NCBI RefSeq assembly: GCF_013410565.1
Contig: NZ_JACCFO010000001.1
Coordinates: forward strand, 5,208,001-5,272,000
Length of the DNA: 64,000 bases
Origin: Streptomonospora nanhaiensis
Lineage (GTDB): Bacteria; Actinomycetota; Actinomycetes; Streptosporangiales; Streptosporangiaceae
Direction: 5' to 3'
This document shows positions 1-64,000 of this stretch, piece by piece. A model generated the notes under the pieces. It was given only the letters and a program-made list of their open reading frames with translations. It was not told the origin of the DNA and made no database searches. Position 1 is the first letter of the stretch. Each line of letters starts with the position of its first letter. Both the position numbers and the translations under genes were made by a program.

Positions 1-1
1 G

Positions 2-1570
2 CTGATCATGACCATCCCGATCGCCCTGTTCATGGGGGTCTACCTGCGCTACCTGCGGCCGGGCCGGGTCATGGAGACCTCCGGGATCGGCGTGGTGCTG
101 CTGCTGGCCGCCATCGCGGGCGGCGGCTGGGTCGCCGCGCACCCGGTGCTGGGCGAGGTGTTCCACTTCTCCGCCAACCAGCTCACCTTCGGCCTGATCG
201 TCTACGGGTTCGTCGCCTCGGTCCTGCCGGTGTGGCTGCTGCTCGCCCCCCGCGACTACCTGTCCACCTTCATGAAGGTCGGCGTGGTGGTGATGCTGGC
301 GGTCTCCATCCTGATCGCGATGCCGACCCTCCAGCTGCCCGCGTTCACCGACTTCGCCTTCAACGGCCAGGGCCCGGTGTTCGCCGGCTCGCTGTTCCCG
401 TTCGTGTTCATCACCATCGCCTGCGGCGCGCTCTCCGGCTTCCACTCCCTCATCGCCTCGGGCACCACGCCCAAGCTGATCGAGAAGGAGAGCCAGGTCC
501 GGATGATCGGCTACGGCTCGATGCTCACCGAGTCGTTCGTGGCGATCATGGCGCTGGTGGCCGCCTGCATCATCGACCCCGGCGTGTACTTCGCGATGAA
601 CATGCCGGCCACCGCGCTGGGCGACACCGTGCAGAGCGCCGCCGCCGCGGTCAGCCAGCTCGGCTTCACCGTCGACGCCCAGACCCTCCAGTCCACCGCG
701 GAGCTGATCGAGGAGGAGTCGATCCTGGCCCGCACGGGCGGCGCGCCCACCTTCGCGCTCGGCGCCGCGCAGATCTTCTCCTCGGTCTTCGGCGGCCCGG
801 CGATGATGGCGTTCTGGTACCACTTCGCCGTCATGTTCGAGGCGCTGTTCATCCTGACCACGGTGGACGCCGGCACCCGCGTGGGCCGGTTCATGCTCCA
901 GGACACCCTGGGCAACGTCTACAAGCCGATGCGCGACGTGAGCTGGAAGCCCGGCCTGTGGCTGTGCAGCGCGCTGATCGTGGCGGCGTGGGGCTACTTC
1001 CTGTGGGCCGGCGTGAACGACCCGCTGGGCGGGATCAACCAGCTCTTCCCGCTGTTCGGGATCGCCAACCAGCTGCTGGCCGCGGTGGCGCTGGCGGTGT
1101 GCACCACGCTGCTCATCAAGTCGGGCCGCGCCAAGTACGCCTGGGTGACGCTCGTGCCGCTGGCCTGGGACGCGGTGGTGACCCTGACCGCCAGCTACCA
1201 GAAGGTGTTCTCCGACGACCCCGCCATCGGCTTCTTCGCCCAGCGGCAGATGTACGCCGAGGCGCTGGCCAACGGCGAGACCAGCCTCGGCGCCACCGAG
1301 GGGGTCGACGCGATGCGCCAGGTCGTGGTCAACACCACGGTCGACGGCGTGCTGTCGGTGCTGTTCGCGGTGCTCATCATCATCGTCCTGGTGGACGCGA
1401 TGCGCGTGTGGATCAAGGCGCTGCGCGCGCCGCAGGGCACCCTGCCCACCTCCGAGCACCCCCACGAGCAGTCCCGCCTGTGGGCGCCCTCCGGCCTCAT
1501 CCCCACGCGGGAGGAGCGCGAGATCGCCAAGCGCGAGAAGACCGGCGCCGGCGCCGACGGCGCGCACTAG
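2..1570 (+). CDS. cstA: Carbon starvation protein CstA family, C-terminal part
   Basis: This is the 3' part of a CstA/BtsT-type membrane permease (peptide or pyruvate uptake during carbon limitation); the start lies outside the window. About 520 residues are visible with some ten hydrophobic segments. Family hallmarks include the stretch SGFHSLIASGTTPKLIEKE at about residues 142-160 and GINQLFPLFGIANQLLAA near residue 340. The C-terminus is a charged cytoplasmic tail. CstA proteins are usually around 700 residues, so roughly 200 residues are missing because of the window edge, not because the gene is broken. The frame is open from base 2; the ATG at base 8 is internal. It is followed 39 bases later by the small ybdD partner, as in many bacteria. 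Confidence 0.93.
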   Translation: MIMTIPIALFMGVYLRYLRPGRVMETSGIGVVLLLAAIAGGGWVAAHPVLGEVFHFSANQLTFGLIVYGFVASVLPVWLLLAPRDYLSTFMKVGVVVMLAVSILIAMPTLQLPAFTDFAFNGQGPVFAGSLFPFVFITIACGALSGFHSLIASGTTPKLIEKESQVRMIGYGSMLTESFVAIMALVAACIIDPGVYFAMNMPATALGDTVQSAAAAVSQLGFTVDAQTLQSTAELIEEESILARTGGAPTFALGAAQIFSSVFGGPAMMAFWYHFAVMFEALFILTTVDAGTRVGRFMLQDTLGNVYKPMRDVSWKPGLWLCSALIVAAWGYFLWAGVNDPLGGINQLFPLFGIANQLLAAVALAVCTTLLIKSGRAKYAWVTLVPLAWDAVVTLTASYQKVFSDDPAIGFFAQRQMYAEALANGETSLGATEGVDAMRQVVVNTTVDGVLSVLFAVLIIIVLVDAMRVWIKALRAPQGTLPTSEHPHEQSRLWAPSGLIPTREEREIAKREKTGAGADGAH

Positions 1571-1609
1571 GCGCGGCGAGGACCCGACGACGCGAAGGAG
1601 GCGAACCCG

Positions 1610-1816
1610 ATGGCGTCCGACCTGCTCCCCCGGCTGCGCCGGGGCCTCGGCGAGGCGTGGCAGATCGCCCGCGGCATCGCCGGCGAGCGCGCCTATGAGA
1701 TCTACCTGGAGCACCACCGGCGGGAGCACCCGGGGCGGGCGCCCATGGGCGAGCGCGAGTTCTGGCGCCGCCACACCGACAAGGGCGACACCGACCCCGG
1801 TTCCCGCTGCTGCTGA
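1610..1816 (+). CDS. YbdD/YjiX family small protein, CstA partner
   Basis: A 68-residue basic protein of the YbdD/YjiX (DUF466) family, which is found almost always immediately after cstA-type permeases. Family features are the pattern YEIYLEHHRREHPG in the middle, the segment MGEREFWRRH, and a Cys-Cys C-terminus. The start is supported by a strong ribosome binding site (GAAGGAGG) nine bases upstream of the ATG. Its biochemical role is not established; co-occurrence suggests it supports or regulates the transporter. A hairpin at 1925-1952 lies between it and the convergent AAC(3) gene. Confidence 0.92.
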   Translation: MASDLLPRLRRGLGEAWQIARGIAGERAYEIYLEHHRREHPGRAPMGEREFWRRHTDKGDTDPGSRCC

Positions 1817-1924
1817 GCGCGGTCGCGGGCGGCCCCGGAGCCACGGCTTGGAGGCCGCCTCCCGGCCCGCACGCAGGCCGCCCGGGCCGCGCGCCTCAGC
1901 CGGCCCGGCCGCCCTCCGGCAAAG

Positions 1925-1952
1925 GCCCGCCGACATGCCGCGCGCGGCGGGC
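1925..1952. terminator. Hairpin between convergent genes
   Basis: Eight-base inverted repeat GCCCGCCG / CGGCGGGC with a 12-base loop, between the ends of the ybdD and AAC(3) genes. It has no U-tract, as is common in high-GC actinobacteria. It could serve both strands. Confidence 0.4.
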
Positions 1953-1958
1953 GCGCGG

Positions 1959-2810
1959 CTAGGCTCCGCCCAGCCGCTCCTCGATCCAGGCCCGGCCGAA
2001 GTCGACGACCTCCCGGGCCTCGAACAGGTGGCTGTCGGCGGCGCCGACGCGGCCGCGCCGGCCGATGCCCGCGGCGAGCATGTCCCGCACGATGGCGTCG
2101 AACGGGTCCTGCCCCTCGGGCACCACGGCGGAGTAGTCGAAGGCCCCGGACTCGGAGTCGATGTCGCGGAAGCGGCGCCACACGCGCCGGCCGGCCACGA
2201 GGATCGGCTGCTCGTAGTCGACGAACCGCTTGCCGGGGGCGTCGGCGAGCGCCTCGGCGTGGTGCAGCAGGGTGAGGGTGTCCAGAGGCGCGCCCAGCAG
2301 CAGGACCCGGCCGCCGCGGTCGACCAGCCGCGCGAGAGGGCTGCCGGGGCCGTGGGGGTCGTCCCAGGGGTGGTCGGCCATCAGGTCGGCGGCCGCCGCG
2401 CCCAGCGCCGCGAAACCGGCGTCGGGATGGCGGCTGCGCACGGCGCCGGGGCGGCGGCGCAGGGCCTCGGGGAGCCGGCCGTAGCCGTGGTCCGCCTCGC
2501 TGAGGGCGGGGTCGTAGGCGGGGTGCTCGCGGCGCACCGCGTCCTGCCACTCCCGCGGCCAGGTGCCCAGGTCGTAGGGCGGCGCGTCGTTCCAGCCGCA
2601 GGTCACCATCAGGGTCCCGGCCGGTCCCACGGTGTCGAGCAGGGCGTCGATGACGGTCTGCGCCCCGCCGGCCACGTAGCCGATGGCGGACATGCGGGTG
2701 TGGAACATGACGACGTCGCCGTCGCCGAGCCCCAGCGCGCCCAGGTCGCGGCCGAGCCGCCCCCGGGTCACCGGACCGTTCGAACGCCTGAGCAGACCCG
2801 TCTCGTCCAT
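1959..2810 (-). CDS. AAC(3) family aminoglycoside N-acetyltransferase-like protein
   Basis: A 283-residue protein of the antibiotic N-acetyltransferase (AAC(3)) family, which moves acetyl groups from acetyl-CoA to an amine such as the 3-amino group of aminoglycosides. Visible hallmarks are the early segment MFHTRMSAIGYVAGGAQ (about 35-50), RSRHPDAGFAALG in the middle, GSPLARLVDRGGRVLLLGAP, and the LLHHAEALAD segment that carries the conserved His and Glu. Length fits the family. The gene stands alone, convergent with ybdD and divergent from the small membrane protein gene. Whether it acts on aminoglycosides or another amine cannot be read from sequence; many chromosomal members have no known resistance phenotype. 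Confidence 0.88.
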   Translation of the reverse strand: MDETGLLRRSNGPVTRGRLGRDLGALGLGDGDVVMFHTRMSAIGYVAGGAQTVIDALLDTVGPAGTLMVTCGWNDAPPYDLGTWPREWQDAVRREHPAYDPALSEADHGYGRLPEALRRRPGAVRSRHPDAGFAALGAAAADLMADHPWDDPHGPGSPLARLVDRGGRVLLLGAPLDTLTLLHHAEALADAPGKRFVDYEQPILVAGRRVWRRFRDIDSESGAFDYSAVVPEGQDPFDAIVRDMLAAGIGRRGRVGAADSHLFEAREVVDFGRAWIEERLGGA

Positions 2811-2966
2811 GGCGGTGAACTATCCCGGAACCGGGGCCGCGCGGCAAGCGAGTTCCCGCCGCGCCGGCACCCGAGCGGCGGGCCGCCCCCGCCTCCCCCG
2901 TGCGGGGGAGGGGAGTCCTCCGCGCCGGGGAGGCGCGGGCCGCACGGCGCGGCCAGACTGGGTGCC

Positions 2967-3506
2967 GTGAACAGCCGATCCGGGGGCAGCGCTCCCGCGC
3001 GTGTGGGGCGGGGGCCGCGTGGCGGCACGCCACCCGAGGGCGCCGGGAGAGCGCCCAGGCGCCAGGTGCGCTGGCCGGCGTGGGCGCTGGCGGCGGCGTT
3101 TCTGGCCTACGCCGCCGGCAAGGGGGTCTACGCCGCGCAGGGCAGGCTCGGGTTCCCCGGCGGTCCGCCGGTGTCGGCCGCCGAGCACGAGGCCTACGCC
3201 CGCGAGATGATGGACGTCGCCACGGTGCAGTGGCTGGCGGTGCCGACGGGGGTGCTGGCCGCCCTGCTGGTCCTGGCCACCGTGACCGCCGTGGGGCGCC
3301 GCGTCCCGCGCGCCCTGATGCTGGCGGGGCTCACCGGCATGCTGCTCACCGTCGGCGGCGGCGCCGGCATCATGATCGCCGACGGGTTCGTCGGGTTCGG
3401 TGTGGGCTGGCGGTGGTACCACGGCGTTCTGGGCCTGGTCCTGCTGGGACTGATGGCGGCGACCGTCCTGTCCTACGCCCGCGCCACCGCGCCGGACCCG
3501 CGCTGA
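2967..3506 (+). CDS. Small membrane protein, unknown function
   Basis: A 179-residue protein read from a GTG start. After a basic, Gly/Pro-rich N-terminus of about 35 residues it has roughly four hydrophobic segments: WALAAAFLAYAAGKGVYA near residue 40, then helices near 82-100, 108-130 and 140-160. The soluble loop between helices 1 and 2 (about residues 60-78) contains EHEAYAREMMD. I do not recognise a named family. The longer open frame upstream is an antisense shadow of the AAC(3) gene, so the GTG just after the intergenic space is preferred. It looks monocistronic, with no clear Shine-Dalgarno site. Confidence 0.6.
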   Translation: MNSRSGGSAPARVGRGPRGGTPPEGAGRAPRRQVRWPAWALAAAFLAYAAGKGVYAAQGRLGFPGGPPVSAAEHEAYAREMMDVATVQWLAVPTGVLAALLVLATVTAVGRRVPRALMLAGLTGMLLTVGGGAGIMIADGFVGFGVGWRWYHGVLGLVLLGLMAATVLSYARATAPDPR

Positions 3507-3743
3507 GCCCGGCGGCGCCCACGGGGCGCGCGGCCACCGCTCCCGCCGGGCCCGCAGGACTCGTCCCGCGTGTGCCGGGCGCCCTCGGGCACGGGTGCGG
3601 GGCTCGTGTCCGGTCCCCGAAAGCCGCGTCCGTGAACCCCGCCTCGGTGGTGGCCGGTGTGCGGACGCCCCCAACCCGCTGTGCGCGGCGGCCCGTGCCG
3701 ACCTCCTTTGCGGGAACCGCGAAACCGGGTGCAGGGTGGGGGT

Positions 3744-4328
3744 ATGGACGACGAGTTCGAGGCCGTGCTCGGCGCGGTCGGCCCCCGGCTGCGCGCCCTG
3801 CGGCGGCGCAGCGGGGCGACCCTGGCCGCGCTGTCGAAGGCCACCGGCATCTCCGTCAGCACCCTGTCCCGCCTGGAGTCCGGGCGGCGCAGGCCGGGCC
3901 TGGACCTCCTGCTCCCGCTCGCCCGCGCCTACCGGATGCCGCTGGACGACCTTGTCGGGGCCCCCGCCGCCGCGGACCCGCGGCTGTACCCCCGGCCCTT
4001 CACCCACAACGGCATGGCCGTCGTCCCGCTGACGCGCGGACCCGGCGGCCTGCAGGCGTTCAAACGGGTGCTCCCGGCGGGGCCGAGCGACCGCGCACCC
4101 GGGCCCCGGTCGCACGAGGGCCACCACTGGCTCTGCGTCCTCAGCGGGCGGCTGCGCCTGGGCCTGGGCGACCGGCACCTCGTCCTGGCCGCCGGCGAGG
4201 CCGCCGAGTTCGACACCCGCCTGCCGCACTGGTTCGACAACGCCGGCCCCCGCCCGGTGGAGCTGCTGAGCGTCGTCGGCCCCCAGGGCGAGCGGTTCCG
4301 CGTGCGGGCGCGCCACCGGCCCGCCTGA
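3744..4328 (+). CDS. XRE family regulator with C-terminal cupin domain
   Basis: A 194-residue DNA-binding regulator. The N-terminal third (about 8-65) is a helix-turn-helix of the XRE/Cro type: LRALRRRSGATLAALSKATG then SVSTLSRLESGRRRPGLDLL. The C-terminal part (about 95-185) is a cupin barrel of the kind that senses small ligands, with HEGHHWLCVLSGRLRLGLGD and the LPHWFDNAG strand. This two-domain design is common in regulators of amine, amino acid or sugar catabolism. The ATG at 3744 directly precedes the HTH; the upstream in-frame extension has no conserved content. It is convergent with the AMP-ligase gene at 4453 and separated from it by a strong hairpin. Confidence 0.88.
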   Translation: MDDEFEAVLGAVGPRLRALRRRSGATLAALSKATGISVSTLSRLESGRRRPGLDLLLPLARAYRMPLDDLVGAPAAADPRLYPRPFTHNGMAVVPLTRGPGGLQAFKRVLPAGPSDRAPGPRSHEGHHWLCVLSGRLRLGLGDRHLVLAAGEAAEFDTRLPHWFDNAGPRPVELLSVVGPQGERFRVRARHRPA

Positions 4329-4386
4329 CCCGCGGCGCCGCGCCCGCCCTCAAGGCCGGCGGAGCCGGGCGCGCGCGGACACGGGA

Positions 4387-4415
4387 GCGCCCGGCACCCA
4401 GGGGGTGCCGGGCGC
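4387..4415. terminator. Strong hairpin between convergent genes
   Basis: Perfect 13-base inverted repeat (4387-4399 with 4403-4415) around a three-base loop, between the ends of the XRE-cupin gene and the AMP-ligase-like gene. There is no U-tract. It very likely stops transcription from both sides. Confidence 0.75.
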
Positions 4416-4452
4416 GGTCCGGCGCCGGTGCGGAAGGCGCGCCGGACCCCGG

Positions 4453-5970
4453 TCACCCCGCCGCGTGCCACTTGCGCAGCGTGTCCCGGCAGGGCTCGTT
4501 GGCGTAGGTCAGCGGGATGTGCGGCACGAACAGCACCGACGACGGCACCCGGCGGGGGTCGAGCCGGCGGCTCAGCCACGCGCGCAGCTCCGGCGCGCCG
4601 GCCTCCGCGGCGGCTCCGGGCGCGGTGACCACGGCGGTGTGCAGGGTCGCCCCGCCGGTGGAGTCCGGGACGTCGAAGGTCGCCGACTCCAGCACCGCCG
4701 GATGCTCCTGGAGCCAGGAGTCCACCTCGGCGGCGAACACGACCTCGCCCGCGATCTCCATGGCGTCGCTCGCCCGGCCCAGGAGGGTGAGGAGGCCGTC
4801 CGCGTCGAGGAAGCCGACGTCGCCCGTGCGCAGCCAGCCGTCCCGCAGCGCGTGGGCGGTGGCCTCGGGGCGCCTCCAGTACTCGGTGGTCAGCCTGGGG
4901 CTGTGCACCCAGATCTCGCCCCGCTCGCCCGGCTCGCGGGGGCGGCCGCGCGGGTCGCGCACCTCCACGCGCACACCGGGCAGGGGCCGGCCCGCGCTCC
5001 GGCGGACCTCGAAGGAGCCGTCGGCGTAGTCCTCGGGCTCCAGGCGCGCCACCGATCCGGCCTCGGTCTGGCCGTACCCGGCGCGCACGATCGGCCCGAA
5101 CCGGTCCACGGCCCGGCTGAGCAGCGCCGGCGAGGTGGCGGCGGTGGCGCTGAGCACGGAGCGCAGGTGCGGGAAGCGCCGCGCCGCCGACCCGTCCAGG
5201 TGGTCCAGCAGCAGGCGCAGCTCGTAGGGCGACAGGACCAGATGGGTGGCCTTCTGCTCGGCGAGGACGGCGGCGACCTCGGGGGGGTCGAATCCGGGCA
5301 GGGTGATGAGCCGGCCCCCGGCCGCCACGGCGGCGTCGCCGAGGGCGCGCCCGAGCCCCGTGAGCCGGCCGGTCTTGAGCAGCCGCGGCGGGGCGCCGCC
5401 CGCGAGTAGTTCCCGCACCCCGGGGGCGGTGCGCGGCGGGCCGGCGCGGAAGCGGCGCAGCACGGGCTTGGCGCGGCCGGTGGTCCCCCCGGTCAGCGTG
5501 ATCCGGTTGGGATCGCCCGGCCGCGCCCGGGGCGGGAAGGGCGCGGCCGAGAGCGCGGCGGCGGTGCCCAGGAGGTCGGTCCCGGGGCCGGGCCCGAGGG
5601 TGAGCAGGCGGACGCCCGGCAGCGCCGCGAGGTCGGGCAGGCGGGTGCGGCGCACGCCCCCGGGGTCGGCGATGGCGAGGCAGGCTCCGCACTCGGCGAT
5701 GAGCCCGGCCTGGTCGGCGAAGGGGAGGGTGTCGGGGATTTCGACCTGGCCGCCGCCCGTCAGTTCCACCGCGTGGGCGAGGAGGTGGAGGCGGCTGGTC
5801 ATCGAGCCGATCAGGGCGGCGATCCGCCCGGGCCCGTGGCCCAGGCCGGCGAGGGCGCGGGCGAGCCGGCGGATCGTGTCGAGGGCCTGGCCGGCGGTGA
5901 GGCCGCCGCGGCGGTCGTGCAGGACCACGCGGTCGCGGTCGCGCTCCAGTTCGGCGATGAAGGGGGTCAA
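4453..5970 (-). CDS. AMP-ligase-like protein 1, catalytic lysine replaced
   Basis: A 505-residue member of the ANL superfamily (acyl-CoA synthetases, NRPS adenylation domains). Visible core motifs: the phosphate loop LTGGTTGRAKPV (A3), AGYGQTEAGS (A5), and GWLRTGDVG followed by the GRASDAMEIAGEVVFAAEVD hinge region (A8). The usual A10 lysine (GK in the PKTxxGKxxR region) is absent: the matching stretch reads IPLTYANEPCRDTLRKW, with NE in place of GK. The start is TTG at 5970, supported by a GAAGGAGC site and by alignment to its paralogue at 12173. Its TTG overlaps the stop of the PaaK-like gene as TTGA, implying translational coupling. The substrate is unknown. Confidence 0.82.
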   Translation of the reverse strand: MTPFIAELERDRDRVVLHDRRGGLTAGQALDTIRRLARALAGLGHGPGRIAALIGSMTSRLHLLAHAVELTGGGQVEIPDTLPFADQAGLIAECGACLAIADPGGVRRTRLPDLAALPGVRLLTLGPGPGTDLLGTAAALSAAPFPPRARPGDPNRITLTGGTTGRAKPVLRRFRAGPPRTAPGVRELLAGGAPPRLLKTGRLTGLGRALGDAAVAAGGRLITLPGFDPPEVAAVLAEQKATHLVLSPYELRLLLDHLDGSAARRFPHLRSVLSATAATSPALLSRAVDRFGPIVRAGYGQTEAGSVARLEPEDYADGSFEVRRSAGRPLPGVRVEVRDPRGRPREPGERGEIWVHSPRLTTEYWRRPEATAHALRDGWLRTGDVGFLDADGLLTLLGRASDAMEIAGEVVFAAEVDSWLQEHPAVLESATFDVPDSTGGATLHTAVVTAPGAAAEAGAPELRAWLSRRLDPRRVPSSVLFVPHIPLTYANEPCRDTLRKWHAAG

Positions 5971-7328
5971 CGGCGGGCTCCTTCGGAGGAGGCGTGCGGT
6001 CGGGGGGCGGCCGCGCTCGCGGGGTAGGACAGGCCGGGGCTGCCGTCGTCGGCGGAGGAGAGGTAACGGGGCTTGGCGATGTGCGACTCGCGGGTCAGCT
6101 CCTCCAGGGGGACCAGCGTGCCGGGGGCGACCGCCTCGACCTCGGCCGCGACCCCCAGGTGCCGCGCCAGTTCCCCGCGCAGGGCGGGCGCGACGTCGGG
6201 CGCCGCCGACCCCGCCGCCTCCACCCGCACCCGGAGCGTGCCGCGGTCCTCGACCGCCCGCCAGAACAGCACGTCCAGTTCGGGGGGCAGGCGGTACACC
6301 GCCTCCTCCACCTGCGAGGAGAACACCCGGCGCCCGTTGAGCACGACGCCCTGCTCCCAGCGCCCCAGCACCCGCACCCGCGGCAGCGCCCAGCCGCACG
6401 GGCAGGGCTCGTAGGACAGTTCGACGGCGTCGCCGGTGTCGTAGCGCACCAGCGGCATCGCCTCGCGGAACAGGGTGGTCAGCACGAGCCGCCCGCTGCC
6501 CTCGGGCGAGGCGGTGCCGGTGGCGGGGTCCAGGACCTCGGGCAGGTAGCGGTCGGCCCACAGGTGCAGGGTGCCCTCGGGGCACTCGCCGGCCAGGTTG
6601 GAGCCGCACTCGGAGTTGCCGTAGCTGACGGTGACGTCGCAGCCCCAGATCCGCGCGATCCGGTCGCGGCGCGCCCGGCTGAGCGGCTCGCCGGTGGCGA
6701 TCAGCGTCCGCAGCCGGGGGGCGTGGTCGCGGGGCGAGGAGTCCAGCAGCCGGGCGCAGGCGGCCCACAGGAGCGGCTCGGTGGGCAGGGCGGCGGCGAC
6801 GGTGACCTCCAGGTCGCGCAGCAGGCGCAGGACGCGGGGGTAGGTCATGGCGGTCGAGCGCGCGTCGGCGGGCACGGTGAGCGCGCCCGCCGCCCGCGCC
6901 GCGGCGTGGACCTGGTGGCCGATGGTCACCATCGCGTAGGGCACGCGCACGAGCACGGTGTCGGAGTCGCTCAGGTTGTAGCGGCCCCGGCTGAAGCGGT
7001 CGAGCATCTCGGCCCAGTCGGCCTCGGTGTGGAAGGAGGCGGTGGCCTGGCCCGGGGAGGTGCCGCTGGACTCGTGGTAGGAGGCCAGCCGTCGGCGCGG
7101 CACCGCGACCATGCCGAAGGGGTGGTTCGCGCGCAGGTCGGCCTTGGTGGTGAGGGGCAGGCCGGAGAGGCGGCCCAGGTCCACGGGGGAGACGTCCGGG
7201 CCGAACCGGCTGCGGTAGAAGTCGCTGTGCGCGGCCGCGCGCACCACGGCGGGCAGCCGCTCCTGCCATATCGCCCGCAGGCCGTCGAAATCGGACCATT
7301 CTCCGATTCGTGGGGGAATGTGCACCAT
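5967..7328 (-). CDS. Phenylacetate-CoA ligase (PaaK)-like adenylating enzyme
   Basis: A 453-residue protein of the PaaK-like branch of adenylate-forming ligases, which activate aryl or alkyl carboxylates as acyl-AMP and pass them to CoA, a carrier protein or an amine. Motifs: phosphate loop YHESSGTSPGQATASFHTEADW (about 98-120), SYGNSECGSNLAGECPEG with the typical glutamate and cysteines (about 245-262), then CPCGWALPRVRVLGR and the VFSSQVEEAVYRLP region. The C-terminal domain retains a lysine at IAKPRY in the expected catalytic position, unlike its two AMP-ligase neighbours. It is the first gene of the leftward operon and is divergent from the threonine-synthase-like gene. Such enzymes are common in natural-product clusters. 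Confidence 0.85.
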   Translation of the reverse strand: MVHIPPRIGEWSDFDGLRAIWQERLPAVVRAAAHSDFYRSRFGPDVSPVDLGRLSGLPLTTKADLRANHPFGMVAVPRRRLASYHESSGTSPGQATASFHTEADWAEMLDRFSRGRYNLSDSDTVLVRVPYAMVTIGHQVHAAARAAGALTVPADARSTAMTYPRVLRLLRDLEVTVAAALPTEPLLWAACARLLDSSPRDHAPRLRTLIATGEPLSRARRDRIARIWGCDVTVSYGNSECGSNLAGECPEGTLHLWADRYLPEVLDPATGTASPEGSGRLVLTTLFREAMPLVRYDTGDAVELSYEPCPCGWALPRVRVLGRWEQGVVLNGRRVFSSQVEEAVYRLPPELDVLFWRAVEDRGTLRVRVEAAGSAAPDVAPALRGELARHLGVAAEVEAVAPGTLVPLEELTRESHIAKPRYLSSADDGSPGLSYPASAAAPRPHASSEGARR

Positions 7329-7488
7329 GGGTATTCAATCCTTCTTTTTGGGAAGTTCCGGGGTGCGCGTGAGGGTAATTTAATGAAAATGCTTTGTACT
7401 ACGGTTACCCCCGGGTGTTGAGGGGAAAACAAAACAATGGAGCCAAGTTCATCCCCCCGCCGGTGCCGCCGGGAAAGGAAAACCCCCT
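7329..7488. promoter_or_regulatory. AT-richer divergent promoter region
   Basis: This 160-base space separates the leftward PaaK-like operon from the rightward PLP-enzyme operon and is much richer in A and T than its surroundings, especially 7371-7440. It contains an inverted pair GGGTAA (7373-7378) / TTACCC (7405-7410) and a clear AAAGGA ribosome binding site (7474-7479) for the gene at 7489. It probably holds both promoters of the cluster. Confidence 0.5.
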
Positions 7489-8811
7489 ATGGGCTTCAAT
7501 CTCTGTTATGAGCAACTCATCGGCGGATCCGTCACGGCCTCGGAAGGGGCTCAATTCGCGCTGGCCTGCGTGGTCTGCGGGCGCGCTCCCGGTCGTCTGC
7601 TGGCCAACCGCTGCGGCGACTGCGGCGGCGCGATCGACGCCATTCACCCGCTGGAGAACGTGTCCCTGAGCAGCGGGGACAATCCGATCCAGCGCTACTT
7701 CGACCTCCTTCCGGTGCGGGACCGGGGCAACGTCATCTGGCTGGGCGACGGCGACACCCCGTGCTTCCGGGCCGAGGGATTCGGACACCGCACCGGAATT
7801 CCCGGCCTCGTCCTGAAAGACGAAAGCGCCAATCCCACGCGCAGCACAAAGGACCGAATCGCCTCTGTCGGGCTATCCCGGTTCGCCGAACTCGGTGTCA
7901 AGAGATTCGTCATGGCATCGACCGGAAACAGTTCCACCGCCTACGCGCGCGGCGTGCAGTCCGTCACCGGTTTCGAAATGGCGCTCTTCTGCGGGGTGCG
8001 GTTCCGCCACCGCCTCAACTACCCCGACCACAGCGCCGTCACCACCTACCTCGTCGAGGGCGACTTCGTCGCCGCCGGCCAGGCCGCCCGCCGCTTCGCC
8101 GAGCGCACCGGCGCCCTCTCCGAGGGCGGCTTCTTCAACCTCGCACGGCGCGAAGGGCTGAAACTCGCCTACCTTGAGGCGTTCGACTGGATGGCCGACC
8201 CGCCCGACTACGTGTTCCAGGCCGTCAGCAGCGGCATGGGCCTGCTGGGCGCCTACAAGGGCGCCCTGGAGTACCAGCGCCTCGGGCGGCTCTCCCGGCT
8301 GCCCCGCTTCGTGGCCGTGCAGCAGTCCAGTTGCGCGCCGATGGCCCACGCCTACGGCGAGGGCGCCGAGGAGATCGCCCCCCGGCACGTCGTGCACGAC
8401 CCCCGGGGCCTCGCCGAGGCGATCCTGCGCGGCAACCCCGGCCAGACCTACCCCTACATCCGCTACCTGTGCCACAGCACCGGGGGCCGGATCATGGCCG
8501 TCGACGACGACGAGATCCGCCGCGCCCGCGCCCTGCTGGAGGACACCGAGGGCGTGGCCGTGTGCCACGCCAGCGCCACCGCCCTGGCCGGAGCGGTGCG
8601 CATGCGGCGCGAGGGCGCCCTGCCCGAGGACGCCTCCGTCCTGGTGAACCTCACCGGCGGCGAGCGGATCGGCTGGCCGGTGCCCACCCGCTGCCACGTC
8701 GTGGACGCCGAGTTCCCCAGCGGCCCGGTGGAGTGGGGCGGGCCGGGCGCGCCGCCCGCAGGCGCCGCCCCGGCGGGCGGGCAGGAGGGGCGGGACACGT
8801 GCGTGCTGTAG
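7489..8811 (+). CDS. Threonine synthase-like PLP-dependent enzyme
   Basis: A 440-residue fold-type II PLP enzyme. Near the N-terminus (about 27-46) is a zinc-ribbon pattern, CVVC then CGDC eleven residues later, as in one branch of threonine synthases. The PLP lysine lies in NPTRSTKDR (about 125), followed by VMASTGNSSTAYARG, the phosphate/PLP-binding Ser-Asn region, and VSSGMGLLGAYKG for the PLP phosphate. In a biosynthetic cluster such an enzyme typically performs beta- or gamma-replacement or elimination on an O-activated amino acid, so housekeeping threonine synthesis is not assumed. The last bases overlap the next gene by 13. The first codons are less GC-rich than the rest. Confidence 0.85.
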   Translation: MGFNLCYEQLIGGSVTASEGAQFALACVVCGRAPGRLLANRCGDCGGAIDAIHPLENVSLSSGDNPIQRYFDLLPVRDRGNVIWLGDGDTPCFRAEGFGHRTGIPGLVLKDESANPTRSTKDRIASVGLSRFAELGVKRFVMASTGNSSTAYARGVQSVTGFEMALFCGVRFRHRLNYPDHSAVTTYLVEGDFVAAGQAARRFAERTGALSEGGFFNLARREGLKLAYLEAFDWMADPPDYVFQAVSSGMGLLGAYKGALEYQRLGRLSRLPRFVAVQQSSCAPMAHAYGEGAEEIAPRHVVHDPRGLAEAILRGNPGQTYPYIRYLCHSTGGRIMAVDDDEIRRARALLEDTEGVAVCHASATALAGAVRMRREGALPEDASVLVNLTGGERIGWPVPTRCHVVDAEFPSGPVEWGGPGAPPAGAAPAGGQEGRDTCVL

Positions 8812-9932
8812 CCGTCGTGGGCGCGGGCATCGTCGGCGCCGCCACCGCCTGGAACCTCGCCCGCCGGGGCCTGCGCGTCACGGTCGTGGAGCGCGCGCCG
8901 GTGCCGGGGGCGGGCGCCAGCGGCGCCTCCTTCGCCCGTGCCACCGCGTTCGGCCGGGCGCCCCGGGCCTACTTCGAGCTGCGGCACGCGGGCCTGCGCA
9001 CCCTGGACCGGCTGCGCGAGACCGGCGTGCCCGGCTTCCGCCCCTGCCCCAGCCTGGTCTGGAGCCAGGACGACCCCGCCCTGGCCGAGACCGTCGCCAC
9101 GGCGCGGCACCGGGGCTACCGCGCCTGCCACCGGCCCTGCGACCAGCTCCCGGTCCCCACCGGGCCGGGCCGCGCCGTGCCCGCCGCGCGGGCGGCCTAC
9201 CTCCCGGCCGAGGGGTGGGTGGACCTCCCCGCCATGGCGGACTGGATGCTGGCGCGGGCGCGGCGCTTCGGCGCCGACATCCGGTTCGGCGGGCGGGCCG
9301 CGGGCGTGCGCACCGGCGGCGACGGAGCCGTGCGCGCCCTCGTCCTGGCCGACGGCGGCGCGGTCGAGGCCGACACCGTGGTCAACGCCGCCGGCGCCCA
9401 GGCCGACCAGGTCGCCCGGCTGGTCGGCGGCCCCCTCGTCCTGGCCCCCAGCGCCGGGCTGCTGGCCGAGGTCCCCCTGGCGCGGGAGCTGGACGCCATG
9501 CTGCTCGCCCCGGACGTCAGCATCCGCCCGGCCGGGCCGAACGCGGCGCTGCTGCGCTCCGACGCGGTCGACGCCCGCCTCGGCGCCGCGCCCTCCGCCG
9601 CCCTGGTGGCCGAGCTGGCCGCCGAACTCGTCGACCGCGCCGCCGCGGTCCTGCCCGAACTCGCGGGCGCCCGGCCCGCCGCCACCCGGGTGGGGGTGCG
9701 CGCCTTTCCCGCCGACGGCTACCCCAGCGTCGGCTTCCTCAGCGGCGTGCCGGGCTACTACGAGGCCGTCACCCACAGCGGCGCCACACTGGGCCCCCTT
9801 CTGGGGCGGCTGGCGGCCGAGGAGATCGCCTCCGGGCACCGCTCCCGCCTGCTCGCCCCCTACACCCCCGACCGCTTCGGCGGTTCCGCAGTACCCGACC
9901 AGGGAGCCGGCATCGTACCGGCGCACACGTGA
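8799..9932 (+). CDS. FAD-dependent amine/amino acid oxidase (DAO family)
   Basis: A 377-residue flavoprotein of the D-amino-acid oxidase/glycine oxidase family. The N-terminal dinucleotide fold is clear: VVGAGIVGAATAWNLARRG at residues 6-24, then a TVVER acidic strand end. Further signs are DTVVNAAGAQADQVARLVG (about 190-208) and the C-terminal GYYEAVTHSGATLGPLLGR FAD-binding segment. It probably oxidises an amino group of a cluster intermediate to an imine or keto acid. The GTG start follows an AGGAGGGG site and overlaps the upstream PLP-enzyme gene, so the two are co-translated. The aminotransferase gene begins 10 bases after its stop. Confidence 0.87.
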   Translation: MRAVAVVGAGIVGAATAWNLARRGLRVTVVERAPVPGAGASGASFARATAFGRAPRAYFELRHAGLRTLDRLRETGVPGFRPCPSLVWSQDDPALAETVATARHRGYRACHRPCDQLPVPTGPGRAVPAARAAYLPAEGWVDLPAMADWMLARARRFGADIRFGGRAAGVRTGGDGAVRALVLADGGAVEADTVVNAAGAQADQVARLVGGPLVLAPSAGLLAEVPLARELDAMLLAPDVSIRPAGPNAALLRSDAVDARLGAAPSAALVAELAAELVDRAAAVLPELAGARPAATRVGVRAFPADGYPSVGFLSGVPGYYEAVTHSGATLGPLLGRLAAEEIASGHRSRLLAPYTPDRFGGSAVPDQGAGIVPAHT

Positions 9933-9942
9933 GAGGACGAGG

Positions 9943-11241
9943 ATGACCGGCACCATCAGCGACGTGCAGGCACCACAGTCGAACAAGACCGCCTACGACG
10001 GGCTGCGCGACGTCGTCGCGGGAGGGGTCAGCAGCAACATGCGGGCCCGGGGCGTGGCGGCGCCGCTCGTGGTGGACTCGGCCGCCGGCGCGCGCATCCG
10101 CGACGTCGAGGGCAACGAGTTGATCGACGCGAACATGGGCTACGGCCCCCACATCTTCGGCTACGCCGACCGCGACGTCACCGAGCACGTCGCCGCGCGG
10201 TTCCGGTGCGGCCACCTGACCGGGCTCCCGCACCGCCTCGACCACGAGGCGGCCGAACTCGTCGCCGAACTCGTACCCGGAGTGGAGCAGCTGCGCTTCG
10301 CCAACTCCGGCACCGAGGCGCTGATGTCGGCGGTGCGGCTGGCGCGCGCCCTCACCGGCCGCACCCTGGTCCTGACCTTCGGCGGCCACTACCACGGCTG
10401 GAGCGAGACCCTGCTGCGGACCCGCGAGTGCGACGGCTACCGGCCCCGGCCCCTGGCGCCGGGCATGATCCCCGAGGCCATGGCGCACACCCTCCAGGTC
10501 GGCTGGAACGACGCCGCGGCGGTGGAGGCGGTGTTCGAGGAGCACGGCGGCGAACTCGCCGCGGTGCTGTGCGAGCCCGTCCTGGCCAACGCGGGCGTGG
10601 TGGCGCCCGCCCCCGGATTCCTGGAGCTGCTGCGCGAACGCACCCGCTCCTCGGGCGCCCTGCTGGTCTTCGACGAGGTGATCACCGGGTTCCGGGTGTC
10701 GCGCGGCGGCGCGCAGGAGCTCTACGGCGTGGTGCCCGACCTCACCGTGCTGTCCAAGGTCATGGGCGGCGGGTTCCCCGTGGCGGCGTTCGGCGGCCCC
10801 CGCCAGGCCATGAAGCCCCTGGCCCAATTGGAGGCGTTCCACGCCGGCGTCTACGCGGGCAACCACGCGGCCATGGCCGCCGTCGCCGCGTCCCTGGCCA
10901 AGGTCCGCTCCCTGCCGGGGCTCTACACCGAACTGGAGGCCCTGGGCGCCTACGCCGAGGCGCGGGTGCACGAGGCCGCCGCGGCGGCCCAGCGCACCCT
11001 CCAGGTGCGGCGCGTGGGCTCGGTGATGTCGGTGGCCCTGACCAGCCCCGCCACGGGCGCCGTCGACCCCGACGGGCACCGCCGCCTGCAGATCGCCTGC
11101 CAGGGACGAGGTGTGTACTTCCACCCCATCCCCGACGAACCCTGGTTCCTCAGCACCGCGCACACCCGGTCCGACATCGACACCATCGCCGACGTCCTGG
11201 CGGAGTCGCTGGCCGAGGTCTGCGCCGAGGGCGCGCGGTGA
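9943..11241 (+). CDS. Class III aminotransferase, glutamate-1-semialdehyde aminomutase-like
   Basis: A 432-residue PLP enzyme of class III aminotransferases, closest in pattern to the HemL branch. Visible: ANSGTEALMSAVRLARALTG (about 120-139), GGHYHGWSE, the VFDEVITGFRVS strand with the PLP-ring aspartate (about 242), and the Schiff-base lysine in TVLSKVMGGGFPVAAFGG (about 270). The HemL-type GTLSGNP loop is altered to GVYAGNHAAM. The gene sits inside a biosynthetic operon between an oxidase and a methyltransferase, so a dedicated transamination or 1,2-amino shift in the pathway is more likely than heme synthesis. It has a good AGGACGAGG ribosome site, and its stop overlaps the next start as GTGA. 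Confidence 0.86.
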   Translation: MTGTISDVQAPQSNKTAYDGLRDVVAGGVSSNMRARGVAAPLVVDSAAGARIRDVEGNELIDANMGYGPHIFGYADRDVTEHVAARFRCGHLTGLPHRLDHEAAELVAELVPGVEQLRFANSGTEALMSAVRLARALTGRTLVLTFGGHYHGWSETLLRTRECDGYRPRPLAPGMIPEAMAHTLQVGWNDAAAVEAVFEEHGGELAAVLCEPVLANAGVVAPAPGFLELLRERTRSSGALLVFDEVITGFRVSRGGAQELYGVVPDLTVLSKVMGGGFPVAAFGGPRQAMKPLAQLEAFHAGVYAGNHAAMAAVAASLAKVRSLPGLYTELEALGAYAEARVHEAAAAAQRTLQVRRVGSVMSVALTSPATGAVDPDGHRRLQIACQGRGVYFHPIPDEPWFLSTAHTRSDIDTIADVLAESLAEVCAEGAR

Positions 11242-12080
11242 CCCCGCCCCGCGCGGGGTACGAGGCGTCCTACAGCAGGAGCGCCGACGGCTGGGACCCC
11301 CACATCGCCCACTTCACGACGTTCGGCGCGCGCCTGGTGGAGCTGGCCGACCCCCGGCCGGGCGAACGCGTGCTCGACGTCGGCGCGGGCCGGGGCGCCT
11401 GCCTCTTCCCGGCGGCCGGGCGCGTGGGCCCCCAGGGGCGCGTCGACGGTGTCGACCTCGCCGAGCGGATGGTGGAGTGCCTGGCGGCCGACATCGCCGA
11501 GCGCGGCGTGCGCAACGCCACGGCCCGGCGCATGGACGCGCAGGCGCTCACCGTGCCCGACGCCTCCTACGACGTGGTGACCTGCGCGTTCACGCTGTTC
11601 ATCCTGCCCGACCCCGCCGCCGCGGCGGCCGGGTTCCTGCGCGCGCTGCGGCCGGGCGGGCGCTGCGCCGTCTCCGTCCCGGACGGTCCGCTCCGGCCCG
11701 CCGGACTCTGGGACGTCGAACGGCTCTACCACTCCTACGCGCGCCGGCTGCTCGACGGCTCCGCACCGGTCCTCATGCCCGACTTCGACCTGGACCCCGC
11801 GGCGCTGCTCGCCGACGCCGGCTTCACGCGGGTCGAGGCCGCCGAGGAGGTCCGGGAGTTCGTCTTCCCCAGCGTCGACGCCTGGTGGGAGTGGACCTGG
11901 ACGGTCAACGTCCGCGCGTTCTACGAGCGGCTTCCGCCGCCGCTGCTGGAGGAGATGCGGCGCGAGGCGTTCGCGATGCTGGCTCCCCTGGTGCCCGACG
12001 AGGGGCTGCCCGCCGTCGCGGGCGCCCGCTTCGCCACGGCCGTGCGCCCCCCGGCGCCCGGTTCCCCGCGCCGCATGTGA
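11238..12080 (+). CDS. SAM-dependent methyltransferase
   Basis: A 280-residue class I methyltransferase. Motif I is VLDVGAGRGACLFPAA (about 45-60), followed by an acidic strand end in VDGVDLAERM, a motif II region MDAQALTVPDASYDVVTCAF and the LRALRPGGRCAVSVPDG turn typical of UbiE/Methyltransf_11 enzymes. The C-terminal half, with WWEWTWTVNVRAFYERLPP, is likely the substrate lid. The GTG start overlaps the aminotransferase stop (GTGA), so it is co-translated with it. A strong hairpin follows directly, so it appears to end the rightward operon 7489-12080. Target (O, N or C) is not evident. Confidence 0.88.
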   Translation: MTPPRAGYEASYSRSADGWDPHIAHFTTFGARLVELADPRPGERVLDVGAGRGACLFPAAGRVGPQGRVDGVDLAERMVECLAADIAERGVRNATARRMDAQALTVPDASYDVVTCAFTLFILPDPAAAAAGFLRALRPGGRCAVSVPDGPLRPAGLWDVERLYHSYARRLLDGSAPVLMPDFDLDPAALLADAGFTRVEAAEEVREFVFPSVDAWWEWTWTVNVRAFYERLPPPLLEEMRREAFAMLAPLVPDEGLPAVAGARFATAVRPPAPGSPRRM

Positions 12081-12086
12081 CGGCGC

Positions 12087-12124
12087 GCCCGCCGGCGGCC
12101 CGACCCGCGCGGCCGCCGGCGGGC
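12087..12124 (+). terminator. Perfect 14-base hairpin after the methyltransferase
   Basis: Inverted repeat 12087-12100 with 12111-12124, ten-base loop, six bases after the methyltransferase stop. It separates the main rightward operon from the second AMP-ligase gene at 12173, which may therefore have its own promoter or be reached only by readthrough. Confidence 0.7.
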
Positions 12125-12172
12125 ACGCCCCGTGTTCCCTTCATCGCCCCCTCACGTGAGGACGGAACCGCC

Positions 12173-13732
12173 ATGAGCACACTGCTGGAGATACTGGCGT
12201 CGGACCGGGACCGCCCGGTGCTCCACGACGCCCGGAACGGGTGGCTGACCGCCGGAGCGGCGGTGGACACCGTGTACCGGTTCGCGCGCGCCCTGCGCGC
12301 CCGCGGCTGCGGCCCCGACCGGGTCGTCGCCCTGGCGGGGCCGCTGAGCACCGGGCTGTACCTGTGCTCCCACGCGGTGGAGCACGTGGGCGGTGCGCAG
12401 GGGGAGGTGCCCATGGGTCTGCCGGCGCCGGAGTACGTCCGCCTCTTCGAGGAGTACGGTGCCGCCTTCGTGGTGGCCGATCCCGAGGCCGTCGCCGCCC
12501 CGGTGCTGCGCGCCGTGGCGGCGATGCCCGGGGTGCGGCTGCTCACGCTGGGGGCCGCGGCCCACGGCGAGGACCTGCTCGCCGAGTTGGAGCGCCACTC
12601 GCCCGAGCCGTTCCCGCCGCGGGCGCGCGCCGGGGCTCCCATCCGCATCGGCCTCACCGGGGGCACCACGGGCCGCTCCAAGCCGGTGGTGCGGGTGTTC
12701 GCGCCGATTCCCGACCCGCGGACCATCTGGTACGCGCGGATGGTGGCCTCCCACGGCCCCGGGGCGCGCGTGGTCCTGGCCGAGCAGCTGAGCGGGGTGG
12801 GGCGCACGCTGATCAACGGGTGCCTGGCGATCGGAGGCCGGTGCGTACTGCTGCCCGACTTCGAACCGCCGCGGGTGGCCGGGGCGGTCCAGGCGCACCG
12901 GGCCAGCCACGTCTTCCTGCCCACCCACCAGCTGCGCCGGCTGCTGGACGACCCCGCCGCCGCGGCAGCCGACCTGTCGTCGCTGCGCTGCGTGATCACG
13001 GGGGGCGGAATGATGACGCCGGCGCTGCTCAACCGCGCGGTGGCGCGCCTGGGCCCCGTCGTGTACAGCTCCTACGGCCAGACCGAGGCGGGCAACATCG
13101 CCTGGCTGGAGCCCGAGCACTACACCGGGACCGGCGCGGAGGCCCGGCGCAGCTGCGGGCGTCCGCTCCCCGGGGTGGACGTCGAGATCCGCGACCTCCA
13201 GGGGCGGGTGCTGGGTCCGGGCGAACGCGGGCGGGTGTGGGTGCGCACGCCCCTGTTGATGGCCGGGTACCTGAACCGCCCGGAGGACACCGCGCGGGTG
13301 CTGCGCGAGGGCTGGCTGGACACCCAGGACATCGGCTACCGCACCGAGGAGGGCCTGCTGGTCCTGCTGGGCCGGGCCAGGAACGCGATCTCCGTCGCCG
13401 GCGCGGCGGTCTTCGCCGTGGAGGTCGACGCCGTCCTCCAGGAGCGGCCGGGCGTGCTGGACTCCGCGTCCTTCGGGGTCCCCGGCCCCGAGGGGGAGAC
13501 CCTGCACAGCGCGGTGGTGCGGGACCCGGGGGTCCCGGTGAGCGCTGCGGAACTCCAGGCCGCCGTACGGGAGCGCCGGGGCGCCGCGTACGCGCCGTCC
13601 TCGGTGCTGTTCGTGGCGCGGATCCCCTACACCCGCTCCCACGACGTGAATCTGGACCTGCTGCGCCGCTGGCACGCCGAGGGGGTCCCCGCGGACGCCG
13701 CCGAGGCCGTGCCCGCGGCGGAGGGGAACTGA
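12173..13732 (+). CDS. AMP-ligase-like protein 2, catalytic lysine replaced
   Basis: A 519-residue ANL-superfamily protein, clearly paralogous to the protein encoded at 4453-5970 along its whole length (for example SDRDRPVLHDARNGWLTAG against RDRDRVVLHDRRGGLTAG). Motifs: LTGGTTGRSKPVV (A3), YSSYGQTEAGN (A5), GWLDTQDIG and the GRARNAISVAGAAVFAVEVD hinge (A8). As in the paralogue, the A10 lysine is missing: the region reads IPYTRSHDVNLDLLRRWH, with HD at the GK position. Adenylation by the usual mechanism is therefore doubtful; a thioesterification, amide-forming or scaffold role is possible. It is preceded by a hairpin and is convergent with the TetR gene. Confidence 0.82.
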   Translation: MSTLLEILASDRDRPVLHDARNGWLTAGAAVDTVYRFARALRARGCGPDRVVALAGPLSTGLYLCSHAVEHVGGAQGEVPMGLPAPEYVRLFEEYGAAFVVADPEAVAAPVLRAVAAMPGVRLLTLGAAAHGEDLLAELERHSPEPFPPRARAGAPIRIGLTGGTTGRSKPVVRVFAPIPDPRTIWYARMVASHGPGARVVLAEQLSGVGRTLINGCLAIGGRCVLLPDFEPPRVAGAVQAHRASHVFLPTHQLRRLLDDPAAAAADLSSLRCVITGGGMMTPALLNRAVARLGPVVYSSYGQTEAGNIAWLEPEHYTGTGAEARRSCGRPLPGVDVEIRDLQGRVLGPGERGRVWVRTPLLMAGYLNRPEDTARVLREGWLDTQDIGYRTEEGLLVLLGRARNAISVAGAAVFAVEVDAVLQERPGVLDSASFGVPGPEGETLHSAVVRDPGVPVSAAELQAAVRERRGAAYAPSSVLFVARIPYTRSHDVNLDLLRRWHAEGVPADAAEAVPAAEGN

Positions 13733-13817
13733 CCGGGCGCGCACCGGGCACGCACCAGGCGGGGGAGCGGGGCGGGGGCGCCGACGGGCAGGGCGGGCCC
13801 GGGCCGGCGCCCGGCCG

Positions 13818-14657
13818 TCACCCCGACCGGCCCCGGCGGTAGGCGCGCTGCCGGCAGGCGCGCGAGCAGTAGGTGCGGCGGCGCCCCGAGGCGGGCTGGT
13901 CCAGCGGGCGGCCGCACATGCGGCACGAATCGTCACGCGTTTCGTCACGATTGCGGGTGATGAGGAGTTCGATGCCGTCGAGGATGCGGGCCAGGCCGAA
14001 GGCGAAGCGGTCCTCCGGGTGGTCCCAGCCGCCGGCCTCCCACAGCGCGGTGATCGTGGGGTAGGCGCCGAGCCGGTCGTAGAGGGAGTCCCGCCCGCTC
14101 CACCACTCCTCGTGGGTGAGGCCGCTGTCGTCCTCGGCGCGCGCCGCCTCCACCAGGGTGAGCGCCTCGGCGTCGATGAAGCCGCCGAGGAGGTCGGCCG
14201 CCGCGACGACCTCGGAGGGGGCCAGTCCCGTCTCGGCGAGGATCGCCAGGACGCCCTCGTAGTGCGCCACCGCGCCGGGGCCCGGCAGGCGGCGGGTGCC
14301 CCGGGCCTCCGCCAGCCACAGGTGGCGGCGGCGCAGTTCCCAGTCGAGGCGGGCGTGGGCCTCCAGCCGCTCCCGCCAGGAGCCCTGGCCGGGCGGCGCG
14401 GGCAGCCGGGCCAGGACGGCGTCGCGCATGAGGTCCACCAGGCGCTCGCGCCCGGGGACGTGGCGGTAGAGCGACATCGTGGTGAAGCCCAGCCGCTCGG
14501 CGACCTTGCGCATCGACAGCCCCGGCAGCCCCTCGGCGTCGGCCACCTCGATCGCCGCGGCCACGATCCGCTCCACGTCCAGTCCGTGCCCCTGCCCCCG
14601 CCGCTGCCGCCACAGGAGTTCGACGCCCTCGTCGGGGTCGTTCGCTCGGTCGCTCAT
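13818..14657 (-). CDS. TetR family regulator with C-terminal Cys-rich extension
   Basis: A 279-residue repressor. The helix-turn-helix (about 28-75) reads VERIVAAAIEVADAEGLPG then LSMRKVAERLGFTTMSLYRH. The long C-terminal ligand domain resembles the TetR_C_1 (tetracycline-repressor-like) type. Unusually, the last 35 residues carry CRMCGRPL and then TYCSRACRQRAYRRGR, two Cys pairs in a short basic module that looks like a small zinc ribbon. It is divergent from the beta-helix gene; the 51-base space holds a perfect inverted repeat that covers its own start codon, so it probably represses itself and its neighbour. An alternative start exists six codons upstream. Confidence 0.87.
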   Translation of the reverse strand: MSDRANDPDEGVELLWRQRRGQGHGLDVERIVAAAIEVADAEGLPGLSMRKVAERLGFTTMSLYRHVPGRERLVDLMRDAVLARLPAPPGQGSWRERLEAHARLDWELRRRHLWLAEARGTRRLPGPGAVAHYEGVLAILAETGLAPSEVVAAADLLGGFIDAEALTLVEAARAEDDSGLTHEEWWSGRDSLYDRLGAYPTITALWEAGGWDHPEDRFAFGLARILDGIELLITRNRDETRDDSCRMCGRPLDQPASGRRRTYCSRACRQRAYRRGRSG

Positions 14658-14693
14658 GTTTATGCTATATATCATGTGTACGCCATAAACATG
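14655..14693. promoter_or_regulatory. Perfect inverted-repeat operator between TetR gene and beta-helix gene
   Basis: Exact 10-base arms CATGTTTATG (14655-14664) and CATAAACATG (14684-14693) flank an AT-rich 19-base core containing CTATATAT. One arm contains the TetR start codon and the other a possible ATG of the right-hand gene (14691). This arrangement is what a TetR dimer pair would bind to shut both promoters; transcripts may be leaderless. Confidence 0.72.
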
Positions 14694-14708
14694 AAAGTGT
14701 GGTGCGGC

Positions 14709-16424
14709 ATGACCAGGTATCGGTTCCACGTGTCCCCCGACGGCGACGACTCCGCCGAGGGCGGCCCCGACACCCCCTTCGCCACCCTGGAGCGGGCCCT
14801 GCACGCGGCCCGCACGGCCCCGGGCGGCGCGACCGTGCGGCTGAGAGCGGGCACCCACGTGCTCACCGAGCCCCTGGTGCTGACCGAGGAGGACTCCGGC
14901 ACCGCCTTCCGCGCCCACGGCGACGGGCCCGCCGTCATCAGCGGCGGCCGCCCGGTCACCGGGTGGCGGGAGAGCGGCGGCGTCTGGACCGCCGAGGTCG
15001 GCGCCCTGGACTTCCGCGAACTGTACGTCGACGGCCGCCGCGCCGAGCGCGCCGCCGTCGACGCCCTGCCCGAGGGCACCGTCCGCACCGAGACGGGATA
15101 CGCCACCCCGAGCACCGCGCCCCTGGCCTGGCGCGGCCCGGCGTCGGTGGAGTTCGTCTACCGCGGCGTCTACCCCTGGACCGAGGCCCGCTGCCCGGTC
15201 GCCGCCGTGGACCGCGAGGGCGACACCACGGTGATCACCATGGCCCAGCCCGCGTTCGCGCAGGCGGGCGACGTCTACAACTACGCGTATGACGGGTACA
15301 CCGGCTCCGGCCTGGAGTTGCCCACCCGGGTCGAGAACGACCCCGCCTTCCTCACCGAACCGGGCACCTTCGCCCTGGACCGCTCCCGCCCGGGCCGCCA
15401 CGTCCTGCACTACCTGCCCCGGCCCGGCGAGGACCCCGCCACCACCCGCGCGGTCGCCCCGGCGCTGCCGGTCCTGCTGCGCGTCGAGGGCGCCCGCGAC
15501 CTCGCCTTCGAGGGCCTGGTCCTCGCCGACGCCACCTGGCCGCGCGCCGGCGCCTTCCTGCACTACCACGGCACCGGCTACTACGACGGCGAGGGCGCGA
15601 TCGAGAAGGTGCCGATCACCGAGGGCGGGTCCTGGGTGACCGTCCCCGCGCGGACCAAGGCCATCCCCGCCTGCGTGGTCCTGGACGGCGCCACCGGTGT
15701 GCGGTTCGACGGCTGCCGATTCACCCGCCTGGGCGCCACCGCGCTGGCGGCGACCGGCGGCGCGGACCTCACCGTGCGCGGCTGCGACTTCGACACCATC
15801 TCCGCGGCCGGCGTCACGCTCGCGGGCACGCGCGGTGCGCTGCTGGAGGACAACCTGGTCCACCGCACCGGCCTGGACTACCCCGGCGCGCCGGGAATCA
15901 GCATCGGCGACACCACCGACTGCACCGTCACCCGCAACCACGTGGACGACGTGCCGCACTGCGGCATCTGCGCCTACACCGGGCGGGGCACCCGCATCAT
16001 TGGCAACCGGGTCACCAACTCCATGGGCGCGCTGGCCGACGGCGGGGGCATCTACGTCGCCGGCCCCCAGGGCGACTCCTGGCAGACCGGCGCCGTGGTC
16101 TCCGGCAACGTCGTCGCCGACACCCGCACGCCCTACAACTTCGGCCTCTACACCGATTACGGCGCGGCGTGGGTCCGGTGCGAGGAGAACGTGGTGACCC
16201 GCTCCGACAACACCGCGGTCCTGACCGTCGCCCCGCCGCTGGACCACGTGGCATACCGGGGCAACGTCTGGGACGCCGAGCCGGTGGGCGCCGACGCCGT
16301 GCCCGACGGGGTCGACTTCGCCGGCAACCTCCTCCTGGCCGGCGGCGACCCGTCGGCCGCCGCCGCGGCGGAGCGGATCTCCGCGAACGCCGGGCTGCTG
16401 CGCGAACGGCGGCCCGCCGCCTAG
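14709..16424 (+). CDS. Right-handed parallel beta-helix protein, GH141-like
   Basis: A 571-residue protein without a signal peptide. It begins with YRFHVSPDGDDSAEGG and FATLERALHAAR, typical of pectate-lyase-like beta-helix proteins. A segment FRELYVDGRRAERA (about 100) matches the N-terminal insert of GH141-type glycosidases. The C-terminal half (about 320-500) shows repeated coils such as VRFDGCRFTRLGATAL, LTVRGCDFDTISAAGV, ALLEDNLVHRTG and CTVTRNHVDDV. It may cleave a plant or microbial oligosaccharide inside the cell. It is controlled, by position, by the divergent TetR protein. The start could also be the in-frame ATG at 14691. A strong hairpin follows the stop. Confidence 0.8.
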   Translation: MTRYRFHVSPDGDDSAEGGPDTPFATLERALHAARTAPGGATVRLRAGTHVLTEPLVLTEEDSGTAFRAHGDGPAVISGGRPVTGWRESGGVWTAEVGALDFRELYVDGRRAERAAVDALPEGTVRTETGYATPSTAPLAWRGPASVEFVYRGVYPWTEARCPVAAVDREGDTTVITMAQPAFAQAGDVYNYAYDGYTGSGLELPTRVENDPAFLTEPGTFALDRSRPGRHVLHYLPRPGEDPATTRAVAPALPVLLRVEGARDLAFEGLVLADATWPRAGAFLHYHGTGYYDGEGAIEKVPITEGGSWVTVPARTKAIPACVVLDGATGVRFDGCRFTRLGATALAATGGADLTVRGCDFDTISAAGVTLAGTRGALLEDNLVHRTGLDYPGAPGISIGDTTDCTVTRNHVDDVPHCGICAYTGRGTRIIGNRVTNSMGALADGGGIYVAGPQGDSWQTGAVVSGNVVADTRTPYNFGLYTDYGAAWVRCEENVVTRSDNTAVLTVAPPLDHVAYRGNVWDAEPVGADAVPDGVDFAGNLLLAGGDPSAAAAAERISANAGLLRERRPAA

Positions 16425-16433
16425 CCGCACGCC

Positions 16434-16479
16434 GGCCCCCGCCCTCCCGCCCGGGCACCGGGGCGGGAGGGCGGGGGCC
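16434..16479. terminator. Perfect 19-base bidirectional hairpin
   Basis: Arms 16434-16452 and 16461-16479 are perfectly complementary around an eight-base loop, between the ends of the convergent beta-helix and serine hydrolase genes. This is the longest hairpin I see in the window. It has no U-tract. Confidence 0.8.
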
Positions 16480-16489
16480 GCGCGCCGCC

Positions 16490-18046
16490 TCACCGGCTCC
16501 GCGCACCCCTGCCCGAGCGGACCAGCGCGGCGACGCGGACCGCCACGACCGCCGCGCACGCGAGCGCGGCCGTGCCGAGGAAGAGCAGTTCGGCGGGCAC
16601 GGCGTAGAAGCGCGTCAGCCAGGAGGCGTCGCGCCCGCCCATCACGGTGTCGGCGAGCGGCTGGAAGACGGCCAGCAGGCCCGGCGGCACCAGGTAGGGC
16701 AGCAGCCGCGCCGCGGCCCGCCACCGCGGCCGCCGCACGCGGCGGGCCGCCCACGCCCCGGCGCGCAGCACCCCCCGCACCCCCAGGGCGGCCGTCAGCG
16801 CGGTGAGCACGCCGAACACGGCGTCGGTCCGCCACAGCGTGGAGCCGCCCTCCGGCGGCGTGCGCCCCTCGGCGAGCGCGAGCAGGCCCTCGGCCAGGCC
16901 GGAGGTGTCCTCCTCGGTCAGGGCCATCCCGCTGTTGAACAGCACCGCCACGCCGTACCCCGTCTCCGGCACCAGGAACTGGTAGGAGGAGTAGGTGGAC
17001 AGCATGCCGCCGTGCCAGACCTGCGGCAGCCGCGCGCGGTCGCCCGCCTCGGGCACCCGCCGCATCCAGCCCAGCGCCGAGCGGCCCTCGTTGGCCGAGG
17101 CGGTGTGGGTCTCGGCGACGCCCTCGGCCGACAGCAGCCGCTCGCCGGTGTCCGAGCGCCCCCCGTTGGCCTGCACCAGCAGCCACCGCGCCATGTCCTC
17201 GGCGGTGGAGACGATCCCGCCCGACCCGGCGGCGAACTGGTCGGGCTCGGGAACGGCGACGGCGGCCCCGTAGGCGCGGATGTGGCCGTCGGCCAGGCCG
17301 GGGACGGGCGCGCCCGTCGTCTCGGCCGCGGTGGTGTCGTCCATGCCGGCCGGGGCGAACACCTCCTGCTCCAGGTAGGCGTCGAACGGCCGCCCGGACA
17401 CCACCTCCACCAGGCGCGCGGCGACGTGGTAGTTGGGGTTGTGGTAGTTCCAGTCCGTACCCGGGTCGGCGGCCAGCCCGGCGGTGCGCAGCCGCGCCAC
17501 GGCCTCGCGCAGGGAGTCCGGCTGGCTGCGGGTGGCCTCGGGGAACGTCCGGTCGGACATGCCCGAGCTCTGGTCGAGCAGTTGGCGGACGGTGATGTCG
17601 GCCCCGCGCGGGTCGGCGAGGCGGAACTCCGGAAGGTAGGTCCGCACCGGCCGGTCCAGATCCACCCGGCCCGCCTCCACCAGCTGCATCACCGCCAGCG
17701 CGGTGAACGACTTGCTGAGCGAGGCGATGCGCATCGGCGTGTCCGCCCTCAGCGGGGCGCCGTCGGAGTCGTGGCCGTAGCCGGCGGTCAGCACCACCTC
17801 CTGGCCCCGGGTGACCGCGACGGCGGCGCCCGGCAGGCCGGTGCGCTCCACGTAGCGCTCGGCGAAGCGGTCCAGCTCCGCCGCGCCCGCCCCCGCCTCG
17901 TCGGCGAGCGCGGGGGCACCGGGTCCGGCGAACGCCCCCAGCAGGGCGAGCGCGGTCAGCGCGCCCGCCGCGGCCGCGCCGGGCAGCGTGCGGCGGCGGC
18001 GTCCTTCGGTGGTGCCCCGCCCGTGCCGGGGTCTGCTGGCCCGCAT
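16490..18046 (-). CDS. Membrane-anchored serine hydrolase, class C beta-lactamase/PBP fold
   Basis: A 518-residue protein with an N-terminal signal sequence (basic start, hydrophobic run near residues 22-45, ADEAG cleavage region). The catalytic domain (about 55-385) has the three family signatures: SxxK as SLSKS (about 112), YxN as YHN (about 200) and HxG as HGG (about 345). The C-terminal 130 residues contain about three to four membrane helices, so the catalytic domain is held outside the cell. Relatives act as D,D-peptidases, esterases or peptide hydrolases, and beta-lactam cleavage is not implied. It is divergent from the histidine kinase operon. Confidence 0.88.
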   Translation of the reverse strand: MRASRPRHGRGTTEGRRRRTLPGAAAAGALTALALLGAFAGPGAPALADEAGAGAAELDRFAERYVERTGLPGAAVAVTRGQEVVLTAGYGHDSDGAPLRADTPMRIASLSKSFTALAVMQLVEAGRVDLDRPVRTYLPEFRLADPRGADITVRQLLDQSSGMSDRTFPEATRSQPDSLREAVARLRTAGLAADPGTDWNYHNPNYHVAARLVEVVSGRPFDAYLEQEVFAPAGMDDTTAAETTGAPVPGLADGHIRAYGAAVAVPEPDQFAAGSGGIVSTAEDMARWLLVQANGGRSDTGERLLSAEGVAETHTASANEGRSALGWMRRVPEAGDRARLPQVWHGGMLSTYSSYQFLVPETGYGVAVLFNSGMALTEEDTSGLAEGLLALAEGRTPPEGGSTLWRTDAVFGVLTALTAALGVRGVLRAGAWAARRVRRPRWRAAARLLPYLVPPGLLAVFQPLADTVMGGRDASWLTRFYAVPAELLFLGTAALACAAVVAVRVAALVRSGRGARSR

Positions 18047-18142
18047 TCGTTCCTCCCAGGGAGTCGTCGGTCGTCCTGCCGGGCCACGCTAGGCAGCGGC
18101 GGGCCGCGCGGGCATCGCCCGCCGGTGGGCGGCGGGGGCGCC

Positions 18143-18185
18143 CGTTCGTGGCCGGCCGCGCGGGCCCGCCCCCCACGTTCGTGGC
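18143..18185. repeat. Pair of 10-base direct repeats upstream of the two-component genes
   Basis: CGTTCGTGGC occurs at 18143-18152 and again at 18176-18185, 33 bases apart (about three helical turns), in the space between the divergent serine hydrolase and histidine kinase genes. This could be a binding site, for example for the adjacent response regulator. Confidence 0.4.
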
Positions 18186-18245
18186 ACTCCCGGCCCGGCG
18201 GCCCCCCACTGAAGGGCGAGGACACGCGGCCGCGCTTCCAATACG

Positions 18246-19736
18246 GTGGACGCCGTGAACGTGATCACCGACCTCGCGGACGGCTCCCCGGCGGCCGCGC
18301 GCGCCGCGAAGGGGGCGGCCCCGCGCGAGGCCGCGCTGTGGGTGGTGTTCGCCGTCTGCGCGGTCCTGGCCGCCCTGCCCGCGGGGCAGGAGGTGCCGCT
18401 GCCGGCGCCCGCCCTGGGCGCGGCCGCGCTGCTGCTGGGCCGGGTGAGCGGCCGCGACACCTTGATGGCGGGCGCGCTCGCGCTCCTCACCGCCGGGTAC
18501 CCCGCGGTCGCGGTGCTGGGCGGGGCCACCGTGACCCACGGGTTCGTCGCGGCCGCCTCGGCGGTGGTCTTCGCCGTGCTGCCCTGGCTGCTGGGCCGCT
18601 ACCTGCGGCGCCGCGCCGAGGCGGCGTCCTTCGGCTGGCGGCGCGCCGAGCTGCTGGAGCGCGAGCACGACCTCGTGGCCGAGCGCGAGCGGCTGCGCGA
18701 GCGGGCCCGCATCGCCGAGGAGATGCACGACTCCCTGGGCCACGAGCTGAGCCTGATCGTGGTGCGCGCCGGGGCCATGCAGGTGGGGCCCGACTACGGC
18801 GAGGCCGAGCTGCGCGACGCCGCGGGGGAGCTGCGGGCCGGCGCGGCGGCGGCGGTGGAGCGGCTGCAGGAGATCATCGGCATCCTGCGGGAGACCGGCG
18901 ACCCGCTGGCGGGTGAGCCGCTGGGGCAGGGGGTCGGTGAGCTGGTCGACCGCGCGCGCGGCGCCGGCATGGACATCGGGCTGCGCGGCGGCGACCGGCT
19001 GGCGGACGCGCCCGAACCGGTGCGCCGGGCACTGGCCCGCGCCGTGCAGGAGGCGCTGACCAACGCCGCCAAGCACGCGCCGGGCGCGGCGGTGACCGTG
19101 CGCGTCGAGCGCGAGGCGGGCGTCGGCTGGGCGGTGCGGGTAGGCAACGGCCCCGCGCCCCGGGGCGGGCCGATCGGCGCGGGGGTCTCGGGCGGGCGCG
19201 GCCTGGCCGGGCTGGCCGAGCGGCTGCGCCCTCTGGGCGGCGCGGTCGAGGCCGGTCCGCGGGCCGACGGCGGGTTCGAGGTCTGGGCCCGCGTCCCGGC
19301 GGGCGCGGCCCCGGGCCGCGCGGGCGGTGCCGGCGCGGCCGAGCTGGCCTCGCGCTTCGCGGCGGCGCAGCGGCGCGCGCTGCGTGCGGCCGTGCTGGCC
19401 CCGGCGGCGCTGCTCGCCGCGCTGGCGGCGGTGTGGCTGGGCTACTACGGCTACGTGTCGGCCAACGCCGTTCTGGCGCCCGCGGAGTTCGACCGGCTGC
19501 GCGTGGGCCAGGAGCAGGCGCGGGTGGAGGCGGTGCTGCCGCCCATGTCGATGCTGGACCCGCCCGCAGAACGCGGCGGCGCGCCCGCCGGCGACGCGCG
19601 GTGCCGGTTCTACCGCTCGGAGCTGACGTGGCCGGGCGCGGCCACCACCGCCTACCGGCTGTGCTTCGCGGACGGCCGGCTCGCCGTGAAGGAGACCGTG
19701 CCGGTGGGCACCCGAACGGAAGGGGGAGCCCGGTGA
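18246..19736 (+). CDS. NarL-type sensor histidine kinase with extra C-terminal sensor-like tail
   Basis: A 496-residue kinase. Hydrophobic segments span about 30-118, then a coiled coil leads to the dimerisation/phosphoacceptor domain (HisKA_3), with ARIAEEMHDSLGHELSLIV and the acceptor His near 161. The ATPase domain (about 255-355) shows VQEALTNAAKHAPG and GRGLAGLAERLRPLGG. Unusually the protein does not end there: a further transmembrane helix (about 380-403) is followed by about 90 external residues with FDRLRVGQEQARVEAVLPP and two Cys, resembling a BamE/SmpA-like fold. Start codons GTG at 18246, 18255 and 18261 are all possible. It overlaps its response regulator by GTGA. Confidence 0.86.
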   Translation: MDAVNVITDLADGSPAAARAAKGAAPREAALWVVFAVCAVLAALPAGQEVPLPAPALGAAALLLGRVSGRDTLMAGALALLTAGYPAVAVLGGATVTHGFVAAASAVVFAVLPWLLGRYLRRRAEAASFGWRRAELLEREHDLVAERERLRERARIAEEMHDSLGHELSLIVVRAGAMQVGPDYGEAELRDAAGELRAGAAAAVERLQEIIGILRETGDPLAGEPLGQGVGELVDRARGAGMDIGLRGGDRLADAPEPVRRALARAVQEALTNAAKHAPGAAVTVRVEREAGVGWAVRVGNGPAPRGGPIGAGVSGGRGLAGLAERLRPLGGAVEAGPRADGGFEVWARVPAGAAPGRAGGAGAAELASRFAAAQRRALRAAVLAPAALLAALAAVWLGYYGYVSANAVLAPAEFDRLRVGQEQARVEAVLPPMSMLDPPAERGGAPAGDARCRFYRSELTWPGAATTAYRLCFADGRLAVKETVPVGTRTEGGAR

Positions 19737-20389
19737 TCCGGGTCCTGCTCGCCGACGACGAGGCCCTGATCCGGGCCGGGATCGGCACGATCCTCTCGGC
19801 CGACCCCGGCATCGAGGTCGTCGCCGAGGCGGGGACCGGCCGCCAGGCCGTCGACCTCGCCCGCCGCCACCGGCCCGACGTCGCGCTGGTCGACATCCAG
19901 ATGCCCGACACCGACGGCCTGACGGCGGTGCCCGAGATCCTGCGGGCCTCGCCGCGCACGGCCGTGGCGATCCTGACCACCTTCGGGCAGGACGCCTACA
20001 TCACCCGCGCGCTGGACGGGGGAGCCAGCGCGTTCCTGCTCAAGACCGCCGAGCCCCAGGAGCTGATGGCCGGGGTGCGCGCGGTGGCCGACGGCGGCGC
20101 GTTCCTCTCGCCCAAGGTCGCCCGGCGGGTGATCACCCAGCTGCGCGACCGCCCGGCGTCCCCGGCGCACGCGGCACGCGAGCGGGTGGCCGCGCTCAGC
20201 CGTCGCGAGAAGGACGTGTTGGCCCTGGTGGGGGCGGGCCGCTCCAACGCCGAGATCGCGCGGGAGCTGCACCTGGCCGAGGACACGGTCAAGGCCCACG
20301 TCAGCGCGATCCTGGCCCGGCTAGACCTGCGCAACCGGGTGCAGGCGGCGGTCCTCGCCCACGAGGCGGGGATCAGCGGCCGGGGCTGA
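19733..20389 (+). CDS. NarL/LuxR family response regulator
   Basis: A 218-residue two-component regulator. The receiver domain (1-120) starts IRVLLADDEALIRAG and has the phospho-acceptor aspartate at D54 in VALVDIQMPD, then the conserved Thr in LTTFG and Lys in LLKTAEP. The C-terminal LuxR-type HTH (about 150-212) contains LSRREKDVLALVGAGRSNAE and EDTVKAHVSAILARLDLRNR. It is coupled to the kinase gene by a GTGA overlap, so they form one unit. It probably acts on its own promoter region or on nearby membrane-related genes. A small hairpin follows the stop. Confidence 0.93.
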   Translation: MIRVLLADDEALIRAGIGTILSADPGIEVVAEAGTGRQAVDLARRHRPDVALVDIQMPDTDGLTAVPEILRASPRTAVAILTTFGQDAYITRALDGGASAFLLKTAEPQELMAGVRAVADGGAFLSPKVARRVITQLRDRPASPAHAARERVAALSRREKDVLALVGAGRSNAEIARELHLAEDTVKAHVSAILARLDLRNRVQAAVLAHEAGISGRG

Positions 20390-20390
20390 G

Positions 20391-20411
20391 GCGCCGGCCC
20401 CGCCCCGGCGC
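20391..20411. terminator. Short hairpin between response regulator and corA
   Basis: Seven-base arms GCGCCGG (20391-20397) / CCGGCGC (20405-20411) with a seven-base loop, between convergent genes. Confidence 0.5.
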
Positions 20412-20431
20412 TCCAAGCGGCCGGCCCGGGC

Positions 20432-21409
20432 TCACAGCCACTTGTTGCGGCGGAAGAGCACGAAGAGCGTGGTGCACACCGTCACCATGAACAGCAGGAC
20501 CGCCGGGTAGCCCCAGGACTGCCGCAGTTCGGGCATGTAGTCGAAGTTCATGCCGTAGACGCCGGCGATCATCGTGGGCGCGGTGATGATGGCGGCCCAC
20601 GCCGAGATCCGGCGCATGTCGTTGTTCTGCTGCACCCCCACCTGGGCCAGGTAGGCCGCCATGACCTGCGGCAGCAGCTCGTTGAGGGAGGCCACGCGCG
20701 CCTCGACCTGCACGGCGTGGTCGTGGACGTCGCGGAAGAAGGGCAGCACCTCGGGGTTGACGCGCACGGCGTCGCCGGCCGACATCGCCTTGAGCACCGG
20801 GATCAGCGGATCGACGGCGCCGTGGATCCGCAGGCCCTCGCGCTTGAGGGCGTAGATCTGGGGGGCGAGCTGGCCCTTGCCCGAGAGCAGGACCTCCTCC
20901 TCGATGTCGTGGACGGCCCCCTGGAAGGTGTCGGCGGTCTCGACGTAGGCGTCCACGGCGGCGTCGAGGACCCCGTAGAGCACGACCGGCGGGCCGTAGC
21001 GGAGCATCTCCTTGTCGGCCTCCAGGCGGCGGCGCAGGCCCTTGAGGGGGTTGGCCTCGCCGTGGCGCACCGTGACGATGAAGTTGGCGCCGAGGAAGAC
21101 CATCACCTCGCCCGTGAGCATCGTCTTGGCGGCGTCGTCGTAGACCAGGGCCTTGCAGACGACGAACGCGATGTCGCCGTAGCGCTCCCACTTGGGCCGC
21201 TGGTGGGCGGTGACGGCGTCCTCCACCGCGAGGGGGTGCAGGCCCAGTTCCTCGGCGACCAGGTCGAACTCCTCGGAGGTGGGCTCGTGCAGCCCGATCC
21301 AGCAGAAGGAGCCGTCGTGGCTCTTGACGGCCGCGTCCAGCGCGTCGCTGATGTCGCCGTCGACGTCCACACGGCCGCCGGAGTGGTAGATAGCACAGTC
21401 AACAATCAC
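20432..21409 (-). CDS. corA: CorA family magnesium/cobalt transporter
   Basis: A CorA-type divalent cation channel of about 325 residues. The long cytoplasmic domain ends in two C-terminal helices; the first is followed by the pore signature GMN in YGMNFDYMPELR, and the last residues RRNKWL form the basic tail. This is the standard CorA layout for Mg2+ (and Co2+) uptake. The start is uncertain: I prefer GTG at 21409, giving VIVDCAIY, because relatives begin near this point, but an in-frame GTG at 21469 would add 20 residues. Its promoter should lie in the 21410-21701 space, which has a hairpin at 21489-21510. Confidence 0.9.
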   Translation of the reverse strand: MIVDCAIYHSGGRVDVDGDISDALDAAVKSHDGSFCWIGLHEPTSEEFDLVAEELGLHPLAVEDAVTAHQRPKWERYGDIAFVVCKALVYDDAAKTMLTGEVMVFLGANFIVTVRHGEANPLKGLRRRLEADKEMLRYGPPVVLYGVLDAAVDAYVETADTFQGAVHDIEEEVLLSGKGQLAPQIYALKREGLRIHGAVDPLIPVLKAMSAGDAVRVNPEVLPFFRDVHDHAVQVEARVASLNELLPQVMAAYLAQVGVQQNNDMRRISAWAAIITAPTMIAGVYGMNFDYMPELRQSWGYPAVLLFMVTVCTTLFVLFRRNKWL

Positions 21410-21701
21410 CAGAGCATGGTGGCCGATTTCACCGCGCTCTGACCGGGTTTCCGGCCCTTCCACGCCCACATGGTGATTGGTCCGTTTTCCGAGAAAGTGA
21501 GCTTTTTCGGTGGTGGCTCGCGTGCGGTGTGCCCTGCGACTTCAGCGCCGCGGGGGCCGCGCGCGAAAGCGGGGGGGTGTGAGGGGAACGGTGCCGCGCC
21601 CCGGACCCCCGCCCCGCTTTCCCCGCCCTTCGCCGCGCGGCGCCGCCCGCGCCCGCACCCCCGCCGAGCGCGGGCGCCCCCCGCGCGCGGCGCGCCCGGC
21701 G
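21410..21701. other. Intergenic region upstream of corA
   Basis: About 290 bases between the thioesterase stop and the corA start. The only clear structure is an 8-base-pair hairpin (21489-21496 with 21503-21510, one G-T pair) in an AT-richer patch, which could be part of the corA leader. The remainder is very GC-rich and shows no convincing gene. Confidence 0.4.
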
Positions 21702-22538
21702 TCACGGGCCCTTGGGCGCCGGGGTGCCGGGGATCCGCACCGCCGCGATCTGCGTGGCCTGGGCGACCAGGCGGCCCTTGGCGTCCCACACGTGCGCGGC
21801 CAGGTCCATGGTCCCCGCGCCCACGTCGGTGGCCCGCAGCCGGGTGCGCAGCGCGCCCGGCGCGGGCGGCCGCCGCACGTAGGCGCTGAACTGGATCGTC
21901 GGCGCCCAGCCCGCGATGCCCAGGTCGAGGGTGGCCGAGGGGATCGGGTCCAGGGCGACCAGCACGCTGAGCGGGTCCCAGGCCGCCCCGTCGGCCAGGC
22001 GCTGCCAGCCCAGGACGAGCCCGCGGCCCGAGGGCCGGCCGGCCGTGAACCCCAGCAGGCCGGGGTCCAGGCGGTGCTCGACCACCGACAGCAGCGGCGC
22101 GCTCAGCCCCAATTCGGGGACCTCCGGTGGCGCCAGGAAGCAGTCCCGCTCCGCGGGCAGCTCCACGGGTTCGGCGGCGGACCACCAGGCGTCGCCGTCC
22201 TCCAGAGCGCCCTGGGTGATCAGGCACTCGACCTTGGGACGGCCGTCCTGGAGCAGGCGGGCGCGCAGCTGGGTGGAGGTGCGCCCCACCCGCAGCACCT
22301 CCACCTCGGCGACCGCGCCGCCGGGGGCGGCGGCCTCCAGGAACGACGCGCTCACCGCGGTCAGGCGCGGGCGGTCGCCGGCGGCCTCGGCCGCCGCCCG
22401 GCCCAGGACCGCGAGCAGGTAGCCGCCGTGCGGCTTGCCGCCGACGCTCCAGCGCGGGTCCAGGGCGGCGCCGAACTCCCGCACCGGGCCGCCGGTGCCG
22501 CGCGGGCAAACCTCGGTGGCCGTGCTGAAATCACTCAT
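21702..22538 (-). CDS. Acyl-CoA/acyl-ACP thioesterase, double hotdog (TesB-like)
   Basis: A 278-residue protein of the thioesterase superfamily with two hotdog halves. The first half holds PRWSVGGKPHGGYLLAVLGR (about 28-47) and LTAVSASFLEAAAPGG, the second IPSATLDLGIAGWAPTIQF (about 200-218), both typical of TesB-like or acyl-CoA thioesterase II-like proteins. It starts inside the end of the catalase-flavin-ACP gene (8-base overlap) with a good AAAGGA site, so it is the third gene of that operon. Its most likely job is to release the modified acyl chain from the carrier domain, or to edit misloaded chains. Confidence 0.86.
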   Translation of the reverse strand: MSDFSTATEVCPRGTGGPVREFGAALDPRWSVGGKPHGGYLLAVLGRAAAEAAGDRPRLTAVSASFLEAAAPGGAVAEVEVLRVGRTSTQLRARLLQDGRPKVECLITQGALEDGDAWWSAAEPVELPAERDCFLAPPEVPELGLSAPLLSVVEHRLDPGLLGFTAGRPSGRGLVLGWQRLADGAAWDPLSVLVALDPIPSATLDLGIAGWAPTIQFSAYVRRPPAPGALRTRLRATDVGAGTMDLAAHVWDAKGRLVAQATQIAAVRIPGTPAPKGP

Positions 22539-25293
22539 GGGGGATCCTTTCGGGAACGGTCGGTCCGGACTCCTCGTGGCCGGAGGCGGTCCGGGCGTGG
22601 GGAGCCGCCGCGGGGCCGCCCACGAGCCCGGCCAGGTGGAGCGCCACCGCCTCGACGGTGGGCAGCTCCAGCAGCAGGGTGGGCGAAACCCGGAACCCGA
22701 GCCACTCCGACAGCTCGCCCTGCACGCCCGCGACGGCGAGCGAGTCCACCAGGTAGTCGTCCAGGGGCGCCCGGGGGTCCACCGGCCCTCCCGCCTCCTC
22801 GGCGACGCGCGCCAGCAGCCAGTCCCGGATCTCGGCGGCGCCCCGGACCGCCACCGGGCGCGGCGGCGCGGCGGCGGGCTTGGCCCACGCGGCCGCCCCG
22901 CCCGCCGCCGCGCGCCTCTCGGCGCCGCCGGTCTGCGGGGCGTCCGGGAAGAACCGCCCGACGAGGTCGCGGGCGTGGGCGACGGCGGTCTCGACCAGTT
23001 CGTAGCCGAGCAGGCCGCCGGTGTAGTAGGTCCGGGCGCGGCCCTGCATGCCCTCGAACCGCGCGAGCGCGCCGTCGGCGAGGTCGGCGCCGGAGAAGTG
23101 CGGCATAAACGGCCACCGGCGCACCAGCAGGACCTCCTCGACCCGCCCGCCCAGCCGGGCGACGTCGGCCGCCACCCGGGCGCGGACCCCCGCCTCACCG
23201 AGTCCCTCGGCGCCGTAGAGGTAGCCGGTGTAGACGTCGGCGCCGGCGTGGCGGTGGTGGTAGGCCACCAGGTGCCCCGGCTCGGCCGCGGCGGCGGTGT
23301 GCTCGCCGACCAGGTAGAAGCCCTCGCGGAGCAGGCCCGAGGCCCGGAACACCGCGGTGCGGTAGTCGACCGTGCGGATCCGCGCCGCGAGGTCGCGCTC
23401 CTCGTCGGTGGCGTCGAGCAGGTGCACCACCCGGTCCAGGGCCGGGGTGAGGACCAGCGCGTCCGCGCGCACCGGCCCGCCGTCGGTGTACACCGCGACC
23501 CCCGCGCCGGTGCGCTCGACCGCGCGGACGCGCACCCCCGTCCGCACGTCGGCGAGGTCGCGGGCCACGCGCCGCCACAGCCGCGCGAACCCGTCGCGGA
23601 CGGTGAAGGCGCCCGCGTGGCCGGTCGGCGCCGGCCCGGCCGACAGCAGGCCGGTCAGCTCGGCGTATTTGACGAAGTACAGCGCGGGCAGGTCGCCGCG
23701 CAGGTGGCCGTAGCCCGAGGCGGTGTAGCCGTCGCCCAGGGAGGCGGCCATGGCCGTCAGGCCGTTGCCGCGCAGCCACTCGGCCACGGGCCGGGCCAGG
23801 TGCGCGGCCGAGTGGGCCAGGCCGGGTTGCCGGATGCCGGGGAAGAGCTCGGCGCGCAGCCGGGTGTAGCGCGCGAACGCCTCGGGGCGGAAGAACGCGG
23901 CGTCGGGGCGGCGGGCCGCCGGCCGGCCGGGGCCGTGGACGCGGGTGGGCGTGGCGTCCTCGGTCTCAACGCCCAGGTCGGCGGCGAGCCGGGCGACCTC
24001 GGCGTACTCGGGGGTGCAGATGTGGGCGCCGAGGTCGTAGGCGCGGCCCTCCACGCGGACGGAGACCGACTTCCCGCCGACCTCGGGCGCGCGCTCCAGC
24101 ACCACGGCGCGGTGGCCCCGCAGCTCCAGTTCGCGGGCGGCCGCCAGCCCGGCCGGGCCCGCGCCGAGTACGCACACGGTCAGCCGCCGGGGGCCGCGCC
24201 CGTTCGCGGCGGGCGGGGCGGGCGGGGCGGGCGCGCGGGTGCGGGCGGCGTGCGCCGCGCGGTAGACCAGCGCCCGGACGTGGTTGACCGAGGCGGCCTC
24301 GTGCGGTGACCGGGCCAGCGCGATGCCCAGGCCCTCGGGAGCCAGTGCCGGGTCGAACAGCAGCCCCTCGGCGACCGCGCCGTCGAGCGGGGCGTCGAAC
24401 CGCAGTTCGGCGAGGGTGCGGTAGGGGTGCGCGGGCTCCGGCCACAGCCGCGCGGGGTCGAGCGCCGCGCGGTTGGCCGCCGGGTCGGCGCCCAGGGGAT
24501 GCAGTTGGACCTGCAGGAGGACGCGGAAGCCGCCGTCCGCCACGTCGGCGCGCAGCGCGTCGCTGAGCAGGGTGGGCGGCCGGTCGTCGCCGGGCGCGCG
24601 GCGCGGGGACCGGGGCGGCGCCGCCGGCGGCGGGTGGCCGCCGGGGTCGTGGTGGCCGGCGTCGGGCGCGCCCGAGGCGGGGACGGCGCGGTAGCGGGCC
24701 AGCCACGGGCGGCCCGCGCCGTCGACGTAGGGGCGCGGCACCTGCGAGTGGTAGTGGTAGCGGGGGTAGGCCACGGGGTCGCGGACCTGCTCCCACACGG
24801 CCGCGCGCAGGCCGGGGTCCTCGCGGGCCATGGCCTCCCGGTCGGCGTCGGTGCCGAAGGTGAAGCGGTGGAAGTGGGCGGCGCTGCGCGCGAACAGGCG
24901 GCGCCCGGTGTTCAGGGTGAGGGCGAACACGGCGCGGCCGGGGTCGCCGGGGTGCGCGGGGTCGCAGAAGAGCAGGGAGAGCCCCCGGGTGCCCGGCAGC
25001 ACCTCGTCGGCCCGCTCGCCGCTGCTGTAGCGGGCCAGCACCGGCACGCGCGCGCCGGAGGCGAAGAACGGGTGCGGCTCGGGGCCGCCGGGCGCCGGGG
25101 CGGCCACCGCCTCGCCCCGCACCGCGGCGGCGTCGGCGTGGAAGAAGCGCCGGCGGGTGCGGTGGGAGGACCGGACCATCACCTCGAAGCGGGTGAGGAG
25201 CGCGGCCAGACCGGGGCCGTGGTCGTGGAGGGCGGGGTCGTCGGGGCCGGCCGAGAAGCGCAGGCCGGGGGCCCCGGCGGGGCCGCCGCTCAC
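22531..25293 (-). CDS. Three-domain fusion: catalase-like heme domain, PAI-like flavin domain, acyl carrier domain
   Basis: A 920-residue fusion. Residues about 20-350 resemble small catalases/allene oxide synthases: candidate distal His52 in RRRFFHAD, Asn128, a LDPARLWPEPAHPYRTL stretch, and the proximal RxxxY motif as RALVY (Arg340, Tyr344). Residues about 370-800 are an amine-oxidase-type FAD domain (VCVLGAGPAGLAAAREL, EVGGKS) whose pattern, including GYGHLRGDLPALYFVKYAE, LVAYHHRHA and RFEGMQGRARTYYTGG, resembles the Propionibacterium polyenoic fatty acid isomerase as I remember it. Residues about 825-890 are a carrier domain with the phosphopantetheine serine near 851 in DDYLVDSLAV. The GTG start overlaps the FAAL stop. 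It probably modifies an acyl chain held on its own carrier. Confidence 0.83.
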   Translation of the reverse strand: MSGGPAGAPGLRFSAGPDDPALHDHGPGLAALLTRFEVMVRSSHRTRRRFFHADAAAVRGEAVAAPAPGGPEPHPFFASGARVPVLARYSSGERADEVLPGTRGLSLLFCDPAHPGDPGRAVFALTLNTGRRLFARSAAHFHRFTFGTDADREAMAREDPGLRAAVWEQVRDPVAYPRYHYHSQVPRPYVDGAGRPWLARYRAVPASGAPDAGHHDPGGHPPPAAPPRSPRRAPGDDRPPTLLSDALRADVADGGFRVLLQVQLHPLGADPAANRAALDPARLWPEPAHPYRTLAELRFDAPLDGAVAEGLLFDPALAPEGLGIALARSPHEAASVNHVRALVYRAAHAARTRAPAPPAPPAANGRGPRRLTVCVLGAGPAGLAAARELELRGHRAVVLERAPEVGGKSVSVRVEGRAYDLGAHICTPEYAEVARLAADLGVETEDATPTRVHGPGRPAARRPDAAFFRPEAFARYTRLRAELFPGIRQPGLAHSAAHLARPVAEWLRGNGLTAMAASLGDGYTASGYGHLRGDLPALYFVKYAELTGLLSAGPAPTGHAGAFTVRDGFARLWRRVARDLADVRTGVRVRAVERTGAGVAVYTDGGPVRADALVLTPALDRVVHLLDATDEERDLAARIRTVDYRTAVFRASGLLREGFYLVGEHTAAAAEPGHLVAYHHRHAGADVYTGYLYGAEGLGEAGVRARVAADVARLGGRVEEVLLVRRWPFMPHFSGADLADGALARFEGMQGRARTYYTGGLLGYELVETAVAHARDLVGRFFPDAPQTGGAERRAAAGGAAAWAKPAAAPPRPVAVRGAAEIRDWLLARVAEEAGGPVDPRAPLDDYLVDSLAVAGVQGELSEWLGFRVSPTLLLELPTVEAVALHLAGLVGGPAAAPHARTASGHEESGPTVPERIPHE

Positions 25294-27077
25294 CGCCCCA
25301 CCGCCGCGGCGCCGGCCGCGGCCGCGCCGTCCAGGTAGGCCGCCCGGCAGGCGCTGCGGCGGATCTTGCCGCTGGTGGTCTTGAGCACCAGGCCGCGGCC
25401 GCCCACGACCACGTCGTCGCAGGGGATGCCGTGGGCGTCGGCCACCGCGCGGCGGACCGCGCGCACCAGGGCGGCCGCGTCCTCGGCGGAGGGCTCCACG
25501 GTGGTCTCGACCAGGACCACCAGGCGCTCGCCCGCCGCCGCATCCTCCTCGGCGGGCACCGCGAACGCCGCGACGCCGCCGGAGCGGACGAGGGGGTGGC
25601 AGCCGCGGACGGTGTCCTCGATGTCCTGGGGATAGTGGTTGTGGCCCCGGACTATGATCATGTCCTTGAGCCGGCCCGTGACGAACAGCTCCCCCTCGTG
25701 GAGGAACCCGAGGTCGCCGGTGCGCAGGTACTCCCGGGGGTCGCCGTCTGCCGTGCGCGCCGCGAACACCTCGCGGGTGTGGTCGGGCAGGCCCCAGTAC
25801 CCGCGGGCCTTGGTCGCGGAGTCGGCCCAGATCTCGCCCACGCGGCCGGGCCCGCACGGCAGGCGGGTCTGCGGGTCGACCACGCGCAGGCGGGCGCCAG
25901 GCTTGGTGACGGTGCCGCAGCCGTAGTAGGAGGCGGCGGGCCGCGCCGGGTCGTCGCCGACGGGCACGGCGCGGCCGAGCCTGATGGCGTCGGGGTCGAC
26001 GCGCAGCGGGCCGCTGCCGCCCATCGTGAGGCTGAGGGTGTGCTCGGCCAGGCCGTAGGTGGGGTAGAACGCCTCGGGCGGGAAGCGGGCCTCGGCGAAG
26101 GCGGCCAGGAAGCGCTCGACCGTGGCGGGCCGGATCAGCTCGCCCGAGGACCCCACCACCCGCAGCGACGACAGGTCCCAGGAGGCCCGCTGTTCGGCGG
26201 CGGTCTTGCGCACGACGAGGTCGAACGCGAAGTTGGGGGCGGCGGTGTGCGTGGCGCGCACCCGCGAGGCCACCTCGAACCACACGGCGGGGCGGCGCAG
26301 GAAGCTCAGCGGGGACAGCACGTGGGTGCGCGCGGAGTGCCCGACGAGGGTGTTGAGCAGGAAGCTGACGAGTCCGAGGTCGTGGAAGTGCGGGACCCAG
26401 GTGACCGCGACGGTGTCGTCGCCGAGGTCGAGGTCGCGGGCGATGGAGTCCAGTTCGTGGTGGATGTTGCGGTGGCTGACGACCACGCCCTTGGGGGCGC
26501 CGGTGGAGCCGGAGGTGTACTGGAGGAACGCGGGGGAGTCCAGGTCGGCGGGCTCGTGCCAGCGGCCGAGGTCGGGGGCGTGGGCGGGCACCGGGCCGGG
26601 GCGGTCGGTGTCGGCCCAGGGGAGGTCGGGCCAGGCGGGGGCGCCGGGGGCGGACCGCCGGGCGTGCCGGCCGGCGGCGAGCAGGTCGCGGTAGGGGGTG
26701 TGGGTCAGCACGAGGTCGGCGCCCGAGCTCGCGGCGACGGCCGCGAGCACCCCGATGTCGCGCCCGGGCTTGAACGGGTTGGGGGGCGCGACCGGCACCG
26801 GCACGAGTCCCGCGGCCTGGCAGCCCAGGAACGCGCTGACGAAGTCGAGGGAGGGCAGGTGCACCAGGAGGGCGCGGGCGCCGGGGGCGAGGCCGCGCCC
26901 GGCCAGGTCGGCCCGGATGCGCTCGGCCTCCCAGGCCAGGCGGCGCACCGTCATGGTGTCGACGTCGCGGCCGTCGTCGTCGGTGAAGACGAGAAGTCCG
27001 CGGTCGGGGACGCGGTCGTGCAGCTCCCGGAAGCGCGCCGCGACGGATCGCTCGCCGCCGGCCTTGGTGTGGTCCAC
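25290..27077 (-). CDS. Fatty-acyl-AMP ligase (FAAL)
   Basis: A 595-residue adenylating enzyme of the FAAL type, which activates free fatty acids and loads them onto a carrier protein rather than CoA. Motifs: LQYTSGSTGAPKGVVVSHRN (A3, about 176-195), FYPTYGLAEHTL (A5), and the FAAL-typical YLRTGDLGFLHEGELFVTGR with KDMIIVRGHNHYPQDIE. The C-terminal catalytic lysine is present in TTSGKIRRSACR. The GTG start follows GGAAGGAGA. It is the first gene of a leftward operon, and its stop overlaps the start of the fusion protein that carries the cognate carrier domain. A perfect 7-base-arm palindrome at 27159-27179 lies about 80 bases upstream. Confidence 0.93.
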   Translation of the reverse strand: MDHTKAGGERSVAARFRELHDRVPDRGLLVFTDDDGRDVDTMTVRRLAWEAERIRADLAGRGLAPGARALLVHLPSLDFVSAFLGCQAAGLVPVPVAPPNPFKPGRDIGVLAAVAASSGADLVLTHTPYRDLLAAGRHARRSAPGAPAWPDLPWADTDRPGPVPAHAPDLGRWHEPADLDSPAFLQYTSGSTGAPKGVVVSHRNIHHELDSIARDLDLGDDTVAVTWVPHFHDLGLVSFLLNTLVGHSARTHVLSPLSFLRRPAVWFEVASRVRATHTAAPNFAFDLVVRKTAAEQRASWDLSSLRVVGSSGELIRPATVERFLAAFAEARFPPEAFYPTYGLAEHTLSLTMGGSGPLRVDPDAIRLGRAVPVGDDPARPAASYYGCGTVTKPGARLRVVDPQTRLPCGPGRVGEIWADSATKARGYWGLPDHTREVFAARTADGDPREYLRTGDLGFLHEGELFVTGRLKDMIIVRGHNHYPQDIEDTVRGCHPLVRSGGVAAFAVPAEEDAAAGERLVVLVETTVEPSAEDAAALVRAVRRAVADAHGIPCDDVVVGGRGLVLKTTSGKIRRSACRAAYLDGAAAAGAAAVGR

Positions 27078-27158
27078 CCGTCTCCTTCCCCGCCCGGACC
27101 CGCGAACCCGCGGTGAGCAGCCGAAAGTCTTTCGAAAGTCGAACGCTGTCGTGTGGTC

Positions 27159-27179
27159 GTTCCCGGTGAATTCGGGAAC
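27159..27179. promoter_or_regulatory. Palindrome upstream of the FAAL operon
   Basis: Perfect 7-base arms GTTCCCG (27159-27165) and CGGGAAC (27173-27179) with the spacer GTGAATT. It lies 82 bases upstream of the FAAL start in an AT-richer stretch, a good position for an operator. Confidence 0.5.
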
Positions 27180-27530
27180 ACCTTATCCGGGCACGGTAAA
27201 AATGAGTTGAAATCCTCCTGGGTGTCCGATGAGAGGTGCCGGGAGCGCGGGTTGTGTTACCCGCGGGTATTTCGACGGAAAGGCGGCCCGGTGATCGTTC
27301 GGCGCGGCCGGTGCGGGGTGCGCCGCTCGTTTCCGCGTTTCGCGCGTCCCTCGTGCGGGGGCGCGGGGCGAACGGCCCGGACCGCCCCGGCGGGCCGGGG
27401 CGTCCGGATCCGCCGCCGCCGAGGGCTTTCCGGCGCCGCGGCGCGAGGGCGGCCGACCGGTGGCCGTCGGGCGCCGTGGGCGCCGTGGGCGCGTCCGCCG
27501 CGTCGGCGCACCCATATCAGGTCGCCGGTT

Positions 27531-27561
27531 ACCGCCATTCCATGACCCCCGCAATGGCGGT
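27531..27561. repeat. Hairpin in the FAAL-P450 intergenic region
   Basis: Perfect 9-base arms with a 13-base loop, followed on the + strand by a T-rich stretch. It could terminate a leftover or small transcript on the + strand, or bind a regulator. No gene is seen just before it. Confidence 0.4.
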
Positions 27562-27850
27562 TTCGGGTCTTTTCCGCCGGGGACGAACCTGTGATTTTCG
27601 CTCAACTCGCTGCAGGTGAAAGGCGCCGCCGTTTGTCCCGGGTCCCCGGCCGGGCATATCGAGGTGGGAACGGTGATCGGGCTCGGGGACCGCACCTGTC
27701 GCGCGGAAATGAGGTGGAGCACGCCGTGCTCGGGGAAAAACGGTGTCCCCGCCTCCGGATACCGGCGCGGAATTCCCCGTGCCCGCCCGCGTCCGCGCCG
27801 GCGGGCGCCGACCGCCACCTCCGCTCCGACCGCCACAGTGAGGTTCGCCC

Positions 27851-29077
27851 ATGACCGAGACGACCGAGACCGCCACCGCGCCCCGTCCGCAGTACCCCTT
27901 CAGCTCCCGGGGGGACTGCCTCGCGCCCGAACTCGACGACCTGCGCGGCGAGTGCCCCGTCGTCCCCGCCCTCAGCAACGCCGGTGAGGACGTCTGGCTC
28001 GTCACCGGCCACGCCGAGGCCCGCGCGGTGCTGACCGACTCCCGCGTCTTCGACCGCGCGGCGGTGGGGCTGCCGGACGCCCCCGTCCAGGACACCCCCA
28101 TCTACGCGCCCGAGGTCATGAACACCATGGGTTTCCTGCGCCGGGCCGGCCTCGCCGACGAGGTCCGGCGCGCCCTGGGCCCCGAGCACCCCGACCTGCC
28201 CGAGGAGTGGGTGCGCGCGGTGGTCCGCCGCGAACTGGCGGCCATGCTCGCCGGCCCCCAGCCCGGCGACCTCCAGCACCACCTGGCCACCCGGGTCTCG
28301 GGCGAGGTCATGTGCCGGCTGCTGGGCATCCCGCTCGCCGACCTCCCGCGGGTGGCCGAGTTCGCCGACGGCGACGTCACCATGCTGGTGCCCGCCGAGC
28401 AGACCGCGCGCAACTGGGCCGGGATGCAGAGCCACATGGCCGGGCTGATCGCCCAGGTCCGCGACGGTACGGCGGCGTCCGCCCGGATCCCCGCCGACGG
28501 CCTCATGCAGCGCCTGGTCGCGCGCAACGACCCCGACCGCGGCCTGACCACCGGCCAGCTGGCCAACATCGTGGGCGGGCTGTTCGTCCTGGGCTACGAG
28601 GACATGACGAGCTTCCTGGGCGTGGGCGCCCACAACCTGCTGCGCCGCCCCTGGGCCCTGGAGGAGCTGCGCGCCGACCCCGCCACCGCCGACCGCCACA
28701 TCGAGGAGCTGCTGCGCTTCAGCGTGGTCCTGGGCAACGCCCTGGCCCGCATCGTCACCACCGACACCGAGATCGCCGGCCGCCGCCTGCGCGCCGGCGA
28801 CATGGTCCTGATCTCCACCGACGCCGCCAACCACGACCCGGAGGTCTTCCCCGACCCCCACCGCTACGACCCCCGGCGCAGTCCCAACCCCCACATCCGC
28901 TTCGGCCACGGCCCCCACTACTGCGCGGGCGCCCACCTGGCCCGCTGGGTCGCCCGCATCGCCTTCACCGAACTGTCCCACCACCGCGACCTCCGCCTCG
29001 CGGTCCCCCCCGAACAACTCGAATGGCGCCCCAACCACATGGCCATCACCCTGGCCGCTCTGCCCGTCCGCTGGTAG
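27851..29077 (+). CDS. Cytochrome P450 with atypical I-helix
   Basis: A 408-residue soluble bacterial P450. The heme-binding loop is FGHGPHYCAGAHLAR with the thiolate at Cys358, the K-helix ExxR is E286-LL-R289, and the PERF-like region lies near 330-345. Two parts are unusual. The I-helix acid-alcohol motif (normally AGxETT) reads LGYEDMTS around 247-254, so Asp replaces the usual Thr. The C-helix lacks the normal His/Trp-xxx-Arg pattern and instead has a segment around 90-120 rich in charged residues. Such changes are seen in P450s that use peroxide or act on carrier-bound substrates. It is divergent from the FAAL operon and may belong to the same pathway. A strong hairpin follows. Confidence 0.9.
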   Translation: MTETTETATAPRPQYPFSSRGDCLAPELDDLRGECPVVPALSNAGEDVWLVTGHAEARAVLTDSRVFDRAAVGLPDAPVQDTPIYAPEVMNTMGFLRRAGLADEVRRALGPEHPDLPEEWVRAVVRRELAAMLAGPQPGDLQHHLATRVSGEVMCRLLGIPLADLPRVAEFADGDVTMLVPAEQTARNWAGMQSHMAGLIAQVRDGTAASARIPADGLMQRLVARNDPDRGLTTGQLANIVGGLFVLGYEDMTSFLGVGAHNLLRRPWALEELRADPATADRHIEELLRFSVVLGNALARIVTTDTEIAGRRLRAGDMVLISTDAANHDPEVFPDPHRYDPRRSPNPHIRFGHGPHYCAGAHLARWVARIAFTELSHHRDLRLAVPPEQLEWRPNHMAITLAALPVRW

Positions 29078-29164
29078 CGGCCCTGCCGGATGTGAGATGA
29101 AGTATCGGTCCGTCGTTTCACGGCTTTTACTCGGGCCGATGTGAGGGCACAGCGACGTTCCACA

Positions 29165-29195
29165 ACGGTGGGTGAGTCCGATCCTCACCCACCGT
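29165..29195 (+). terminator. Perfect 12-base hairpin after the P450
   Basis: Arms 29165-29176 and 29184-29195, seven-base loop, about 90 bases after the P450 stop. It isolates the P450 from the downstream NUDIX operon. Confidence 0.72.
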
Positions 29196-29270
29196 CACCT
29201 GGAGAAACGCATTGGTGCGGACGCGCGCCACGAAATGATCTCCCGCTAATTCAAGGAAAAAAACAAAATT

Positions 29271-29295
29271 TCTTCCTGTCGAAGTGACAGGAAGA
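29271..29295. promoter_or_regulatory. Perfect palindromic operator before the NUDIX regulator
   Basis: Exact 10-base arms TCTTCCTGTC (29271-29280) and GACAGGAAGA (29286-29295) with a five-base spacer, ending 13 bases before the start of the NrtR-like gene and just after an A-rich stretch. Position and symmetry fit autoregulation by the encoded winged-helix protein. Confidence 0.7.
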
Positions 29296-29308
29296 TAGGG
29301 TCGTCGAC

Positions 29309-30040
29309 ATGCTCGACGAATCCTGGCAACCTCCGGCCGTCCTGGTGGCGGTCGACCTGGTCATTCTGACCCTGCGTTCCGAACGCCTCCACGTCTTGCT
29401 TGTGGAGCGCGGTATCGAGCCTTTCAGGGGCCACCACGCCCTCCCCGGCGGCTTTCTCAACAACGCCGGCGAGGACGTGCTCGCCGCCGCCCATCGTGAA
29501 CTCCGCGAGGAGGCGAACCTCGAGGGGGCGCGGCTGCACCTGGAGCAGTTGGGTGCCTACGGCGCGCCCGACCGGGACCCGCGCGGCCGGGTCGTTTCAG
29601 TCGCCTACCTGGCCATTGCGCCTGGGCTCCCCGAACCTGTCGCCGGTACCGACGCGGCGGGAGCCTCCTGGAGACCCGTCGAGGACGTCAGTTCGGGGCG
29701 TGTGAGACTGGCGTTCGACCATCGGCAGATTCTCGCTGACGGGGTGGAGCGCGCCCGCGCGAAAATCGAGCATTCCTCCCTTGCGACCGCCTTTTGCGGT
29801 GAAACCTTCACGGTCGCGGAATTGCAGCGTGTCTATGAGGCTGTCTGGGGGGTCCGGCTCGACCAGCGGAACTTCTATCGAAAGATCCAGGGTGTGCCCG
29901 GATTCATCGTTCCGGCGGGACCGAACCGCCGAACGACGAAGGGGCGGCCCGCACGACTCTTCCGGGCCGGGCCGCGGAACGCGCTGCACCCACCGCTGGT
30001 CCGCCCCGGTTCTCCGGCGACGAACGAGGGGAATCAGTGA
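29309..30040 (+). CDS. NrtR-like NUDIX-winged helix regulator
   Basis: A 243-residue protein with an N-terminal NUDIX domain (about 8-140) and a C-terminal winged helix (about 150-225), the layout of NrtR-type regulators that sense ADP-ribose or related NAD metabolites. The NUDIX box reads GGFLNNAGEDVLAAAHRELR followed by EEANL. It has one residue more than the usual GX5EX7REXXEE spacing between the glycine and first glutamate, so hydrolysis may be impaired. The winged helix contains FTVAELQRVYEAVWGVRLDQ and RNFYRKIQGVPGF, matching NrtR. It is the first gene of a three-gene unit joined by GTGA overlaps; the palindrome at 29271-29295 is its likely operator. Confidence 0.87.
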   Translation: MLDESWQPPAVLVAVDLVILTLRSERLHVLLVERGIEPFRGHHALPGGFLNNAGEDVLAAAHRELREEANLEGARLHLEQLGAYGAPDRDPRGRVVSVAYLAIAPGLPEPVAGTDAAGASWRPVEDVSSGRVRLAFDHRQILADGVERARAKIEHSSLATAFCGETFTVAELQRVYEAVWGVRLDQRNFYRKIQGVPGFIVPAGPNRRTTKGRPARLFRAGPRNALHPPLVRPGSPATNEGNQ

Positions 30041-31185
30041 AAGACAACCTGGTGGTCATGCTCACCGCTCTCAACCTCGAGTACGAGGCGGTGTGGCGCA
30101 AACTGGTTGGTCCGGAGGTGCACCGCCACGAACGGGGAACGCGTTTCGAGGTCGGCACTTTAGCGGGCACGAAATGCCGGGTCGCCCTGGGGCTCACCGG
30201 AAAGGGGAACCACCCGGCCGCCGTGCTGGCCGAACGCGCCATCCAGCGGTTCTCGCCGGTGGCCGTCCTCTTCGTCGGTGTGGCGGGTGCGCTGTGGGAC
30301 GCCACGCCGCTCGGCGACGTCGTGATGGCAACGCACGTCTACGCCTATCACGGCGGCACAAGCGAGGACGACGGGCTCAAGGCCCGTCCGCGGGTGTGGG
30401 AGCTGGCACACGAGATCAGCCAGGTCGCCGCCCACGTGGGACGGACCGGCGACTGGGCGCCCCCGGCGGAACCCGGCCACCGTCCGCCCAGGGTCCACTT
30501 CGGCGCGATCGCGGCGGGCGAGATCGTGCAGAACTCACGGATCTCCCACGAGGCGCGCTGGATCCGCAAGACGTACAACGACGCCCTGGCGATTGAGATG
30601 GAGGCCGCCGGTGTGGCGCAGGCCGGGCATCTCAACGGATCACCGGTCGCGATCGTGCGAGGTATCAGCGACAGGGCCGATGGAACCAAGTCAACGGACG
30701 GGGACGGGACCTGGCAGCCGCGTGCGGCGGCGAACGCCGCGGCGTTCGCCGCCCGGCTCGCCGCAGAACTGACCAAGGATCAGGAGCGTCGCGGTATGGA
30801 TGACGGCACATTCGGCGAGAAGGGCGGCGGCGTCACCAACTACGCCTTCGGCCAGGTGGGTATTCAGGCCGGTCAGGTCACCGGGAGCAGGGTCTCCATG
30901 GGCGCGGACCTTTCCGGACCGGAGCCGGCCGACCTCGCCGCCGGGCTCGCGGCGTTCCGCGACGACCTGGTGCGCGAACGCTCGGCCGGCAGGATCGACG
31001 GGGCGACGTACGACGCCGCGCAGGCGGAGATCGATATCGCGAGCAAGGCCTTGGCGGACAGCACGCCGGAGGGAAAGGGCGCGTTCGTCCTCGCCCTCAA
31101 GCGGCTGCGGGGCCTTATCGGAGACGTCGCCGAACTGGCGGCGAAGGTGGCGGCTTTCATCGCGGCAGCGCAGGGAGTCTCGTGA
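30037..31185 (+). CDS. Purine nucleoside phosphorylase/MTAN-like effector with RHIM-like motif
   Basis: A 382-residue two-part protein. Residues 1-245 form a nucleoside phosphorylase/5'-methylthioadenosine nucleosidase fold: VLFVGVAGALWDATPLGDVV near 77-96, the nucleoside-binding IEMEAAGVAQAG (Glu189) and the catalytic Asp212 in GISDRAD. Residues about 263-290 hold a glycine-rich motif, NYAFGQVGIQAGQVTGSRV, whose GIQAG core resembles RHIM or bacterial amyloid signalling motifs. The last 90 residues are helical (DLAAGLAAFRDDLVRERSAG and beyond). Such phosphorylase domains are known effectors in NLR-like immune systems, probably destroying purine nucleosides or NAD-like pools. The next gene carries a matching motif at its N-terminus. 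Both starts are GTGA overlaps. Confidence 0.82.
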   Translation: MKDNLVVMLTALNLEYEAVWRKLVGPEVHRHERGTRFEVGTLAGTKCRVALGLTGKGNHPAAVLAERAIQRFSPVAVLFVGVAGALWDATPLGDVVMATHVYAYHGGTSEDDGLKARPRVWELAHEISQVAAHVGRTGDWAPPAEPGHRPPRVHFGAIAAGEIVQNSRISHEARWIRKTYNDALAIEMEAAGVAQAGHLNGSPVAIVRGISDRADGTKSTDGDGTWQPRAAANAAAFAARLAAELTKDQERRGMDDGTFGEKGGGVTNYAFGQVGIQAGQVTGSRVSMGADLSGPEPADLAAGLAAFRDDLVRERSAGRIDGATYDAAQAEIDIASKALADSTPEGKGAFVLALKRLRGLIGDVAELAAKVAAFIAAAQGVS

Positions 31186-33161
31186 ACGAGTCGGCCGTCA
31201 ACAACACGACCGGAGAGAACGCCAACGTCGGCATCCAGGCCGGAGCGGTACACAACTCGACGGTGTACCAGGTTCTTCCCGACTCGCCGCCCTCGCGGAA
31301 GTACCAGGTCGGAGTGCGCTTCTTGGAGAACGGGGCGCCCACTCGGGCCCGCGGCCTGATCGAGGAGGCCATCGCCCACGGACACGACGGCGGTGAGGTG
31401 CGCTTCCACTGGGTCCTGGCCATGCTCAGCAAACGCTCCTATCGGGACCTCGCCCCCGAGGAGCGGGCGGCGTTGGGCCGCGTCTCGGGCCGTGTGCACA
31501 CTTACGCCGCGGACGACTGGAGACGCGCGCTGAAGGCCATCTGCGATCTCCTCGACTGCCTGTCCGACTCCGGCGGCGATCCCGGACTGGCACTCAAGGA
31601 ACTGCAGAACCTCCCCGCACTCCAGCGCGACAAGATCATTCGGCATCTCGACCTGGTCCTGACTGGAGGAATGAAGGACAGTCTGTGGGTCCAGACGCGC
31701 CAAGCGGCGGAGGAGAACAGGCTGGGCAGGGACCGCCTCAAGCGGGTGTGGGCGTACTTCGAGCCCGACCCGGCGGGCGCCCGGGCGCGCCACCCCGAAG
31801 GGAGCCGCGCCACTCCCGGAGACCGCCTTTGTGCCGTGGCGTGGTCCGTGCTGTTCACGCTGGCGGCCGGGTACATGGGCTGGTCCGTCCTCACCCATGC
31901 GGGCCTGGTGCCCGACCTCGCCTATCTCGTCGCCCTGGCGGCCGGAGTGATCGCGGCGCGAAGCGGGATGGAGTGGCACTACCGGGTGGGGAGACTGAGG
32001 GACAAGGACCTCGAGTACATCGAGACCAGGCGGAACTCCCGTGCTCCCGAAGGCGGATTCGCCAACCGCGTCGACCACGCGTTCGAGTACTACTTCACCA
32101 AGTACGCTCCCGACCGCCGAGCGGCGTGGCTTGCGGAGACCGCCGGAATCCGCGGCACCCTGCGGGATGAGGTCGCCGAGATCTACCGAGAGGAAAGGGT
32201 CAGCGCAGACAAGGTCAGGTGGCTGATCCGCCACCTGGTCCGCGATGTCCGAAGGCGGTGGCTGGCCGGAAGGCTCCTGGAGCACCGGGCGTACTACAAG
32301 GTCACCGCTACCACCAAGGCGCGGTTCCTGGCCTCCTCAGCGGCCCTGGCGGCGGCGGCCGTCAGCGTCGCCGTCGCGACGGTCCAGGAGGCGCCACTGC
32401 CCGGCGCCGCCGCGGTGGCGGCCGCGGTGGTGGGCGCGCGGTTCGCCGCGCCGCTGTGGCTGCTGGTCTTCGGCGAACGCCGACGCGTCGTCGAGGACGA
32501 GGCGGAGTACTCGCTCACCCTGGCGGAACGGGAGGAAGAGCACGCGAGGTGGAAGGCGAAGCTCGAAACCACCCGCCCCTCCGAGATGGAGATGGAGGAG
32601 TGGCTGAACTGCGACAAGACATTGATTCTCGATAGGGCGCTGCGGCACTACCGACTGGCGTGGCGCGACATCCTCGCCTACGCGCTCTTGCAGACGCCTG
32701 CCAAGGGCTGCAAGCGGGCACAGTTGCAGTCAGGCCCCTGGCGCTACTCGAAGTACGAAATAAGGATTTACCTGGTCACCCACGACGGAGTCCGTGAGGT
32801 GACCACGGAACTCGACTTCGAAAAGGCCGAAACCATGGGGCAGGAACGCGACAACTTCCGGTTCGAGTCGGTCTCGTCGGTCCACGTCTCCGAGTCCGAC
32901 GATCACAGCTACACCTTGAACCTCACCCTCATGAACGGCCCCGCCAAGGAAATCCTGGTCACGGGCCCAAACGCGCAGGAGCCCGACGCCGGGGAAAGCC
33001 CCGGCGAACAGTCCCAGGTCAACCTCGACGCGGCCGGGTTCGGTCACACGCTCCGGATCCTCGAGGGTATTGCCGCTGAGGGCAAAATGTGGATCGGCCG
33101 AGCCCAGCCCCCAAGCGCGTCCGATGATCCGTTCGCCAAGGCCGAAGTCGGGAGTGGCTAG
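31182..33161 (+). CDS. Four-helix membrane protein with N-terminal RHIM-like motif
   Basis: A 659-residue protein with no named family that I recognise. The N-terminus (about 8-30) reads NTTGENANVGIQAGAVHNST, sharing VGIQAGxV with the upstream nucleosidase. Residues 35-195 are helical and TPR-like in appearance. Two membrane hairpins follow: about 217-236 with 242-260, and 381-402 with 407-430. Between them is a charged helical region, and after them (about 470-600) a mixed segment with EIRIYLVTHDGVREVTTELD. The layout suits a membrane-acting effector or anchor triggered through motif-motif contact with the nucleosidase. Codon and base composition are slightly less GC-rich than in flanking housekeeping genes. 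Confidence 0.72.
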   Translation: MNESAVNNTTGENANVGIQAGAVHNSTVYQVLPDSPPSRKYQVGVRFLENGAPTRARGLIEEAIAHGHDGGEVRFHWVLAMLSKRSYRDLAPEERAALGRVSGRVHTYAADDWRRALKAICDLLDCLSDSGGDPGLALKELQNLPALQRDKIIRHLDLVLTGGMKDSLWVQTRQAAEENRLGRDRLKRVWAYFEPDPAGARARHPEGSRATPGDRLCAVAWSVLFTLAAGYMGWSVLTHAGLVPDLAYLVALAAGVIAARSGMEWHYRVGRLRDKDLEYIETRRNSRAPEGGFANRVDHAFEYYFTKYAPDRRAAWLAETAGIRGTLRDEVAEIYREERVSADKVRWLIRHLVRDVRRRWLAGRLLEHRAYYKVTATTKARFLASSAALAAAAVSVAVATVQEAPLPGAAAVAAAVVGARFAAPLWLLVFGERRRVVEDEAEYSLTLAEREEEHARWKAKLETTRPSEMEMEEWLNCDKTLILDRALRHYRLAWRDILAYALLQTPAKGCKRAQLQSGPWRYSKYEIRIYLVTHDGVREVTTELDFEKAETMGQERDNFRFESVSSVHVSESDDHSYTLNLTLMNGPAKEILVTGPNAQEPDAGESPGEQSQVNLDAAGFGHTLRILEGIAAEGKMWIGRAQPPSASDDPFAKAEVGSG

Positions 33162-33314
33162 TCCGCCGCCGTGCCGGCCTGTTCGCCGCTGGGTCGCATT
33201 TCGGTGTGGTGGTGCGGTCACCGGGTGTCGAGACCGCACCGATGCGCGGCCGAGGGCGCGGATATTGGATGAGGGACGCCCCTGTTTCTTCGCGTTCGGT
33301 TGGTGGGCCGGGCG

Positions 33315-33671
33315 CGGACCGGCACCCCGCCGCCGGCCGCCGAGCGGATCACCCGCGACGGCCAGGGCCGGATCGCGCGCGGCGCGGACGGCCACGCCCT
33401 GGGCGGCATCCGGCTGTCCCAGGTGGAGGTCCCCACCGCGCTGAACACCGGGGCCAACCGGCCCGACGGCCCGGGCAACGAGTTCTGCGTGCTCTTCGGC
33501 TCGCACGCCCCCTACGACGACGACCGCCTGGCCGAGCTCTACCCCACCCGGGCGGGCTACCTGGCCGCGGTCACCCGCGTGGAGCTGCGCAACCTGCGCG
33601 ACGGCTACATCACCCGCGCCGACTCCGCGCGCAACCGGCGCGAGGCCGCCCTCTCGGGTATCGGCGGATAG
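33315..33671 (+). pseudogene. Truncated alpha/beta-hydrolase domain protein (C-terminal remnant)
   Basis: About 118 residues that match only the C-terminal end of large alpha/beta-hydrolase-domain proteins: TGTPPPAAERITRDGQGR, then HALGGIRLSQVEVPTALNTG, then EFCVLFGSHAPYDDDRLAEL and LYPTRAGYLAAVTRV. The catalytic part is missing, and no matching sequence exists upstream, where the membrane protein gene of the conflict island ends at 33161. The simplest reading is that arrival of the island deleted the 5' part of this gene. The sequence regains very high GC exactly here. It is convergent with murP. Confidence 0.65.
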
Positions 33672-33700
33672 CGCGCGGCAGGGCAGGACGGAACACGAAG

Positions 33701-33743
33701 GCGGGGGTGGCCGCGCGGCCGTCGGCCCCGTGGACACCCCCGC
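33701..33743. terminator. Hairpin after murP
   Basis: Nine-base arms GCGGGGGTG (33701-33709) / CACCCCCGC (33735-33743), with a small nested palindrome in the loop, between the hydrolase remnant and the convergent murP gene. Confidence 0.5.
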
Positions 33744-33776
33744 ACCGGCGGTCGCCTTCCCGCCGGCGGCCCGGTG

Positions 33777-35372
33777 TCAGCCGCCCGCCGCCACCCCGGT
33801 CCCGGCCTCCGACCGCTTCGGCGCCGCGGGGTCGTCGGCGGGGTCGGCCTCGGGCGCCGGCGACTCCGCGGCGTTGAGTTCGGCCAGGCTCTGCCGGCTG
33901 AACCCGAAGAAGTAGGTCAGCAGGAACCCGGCGACGTAGCCGACCAGCAGGCCCAGGCCGTAGACCAGGACGGCGGCCCCGATGCCCTGGTTGCCCTGCA
34001 CCAGCGGGAACAGCGCCCAGCCCGAGGGGCCGATGGCGGTCGAGCCCGCGCTGACCCCCAGCTGGTTGGCCAGGCCGAGGAAGCTGCCGCCGACCGCGCC
34101 GCCGGCGCAGGCCGTCAGGAACGGGCGGCCCAGCGGCAGGGTCACGCCGTAGATCAGCGGCTCGCCCACGCCCAGCAGGCCGGCGGGCAGCGCCGAGCGG
34201 ATGGTGGCGCGCACCCCCTCGTTGTTCTTGAGCCGCAGGTAGACCGCGGCGGCCGCGCCGACCTGCCCCGCGCCCGCCATGGCCAGCACCGGCAGCAGCA
34301 CGGTGAAGCCGTCCACCTCGATGAGGGTGGTGTGGATGGGGATGAGGGCCTGGTGCAGCCCCAGCATCACCAGCGGCAGGAACAGCCCGCCCAGCACCAG
34401 CCCGGCCACGGCCCCGGCCTGGCCCAGCAGCCAGTTGGCGCCCACGCCGATGGCCGCGGAGACCTCGCCTGCCACGAACATCAGCCCGTAGACGGTGACC
34501 AGGCCCGAGACCAGGACCGCGATGGTGGGCGTGAGGAGGATGTCCAGGGTGCCGGGCACCCACCGGCGCGCCCACCGCTCGACGTAGGCGCACAGCACCG
34601 CCGCGCCCAGGGCGCCCAGCACGCCGCCCTGGCCGGGCGTGAGCTGCACCCCGAACGCCTGGACCTCGGCGATCCCGGCGAAGGGGATGATCGCGGCGAC
34701 CGCGCCGCCCAGCACGGGGGTGCCCCCGAACTCCTTGGCGGCGTTCATGCCGACGAACACCGTGATCAGCGACATGAAGCCCTGCGCGATGGCCCGCATG
34801 GCCGGGAGGGCCGGGGTGAGCCAGCCCAGGTTGGTGAGCACCCCGGTGACACCGGCGAGGATGCCGCAGGCGATCAGCGCGGGGATGAGCGGCACGAAGA
34901 TGTTGGCCACGCGCCGCAGCAGCAGCTTGAACGGGGTCGCGTTGCGCCGCTTGTTCTCGGCCCGGATCGCCGCGCCCTTGGCGGCCAGCGCCGCGGCGTC
35001 GGAGGCCGCGCCGCCCGCGTCGGGTGCGCCGCCGCCCGCGCCGCCCGCGCCGCCCGCGCCGCCCGCGTCGGGCGCGCCGGCGGGGGAGTCGGCGCACCCG
35101 ACGCGCTCGGCCTCGACCAGCCGCCGGAACTCCTCGGCCACCCTGGAGACCGCGGCCGGGCCCAGCACGATCTGGAAGGTCTCGTCCTCGACCACGCCGA
35201 GCACCTTGGGATGCTCGCGGATCTCCTGGTCGCGCACCCGGTCGCGGTGGGCGACGCCGACGCGCAGCCGGCTGATGCAGTTGGCGATGGAGGTGACGTT
35301 GCCTTCGCCACCGACCAGCGCGAGGAGGTCCCGTGCTGTGGCCGCGTGGTCGGCGGCACCCGAGTCGCTCAT
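33777..35372 (-). CDS. murP: PTS N-acetylmuramic acid-type transporter, EIIBC
   Basis: A 531-residue phosphotransferase permease. The IIB domain (1-90) has the phospho-cysteine in ANCISRLRVGV (about Cys33). A flexible Gly/Ala/Asp linker with repeated GGAGGAGG (about 98-125) joins it to the IIC domain, which starts near PFKLLLRRVANIFVPLIPAL and has about ten membrane helices, including GVGEPLIYGV. There is no IIA domain, so it must borrow a glucose-type EIIA encoded elsewhere. The gene directly follows murQ (40-base gap), which points to N-acetylmuramic acid as the substrate. Confidence 0.88.
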   Translation of the reverse strand: MSDSGAADHAATARDLLALVGGEGNVTSIANCISRLRVGVAHRDRVRDQEIREHPKVLGVVEDETFQIVLGPAAVSRVAEEFRRLVEAERVGCADSPAGAPDAGGAGGAGGAGGGAPDAGGAASDAAALAAKGAAIRAENKRRNATPFKLLLRRVANIFVPLIPALIACGILAGVTGVLTNLGWLTPALPAMRAIAQGFMSLITVFVGMNAAKEFGGTPVLGGAVAAIIPFAGIAEVQAFGVQLTPGQGGVLGALGAAVLCAYVERWARRWVPGTLDILLTPTIAVLVSGLVTVYGLMFVAGEVSAAIGVGANWLLGQAGAVAGLVLGGLFLPLVMLGLHQALIPIHTTLIEVDGFTVLLPVLAMAGAGQVGAAAAVYLRLKNNEGVRATIRSALPAGLLGVGEPLIYGVTLPLGRPFLTACAGGAVGGSFLGLANQLGVSAGSTAIGPSGWALFPLVQGNQGIGAAVLVYGLGLLVGYVAGFLLTYFFGFSRQSLAELNAAESPAPEADPADDPAAPKRSEAGTGVAAGG

Positions 35373-35412
35373 TGCCTGCTTCCTTCCGGGCTCGGGGGAG
35401 GGGGTGGGACGC

Positions 35413-36372
35413 CTAGTCCCTGGGGGCGGCCGACTCGACCGCCTCGCGGAGCCGGCCGCCGGAGGCGTCGAGGAGGCGCGCGGCCTCCTCGGCGTCGAGG
35501 CGGCCGAGAATCGTGAGGATCGCGGTCTTGACGTGGCCGCCGGCGGCGGACAGGGCGCGGCGCACCTCGTCCTCGTCGGCGCCGGTGGCCATCTCCACGA
35601 TCCGGTGCGCCCGCACGCGCAGCTTCTCGTTGGTGCTGCGCAGGTCGACCATGAGGTTTCCGTAGGTCTTGCCCAGCCGGATCATGGTGACCGTCGACAG
35701 CGTGTTCAGGACGAGCTTCTGTGCGGTGCCCGCCTTGAGCCGGGTGGAGCCGGCGATCAGCTCGGGGCCGGTCTCGACCTCGATGGCGTGGTCGGCGGCG
35801 GCGCCCAGCGGCGATCCCGGGTTGGAGGACACGCCCACCGTCAGGGCGCCGCGCCCGGCGGCGTGGCGCACGGCGGCGACCGAGTAGGGGGTGCGGCCCG
35901 AGGCGGAGATCCCGACCACGGTGTCGTCGGGCACGAGGGCCAGGGCCTCCAGGTCGGCGACCGCGGCCTCGGTGTCGTCCTCGGCGCCCTCGACGGCGTT
36001 GTGGATGGCGGTGGGCCCGCCCGCGATGAGCCCGACCACCTGCCCGGGGGCGGTGTTGAAGGTGGGCGGGCACTCCGAGGCGTCCAGGACGCCCATCCGC
36101 CCGGCGGTCCCGGCGCCGACGTAGATGAGGCGCCCGCCGCGGTTCATGCGCTCGGCGATGGCGTCCACGGCGGCGGCGATGGCCGGCGCGGCGGCGGCCA
36201 CGGCCGGGGCGACGGCGCGGTCCTCGTCGTTCATGGCGCGCACGATGGCCTCGGTGCCCATGCGGTCGATGCCCGCGAGGTCGGTCCGGCGGGCCTCGGT
36301 CGCCAGCCCGGCGAGGTCGGCGCGCAGCCCGCGCACGGAGTTCTCGGCCCCGCTGGTGTCTGTAGTCGCCAT
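35413..36372 (-). CDS. murQ: N-acetylmuramic acid 6-phosphate etherase
   Basis: A 319-residue SIS-domain enzyme that removes the lactyl ether from N-acetylmuramic acid 6-phosphate, giving N-acetylglucosamine 6-phosphate in cell-wall recycling. The family signature GRLIYVGAGTAGRMGVLDAS lies at about 77-96, followed by ECPPTFNTAPGQVVGLIAGG. Further markers are GISASGRTPYSVAA and SRLKAG-like GSTRLKAGTAQKLVLN. Length matches the family. The ATG at 36372 was chosen over longer open sequence because the protein begins here in relatives. A pair of inverted GGAAATTT elements lies 55-95 bases upstream. Confidence 0.94.
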   Translation of the reverse strand: MATTDTSGAENSVRGLRADLAGLATEARRTDLAGIDRMGTEAIVRAMNDEDRAVAPAVAAAAPAIAAAVDAIAERMNRGGRLIYVGAGTAGRMGVLDASECPPTFNTAPGQVVGLIAGGPTAIHNAVEGAEDDTEAAVADLEALALVPDDTVVGISASGRTPYSVAAVRHAAGRGALTVGVSSNPGSPLGAAADHAIEVETGPELIAGSTRLKAGTAQKLVLNTLSTVTMIRLGKTYGNLMVDLRSTNEKLRVRAHRIVEMATGADEDEVRRALSAAGGHVKTAILTILGRLDAEEAARLLDASGGRLREAVESAAPRD

Positions 36373-36426
36373 GGGCAGGAGCAGTCCCTTCCGACGGACC
36401 CGGTGATGAGATGTTCGTTGTGTCGT

Positions 36427-36466
36427 AAATTTCCACCCGTGATGGGACATGTCAAGTAGGAAATTT
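36427..36466. promoter_or_regulatory. Inverted AAATTTCC / GGAAATTT pair upstream of murQ
   Basis: Perfect 8-base arms at 36427-36434 and 36459-36466, 24 bases apart. The right copy is also inside the small palindrome GGAAATTTTCC. This AT-rich signal in very GC-rich DNA is a likely operator, for example for a MurR/RpiR-type regulator, although no such gene is adjacent. Confidence 0.5.
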
Positions 36467-36578
36467 TCCGAGGCCGCTGGTACGGGCGGGACCGCGCACG
36501 CGAAACCGCCCGGTGCCGGGGACTTCCGGTGCCGGGCGGGACGAGCGGAGGCGGTGAGGAAACCGCGGGGGCGGGCGT

Positions 36579-37076
36579 CTAGGAGGTAGGGGCCGTCCGC
36601 TCCGCCTCCTGGGCCCGCCACTTCTCCAGCAGCAGCGGGATCTCGCGGCGGAGGAAGGCGAAGGCCCGGCTCACCTCGTCCAGGCGCTCGCCGACGGGGG
36701 TGCCGGCGCCGAAGACCTCCACGCCCTCGCGGGCACCGGTCTCGAACCGGGTGAACACGTCGAGGTTGGCGGCCACCGCGTCGAACCAGGCCGAGGGGCG
36801 CGCGCAGTAGTGGTCGCGGCGCTGCCCCGGTTCGCGCTCGCGGACGACCATGCCCACGTCGATCAGGTACTTGACCGCGCCCGATATGGCCGAGGGGCCC
36901 ACCTGGAGGCGTTCGGCGAGGTCGGCGGCCGTGCGGCGGCCGTTCTCGGCGGTGAGGATCGAGGCGAACACCCGCGCCGCCATGCGCGGGTACCCCGACT
37001 CCCAGAGTAGGACGGCGAACCTCTCGGCGTACCGCCGCTCCGCCATGTCGCGAGCGTCGTCTCCAGCGTCGGCCAT
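36579..37076 (-). CDS. GbsR/MarR family transcriptional regulator
   Basis: A 165-residue winged-helix regulator. The DNA-binding part (about 15-85) has RMAARVFASILTAENGRRTA then DLAERLQVGPSAISGAVKYL and the basic wing VVREREPGQRRDHY. The C-terminal helices contain FLRREIPLLLEKW. Members often sit next to and repress exporter genes. Here it is divergent from an ABC exporter across 65 bases that hold a near-palindrome at 37105-37121. The ATG at 37076 is preferred; a GTG at 37100 would add eight residues. Confidence 0.88.
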   Translation of the reverse strand: MADAGDDARDMAERRYAERFAVLLWESGYPRMAARVFASILTAENGRRTAADLAERLQVGPSAISGAVKYLIDVGMVVREREPGQRRDHYCARPSAWFDAVAANLDVFTRFETGAREGVEVFGAGTPVGERLDEVSRAFAFLRREIPLLLEKWRAQEAERTAPTS

Positions 37077-37104
37077 GGGGGCCAGCCTACTGTCTCTCAC
37101 TAAG

Positions 37105-37121
37105 TTCGCAAATTTTGTGAA
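37105..37121. promoter_or_regulatory. Near-palindromic AT-rich operator between GbsR-like and ABC genes
   Basis: TTCGCAAATTTTGTGAA is a 17-base dyad with only a few mismatches, centred between the divergent starts. It would overlap both promoters, so repression of both by the GbsR/MarR protein is likely. Confidence 0.55.
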
Positions 37122-37141
37122 ATCAGCGTATGTTCGCCGTC

Positions 37142-38056
37142 ATGTCGAACGTGATATCCGTGTCCGGTCTGGTCAAGACCTACGGCCGGACCCGCGCACT
37201 GGACGGCCTGGACCTCGCCGTAGCCCCCGGAGAGGTGCACGGGTTCCTCGGGCCCAACGGGGCGGGCAAGTCAACGACCCTCCGGATCCTGCTGGGCCTG
37301 CTGCGCCCCGACTCGGGCACCGCGGCCCTCCTGGGCGGCGACCCCTGGCGCGACGCCGCGGCGCTGCACCGCCGCCTGGCCTACGTGCCCGGCGACGTCA
37401 CCCTGTGGCCCGACCTCTCCGGCGGCGAGGCCATCGACCTGCTCGGGCGCGTGCGCGGCGGCCTCGACCCCGCCCGCCGCGACGAACTCCTGGACCGCTT
37501 CGACCTCGATCCGCGCAAGAAGGGCGGCACCTACTCCAAGGGCAACCGGCAGAAGGTGGCCCTGGTCGCCGCGTTCGCCTCCGACGCCGAACTGCTCATC
37601 CTGGACGAGCCCACGTCAGGCCTGGACCCCCTCATGGAGGCGGTCTTCCAGGACTGCGTCCGCCGGGAGCGGGACCGCGGGCGCACCGTCCTGCTCTCCA
37701 GCCACCTCCTCACCGAGGTCGAGGCGCTCTGCGACCGCGTCAGCATCATCCGGCGCGGCCGCCGGGTCGAGACCGGCACCCTCGCCGAACTGCGCCACCT
37801 CACCCGCACCGCCGTCACCGCCGAACTGGCCGGCCCGGTGCCCGCGCTCGCGGGCCGGGCCGGCGTGCACGACGTGCGGGTCGAGGGCCGCCGGCTGCAC
37901 TGCCGGGTCGACGCCGAAGCCCTGGACGGCCTCCTGCGCGCCCTCGCCGACGCCGGCGTGCGCGCCCTCACGAGCCGGCCGCCGTCCCTGGAGGAGCTGT
38001 TCCTGCGCCACTACCGGGACGAGCGCGCCGAGCACGAAGCCGAGGCCGGCCGGTGA
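37142..38056 (+). CDS. ABC transporter ATP-binding protein
   Basis: A 304-residue ATPase of an ABC-2 type exporter. Walker A is [17 protein letters not shown] (about 36-52), the signature region is [15 protein letters not shown], and Walker B is [13 protein letters not shown], with the switch His in LLSSHLL. The C-terminal 80 residues form the domain typical of drug or lantibiotic exporters. The permease gene overlaps by GTGA. An ATG at 37130 is also in frame; 37142 ([15 protein letters not shown]) fits relatives. Control by the divergent GbsR-like repressor is probable. The substrate is unknown. Confidence 0.93.
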
Positions 38057-39489
38057 GCGCCCCCGCGCCGGGCGCGCGCACCGGGTCCGCCGCCGGCACG
38101 GCGGCGCTCGTGCGGCTGGTCCTGCGGCGGGACCGCCTGCGCCTCCCCCTCTGGTACGGGCTGACCGCGCTGTTCGTGGTGGGCGTCGCCGCCGCCGTGC
38201 CCGGCGCCTACCCCACCGAGGAGGCGCGCCAGGCCCTGGTCGCCGCCACCGCGCAGGACCCCACCCAGCTGTTCGCGATCGGCCCCGTCCACGGATCCTC
38301 GGTGGGCGCGGTCGCGGCCTGGCGCCCCCGGGGGCAGGCCGCACTGCTGCTCTCCATCGCCGGCATCCTGCTGGTGGTGCGCCACACCCGCGCCGAGGAG
38401 GCGTCGGGGCGCCGCGAACTCCTCGGCGCCACCGCGATCGGGCGGCAGGCGCCGCTGACGGCCGTGCTCGTGGTGGCCTTCGCCGCCAACCTCCTCGCCG
38501 GCCTCGCGGTGGGCGCGGGCCTGACGGCGCTGGGATCGCCCGCCGCCGGCTCGTTCGCCACAGGCCTGTCGTTCGCGGCCTCGGGCTGCGTCTTCGCCGC
38601 GGTCGCCGCCGTGGCGGCGCAGCTCACCGAGAGCCCGCGAGCGGCCATCGGGCTGTCGGCGGGGGTGATGGCGGCCTGCTACGCCGTGCGCGGGGTGGCC
38701 GACCTCGGAGCGGGCGACGGGCTCTCGTGGCTGTCACCGTTCGGCTGGGTGGAGCACGTGCGCCCCTTCGCCGGCGACCACTGGTGGGCGCTGCTTCCCG
38801 CGCCCGCGGCCTGCGCCGCCCTCCTCGCCGCGGCCTACGCCGTCTCGGCCCGGCGCGACCTGGGCCGGGGCGCCTTTCCCGCCCGGCCGGGCCGGGCTCG
38901 CGCGAGCGCGCTCCTGCGCACGCCCGCGGCCCTGGCCTGGCGGGGGCAGCGCGGCACCGTCCTCGCCTGGACAGCCGGGATGGCCCTGTTCGGCGCGGGC
39001 GTCGGAGCGGCGGCCCCCACCATCGCCGAACAACTCGCGCAGAGCCCGGTGCTGAGCGGCATCGTCGCCCGCGCGGGGGCGTCCGCGCGCCCGGTCGACG
39101 GCTTCTTCGCGTTCATCGTCTACCTCTCCGCGCAGGTTGTCACCGTCTTCACCCTCCAGGCCGTACTGCGGTTGCGCGCGGAGGAGGCGTCCGGGCGGCT
39201 GGAACTCCTGCTCTCCGGGCCGGTGGGCCGGCTGCGCTGGGCGCTGGGCCACCTGCTGGTGGCGGCGGCCGGGGCCTACACGGTGCTCGCCGTCTGCCTG
39301 CTGCTGGAGTTGGCGGTGGACCTGCTGGGCGCGCCGCACGCCGTCCTCGCGGTGTCGCCGTTCGCGCTGACCCCGGGGCTGCCGGCGGCCCCGTTCGCCC
39401 TGGGGCCGGTGGCGGCCTTGTGCGCGGTGGCGGCGGGGCTCACGGGAGCCGGCCTGGCGGCCCTGGCTCGGCGCGACCTCGGGGGCTGA
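38053..39489 (+). CDS. ABC transporter permease, fused two-half type
   Basis: A 478-residue integral membrane protein with about twelve helices arranged as two similar halves, each containing a cytoplasmic RAEEASGR element (about residue 115 and again near 378). This duplicated design is seen in actinobacterial ABC-2 exporter permeases of the TetR/GbsR-controlled drug-export type. The GTG start overlaps the ATPase stop. A perfect 13-base hairpin follows the stop, ending the two-gene operon. Confidence 0.88.
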
Positions 39490-39510
39490 CCCGGCGGTGC
39501 CCGGGGGAAG

Positions 39511-39546
39511 CCGGGACACCATGGGAGGTGGGGCATGGTGTCCCGG
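39511..39546 (+). terminator. Perfect 13-base hairpin after the ABC operon
   Basis: Arms 39511-39523 and 39534-39546 with a ten-base loop, 22 bases after the permease stop. Confidence 0.75.
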
Positions 39547-40003
39547 CGGGCGGGCCGTGCGGGAGGCGCTCCGACGAAGGGGGGAGTCGGGGGGACGCCT
39601 CCCGCAGCGCCCTGGGGGAGTGGTCCGGTTCGGCTGTGCCCGCCGTGGAACGGGCGGTGCGGCGCCCGGCGCGCCCGGGCGCGGGGCGGGGCCGCCCGCG
39701 GGGGCGGGAGGCGGCGGACCCGGGCGGGGCCCGGTGGCCCCGTCCGCGGACACGTTTCCGAGCGTAGTGCCTGCAAGGGCCGCGGTAGGGGCGATTGGCA
39801 AATGCCGGTCCGGTGCGCCCGGCTGTTTCGGGCTGGGGCGAACCCCCGGCACCCCGTCCGCGGGCGCCGTTCCGGGGCGCCCCGCGAAGAGGGGGCCGGG
39901 GGCTCCCTCCCCGGCCGTTCCCGGCCGGGGCCCCGGAGAACGCGGCGCGCGGAAACCCCCACCCGGGGCGCGGCGCGGAAGGGCGGTGGCCCTGGGACGC
40001 GCT
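39547..40003. other. Intergenic region without a recognisable gene
   Basis: About 457 bases between the ABC operon terminator and the end of the YjbR gene. Open frames on both strands have poor codon character and no recognisable motif. A slightly AT-richer patch near 39775-39815 is the only visible contrast. Confidence 0.4.
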
Positions 40004-40348
40004 CTAGGACCCGGCGTCGAACGCCGCGCGCAGCGCTGCGGGCGCCTTCAGCCGCCACGCCTCGGTGACCAGTTCGGCCAGGTGGTCGTCCTCGACCCGG
40101 TCGAGGGCCACCAGGATGGAGCCGTGGCCGTCGTAGTGCGCCGTGGTGAAGAACGCGGGGTCGCCCGAGGCCAGCAGCGCCGCCTTCTCCGCCGGCGGGC
40201 ACAGCAGCATCAGCCCGCCCTCGGCCTCGGTCCGCAGCCGGGCGAACGTCCGGCCGCGCACCTTGAGCGCGGGGGTGCGGTAGGAGGTGGACTCCTCGGT
40301 CCCGGGCAGCGCGGCCGCGATCGCGACGACGTCGTCCCATGTGGCCAT
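40004..40348 (-). CDS. MmcQ/YjbR family protein
   Basis: A 114-residue protein of the MmcQ/YjbR (CyaY-like fold) family. Typical pattern: WDDVVAIAAALPGTEESTSY at the start, then PALKVRGRTFARL, and a C-terminal LVTEAWRLKAPAALRAAF. Members are small, possibly DNA-binding, proteins of unclear function. It stands alone, with its promoter in the space shared with cobD. Confidence 0.88.
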   Translation of the reverse strand: MATWDDVVAIAAALPGTEESTSYRTPALKVRGRTFARLRTEAEGGLMLLCPPAEKAALLASGDPAFFTTAHYDGHGSILVALDRVEDDHLAELVTEAWRLKAPAALRAAFDAGS

Positions 40349-40658
40349 ACCGCGGCATCCCTTCGATGCGGAGGGCGGTCCGGGGCCGGTGCCCCGTCCC
40401 GCCGACCAGGATCCCACCCCGGCGCCGCCGGCTCCAGCGCCCCGCCCCGGGGGCGCGCGGCGGCGCCGGCCGGTGTGCTCAGAACACCCACCACGCGCCG
40501 CTGAGCAGCAGCGGCACCATCTCGATCAGCATGGCGCGTCCCCCTCTCGCCCGAGCCGTGCAACGGTTATAGGCGCCCGCCCCGGCGCGGGCGGCCTCCC
40601 CGGCCCCGGCTTGGGGCAAGCGTGAAGCTTCCCGGGGCGGGCCGTTACCGTTGACCGG
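40349..40658. other. Intergenic region upstream of cobD
   Basis: A 310-base space between divergent genes. It contains the possible micropeptide (40479-40532) and an AT-richer point near 40560-40572 that could be a promoter for cobD. I looked for a cobalamin riboswitch here and do not see the core or B12-box sequences that the cobN and chelatase leaders have. Confidence 0.45.
40479..40532 (-). CDS. Possible 17-residue hydrophobic micropeptide
   Basis: A very short reading frame, MLIEMVPLLLSGAWWVF, preceded by a GAGAGGGGG Shine-Dalgarno-like stretch about eight bases from the ATG. Its stop falls inside a small hairpin (GGTGT at 40472-40476, ACACC at 40484-40488). The hydrophobic, tryptophan-containing sequence would suit a single small membrane peptide. 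It lies in the space between the YjbR gene and cobD. This is a weak call that rests on the ribosome site and the hairpin. Confidence 0.3.
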   Translation of the reverse strand: MLIEMVPLLLSGAWWVF

Positions 40659-41672
40659 GTGAGACGTCCCCATCAGCGTTCCGCCTGGTCCGTCGCCGCC
40701 GGGCTGCTCGGCGGCGCGGTCCTCGACCGCCTCGTGCCCGACCCCCCGCGCGGCCACCCGGTGGCCGTTTTCGGCGCGGCCGCCGGACGGCTGGAGCGCG
40801 CCCTGCACGCCGACTCCCGCCCGCGCGGCGCCGTCTTCACCGCGCTGGCGGTGGCGCCGGCTGCCGCCCTCGGCGCGCTCGCCCAGGCCCGCACGCGGGG
40901 GGCGGCGCGCGCCGCCCTGACCGCCGCCGCCACCTGGACCGTGCTGGGCGGGGCCATGCTGGGCCGCGAGGCCGAGGGCGTCGCCGCCGCGCTGGAGGCC
41001 GGCGACCTCGACGACGCGCGCCTCCGGCTGCCGCGCCTGTGCGGCCGCGACCCCCACGCCCTGGACGAGAAGGGCATCGCCCGCGCGGCGGTGGAGTCGG
41101 TCGCCGAGAACACCTCCGACGCGGTGGTGGCGCCGCTGCTGTGGGGCGGCCTGCTCGGCGTGCCCGGCCTGCTCGCCTACCGCGCCGCCAACACCCTGGA
41201 CGCGATGGTGGGCCACCGCTCGCCGCGCCACGCGCGCTTCGGCTGGGCGGCGGCGCGCCTGGACGACGTGCTGAACTGGGCGCCGGCCCGGCTGACCGCC
41301 GGGCTGACCGCCCTGGCCGCGCCGGTCGCGGGCGGCTCGGCCGGGGCGGCGCTGCGGGTCGCCGTCCGCGACGGCCACCGCCACCCCAGCCCCAACGCCG
41401 GCCGGTGCGAGGCCGCGTTCGCCGGCGCCCTGGGCCTGCGCCTGGGCGGGCGCAACGTCTACGGCACACGGGTGGAGCACCGCCCCGAACTGGGCGAGGG
41501 GCGCCGCCCCGGCCCCGGCGACATCCGCCGCGCGGTGCGGCTGGCCCGCGCGGTCAACGGCCTGGCGGCGCTGGCCGCAGCGGCCTGCGCCCTGGCGCCC
41601 GACGTGGCCGCCGGGGCGGCGCGGGCGGCCCGGCGGGCGCGGCCGGCCGGGTCCGCCGGGAGCGCCCGGTGA
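40659..41672 (+). CDS. cobD: Adenosylcobinamide-phosphate synthase CobD/CbiB
   Basis: A 337-residue membrane protein that attaches the aminopropanol arm to adenosylcobyric acid. Family motifs are [20 protein letters not shown] near the start, [20 protein letters not shown] (about 148-167), and [19 protein letters not shown] followed by [14 protein letters not shown]. The C-terminal [19 protein letters not shown] also matches. It starts with GTG. The next gene, cobQ, overlaps it by GTGA, so both are co-translated. Confidence 0.94.
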
Positions 41673-43228
41673 TCCGGCGCGGCGCCGCCGGCGCCCCGGC
41701 GCTGCTGGTGGCCGGCACCACCTCCGACGCCGGCAAGAGCGTGGTGGTCGCCGGCCTGTGCCGGTGGCTCGCCCGCCAGGGGGTCAAGGTCGCCCCCTTC
41801 AAGGCGCAGAACATGTCGCTGAACTCGATGGTCACCGCCGACGGCGCCGAGATCGGCCGGGCCCAGGCCGCCCAGGCCGCCGCCGCGGGGATCGAGCCCA
41901 CCGCCGCGATGAACCCGGTCCTGCTCAAGCCCGGCAGCGACCGCCGCAGCCAGGTCATCGTGCGCGGCCGGGCCATCGGCGAGACCGACGCGCTGGACTA
42001 CCGGCGCTACCGCGCGCGGCTGCGCGAGGTCGCCGCGGCCAGTCTGGCCGAGCTGCGCGCCGACTACGACGTGGTGGTCTGCGAGGGCGCGGGCAGCCCC
42101 GCCGAGATCAACCTGCGCGCCGGCGACATCGCCAACATGGGGCTGGCCCGCGCCGCGGACCTGCCGGTCGTGGTGGTCGGCGACATCGACCGCGGCGGCG
42201 TCTTCGCCGCGCTGCACGGCACGCTGGCCCTGCTGGAGCCCGCCGACCAGGCACTGGTCGCGGGCTTTGTGATCAACAAGTTCCGCGGCGCGCCCGAGAT
42301 CCTGCAACCGGGCCTGGACATGCTGCGCCGCCTCACCGGGCGGCCCGTCTACGGGGTGCTGCCCTGGCTGGACGGCGAGTGGATCGACGTCGAGGACTCC
42401 CTGGCGCTGAGCGCCCGGCGCGGCGCCCGCGCCCCCCTGTCGGGGCGCACCCTGCGGGTGGCGGTCGTGCGGCTGCCGCGCATCAGCAACTTCACCGACC
42501 TGGACGCGCTGGCGGTGGAGCCCGGGGTGGAGGTCCGGTTCGTCACCGCGCCCCACGAGCTGGACGACGCCGACCTGGTGGTGCTGCCGGGCAGCCGCGC
42601 CACGGTCGCCGACCTCGCCTGGGTGCGCGAACGCGGGCTGGACGCGGCGCTGCGGCGGCGCGCCGAGCGGGGCGGCCCCCTGCTCGGCGTCTGCGGCGGC
42701 TACCAGATGCTGGCCCGCCGCATCGAGGACGCGGTGGAGTCGGGCGCGGGCCGGGTCGAGGGGCTGGGCCTGCTGCCCACCACGGTGGTCTTCGCCCCCG
42801 AGAAGACTCTCGGCCGTCCGGCGGGCACCGCCTACGGGCAGCCGGTCGCGGCCTACGAGATCCACCACGGCATCACCACGGTGCACGCCCCGCTCGGCGG
42901 TGAGCCCGGCGCCGACGCCGACACCGAGCCCTTCCTCGACGGGCTGCGCCGCGGCGCGGTGTGGGGCACGACCTGGCACGGCGCCCTGGAGAACGACGGG
43001 TTCCGCCGCGCCTTCCTCGCCGACGTCGCCCGCCGGGCCGGGCGCGACTTCCGGCCCGCGCCGGACACCGACTTCGCCGCCGAGCGCGCCGCCCGCCTGG
43101 ACGCGCTGGGCGACCTGGTCGAACACCACCTGGACACCCAAGCGCTGCTGCGGCTGCTGGAGGAGGGGGCGCCGGCGGGCCTGCCGGTGGTGCCGCCCGC
43201 CGGGGTACCCGGCCCGGGCGGCGGCTGA
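41669..43228 (+). CDS. cobQ: Cobyric acid synthase
   Basis: A 519-residue amidotransferase that amidates four side chains of adenosylcobyrinic acid a,c-diamide. The N-terminal ATPase domain (dethiobiotin-synthetase-like) begins [20 protein letters not shown] and contains [15 protein letters not shown] and [15 protein letters not shown]. The glutaminase half has the nucleophile Cys in [14 protein letters not shown] (about 345) and the His in YEIHHG. Length is normal. It is joined to cobD by a GTGA overlap. Confidence 0.95.
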
Positions 43229-43419
43229 GCGGCCGGGCGGGCGGAGGAGAACTTGCGCCGCGGGGCTGTGGACAACCTCCGGCGCGGGCGTGTGGCGGGC
43301 TAGGGTGGGTCGTGTTCGAGCGGCCAGGAGGTCAGGGGCGCCGCCCCTGCGCGAAGGCGCCGCACGCCGCGTCCGCCGCGGCCCGTCCCTTCGCCCGCCG
43401 ACCCCTCCTGGAGGTCCGC

Positions 43420-43941
43420 ATGACCACGCCCACGCTCGCGCCGCCCGCCGTCCCGGCCCGCCGGGTGAGCCTCGCGCTCGACCCCCTCACCCACGCCGAA
43501 CTCGAACGCGCCGCCGGGCACCGCGACGTCGCGTCCTACCTGTGCACCCTCGCCGGGCGCTACGCCCGCTGGTCGGAGCTGCGCGAGTGGCTCACCCAGA
43601 TCGAGGCCGTCTACGGCCCGCTGCCGCCCGAGGCGGTCGAACGCGTCCACCGCCAGATGCTGGGGCTGCCCCGCCGCGGCGACCACCCCCGCACCGTCTC
43701 CGTGGCCTTCAGCGACTCCGAGTTCGCCGCGCTGAGCAGGGCCGCCGGCGACCGCCCGGTGGCCGCCTACCTGCGCGACCTGCTGGCCGACCTGCTGGGC
43801 CCCGAGCGCACCGATCCGGCCGGCCCCCGCGCGGCCGAGCCCGGCGCCGCGGCCGACGAGCGCGCCGGCGACCACCCCGCGTCCGCCGACCGCGGCTCAC
43901 CGGACGGCGGCTCGCCCGGCCGGCCCGGCACGGCCGGGTAG
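43420..43941 (+). CDS. Hypothetical protein with two ribbon-helix-helix-like repeats
   Basis: A 173-residue protein containing an internal duplication. Copy 1 (about 13-50) reads RRVSLALDPLTHAELERAAG then RDVASYLCTLAGRYA. Copy 2 (about 90-127) reads RTVSVAFSDSEFAALSRAAG then RPVAAYLRDLLADLL. Each looks like a beta-strand plus two helices, the ribbon-helix-helix pattern of small DNA-binding proteins, here in tandem in one chain. The tail is low-complexity and acidic. A GGAGG site precedes the ATG. The function and target are unknown; its position between cobQ and the cobN leader may be incidental. Confidence 0.65.
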   Translation: MTTPTLAPPAVPARRVSLALDPLTHAELERAAGHRDVASYLCTLAGRYARWSELREWLTQIEAVYGPLPPEAVERVHRQMLGLPRRGDHPRTVSVAFSDSEFAALSRAAGDRPVAAYLRDLLADLLGPERTDPAGPRAAEPGAAADERAGDHPASADRGSPDGGSPGRPGTAG

Positions 43942-44018
43942 CGCCGCGGGCCTGCGCCCCACCGGAGTGCTCCGCCGGCGGCCGCGTCCCGGCCGTCCGG
44001 CGGGGCCGCCCGAACGCC

Positions 44019-44579
44019 TCAGTGCGTGGCCGCCAGCGAACGCGCGTAGTTCACCGACTGCATCACCTGCATCACCGTCTGCGGGCTGCGCGCCGGCACC
44101 ATCGTCGAGTGGAACACCCCGTTGCCCTGCACGGTGACCTGCACCGAACCCTGGGTCTTCTCCTCCTTCATGAGCAGGAAGAGCAGACCCAGCAGCCCCA
44201 GGCCGCACGCCCAGATGAAGATCACCAGGCTGATCACCGTCAGCACGACCCCCGTGGTCGACACGCCCGTGGTGGTGTGGGTCATGTCCGAGGCGTTCCA
44301 GGTGCTGCCCTTGATCGGGAACCGCCCGGCGGGCGTGATCACCGTGGTCTGGGTGATCGAGATGTCGCCGATGGTGGTGAGGATGGCCTCGCTCTCGGGA
44401 ACGGGAGCGTACGGAGCCTGGTAACCCCCGGTCTGCTGGTTGTAGGGCACCATCGCCCCGGAGGAGTAGTCGCCGGCGGGGTAGCCGCCGGAGGGCGTCC
44501 CGGGCTGGGCGTAGGGGTCGCCCTGCGGGTACTGCTGGTAGGGGTCGCCGGAGCCCGGCGGGGGTTCGGGATAGCTCAT
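44019..44579 (-). CDS. DUF6232-like membrane protein
   Basis: A 186-residue protein. The first 55 residues are rich in Pro, Gly, Tyr and Gln (a disordered tail such as GDPYQQYPQGDPYAQPGTPS). Then comes a compact domain with ILTTIGDISITQTTVITPAG, two membrane-spanning stretches around VVLTVISLVIFIWACGLGLL, and a C-terminal strand-rich part ending in SVNYARSLAATH. This resembles the DUF6232 family of actinobacterial membrane proteins. The function is unknown. It is divergent from the cobN leader. Confidence 0.72.
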   Translation of the reverse strand: MSYPEPPPGSGDPYQQYPQGDPYAQPGTPSGGYPAGDYSSGAMVPYNQQTGGYQAPYAPVPESEAILTTIGDISITQTTVITPAGRFPIKGSTWNASDMTHTTTGVSTTGVVLTVISLVIFIWACGLGLLGLLFLLMKEEKTQGSVQVTVQGNGVFHSTMVPARSPQTVMQVMQSVNYARSLAATH

Positions 44580-44684
44580 AGCACCTGATTCTCGCAAAGG
44601 CGGGGGTGCGGCGGTACTTGCTTGGACGCCGCTCCGGCGTGGCCGGGGCCGCACCGGCGGCCCGGCACCGGCCCGCACCCGCAC

Positions 44685-44815
44685 CGTCTGTCAGGATGAA
44701 GCCGCGACGGCGCGAAGGAACGCGGTGCGAATCCGCGGCTGTCCCGCAACTGTCACGGTCCGCGCAGCCTATCGGCGCCGACCCCAGCCAGGAACTTCCG
44801 CCGCCGTACCTGTCC
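44685..44815 (+). promoter_or_regulatory. Cobalamin riboswitch, shorter type, upstream of cobN
   Basis: The core GGTGCGAATCC is at 44724-44734, preceded by GAAGGAAC, followed by the CTGTCCCGCAACTGT segment and a B12-box-like AGCCAGGA at 44786-44793. It lies about 50 bases before the cobN start, so it probably blocks translation or transcription of cobN when adenosylcobalamin is abundant. The ends are approximate; the peripheral helices are shorter than in the second riboswitch of this window. Confidence 0.85.
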
Positions 44816-44860
44816 AGTGCCGGGGCGAGGACCCCGCTTCTGCGAACGAAGGGCCCGCAC

Positions 44861-48616
<3,756 letters not shown>

Positions 48617-48774
48617 CCGCGCGGCGGGGCCGGGGCGGCGGGGCGCACCGCTCCGGGCACCGGCCCCGCCCGCCCCAACGCGGCGTACCCCGGAATGTGA
48701 CCGCCGAATGTGTGCCGGCCACGCCCGCGCTGGTAGTTTTGGTGGTAGCCGCGATGGGACGGGAGGTCGGTGCC

Positions 48775-49215
48775 ATGCCGGTGTGGGTCCTCTGGATGAT
48801 CGCGGCGGCCCTCCTCGGAGCGGCCGAGATCTTCACACTCACGCTCTCCCTGGGCCTGCTCGCCGTGGCCGCGCTGGTGGCCGGCGTGGTCGGCGCCCTC
48901 GGCATGGGCCCGGCCCTGCAGATCGCCGCGTTCGTCGTCACCGCCGCCGCGGCCCTGCTGGTGGTGCGGCCCATCGCGCGGCGCCACCTCACCCAGCCCC
49001 CGCCGCTGCGGTCGGGCACCGCCGCGCTGGTGGGCCGCTCGGGCGTGGTCGTCTCCGAGGTCACCGGCGAGCACGGCCTCATCAAGATCTCCGGCGAGGA
49101 GTGGTCGGCCCGCTGCATCGACGAGGACCAGGTGATCCCCGCCGGCACCAGGGTCGACGTCATGGACATCGAAGGCGCCACCGCGATCGTCTACCCCCGG
49201 GAGGCCCTGCCGTGA
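48775..49215 (+). CDS. NfeD-like membrane protein
   Basis: A 146-residue protein with two or three N-terminal helices (WVLWMIAAALLGAAEIFTLT onward, about 4-70) and a C-terminal OB-fold domain (about 85-146) with GTAALVGRSGVVVSEVTGEH and GTRVDVMDIEGATAIVYP. This is the short NfeD (NfeD1b) form that partners with SPFH/stomatin proteins, and the SPFH gene follows 58 bases later. The ATG at 48775 with GGGAGG was chosen. The pair probably organises membrane microdomains. Confidence 0.9.
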   Translation: MPVWVLWMIAAALLGAAEIFTLTLSLGLLAVAALVAGVVGALGMGPALQIAAFVVTAAAALLVVRPIARRHLTQPPPLRSGTAALVGRSGVVVSEVTGEHGLIKISGEEWSARCIDEDQVIPAGTRVDVMDIEGATAIVYPREALP

Positions 49216-49273
49216 CCCCGGCGCCGGCCTCCCGCGCGCCGGACCGGGGCGCCGAAACCGGCTGGAGGCAGCC

Positions 49274-50353
49274 ATGGCATTGAACATCCTGTTCGCCGCC
49301 GTCGCGGTGCTGGTGGTCCTCGCGGTGGTCTCGACCGTGCGGATCGTGCCGCAGGCGCGCGCCTACAACATCGAGCGGTTCGGCCGCTACATGCGCACCC
49401 TGCAGCCGGGCCTGAACTTCATCATCCCGGTGGTCGACCGCGTCAACACCAAGTACGACCTGCGCGAGCAGGTGTTCTCCTCGCGGCCCAAGCCGGTGAT
49501 CACCGAGGACAACCTGGTCGTCAACATCGACACCGTGCTCTACTACCAGATCACCGACCCCCGCGCCGCCGCCTACGAGGTCGCCGACTACCTCCAGGCC
49601 ATTGACCAGCTCACCGTCACCACGCTGCGCAACGTGATCGGCGGCATGGACCTGGAGCGCACGCTCACCTCCCGCGAGGAGATCAACACCCGGCTGCGCG
49701 GCGTGCTCGACGACGCCACCGGCAAGTGGGGCATCCGCGTCAACCGGGTCGAGATCAAGGCCATCGACCCGCCGCCCTCCATCAAGGAGGCCATGGAGAA
49801 GCAGATGCGCGCCGAGCGCGACAAGCGCGCGGTGATCCTGCACGCCGAAGGCGAGCGCCAGTCGCGCATCCTCACCGCCGAGGGCGCCCGCCAGCAGGCC
49901 ATCCTGGAGGCCCAGGGCGAGCAGCAGGCACGCATCCTGCGCGCCGACGGCGAGGCCCAGGCCATCGAGCGGGTGTTCCAGGCGGTGCACGCCAACAACG
50001 CCGACCCCAAGCTGCTGGCCTACAAGTACCTGGAGGTCCTGCCGTCGCTGGCCAAGGGCGAGGGCAACACCTTCTGGGTCATCCCCGGCGAGCTGAGCCA
50101 GGCCGTGCAGAGCGTCACCAAGGCGTTCTCCGGCGACACCGGCGCCGAGGCGCCGCGCCCGGCCGCCGACGAGTCCGGCGAGCAGCAGCCCACGCCCGAG
50201 ATCACCTCGGGCCCCGCGCGCGACGACGCCCTGCGCGCCGCCGACCACGCCGCCGAGATCGCCGCCGAGGCGGTGGCCAGCGCCCGCAAGGAGGCCGAGG
50301 CCGCGGCCCGGCCGCCCGGCGCCGTGCCCGACCAGCGCGGCCGCGAGGAGTAG
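49274..50353 (+). CDS. SPFH/Band 7 (stomatin-like) membrane protein
   Basis: A 359-residue protein with one N-terminal membrane helix (about 3-22) and an SPFH domain: VRIVPQARAYNIERFGRYMR, then LQPGLNFIIPVVDRV and IDTVLYYQITDPRAAAYEV. The coiled-coil region (about 170-245) is made of AEGERQSRILTAEGARQQ-type repeats used for oligomerisation. The C-terminal 80 residues are acidic, Ala-rich and probably disordered. It is co-directional with the NfeD gene, the classical pairing. A palindromic hairpin follows the stop. Confidence 0.93.
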   Translation: MALNILFAAVAVLVVLAVVSTVRIVPQARAYNIERFGRYMRTLQPGLNFIIPVVDRVNTKYDLREQVFSSRPKPVITEDNLVVNIDTVLYYQITDPRAAAYEVADYLQAIDQLTVTTLRNVIGGMDLERTLTSREEINTRLRGVLDDATGKWGIRVNRVEIKAIDPPPSIKEAMEKQMRAERDKRAVILHAEGERQSRILTAEGARQQAILEAQGEQQARILRADGEAQAIERVFQAVHANNADPKLLAYKYLEVLPSLAKGEGNTFWVIPGELSQAVQSVTKAFSGDTGAEAPRPAADESGEQQPTPEITSGPARDDALRAADHAAEIAAEAVASARKEAEAAARPPGAVPDQRGREE

Positions 50354-50357
50354 CGGC

Positions 50358-50373
50358 GCGGCCGCGCGGCCGC
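50358..50373. terminator. 16-base palindrome between convergent genes
   Basis: GCGGCCGCGCGGCCGC is a perfect palindrome directly between the ends of the SPFH gene and the quinone oxidoreductase gene; it can fold into a short tight hairpin. Confidence 0.45.
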
Positions 50374-50376
50374 CCG

Positions 50377-51342
50377 TCAGTCCAGCAGCAGCTTGCCGGT
50401 GGTGCGCCGCCCGGCGAGGTCCTCGTGGGCGCGGGCGGCCTCGGCCAGCGGGTAGCGCCCGCCCACCCGCACCCGCAGCGCTCCGGCGGCCACCAGCCCC
50501 AGCACGTCGGAGGCCCGCTCCAGCAGCTCCTCGCGCTCGGCGACGTAGTGCGCCAGCGTGGGCCGGGTGAGGAACACCGAGCCCGCGGAGTTCAGCCGCT
50601 GCGGGTCCACCGGCGGCACCGCGCCGCTGGCCTGCCCGAACAGCGCCAGCACGCCGCGCGGGCGCAGCGACGCCAGGCTGGCGTCGAACGTGGCCGCACC
50701 CACCCCGTCGTAGACCGCGGCCACGCCCGCGCCGCCGGTCAGCTCCCGCACCGCGGGGGCGACCTCGGTCCGGTCGTAGCGGATGACCTCGTCGGCGCCG
50801 GCGGCCCGGGCGAGGTCGGCCTTGGCGTCGGTCGAGACCGTGGCGATCACCCGGGCGCGGCGCGCCTTGGCCAGCTGCACCAGCAGCAGGCCGGTGCCGC
50901 CCGCCGCGGCGTGCACCAGCACCGTGTCGCCCGGCTGCACCGGGTAGGTGGAGTGCGTGAGGTAGTGGGCGGTCAGCCCCTGCAGCAGCACGGCCGCCGC
51001 CTGCTCGGCGCCGACCCCGTCGGGCACCGGCACCAGCCGGTCGGCGGGCACCACGGCGCGCTCGGCGTAGGCGCCGGGCACCATCGCCCAGGCCACCCGG
51101 GCGCCCACGCGCGGGCCGTCGACCCCCTCGCCCAGCGTGGCCACGGTCCCGGCCGCCTCGACGCCGGGCACGAAGGGGGTGGGCACGGCGTAGGCGCCGC
51201 TGCGCTGGTAGATGTCGATGAAGTTGACACCGCGTGCCTCGACGTCCACCACGACCTCGCCGGGGCCCGGCTCCGGGTCGGGGGCCTCGGTCAGCCGGAG
51301 CACCTCGGGGCCGCCCGGCTCCTTGACGACGACAGCGCGCAT
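50377..51342 (-). CDS. Quinone oxidoreductase, zinc-independent MDR family
   Basis: A 321-residue medium-chain dehydrogenase/reductase close to Qor-type NADPH:quinone reductases. Motifs: GVNFIDIYQRSGAYAVPTPF (about 38-57), the AAAVLLQGLTAHYL segment, and the NADPH-binding VLVHAAAGGTGLLLVQLAKA (about 143-162). It lacks the structural zinc cysteines, as expected. The ATG at 51342 is preferred over one five codons upstream. It follows the kinase gene in the same direction after a 91-base gap, probably as a separate unit. Confidence 0.92.
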   Translation of the reverse strand: MRAVVVKEPGGPEVLRLTEAPDPEPGPGEVVVDVEARGVNFIDIYQRSGAYAVPTPFVPGVEAAGTVATLGEGVDGPRVGARVAWAMVPGAYAERAVVPADRLVPVPDGVGAEQAAAVLLQGLTAHYLTHSTYPVQPGDTVLVHAAAGGTGLLLVQLAKARRARVIATVSTDAKADLARAAGADEVIRYDRTEVAPAVRELTGGAGVAAVYDGVGAATFDASLASLRPRGVLALFGQASGAVPPVDPQRLNSAGSVFLTRPTLAHYVAEREELLERASDVLGLVAAGALRVRVGGRYPLAEAARAHEDLAGRRTTGKLLLD

Positions 51343-51433
51343 CGCGGTTCCTCTCACTCGGTGGGGCGGCGCGGCGGCGGCCGCGCCTTTGGGGTGGCGG
51401 GGGTGGTAGGGCCGGCGGGGTGGGGCGCGGCGG

Positions 51434-53725
51434 TCAGGCGCCGTCGTCGGGCGACTCCTCCGAGGCGTCCACCTCGGGGTCGCCCAGGCGCTGCACCTCG
51501 ACCCGGTGGAACCCGACCTCGGGGACGTTGGTCTCGTTGCCGCGCCGCTTGACCGTGATGCCGGTCTGGCGGGGCGGCTGCTCGGTGGCGTCGTCGGGCA
51601 GCGGGTCGGCGTCCGTGGCCTCTAGGACGTGCTCGCCGTTGACCCACATGTTGATCTCGATCGCGCCGGAGCCGTCGGGCTCGCAGGTCATGGTGACCGT
51701 GTTGACGACCGGGTCGCCGCCCTCACCACTGCCGTCCTCGCCCTCCGCGGGGACGTAGCCGGGCACGTCGCCGGTGGAGGCCAGGGCGGAGTCGCCGGCG
51801 TCGCCCCCGTAGCGGCGGATCTGGGCGTCGGCGCCGTCGAACCGCACGAGCGCCTCGTAGTGGGTGGTCACGTCGTCGTCGGAGACCTGGTGGTAGCAGC
51901 GGGTGCCGAACTCGCTGTAGGGCTCGCCGGCGACGATCTCGGCCTCGGCCTCCACGCGGACGGCCTCGGGCATCACGCCGTCGTAGGGCACGAACGCGCC
52001 GATGCTGGCGTCGTCGTTGTAGGGCTCCACCCGCAGGATCAGCCCGTGGTCGGGGTGGATGCCGTACTCCAGGTACTCGTTCTCGGGGTCGTAGGCGTCA
52101 AAGCCCCAGGTGTCGGACTGGAAGTCGGTCTCGTAGATCTGCGTGCCCTCGGGCGGCCCGCTGCTGAGCAGGACGGCGCCCAGGGCGACGCCCGCGACCA
52201 GTACGACCACGCCCGCCGCCGCGCCGACGATCAGGCGGGTGCGGGGCCGACCGGAGGAGGGCCCCGGTCCGGGCGGTGTCGTGCCGGGGCCGCCCGGACC
52301 GCCGGGGCCGCCCATCGGCGGCTGCGGGCCGGAGGGCAGGCCGTGCCCCGGCTGGGGCCCCGAGGGCATGCCGTGGCCGGGCTGCGGACCGGACGGGAAC
52401 CCGTGCCCGGGCGCCTGCGGACCGGACGGAGCACCGTGCCCCGCCCACGGGGTGTGCCCCGGCCACGGGCCGTGCGGCTGCTGGTGCACGCCCGGCGGAG
52501 GCGTGAAGGCGGCCGGCTCGCCGGCCGGGGGCGGACCGTAGCCCGGACCCCCGGGCGGGGGCGGCTGCGCGCCGGAGGCGCCCCAGGCGGGCTCCGGCGG
52601 GGCCTGCGGACCGGAGTCGGGCCGCCCGGTCCCGCCGGAGGGCCGCGTGGGCGGGGCCGGTTCGGCCGTCTCGGGCGGCAGCGCGCGCGTGGGGCCGGCG
52701 CCGGGCGGCTCGGCGGGGACGGTGGGCGCGTTGCCGGAGTCCGCCCCCGGCACGGCGCCGGCGGCCGCAGCCGCGCCCGCGGCGCCCAGGGCGGCCGCGC
52801 CCGCGGCGCCCGCGAGGTCGCCCGGACCGGGCCGCGCGGTGGAGGGCGGGGTCCAGGACCGCACGACCGTGCGGTCCACGGTGGTCTCGGCCGGGTTCTC
52901 CTGGCCCACCAGCGTGTTCAGCAGTTCCTGGGCGGTGGGCCGGTTGGCGGGGTCCTTGTCCAGCGCGGAGCGCACGAGGTCGGTGACGCCGGGCTCCAGG
53001 CCCTCCAGGTCGGCCGGCGCGGCGCTGATGAGGTGCAGGATCGCCGGGACGGTCTGGGCGTTGAAGGGCGCCTTGCCGGTGCCGGCGTAGGTGACCAGGC
53101 AGCCCCAGGAGAAGATGTCGGAGGCGGGCGTGATGTCGCCGCCCGCGATCAGCTCCGGCGCGAGGTAGGCCGGGGTGCCCATGAGCTGGCTGGAGCGGGT
53201 GACCGCGCCCTCGTCGTCCATGGCGCGCGCGATGCCGAAGTCGATCACCTTGGGGCCCACCGCCGACAGCAGCACGTTGGCCGGCTTGAGGTCGCGGTGG
53301 ATCACCCCCGCGCGGTGGATGGCGGTCAGCGCCGCGGCCACGCCCATGGCCAGGCTCTCCAGGGTGCCGCCGCGCATGGGGCCGTCGGTGGCGACGGCCT
53401 CGGCGAGGTTGGGGCCGGGCACGTACTCGGAGACGATGAACAGCGGGTCGCCGTCGAGGCGGGCGTCGAGCACGCCGGCGGTGGAGAAGCGGGCCACCCG
53501 GCGGGCGGCCTCGACCTCGCGTGCGAAGCGCCGCCGGAAGTCGGGGTCGTCGGCGAGGTCGGGGTGGATCAGCTTGACGGCCACGAGCCGGTCCGCGGTG
53601 TCCTTGGCGAGGTAGACGGTGCCCATGCCGCCCCGCCCGAGTCTGCCCTCGATGCGGTAGTCGCCGAGCTGGTGCGGGTCGCCGGTGCGAAGGGGTTTCA
53701 CGCGCTCGTGCCCGTTGTCCGTCAC
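51434..53725 (-). CDS. Serine/threonine protein kinase with extracellular sensor domain
   Basis: A 763-residue receptor-type kinase. The kinase domain (about 20-275) has GRLGRGGMGTVYLAKD, the VAVKLI lysine, HRDLKPANVLL and VIDFGIARAM. Then comes a long Pro/Gly/Ala linker (about 285-495) that includes tandem GHGxPSGPQP repeats (52330-52440 on the DNA), a single membrane helix (about 500-522) and an external C-terminal domain of about 235 residues rich in acidic residues, with two or so cysteines. This is the PknB-like layout of actinobacteria, with a sensor that is not PASTA. It starts at GTG; the open region upstream is shared with the DUF6504 gene. Confidence 0.92.
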   Translation of the reverse strand: MTDNGHERVKPLRTGDPHQLGDYRIEGRLGRGGMGTVYLAKDTADRLVAVKLIHPDLADDPDFRRRFAREVEAARRVARFSTAGVLDARLDGDPLFIVSEYVPGPNLAEAVATDGPMRGGTLESLAMGVAAALTAIHRAGVIHRDLKPANVLLSAVGPKVIDFGIARAMDDEGAVTRSSQLMGTPAYLAPELIAGGDITPASDIFSWGCLVTYAGTGKAPFNAQTVPAILHLISAAPADLEGLEPGVTDLVRSALDKDPANRPTAQELLNTLVGQENPAETTVDRTVVRSWTPPSTARPGPGDLAGAAGAAALGAAGAAAAAGAVPGADSGNAPTVPAEPPGAGPTRALPPETAEPAPPTRPSGGTGRPDSGPQAPPEPAWGASGAQPPPPGGPGYGPPPAGEPAAFTPPPGVHQQPHGPWPGHTPWAGHGAPSGPQAPGHGFPSGPQPGHGMPSGPQPGHGLPSGPQPPMGGPGGPGGPGTTPPGPGPSSGRPRTRLIVGAAAGVVVLVAGVALGAVLLSSGPPEGTQIYETDFQSDTWGFDAYDPENEYLEYGIHPDHGLILRVEPYNDDASIGAFVPYDGVMPEAVRVEAEAEIVAGEPYSEFGTRCYHQVSDDDVTTHYEALVRFDGADAQIRRYGGDAGDSALASTGDVPGYVPAEGEDGSGEGGDPVVNTVTMTCEPDGSGAIEINMWVNGEHVLEATDADPLPDDATEQPPRQTGITVKRRGNETNVPEVGFHRVEVQRLGDPEVDASEESPDDGA

Positions 53726-53884
53726 AGTGCCAAGTTCCTTTGAAGGGGGTGGTTCGCGCTCATAGCGTACAGAGACCCGGTGGGGGCCGATCGGCGGCGA
53801 TCGCGGGAGGAGCGCCGGGGTCGGGCGGGGCTGGCGGAAAGTGCTCCGATTTTAGACACGGTGCGCGGCGTCCTGGTTCCCCCG

Positions 53885-53933
53885 CGTTCGAAAGATCCGC
53901 TAGTCTTAGTACAGACGTTCGAAGACGCCTGTC
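53885..53933. repeat. Repeated CGTTCGAA elements upstream of the DUF6504 gene
   Basis: CGTTCGAA occurs at 53885-53892 and 53926-53933, flanking an AT-richer stretch (TAGTCTTAGTAC) that may be the promoter of the gene at 53992. They may be a regulator site; the spacing is 41 bases. Confidence 0.35.
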
Positions 53934-53991
53934 CTTCCCCGCAGGCCGCGTTCGCGCACCGCGCCGTACCAGCCGAGGGGAGAGCCGCCAC

Positions 53992-54261
53992 GTGGGCCAC
54001 GTCTACGGAGTCCCGATCACGGTCACCGAACACCAGGGGCGCCCGGTGCGCTTCGTATGGGACCGACGCGTCTACACCGTCCGGCACATCGTCGACCACT
54101 GGATCACCCTGCGCGCCGACTGGGCCCCCGCCCACCACGACCAGCCGCCCCAGCGCGTCCACTGGCGGGTCGAGGCCGGTTCCGCCGGCGCGCCGGGCGT
54201 CTACGAACTCCTGCACGACTCCGGCTCGGGGCAGTGGCTGCTGGCCCGGGTCCTCGACTGA
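53992..54261 (+). CDS. DUF6504 family small protein
   Basis: An 89-residue, strand-rich protein: VYGVPITVTEHQGRPVRFVW at the start, then WITLRADWAP and VYELLHDSGSGQWLLARVLD at the end. This resembles DUF6504, which in actinobacteria is often encoded near translesion polymerase genes, although none is nearby here. The GTG start fits the GAGGGGAGAGCC ribosome site. It is divergent from the kinase gene. The function is unknown. Confidence 0.75.
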   Translation: MGHVYGVPITVTEHQGRPVRFVWDRRVYTVRHIVDHWITLRADWAPAHHDQPPQRVHWRVEAGSAGAPGVYELLHDSGSGQWLLARVLD

Positions 54262-54286
54262 CACCTGTCCACCCGTCTCTTGCGGC

Positions 54287-54317
54287 CCGGGCGCCCCCGC
54301 CACCGCCCCGCGCCCGG
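54287..54317. terminator. Hairpin between DUF6504 gene and permease gene
   Basis: Eight-base arms CCGGGCGC (54287-54294) / GCGCCCGG (54310-54317), 15-base loop, between convergent genes. Confidence 0.5.
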
Positions 54318-54323
54318 CGCCGG

Positions 54324-55736
54324 CTACTCGCTCCGGCGGGTTCGCACCGCCGCGATCAGCCGCTCCTCGGCGTCGGCGCCCGGGCCCACCCGCGGCAGCC
54401 GCCACAGGAACACCGCGCCGACCAGCCACCAGCCGCCCACGATCACCCACTCATAGGGCCACACCAGCGCCGCCGGCATGCCCGGCAGGTACAGCACGCC
54501 CAGGCCCAGCGACAGCACCAGCGCCGCCACGCCCACCGCGGTGCCCGCCGGGGTGCGAAACGGCCGCTCCATGGCGGGTTCGCGCCGGCGCAGCACCAGG
54601 AAGGAGAGCACGACCGTCACGTAGGCCACCACGATGTTGATGCCGCCGGCGTCCACCAGCCACACCAGCATGGGGCGGCCGAACACCGGCGCGATCACCG
54701 ACAGCCCGCCGATGAACAGCACCGCGTTCCCGGGAGTGCGGAATCTCGGGTGCACGCGGCCGAACCACGCCGGGATCATCTCCGAGCGCGCCATGGCGTA
54801 GAGCAGCCGGCTGCCGCCGATCAGGAACGCGTTCCAGCTCGTCAGGATCCCCGCGATCCCGCCCAGCACCAGCACGTTGCCCAGCGCCTGGCTGTCCCAC
54901 AGCGCCGCCATGGAGTCCGCCGAGGCCAGTTCGGAGTCCAGCAGCTGCGCCGGCGACAGCCCCGCGCTGACCGTCAGCATGATCATGATGTACCAGGCCG
55001 CCGCGCACCCCACCGACACCACCAGCAGCCAGCCCACCTGCCGGTAGGGGATCTTGATCTCGCTCGCCGACTGCGGCACCACGTCGAACCCCACGAACAG
55101 GAACGGCACCGCCACCAGCACCCCCATGAGCCCGGGCACGCCGCCGGCGAACAGCGGCTGCATGTTCTGGGCCGACCCGCCGGTGAACGCCCCCAGCAGC
55201 AGCACGGCGCCCGAGGCCAGCAGGAACAGCACCGCGATCGTCTGGAAGACCGACGCCGGCCGGATTCCGACGTAGTTGAGCGCGGTGATCGCCACCGCCG
55301 CCACCGCGCCCACCGCCACCCAGCTCGCGTAGACGTCGTAGTCGGCCACCGTCCACAGGTACCCCGCCCGCATGTCGGGCAGCAGGTAGAGCACGGTGTG
55401 CGGCAGCGCCACCGCCTCGAACGCCACCACCGAGACATAGCCGAGCACCATCGCCCACGACGCCACGAACGCGCCCCGGCCGCCCAGCGCCCGCAGCGCG
55501 TAGTGGTGCTCGCCGCCCGCGTGCGGCATGGCCGAGATGAGCTCGGCGTAGGTGAGCCCCACGAGCGCGATGATCGCCCCGCCGATCACGAACGCCAGCG
55601 CCGATCCCAGGCTGCCCGCGCCGTCGATGAACTCGCCCGTGAGCACGATCCAGCCGAAGCCGATCATCGCGCCGAACGCCAGCGCCAGGACGTCCCCGCG
55701 CCCCAGCACCCGCAGGAATTCGCTGTTGGCCGCCAC
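54324..55736 (-). CDS. APC family amino acid permease
   Basis: A 470-residue transporter with about twelve helices. It starts VAANSEFLRVLGRGDVLALA, followed by the helix 1 unwound motif GAMIGFGWIV and the helix 6 region VGFDVVPQSASEIKIPYRQ, typical of amino acid/polyamine/organocation permeases. The GTG at 55736 is chosen because AGGAAGG lies eight bases upstream; an in-frame TTG at 55778 would add 14 residues. The amidase gene lies upstream in the same direction, with 138 bases between that hold an AT-rich stretch (55825-55860). The two may form an amide or amino acid utilisation pair. Confidence 0.9.
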   Translation of the reverse strand: MAANSEFLRVLGRGDVLALAFGAMIGFGWIVLTGEFIDGAGSLGSALAFVIGGAIIALVGLTYAELISAMPHAGGEHHYALRALGGRGAFVASWAMVLGYVSVVAFEAVALPHTVLYLLPDMRAGYLWTVADYDVYASWVAVGAVAAVAITALNYVGIRPASVFQTIAVLFLLASGAVLLLGAFTGGSAQNMQPLFAGGVPGLMGVLVAVPFLFVGFDVVPQSASEIKIPYRQVGWLLVVSVGCAAAWYIMIMLTVSAGLSPAQLLDSELASADSMAALWDSQALGNVLVLGGIAGILTSWNAFLIGGSRLLYAMARSEMIPAWFGRVHPRFRTPGNAVLFIGGLSVIAPVFGRPMLVWLVDAGGINIVVAYVTVVLSFLVLRRREPAMERPFRTPAGTAVGVAALVLSLGLGVLYLPGMPAALVWPYEWVIVGGWWLVGAVFLWRLPRVGPGADAEERLIAAVRTRRSE

Positions 55737-55874
55737 TGTCCGCGCCTTCCTCTTCGGGAACAGAGAGGTGATCAGCAATTGAAGTCACGGACGCGGTGCA
55801 GGGGCAATGAGCTGCGTATTGAGGGTTCGTTTCGACATAAGGACGCTTTTATGACAAAAGTCGGTTCTGGGGTT

Positions 55875-57326
55875 TCACCGAGTGTTCTGTCCGTTCGCCG
55901 GCGCGCCGCGTCCGCACAGCGGCGGGCGGCGCTTGCCGAACCCCGTGGCGCGCTCGAACGCGTGCGCCACCTCCAGCACCCGCCGCTCGGCCAGGTGCGG
56001 GCCCACGATCTGCACGCCCACCGGAAGTCCCTCGGGGGTGAACCCGCCCGGCACCGACACCGCCGGGCAGGCCGTCACCGTGATGTGGGAGCACGACCGC
56101 ATCCAGTCCAGGTAGGTCTCCTGCACCACGCCGTCGATGTCGGGCGGGTACTCCAGGCCGGCGTCGAACGGCACCACCTGGCTCACCGGCAGCACCAGCA
56201 CGTCGTAGCGCTCGAAGAACCGCCGCATCCGGTGGTAGATCCGGGTGTGCAGCACCTCGGCGCGCCCCACGTCGGCGCCGCTGAGCGCGCGGCCCTGCTC
56301 GATGTTCCACACCAGGCTCGGCTTGAGCCGGTCGCGCGCGGAGTCCAGCAGCCCGCCCAGCGACACCTCGAACGCCCACGCCCGCAGCGTGCGGAACACC
56401 TCGTCGGCGTCGCGGAGGTCGGGGGAGTCCTCGGCCACCACGCAGCCCAGGTCCGCCAGCACCCGCGGCACCGGGGCGAGCGCCTCCACCACGGCCCGCT
56501 CGCACACCGCCGCCCCGCCCAGGTCGGGGGTCCAGGCCACCCGCAGACCGCGCAGGTCGCGCTCCAGCGGCTCGGCGAACCCCGCACCCGGCTCGGGCAC
56601 CGCGATCGGGCTGCGCGGGTCGGGCCCGGCCATCACCGACAGCAGCAGCGCGGCGTCGGCCACCTCCCGCGCCATGGGCCCCTGCACGCCCAGCGTCGAC
56701 CACCCCAGCGGGGCGGGGTGGCGGGGCACCCGCCCCGGCGAGGGCCGCAGCCCCACCACGTTGTTGAACGCCGCCGGGTTGCGCAGCGACCCGCCCATGT
56801 CCGAGCCGTCGCACAGCGGGTGCATGCCGGCCGCCAGCGCGGCGGCGGCCCCGCCGCTGCTGCCCCCGGCCGACCGGGTCAGGTCGTAGGGGTTGCGCGT
56901 CAGCCCGAACACCGGGTTGAACGTGTGCGAGCCCGCCGAGAACTCCGGGGTGTTGGTCTTGCCCACGGTGATCGCGCCCGCCGCGCGCATCCGCTCCACC
57001 ACCAGTTCGTCGCGCCGGGGCACGTTGCCGGCGAACAGCGGCGAACCGAACGTCGTGCGCACCCCGGCGGTCTCGTGGGCGTCCTTGTGCGCGACCGGCA
57101 GCCCGTGCAGCGGCCCCACCTCGGCGCCCGAGGCCAGCCGCTCGTCGGCGGCCGCCGCCTCGTCCATGGCCCGCTCGGCGCACAGCGTCACCACCGCGTT
57201 GACCCTCGGGTTCACCGCCTCGATCCGCGCCAGGTGCGCGCCCACCACCTCGCGGGCCGACACCTCCCGCGCGCGCAGCATCCGCGCCAGGTCGCGGGCG
57301 GAGCGGTAGGTGATCTCCTCGTCCAC
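55875..57326 (-). CDS. Amidase, amidase-signature family
   Basis: A 483-residue amidase-signature hydrolase. The catalytic triad positions are visible: Lys in LPVAHKDAHETAG (about 83), the cis-Ser in AGGSSGGAAAALAAGM (about 158) and the nucleophile Ser region in GSDMGGSLRNPAAF (about 182). The rest fits the family, ending GLPVGVQIVGPHLAERRVL. A GTG at 57326 is preferred since GAGGAGGG lies upstream. Relatives hydrolyse aliphatic, aromatic or peptide amides; the adjacent permease suggests an amino-acid-like amide. It is divergent from the cobalamin riboswitch at 57496. Confidence 0.92.
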   Translation of the reverse strand: MDEEITYRSARDLARMLRAREVSAREVVGAHLARIEAVNPRVNAVVTLCAERAMDEAAAADERLASGAEVGPLHGLPVAHKDAHETAGVRTTFGSPLFAGNVPRRDELVVERMRAAGAITVGKTNTPEFSAGSHTFNPVFGLTRNPYDLTRSAGGSSGGAAAALAAGMHPLCDGSDMGGSLRNPAAFNNVVGLRPSPGRVPRHPAPLGWSTLGVQGPMAREVADAALLLSVMAGPDPRSPIAVPEPGAGFAEPLERDLRGLRVAWTPDLGGAAVCERAVVEALAPVPRVLADLGCVVAEDSPDLRDADEVFRTLRAWAFEVSLGGLLDSARDRLKPSLVWNIEQGRALSGADVGRAEVLHTRIYHRMRRFFERYDVLVLPVSQVVPFDAGLEYPPDIDGVVQETYLDWMRSCSHITVTACPAVSVPGGFTPEGLPVGVQIVGPHLAERRVLEVAHAFERATGFGKRRPPLCGRGAPANGQNTR

Positions 57327-57495
57327 GGCCGGTGCCCTCCTCGACTCATCGCCCCGTCGGCGCGGCCATCCCACCCCACCGGCCCGGCCGCGCGCAAGGC
57401 GGCGCCCTCACCGTCCCCCGCCTGCCCCGGCACCCCCCGCGCCCCGGGGCGACTGCGGTGCGGGCGCGCGGAGGCCGGTGTGAGACGCTGGTGCG

Positions 57496-57685
57496 CGGTG
57501 CCCCGATCGCGGCGCACGCCCCGGTTCGTCCAGGGCCCGCCGCGACAGCAGGAACCCGGTGCGAATCCGGGACGGACCCGCCACTGTGACCAGGAAGCGA
57601 CCCCGCCACGCACGCCACTGCCGGACCCCGGTGGGAAGGCGGCGGGGGAGCGGCGATCTGGAAGCCAGGAGACTGCGCGGCACCG
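57496..57685 (+). promoter_or_regulatory. Cobalamin riboswitch, long type, upstream of the chelatase fusion
   Basis: Core GGTGCGAATCCGG at 57559-57570 after GCAGGAACCC, then CCGCCACTGTGACCAGG, GTGGGAAGGCGG and the B12 box GGAAGCCAGGAGAC around 57661-57673. A closing P1 helix can form between CGGTGCC (57496-57502) and GGCACCG (57679-57685). It ends 46 bases before the GTG start of the ChlI/ChlD fusion. Vitamin B12 should repress the chelatase and cobO. Confidence 0.93.
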
Positions 57686-57731
57686 CGACCGACCCCTGTG
57701 GGCGTGGACTCCCGAGGAAGGACTGACCCGC

Positions 57732-59822
57732 GTGAGCGCTCCTGCTCGCTATCCCTTCAGCGCGGTCGTCGGCATGGCCGACCTCAAGCTGGCGCTGCTG
57801 CTCAACGCCGTGTCGCCGGCCGTGGGCGGCGTGCTGGTCCGCGGCGAGAAGGGCACCGCCAAGTCGACCGTGGTGCGCGCCCTGGCGGCGCTGCTGCCCT
57901 CCATCGCCGTGGTCGAGGGCTGCCGCTTCGCCTGCGACCCCGCCGCCCCCGACCCCGGCTGCCCCGACGGCCCCCACGTCCCCGGCGCGGCCCCGGCCGA
58001 GCGCCCCGCCCGGCTCGTGGAGCTGCCGGTGGGCGCCAGCGAGGACCGGCTGGTCGGCGCGCTCGACCTGGAGCGCGCGCTCACCGAGGGGGTCAGGGCG
58101 TTCGAGCCCGGCCTGCTCGCCGACGCCCACCGCGGCCTCCTCTACGTCGACGAGGTCAACCTGCTGCACGACCACCTCGTCGACCTGCTGCTGGACGCCG
58201 CCGCCATGGGCACCTCCCATGTCGAGCGCGAAGGCGTGTCTGTGCGCCACGCGGCGCGCTTCCTGCTCGTGGGCACCATGAACCCCGAGGAGGGCGAACT
58301 CCGCCCGCAGCTGCTGGACCGCTTCGGCCTCACCGTCGAGGTCGCCGCCACCCGCGACCCCGCCCAGCGGGCCGAGGTCGTGCGCCGCCGGCTGGCCTTC
58401 GAGGCCGATCCCGGCTCCTTCGCCGCCGCCTACGCCGACGACGAAGCCGACCTCGCCGAACGCATCCGCGCCGCCCGCGAGCGCCTGCCCGGCGTGGTGC
58501 TCACCGACGCCGCGCTGCGCCAGGTCACCGCCGTGTGCGCGGCCTTCGACGTCGACGGCCTGCGCGCCGACATCGTCACCGCCCGCGCCGCCATGGCGCT
58601 GGCCGCCTGGCGCGGCCACGGCGAGGTCGGCTCCGACGACGTCCGCGACGCCGCCCGCCTGGCCCTGCCGCACCGGCGCCGCCGCGACCCCTTCGACGCC
58701 CCCGACCTCGACGAGGACCGCCTGCGCGAGGCGCTGGAGCAGGCGGAGCAGGCGGGTGAGCCCGACCCAAAAGGCCCTGATGAGGACCCCCCGGAGCCCC
58801 CGGAGGGTCCCCCACCCGCGGACCCCGGCGCCCCCGAGCCGCCTGCGTCAGCCGAGGGCGCGGACGGCCCGGAGGGCCCCGCCGAGCCCGAGGGGACCGG
58901 CACCTCCGATCCCGCACCGGGCGGGGCGGGCACCGACCCGGCCGACGACCGCCCCGGTGCCCAGGACGACCCCCCGGCCGACGGGTCCGGCCCCGCGTCG
59001 GAGGGCCCGGCCGCCGAACCGGGCGAGCCCTACCGTCCGCGCCTGCTGCGCCTCACCGGGGTGGGCCACGGCGCGCCCGGCCGCCGCTCCCGCGCCGAGA
59101 CCCCCCACGGCCGCACCTCCGGCGCCCGCCCGCCCGCGCGGCGCGTGGGCGCCCTGCACCTGGGCGCCACCCTGCGCGCCGCCGCGCCCTACCAGCGCGC
59201 CCGCGGACGCAGCGGTCCGGGACTGGTGCTGCGCCCGGGCGACCTGCGCGAGGCCGTCCGCGAGGGCCGCGAGGGCAACCTCGTGCTGTTCTGCGTGGAC
59301 GCCAGCGGCTCCATGGCCGCCCGGCAGCGCATGCGCGCCGTCAAGGGCGCGGTCCTGAGCCTCCTCCTGGACGCCTACCAGCGGCGCGACAAGGTCGGCC
59401 TGGTCACCTTCCGGGGCCGCGCCGCCGAGGTCGCACTGCCGCCCACGTCGTCGGTCGAGGCCGGGGCCCGCCGCCTGCGCGAGCTGCGCACCGGCGGCCG
59501 CACCCCGCTGGCGGCCGGCCTGGCGCGCGCGGCCGAGGTGCTGCGCGTCGAGCGGCTGCGCGACCCCGCCCGCCGCCCGCTGCTGGTCGTGGTCACCGAC
59601 GGCCGCGCCACGCACGGCGGGCTCGACACCGCCCTGCGCGCCGCCGCCGGGATCGGCGCGCGCGGCGTGCACAGCGTCGTCGTGGACTGCGAGTCCGGCC
59701 CGGTTCGCCTCGGGCTGGCCGACCGCCTGGCCGCCGCCCTGGACGGCGAGTCCGTGCGCCTGGAGGAGTTGGCCGCCGACGCGCTGACCGGCCTGGTTCG
59801 CGGCACCCGCCGCGCCGCCTGA
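57732..59822 (+). CDS. Fused ChlI/ChlD-type chelatase AAA/vWA protein, probable CobN partner
   Basis: A 696-residue fusion. The AAA part (about 5-330) has Walker A GVLVRGEKGTAKSTVVRAL, Walker B LLYVDEVNLLHDHLVDLLLD and the sensor GTMNPEEGELRPQLLDRFG. A very long acidic, Pro-rich linker (about 335-440) separates it from the C-terminal von Willebrand A domain (about 510-690) with the metal site DASGSM and VVTDGRATHGG. In aerobic actinobacteria such a single protein replaces CobS/CobT and drives CobN. It follows a cobalamin riboswitch and precedes cobO, supporting a cobalt rather than magnesium role. Both chelatase genes are riboswitch-controlled. Confidence 0.92.
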   Translation: MSAPARYPFSAVVGMADLKLALLLNAVSPAVGGVLVRGEKGTAKSTVVRALAALLPSIAVVEGCRFACDPAAPDPGCPDGPHVPGAAPAERPARLVELPVGASEDRLVGALDLERALTEGVRAFEPGLLADAHRGLLYVDEVNLLHDHLVDLLLDAAAMGTSHVEREGVSVRHAARFLLVGTMNPEEGELRPQLLDRFGLTVEVAATRDPAQRAEVVRRRLAFEADPGSFAAAYADDEADLAERIRAARERLPGVVLTDAALRQVTAVCAAFDVDGLRADIVTARAAMALAAWRGHGEVGSDDVRDAARLALPHRRRRDPFDAPDLDEDRLREALEQAEQAGEPDPKGPDEDPPEPPEGPPPADPGAPEPPASAEGADGPEGPAEPEGTGTSDPAPGGAGTDPADDRPGAQDDPPADGSGPASEGPAAEPGEPYRPRLLRLTGVGHGAPGRRSRAETPHGRTSGARPPARRVGALHLGATLRAAAPYQRARGRSGPGLVLRPGDLREAVREGREGNLVLFCVDASGSMAARQRMRAVKGAVLSLLLDAYQRRDKVGLVTFRGRAAEVALPPTSSVEAGARRLRELRTGGRTPLAAGLARAAEVLRVERLRDPARRPLLVVVTDGRATHGGLDTALRAAAGIGARGVHSVVVDCESGPVRLGLADRLAAALDGESVRLEELAADALTGLVRGTRRAA

Positions 59823-59952
59823 CACCCGCCCGCCGTCCGCGCCGACAGCCCCGACAGCGCCGTCCGTGCGGGCGCCCCGCCGCCGTCCGCCGCGCCCCAC
59901 GGCGACCGATCCCGCCACCGACCCGACCACCGACCCACTCAGGAGGCCGCCC

Positions 59953-60555
59953 ATGCCGCAGGGCAGACCCACCCACGTGCCCGACGACGGGCTCACCACC
60001 CGCCAGCGCCGCAACCGCCCGCTGCTGATGGTGCACACCGGCCCCGGCAAGGGGAAGTCCACCGCCGCGTTCGGGCTGGCCGCCCGCGCGTGGGCGCAGG
60101 GCTGGGACATCGGCGTGTTCCAGTTCGTGAAGTCGGCCAAGTGGCGCATCGGCGAGGAACGCGCCCTGCGGGTGCTGGGGGAGTCCGGCGAGGGCGGCCG
60201 GGTGCACTGGAACAAGATGGGCGAGGGCTGGTCGTGGATCCAGCGCCCGGGCACCGAGGCCGACCACGCCGCCGACGCGGCCGAGGGCTGGCGGCAGATC
60301 AAACGCGACCTGGCCGCCGAGACCTACGGGCTGTACGTGCTGGACGAGTTCACCTATCCCCTGAAGTGGGGATGGGTCGACGTCGAGGACGTGGTCGCCA
60401 CCCTCGCCGACCGCCCGGGCCGCCAGCACGTGGTGATCACCGGCCGCGACGCCCACCCCCGCCTCCTGGAGGCCGCCGACCTCGTCACCGAGATGACCAA
60501 GGTCAAGCACCCCATGGACGCCGGGCAGAAGGGCCAGCGCGGGATCGAGTGGTAG
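59953..60555 (+). CDS. cobO: Cob(I)yrinic acid a,c-diamide adenosyltransferase
   Basis: A 200-residue CobA/CobO/BtuR-type enzyme that adds the upper adenosyl ligand. The ATP loop is VHTGPGKGKSTAAFGLAARA (about 27-46); other marks are FQFVKSAKWRIGEERAL, the MGEGWSWIQ stretch, VLDEFTYPLKWGWVD and the C-terminal TEMTKVKHPMDAGQKGQRGIEW, which is nearly invariant. The ATG follows AGGAGG. It is 130 bases after the chelatase fusion and probably shares its riboswitch-controlled transcript. Confidence 0.96.
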   Translation: MPQGRPTHVPDDGLTTRQRRNRPLLMVHTGPGKGKSTAAFGLAARAWAQGWDIGVFQFVKSAKWRIGEERALRVLGESGEGGRVHWNKMGEGWSWIQRPGTEADHAADAAEGWRQIKRDLAAETYGLYVLDEFTYPLKWGWVDVEDVVATLADRPGRQHVVITGRDAHPRLLEAADLVTEMTKVKHPMDAGQKGQRGIEW

Positions 60556-60559
60556 GCCC

Positions 60560-60577
60560 GGCCGGGCGCGCCCGGCC
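60560..60577. terminator. 18-base palindrome after cobO
   Basis: GGCCGGGCGCGCCCGGCC is a perfect palindrome a few bases after the cobO stop and before the convergent GNAT gene; the fold is a short tight hairpin. Confidence 0.45.
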
Positions 60578-60614
60578 CGTACCCGGGCCCGCCGCCGCCG
60601 GGGGGCGGCCCCGC

Positions 60615-61214
60615 TCAGCGGGTGCCGGGTCCCAGGCCGGTCAGGTCGGCGGGGATGAGGCTGTACACAGCGAGGTCGGTGCGGCCCCGGTGCAGCGGCA
60701 TCGCGTTGCGCTCGGTGCCCTCGTAGACGAAGCCCGCCTTCTCGGCCACGCGCCGGGAGGCGGTGTTGCCCGTGGCCGCCTTCAGCTCCACCCGCTGGAA
60801 CCGCTGGTCGCGCAGCGCCCAGTGCGCCACGGCGACGGCCGCCTCGGTGGCCAGGCCGCGGCCGCGCGCCGCGGGGGACAGCCAGTAGCCGACCTCCGTG
60901 GTGGCGGCCCGCCACATCGTGCGCGTCAGGCCGACCGCCCCGCAGTAGCCGCCCGTCGCGGTCTCCACGATCGCCCACTGCTGGCCGTCGCCGGCGGCGC
61001 GGGACTCCGGCGCCGCCACCAGGCACCAGTGCTCGGCGTCGGCGCGGGTGTAGGGCCTGCCCGGGCGCGGCAGCGGCAGCCAGCGCTGGAGTTCGGGGTC
61101 GGTGGCGGCCCGGTGCACGGGATCGATGTCGTCGCGCGTGTGCGCCCGCAGGGTGAGGCGTTCGGTGTGCAGCACGACCAGCGGCATCGTCCGGGGTTCA
61201 CGGGGTGGGGTCAT
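60615..61214 (-). CDS. GNAT family N-acetyltransferase (RimJ/RimL-like)
   Basis: A 199-residue acetyltransferase of the RimJ/RimL type. It begins near LHTERLTLRAHTRDDIDPVH. The acetyl-CoA loop is EVGYWLSPAARGRGLATEAA (about 106-125), followed by VELKAATGNTASRRVAEKAG and FVYEGTERNAM. Members acetylate ribosomal protein ends, amino sugars or drugs. The start at 61214 or a Met nine codons later are both possible. It lies at the end of the cbi gene group but is not expected to take part in cobalt uptake. Confidence 0.88.
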   Translation of the reverse strand: MTPPREPRTMPLVVLHTERLTLRAHTRDDIDPVHRAATDPELQRWLPLPRPGRPYTRADAEHWCLVAAPESRAAGDGQQWAIVETATGGYCGAVGLTRTMWRAATTEVGYWLSPAARGRGLATEAAVAVAHWALRDQRFQRVELKAATGNTASRRVAEKAGFVYEGTERNAMPLHRGRTDLAVYSLIPADLTGLGPGTR

Positions 61215-61308
61215 CGGCAGGCGCTCCCGGCGGGGGCACGGCGCACAGCGGAGCGGGCCCAGCCACCGGCGGGCGCCCGGACCAGTGCGGATACGGGTAG
61301 GAACCGGC

Positions 61309-61631
61309 TCAAATTTTCCCACGCCCGAGATGTCCGCCGCCAACCGGTCCGCCGCCCGGAGGCCGCCGCACCTCCCGCCGGACGTCCGGGGCGGCGGGCC
61401 CTCCCGGCGGCGCGTCCGCGCCGGCGCCGCCGTGCCGGAGCACGATCCCGTGCCGGATCTCCAGGCGCTCGGCGGCGATGAGGCACGGCACGGGCTCGCG
61501 GCCGCGGCCTCCCGCGCCGTCGGCGCGCGGAAGACCGGGTCGTGGAAGGCCGCCGGGCACGTGAGGAAGGCGGGCCCGTGGAAGACGGGTTCCAGGCCGT
61601 GGTGGCAGGTGAGGTCGCCACCCGCTTCCAT
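61309..61631 (-). pseudogene. Small gene after cbiO, apparently frameshifted
   Basis: A reading frame starts at 61631 just 20 bases after the cbiO stop with a strong GAGGAGGAGAGGAG ribosome site, giving MEAGGDLTCHHGLEPVFHG and PAFLTCPAAFHDPVFRAPTA. Its codon quality then falls near 61490, while a different frame of the same strand picks up with VPCLIAAERLEIRHGIVLRH and ends at a stop at 61309. Joined, the two would give a protein of about 105 residues. A single-base indel, a sequencing error, or a real break are all possible. I do not recognise the family. Confidence 0.35.
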
Positions 61632-61651
61632 CGGCTCCTCTCCTCCTCGGC

Positions 61652-62503
61652 TCACGGGCCCAGCAGCCGCGCGGCCTCCTCCGGGGTGGCCGGGTCGGGC
61701 GCGTCCTCGGGCAGCAGGCCGGCCCGGCGCAGGGCGCGGGCGGCCGTGGGCGCCCACGCCGGGCGCAGCCGGGCCGCCGCCGGCACGTCGGGGTCGGCGA
61801 GCACCTCGCGCGCCGGCCCCTCCGCCAGCACCGCGCGGTCCAGCAGCAGCACCCGCTCGGCCCACCGGTAGGCGAGGTCGACGTCGTGCGTGGCCATCAC
61901 CAGGGTTGTGCCGTGCGCGCGCAGCCCCTCCAGCGTCGCCAGCAGCGACTCCACCCCCTGCGGGTCCAGCCCGGCCGTGGGCTCGTCCAGCAGCAGCACC
62001 GACGGCCGCATGGCCAGCGCGCCCGCCAGCACGACCCGCTTGCGCTGGCCGTAGGACAGCAGGTGCGTGGGCCGCTCGGCCAGCGCGGTGATCCCCAGCG
62101 CCTCCAGCGCCCAGTCCACCCGCTCGCCCGCCGCCGCGGCGTCCAGCCCCAGGTTCAGCGGTCCAAAGGAGACGTCCTGGCGCACGCTGGCCGAGAAGAG
62201 CTGGTCGTCGGGGTCCTGGAAGACCAGCTGCACCCGGCGGCGCAGCCCGGCCAGCGCGCGCCGGCCCCGCCCCACCGGTTCGCCGTCCACCCGGACCTCC
62301 CCGGCATCGGGGGAGAGGCTGCCCGCCAGCAGGCGCAGCAGCGTGGTCTTTCCCCCGCCGTTGGGTCCCAGCACCGCAACCGTGCTCCGCGCCGGGACCG
62401 CCGCGTCCAGGCCGGTGAACACCGGGCCGGAGTCGGGGTAGCCGAACACCAGGCCGCACGCGGCCAGCGCCGGCGCGCCGGAGTCCCGCGCCGCCCCCGT
62501 CAC
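61652..62503 (-). CDS. cbiO: ECF cobalt transporter ATP-binding subunit
   Basis: A 283-residue ATPase. Walker A is AVLGPNGGGKTTLLRLLAGS (about 43-62), the Q-loop reads VFQDPDDQLFSASVRQDVSF, the signature LLSYGQRKRVVLAGALAMRP and Walker B VLLLDEPTAGLDPQGVESLL. The DPDDQLFS element is typical of ECF-type ATPases. The last 50 residues (PAWAPTAARALRRAGLLPED) match CbiO tails. The GTG start overlaps the cbiQ stop as GTGA. It drives cobalt uptake with CbiM, CbiN and CbiQ. Confidence 0.95.
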   Translation of the reverse strand: MTGAARDSGAPALAACGLVFGYPDSGPVFTGLDAAVPARSTVAVLGPNGGGKTTLLRLLAGSLSPDAGEVRVDGEPVGRGRRALAGLRRRVQLVFQDPDDQLFSASVRQDVSFGPLNLGLDAAAAGERVDWALEALGITALAERPTHLLSYGQRKRVVLAGALAMRPSVLLLDEPTAGLDPQGVESLLATLEGLRAHGTTLVMATHDVDLAYRWAERVLLLDRAVLAEGPAREVLADPDVPAAARLRPAWAPTAARALRRAGLLPEDAPDPATPEEAARLLGP

Positions 62504-63255
62504 AGGGCCGCGCCCAGCGCCGACGGACCCAGCGCCACCGCCGCCACCAGCAGCGCCGGCGCGGCGGCCGCCGCCAGCGCCGCCGGGCGCAGCGGGGTCT
62601 CCTCCACCAGCACGGTGAGCGCGCCGGTGTAGCCCCGGCACTCCAGCCCGCGCTGGAGGCGCCGGGAGCGGTCGTAGGAGCGCACGAACAGCGCCGCGCC
62701 CAGCGCGCCCGCCGACCGGATCCACGGCCGCCACCCGCTGTAGCCCAACCGGGCCGCCTGCGCGGCCTGGATCCGCCGCACGCCCTCCAGCGCCACGAAC
62801 AGCATCCGGTAGACGAGCGCCACCACCTCGACCACCGGTTCGGGCACACCGGCGCGTGTCAGACGCGGCAGGACCTCGGCCAGCGGCGTGGTGCACGCGA
62901 ACCCCACCTGGCAGCACACGGCGGCGGCGGCGCGCCCGGCGACCTCGGCGGCGCGCGCCCCGCCGTCGGCGGCCATGGCCACCGCGCCCCCGGGACCGCC
63001 GACGCTGACCAGCAGCGCCGCCGCGCCGGTGAGGACGAACAGCAGCGGCCCCCACACGGCCCCCGCGTAGGCGCGCGGCGCCACCCGCGCCGGGCCGAGC
63101 ACCGCGCCCACCGCGGCCGCGGCCGCCAGGGGAGCGGCCGGCCAGGCCGGCAGCACGAGCGCGCACACCAGCAGCCCGCCGAACAGGACGCCCTTGACAG
63201 CGGGGTGGAGCCGCCGCCACGGGCTCCGGTAGGCCGCGGCGTCGATCGCCGGCAT
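62500..63255 (-). CDS. cbiQ: ECF cobalt transporter transmembrane subunit
   Basis: A 251-residue membrane coupling protein. It begins MPAIDAAAYRSPWRRLHPAV, has five or six helices, and carries the two short cytoplasmic coupling segments typical of T-components, seen as EGVRRIQAAQAARLG and RSYDRSRRLQRGLECRGYTG. It lies six bases after the cbiN stop and overlaps cbiO. Confidence 0.93.
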   Translation of the reverse strand: MPAIDAAAYRSPWRRLHPAVKGVLFGGLLVCALVLPAWPAAPLAAAAAVGAVLGPARVAPRAYAGAVWGPLLFVLTGAAALLVSVGGPGGAVAMAADGGARAAEVAGRAAAAVCCQVGFACTTPLAEVLPRLTRAGVPEPVVEVVALVYRMLFVALEGVRRIQAAQAARLGYSGWRPWIRSAGALGAALFVRSYDRSRRLQRGLECRGYTGALTVLVEETPLRPAALAAAAAPALLVAAVALGPSALGAAL

Positions 63256-63260
63256 CGCGC

Positions 63261-63638
63261 CTACCGCGCGGCCCCGCCGCGCTTCGCCCCGGGCCCGCCG
63301 CCCGGCGCGGACGCCTCGGCGGCCCGGGTGCCGGGCGCACCGGAGCGCTCCAGCCTGCGGCGGGTGCGCAGCACGCCGAAGCAGTAGCCGATGATCCCGG
63401 CGCCGATGGCCGCCTGCAGCGCGAACAGGCCCGACTCGATCTCGCTGGACGGCGCCTCGTAGACCGGGGTGAACCAGGGCTCGTAGTCGGGGTCGATCCG
63501 CTGGACGGCCTCCTCGGCCTCGGCGTCGGCGCCCGGGAACGGCTCGGGCAGGTGGTCGGCGGCGCCGATCAGCACGGGAAGCACGGCGATGGCCGCCGCG
63601 GCGGCGATCAGCAGCCAGGTCGTCAGGGTCCGGGGCAT
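63261..63638 (-). CDS. cbiN: ECF cobalt transporter accessory subunit
   Basis: A 125-residue protein with two membrane helices (about 5-27 and 78-97) separated by an external acidic loop: ADHLPEPFPGADAEAEEAVQ and IDPDYEPWFTPVYEAPSSEI. The segment YEPWF and the ESGLFALQAAIGAG helix are the CbiN signature. CbiN assists metal capture by CbiM. The C-terminal tail of about 25 residues is basic and low in complexity. The ATG at 63638 has AAGGCGGG at a good distance; a TTG two codons earlier would overlap the cbiM stop. Confidence 0.92.
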   Translation of the reverse strand: MPRTLTTWLLIAAAAAIAVLPVLIGAADHLPEPFPGADAEAEEAVQRIDPDYEPWFTPVYEAPSSEIESGLFALQAAIGAGIIGYCFGVLRTRRRLERSGAPGTRAAEASAPGGGPGAKRGGAAR

Positions 63639-63640
63639 GC

Positions 63641-64000
63641 TCAACCCGCCTTCTCGTCGGTCCGGGGCGCCGCCGCGGGCGCGGGCTCGGGGGCGCGCAG
63701 CACGCCCAGCCGCCGCAGGTCCTCGCGGCCGACCGTGCTGAGCAGCCGCACGATCACCACGGTCACCAGGCCCTCGATGACGGCGAGCGGAATCTGGGTG
63801 ACCGAGAAGACCGCTGCGAAGGCGGCGAAGGCGCCGAGGAACCCGCCGGCGGGGTCGGGGTGGGCGAGCGCCAGCTGCGCGCTGGTCACGGTGTAGGCGC
63901 TCATACTGGCCAGGGCCGAGGCGAAGAAGACGCCCAGGCCAAGCGCCGTGGTCTCGGGCAGGGACCGGGTGAGCGCGCGCACCGCCTTGTAGGCGCCGTA
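63641..64000 (-). CDS. cbiM: ECF cobalt transporter substrate-binding subunit, C-terminal part
   Basis: The last about 119 residues of CbiM, the membrane protein that binds Co2+. It runs off the right edge of the window, so the metal-binding N-terminal His is not visible. Typical parts are SMSAYTVTSAQLALAHPDPA, then AAVFSVTQIPLAVIEGLVTV. It is the first of the cbiMNQO genes transcribed leftward, so the operon promoter (and perhaps another riboswitch) lies outside the window. Confidence 0.93.
   Translation of the reverse strand, partial: YGAYKAVRALTRSLPETTALGLGVFFASALASMSAYTVTSAQLALAHPDPAGGFLGAFAAFAAVFSVTQIPLAVIEGLVTVVIVRLLSTVGREDLRRLGVLRAPEPAPAAAPRTDEKAG

Follow-up and report, generated by a model that had tools for sequence, protein, structure and literature searches.

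A fatty acyl-AMP ligase and a catalase-related heme, isomerase-like flavin and acyl carrier fusion suggest on-carrier fatty acid tailoring in Streptomonospora nanhaiensis

This analysis indicated that three overlapping genes of Streptomonospora nanhaiensis may well work as a small assembly line in which an unsaturated fatty acid, held on a carrier, is turned into an oxidised and rearranged product (an oxylipin), a reading that we hold with moderate confidence. They encode a fatty acyl-AMP ligase (FAAL), a thioesterase, and a fusion protein that joins a catalase-related heme domain resembling coral allene oxide synthase (AOS), a flavin domain resembling polyenoic fatty acid isomerase (PAI) and an acyl carrier domain (ACP). 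Judged from sequence, this gene group suggests that bacteria may make oxidised lipids by a route not yet described, through on-carrier fatty-acid tailoring, itself a known kind of chemistry. No published description of the architecture FAAL plus AOS-PAI-ACP was found in the open-access PMC literature, by titles and abstract starts, among the matches listed. The substrates known for PAI and for fatty-acid enzymes of the catalase fold are free fatty acids, and to our knowledge none of these enzymes acts on a carrier-bound chain. If true, the proposal would give Actinobacteria their own version, tethered to a carrier, of the prostanoid chemistry of corals or the jasmonate chemistry of plants; seven gene sets are at hand, and a neighbouring source of polyunsaturated fatty acids (PUFA) in two of them suggests a substrate to try.

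Gene Organization

The three genes were confirmed at their predicted positions (Table 1) in the window, i.e., the whole 64,000-nucleotide stretch of DNA that was analysed. They overlap by a few bases, as the original prediction had proposed: the FAAL stop and the fusion start share four (GTGA, 25290-25293), and the fusion stop and the thioesterase start share eight (ATGAGTGA, 22531-22538). The GC content of the fusion gene at codon positions 1, 2 and 3 is 0.83, 0.58 and 0.97. All the sequence motifs previously listed for the fusion are present, namely His52, RALVY (340-344), GYGH (527-530), KY (542-543), EGMQGR (747-752), TYYTG (755-759) and DSL (850-852).

Table 1. Features of the unit and its neighbour, with positions in the window.
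Feature	Position	Strand	Basis
FAAL, fatty acyl-AMP ligase, 595 aa	25290..27077	-	PF00501, NCBIfam, PDB relatives, TTSGK
Fusion, 920 aa: catalase-related heme domain, PAI-like FAD domain, acyl carrier domain	22531..25293	-	Domain matches; identical order in seven genomes
Catalase-related (coral AOS-like) heme domain, residues 1-352	24238..25293	-	1u5u matches
His52, aligned with distal His67 of coral AOS	25138..25140	-	Kept in 8/9 AOS-type sequences
Asn128, aligned with distal Asn137 of coral AOS	24910..24912	-	Kept in 8/9 AOS-type sequences
Arg340...Tyr344 (RALVY), proximal heme-ligand motif	24262..24276	-	Aligned with coral AOS Arg349/Tyr353
FAD domain like PAI, residues 373-782	22948..24177	-	2b9w match
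Acyl carrier domain, residues 825-887	22633..22821	-	PF00550, E 6e-9
Ser851, expected phosphopantetheine site (DSL)	22741..22743	-	Serine kept in 7/7 carrier domains
Hotdog acyl thioesterase (4HBT_3/4HBT_3C), 278 aa	21702..22538	-	Pfam; PDB 3bbj
Cytochrome P450, divergent neighbour, possible pathway member	27851..29077	+	PF00067, E 4.4e-21

Heme and Flavin Domains of the Fusion Protein

The heme segment, for which a relationship to catalases had been predicted, does match enzymes with the catalase fold, its best match being coral AOS, an enzyme that rearranges a hydroperoxide. Residues 46-348 match the coral structure 1u5u with an E-value of 3.8e-17, and in a profile comparison with solved structures the same entry reached 6.3e-45, versus 7.4e-9 for the best catalase. 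In line with this, 1u5u was the top Foldseek match (E 2.3e-14, rmsd 7.6) of a predicted heme-domain model of modest quality (pLDDT 59.5), the model of the full-length fusion being poor (pLDDT 53.3). The catalase-like part of the fusion had no Pfam match up to an E-value of 1, and the PF00199 catalase model, applied to the window genome, found three other catalases, the fusion gene not being among them. A plain catalase or detoxifier was therefore rejected as the identity of this domain, since PF00199 misses it and coral AOS is far closer.

The nearest solved relatives, the catalase-related AOS domains of the AOS-lipoxygenase fusions of Plexaura homomalla (PDB 1u5u/3dy5), have the distal His and Asn and the proximal Arg and Tyr positions in common with the window protein. 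The proximal pair (RxxxY) is kept in all nine AOS-type sequences aligned and the distal His and Asn each in eight, the exception (G043) carrying Tyr and Ser in their place. The two systems differ in their partners, a lipoxygenase in the coral and a flavin domain with an ACP here, and also at three further residues. Coral Thr66, beside the distal His, is described as catalytically important, and Lys60 and Lys107 as residues that could bind a free carboxylate (PMC5617202). By contrast, Thr66 is replaced by Phe51 in the window protein (Phe in eight of the nine sequences, Met in the other), and none of the nine has a lysine at either of the two lysine positions, in agreement with a thioester-bound substrate.

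As for the flavin domain, its match to PDB 2b9w (E 3e-35) is the best of the entire fusion protein. This structure, recorded as a "putative aminooxidase," is what we take to be PAI of Propionibacterium acnes. That the domain is nearest to PAI rather than to an unrelated oxidase, as initially proposed, was upheld by the profile comparison, in which 2b9w (E 2.9e-53) surpassed every other solved flavoenzyme (next best 7.1e-23). The domain belongs to the amine-oxidase superfamily (PF01593), and amine oxidases are its next solved relatives, but amine oxidase was rejected as its identity, PAI being better by about 30 orders of magnitude. PAI is the nearest solved relative across the entire flavin domain, with about 28% identity over 389 mapped pairs. 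Known PAI is a free, single-domain enzyme whose substrates are free fatty acids, whereas the present domain is fused and stands beside a carrier. Among what are presumably the active-site residues of PAI, Arg88 aligns with Arg451, beside a gap (Leu in Streptomyces carminius), while Phe168 and Phe193 are aligned with Ser526 and Ala552, respectively.

Loading, Carrier and Release

The FAAL (PF00501, E 1.2e-55) is nearer to FAALs than to acyl-CoA ligases. Its best NCBIfam models are fatty-acid--AMP ligases (E down to 4e-106, none of the best 25 being over cut-off), its solved relatives include FadD32, FadD23 and FadD28, and the TTSGK lysine motif is found in all seven FAALs aligned. From its sequence, it is expected to activate a free fatty acid by adenylation and to pass it to the fused carrier. 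The carrier serine is kept in 7/7 aligned domains, with ESM in place of DSL in Lentzea; the Streptomonospora mangrovi ACP gave no Pfam match at E<=1e-4, yet its DSL serine is present. The window genome has two matches to the PPTase family, which could prime the ACP. The thioesterase has a single solved relative at E<=0.01, 3bbj ("Putative thioesterase II," E 1.1e-24). Dedicated loading of this kind is known from the FAAL-ACP-desaturase starter modules (JamA and relatives, jamaicamide), in which a FAAL charges a dedicated ACP with a fatty acid that is modified enzymatically while bound (PMC11837247). The present system differs in that the modifying enzymes would be a heme and a flavin domain in one chain with the ACP, and that the thioesterase suggests release.

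Recurrence of the Unit

The FAAL and the three-domain fusion recur in the same order in seven of the genomes searched: S. nanhaiensis (the window), S. mangrovi, Actinorugispora endophytica, S. carminius, Lentzea sp. and two further genomes, one of which is referred to as G514. A chance fusion or a frameshift artefact was rejected, the domain order being identical in all seven. Pairwise identities of AOS, PAI and FAAL correlate over the seven genomes with r of 0.90-0.95, as expected of one inherited unit. Differences between the window and S. mangrovi at codon positions 1/2/3 also indicate that the unit is not a matter of chance, with values of 0.107/0.107/0.205 for the AOS domain, 0.100/0.095/0.176 for PAI, 0.165/0.139/0.367 for the ACP, 0.055/0.061/0.167 for the FAAL and 0.090/0.072/0.187 for the thioesterase.

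PUFA Synthases and the Source of Substrate

In two of the seven genomes, Lentzea and G514, the unit adjoins genes of bacterial PUFA synthases (pfa, secondary lipid synthases), with PfaD, PfaA and PfaBC-like proteins. In Lentzea, PfaD (630.7 bits, cut-off 449.25), PfaA (1602.9, cut-off 1010.1) and a PfaBC-like protein with FabA domains are encoded on the same contig as the unit. In G514, the fusion stop overlaps the PfaD start (tgATGa), and PfaD (631.4) is followed by PfaA (1133.7), both over cut-off, then by the PfaBC-like protein. In both genomes, moreover, a PF00975 thioesterase is fused directly after the ACP. The on-carrier chemistry originally proposed is thus supported, from a sequence point of view, by this neighbourhood and by the thioesterase fused behind the ACP. 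A second PfaA-type locus (C2) over cut-off lies elsewhere in Lentzea, so that neighbourhood alone does not tie the substrate. PfaA was over cut-off in none of the other five genomes, that of the window included (16 candidates scored per genome).

The Type L class of PUFA synthases is described as having pfaD first and a fused BC (PMC3098273). The Lentzea and G514 clusters agree in these two respects, but an acyltransferase precedes the best-scoring FabA stretch; Type L was therefore rejected and no class is claimed. The word "catalase" is absent from the main texts of this cluster survey (PMC3098273) and of the PUFA-synthase mining papers PMC13291983 and PMC12964715, as far as the main texts go.

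The operon had been regarded as self-contained, and this was not borne out: the unit lacks genes for a source of unsaturated acid and for a hydroperoxide or other oxidant, a cytochrome P450 seems to be part of it in some genomes, and the separate 4HBT_3 thioesterase was seen in only three of the seven (window, S. mangrovi and A. endophytica). FA_desaturase matches occur in all seven genomes with the fusion and thus do not discriminate. A lipoxygenase search gave no match in the eight genomes searched and was uninformative, the control genomes being equally silent.

Proposed Pathway and Alternative Explanations

The sequences themselves show which domains are present and in what order, that catalytic-type residues are conserved, that FAAL and fusion occur together, and that in two genomes a PUFA synthase is encoded next to them. 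The pathway that we infer (loading, substrate, order of the two steps, oxidant and product) would begin with the FAAL adenylating a free (poly)unsaturated fatty acid and attaching it to the fused ACP through the phosphopantetheine arm. The PAI-like domain may then move or conjugate a double bond of the bound chain, and the heme domain may either rearrange an oxygenated bound chain (a hydroperoxide, as in coral AOS) or oxygenate the chain with a peroxide. Release of the product would fall to the stand-alone hotdog thioesterase in the case of Streptomonospora and Actinorugispora, and to the fused type-I thioesterase in Lentzea and G514; the P450 probably adds or handles oxygen in some members. 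Counting against this reading are the PUFA-synthase linkage in two of the seven genomes only, the replaced coral threonine and the one member without the distal His and Asn. More tentatively, and as a possibility that we hold rather doubtful, the Lentzea and G514 neighbourhood would represent a full oxylipin route, from PUFA synthesis and capture to isomerisation, heme-catalysed rearrangement (to an allene oxide, a cyclopentenone or similar) and release, the last three in one polypeptide, and the Streptomonospora window would hold the tailoring half, fed by acquired or desaturase-made acids.

Other readings of the same genes were considered. The flavin domain could oxidise or dehydrogenate the bound chain and produce hydrogen peroxide, which the catalase-fold domain would destroy or use as a peroxygenase, so that an outside hydroperoxide would be unnecessary. 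We regard such a coupling as fairly unlikely: the superfamily of the flavin domain and its amine oxidase relatives, the conservation of the distal His and Asn but not of the AOS threonine, and the lipoxygenase result (albeit without a working control) are in line with it, but by the E-values given above PAI and coral AOS are closer matches to the two domains than any solved oxidase or catalase, respectively. We give little credence to the passage of the modified acyl group, as a starter unit, to a polyketide or peptide synthase instead of its release, as in FAAL-initiated lipopeptides. FAALs do commonly begin such assembly lines (PMC11837247), and lipopeptides linked to PUFA synthases exist (PMC12964715). 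However, the ACP is followed by a fused thioesterase in two genomes, a separate one stands beside the fusion in three, and no ketosynthase or condensation domain was found in a scan of 19 proteins encoded around the unit, a part of the window genes. Housekeeping, i.e., a role in clearing lipid hydroperoxides, which are toxic, or else odd unsaturated fatty acids, without making any dedicated product, seems very improbable to us, even though the catalase fold and the surroundings of a distant plasmid relative (see below) would suit it; a FAAL and a dedicated ACP seem hard to explain for bulk detoxification, and the sparse distribution and the PUFA-synthase linkage in two genomes also argue against it.

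Neighbouring P450 and Wider Distribution

The P450, overlooked in the original prediction, appears to belong to the unit in some genomes. S. mangrovi also has it next to the unit (80%), with differences of 0.131/0.086/0.148 at codon positions 1/2/3, a weaker constraint than in the other genes. In Lentzea, a P450 (26% identical to that of the window) is fused into the AOS-PAI-ACP chain, and another lies beside a lone AOS-type gene in a further genome (G484). With the window P450 as query, the loci of the four remaining genomes with the fusion, 17-20 kb each, gave no match; being present with the fusion in three of seven only, the P450 was rejected as a constant member.

Matches to the AOS domain were found in at least 4/150 genomes of the window's family sample, including at least two of its six own or same-genus genomes (window and S. 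mangrovi), and in at least 1/246 of the phylum sample (the window itself), at least 3/249 of the Lentzea family sample (one being the lone gene of G484) and at least 1/297 of the S. carminius family sample (S. carminius itself). These counts are lower bounds, because scoring covered only some of the first-look candidates of each genome. Fixation of the unit in the genus or family was rejected on these sparse matches. A scan of viral contigs gave no lead, and one of genome contigs gave 362 pattern stretches and four confirmed loci, records near the window being possibly left out. The plasmid scan found distant partial matches only, in eight records, with neighbourhoods viewed in NGR234, Photobacterium and Nostoc; on the rhizobial plasmid pNGR234a, genes for a di-heme peroxidase and for a patatin-like phospholipase are found close to the distant relative.

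Domain Assignment and Active Site

The 920-residue fusion protein combined three domains: a catalase-related heme domain resembling coral allene oxide synthase (AOS), a flavin domain like polyenoic fatty acid isomerase (PAI), and an acyl carrier domain (ACP), the latter detected by PF00550. In phmmer searches, its best PDB match was the P. acnes PAI structure 2b9w (E 3e-35, residues 373-782), followed by the coral AOS 1u5u (E 3.8e-17, residues 46-348). A profile built from nine AOS-type domains matched 1u5u at E 6.3e-45, versus 1.5e-14 for the mycobacterial catalase-related protein (3e4w; 3e4w/3e4y) and 7.4e-9 at best for true catalases, while a profile from seven flavin domains matched 2b9w at 2.9e-53, the next flavoenzyme reaching 7.1e-23. 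The heme-domain model, of modest confidence (pLDDT 59.5, pTM 0.69), also had 1u5u as its top Foldseek match (E 2.3e-14, TM 0.66 of query, rmsd 7.6); the full-length model (pLDDT 53.3) was too poor for use. The assignment of this putative heme domain stands on sequence evidence without the model.

Alignment to 1u5u by phmmer paired His52, Asn128, Arg340 and Tyr344 with coral His67, Asn137, Arg349 and Tyr353. Among nine AOS-type sequences, seven fused and two lone, the proximal Arg and Tyr were kept in all, and the distal His and Asn in eight, the exception being the fusion of G043, another compared genome, which perhaps catalyses a different reaction. In coral AOS, according to passages of PMC5617202, T66, H67 and N137 contact the substrate hydroperoxide, and K107 and/or K60 could coordinate the substrate carboxylate. 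The Thr66 position held Phe in eight rows and Met in one. None of the nine had lysine at the K60 or K107 positions, the former lying one residue beyond the local alignment, with Arg in three rows and a gap in one. A thioester-bound chain devoid of free carboxylate would tolerate the absence of both lysines, an absent residue being weak evidence.

Distribution and Possible Substrate

The fatty acyl-AMP ligase (FAAL) gene was followed by the fusion gene in seven genomes overall (see table), including the window's 6.28-Mb host genome (window at 5208001-5272000 of contig C1) and its same-genus relative S. mangrovi. AOS-domain matches, counted as lower bounds since part of the candidates was scored, occurred in at least 4/150 genomes of the window's family sample, at least 1/246 of its phylum sample (the window genome), at least 3/249 of the Lentzea family sample and at least 1/297 of the S. 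carminius family sample (S. carminius itself). A search of genome contigs gave four named loci, two being records of S. mangrovi and of genome G054. Six fusions carried PF00550 at E<=1e-4; the seventh, that of S. mangrovi, did not reach this threshold, although its DSL serine is present. AOS, PAI and FAAL identity matrices correlated at 0.90 to 0.95 (21 non-independent pairs). Two AOS-type genes stood alone, in compared genome G484 and as a second Lentzea copy (L054); the 20 kb viewed around the former held no PAI-, ACP- or FAAL-like match.

Features of the AOS-PAI-ACP loci
Feature	Location	Strand	Remark
FAAL, window	25290-27077	minus	overlapping three-gene set
Fusion AOS-PAI-ACP, window	22531-25293	minus	overlapping three-gene set
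Thioesterase, window	21702-22538	minus	overlapping three-gene set
P450, window	27851-29077	plus	adjoins FAAL; heme cysteine motif kept
FAAL + fusion, window genome
FAAL + fusion, S. mangrovi	L024/L031
FAAL + fusion, Actinorugispora endophytica	L029/L032
FAAL + fusion, G043	L030
FAAL + fusion, Streptomyces carminius	L033
FAAL + fusion, Lentzea sp. NBRC 105346	L034
FAAL + fusion, G514 (compared genome)	L052
Fusion, G043	L030:9224-12088	minus	proximal Arg/Tyr kept; Tyr/Ser replace distal His/Asn
Lone AOS-type gene, G484	L053:8297-10972		convergent with adjoining P450
AOS-PAI-ACP-thioesterase-P450, Lentzea	L034:8004-12596		single frame, 1531 aa; beside PUFA synthase
PfaD, Lentzea	10965-12602		contig shared with FAAL and fusion
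PfaA, Lentzea	12613-19464		contig shared with FAAL and fusion
PfaBC-like protein, Lentzea	about 19.4-26.3 kb		contig shared with FAAL and fusion

Among the indications of a polyunsaturated substrate, the strongest came from polyunsaturated-fatty-acid (PUFA) synthase clusters in Lentzea and G514, in both of which PfaD and PfaA exceeded curated cut-offs. In Lentzea, PfaD, PfaA and the PfaBC-like protein precede FAAL and the fused chain, with a divergent FAD gene in between, and a second PfaA-type locus above cut-off lies on a different contig. In G514, FAAL, AOS-PAI-ACP-thioesterase, PfaD, PfaA and a PfaBC-like protein succeed one another on one strand, with stop/start codon overlaps at FAAL/fusion and fusion/PfaD. 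No PfaA above cut-off was found in the other five fusion genomes (16 candidates scored per genome), in a search where control genomes matched below cut-off only and Lentzea was the sole one above. The window organism's substrate must come from elsewhere; its genome has two fatty-acid-desaturase matches, and external fatty acids could also be imported.

Proposed Mechanism

From the genes, domains, conserved positions and gene neighbourhoods established here, FAAL would load a fatty acid, presumably of PUFA type, on the fused ACP, where the chain may be isomerised and heme-rearranged, in either order, before its release. Candidate release enzymes vary: a 4HBT_3 thioesterase follows the fusion in the window, S. 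mangrovi and A. endophytica, a PF00975 thioesterase is fused C-terminally of the ACP in Lentzea and G514, and two 4HBT proteins flank the S. carminius pair; similarity to the window enzyme revealed no relative in the 20 kb G043 locus. Lipoxygenase gave no match in the eight genomes searched, a search without positive control.

Known relatives exist for every part of this system, and systems of the jamaicamide type are known to modify FAAL-loaded fatty acids on the carrier (PMC11837247). In the portions of the open-access literature covered, we found no description of a single chain that unites a coral-AOS-like heme domain with a PAI-like domain and a carrier.

Neighbouring Genes

Loss of the I-helix acid-alcohol pair occurs among P450s that use peroxides instead of O2. 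The window and S. mangrovi P450s, which keep the heme cysteine region, lack this usual pair (GYEDM and GYADL, respectively), while those of Lentzea and G484 have GLETT and GHETT at that site; the four are not close (26-36% identity outside the Streptomonospora pair). A peroxide-using window P450 is possible, its sequence giving a hint of such chemistry and no more.

Beyond the P450, 29309-33161 (+) encodes a NUDIX/NrtR-type regulator, a protein with a nucleoside-phosphorylase domain (E 7e-19 to the PADLOC effector model PN-superfamily) and a 659-residue protein without Pfam match, possibly a conflict or defence-type set. An ARAGORN tRNA call at 19196-19297 (+), of undefined amino acid and four-base anticodon, falls within a histidine-kinase gene and is probably spurious. 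Genes related to cobalamin lie at 44606-63255, for a CobN-type chelatase, a CobO-type adenosyltransferase and CbiQ of cobalt transport.
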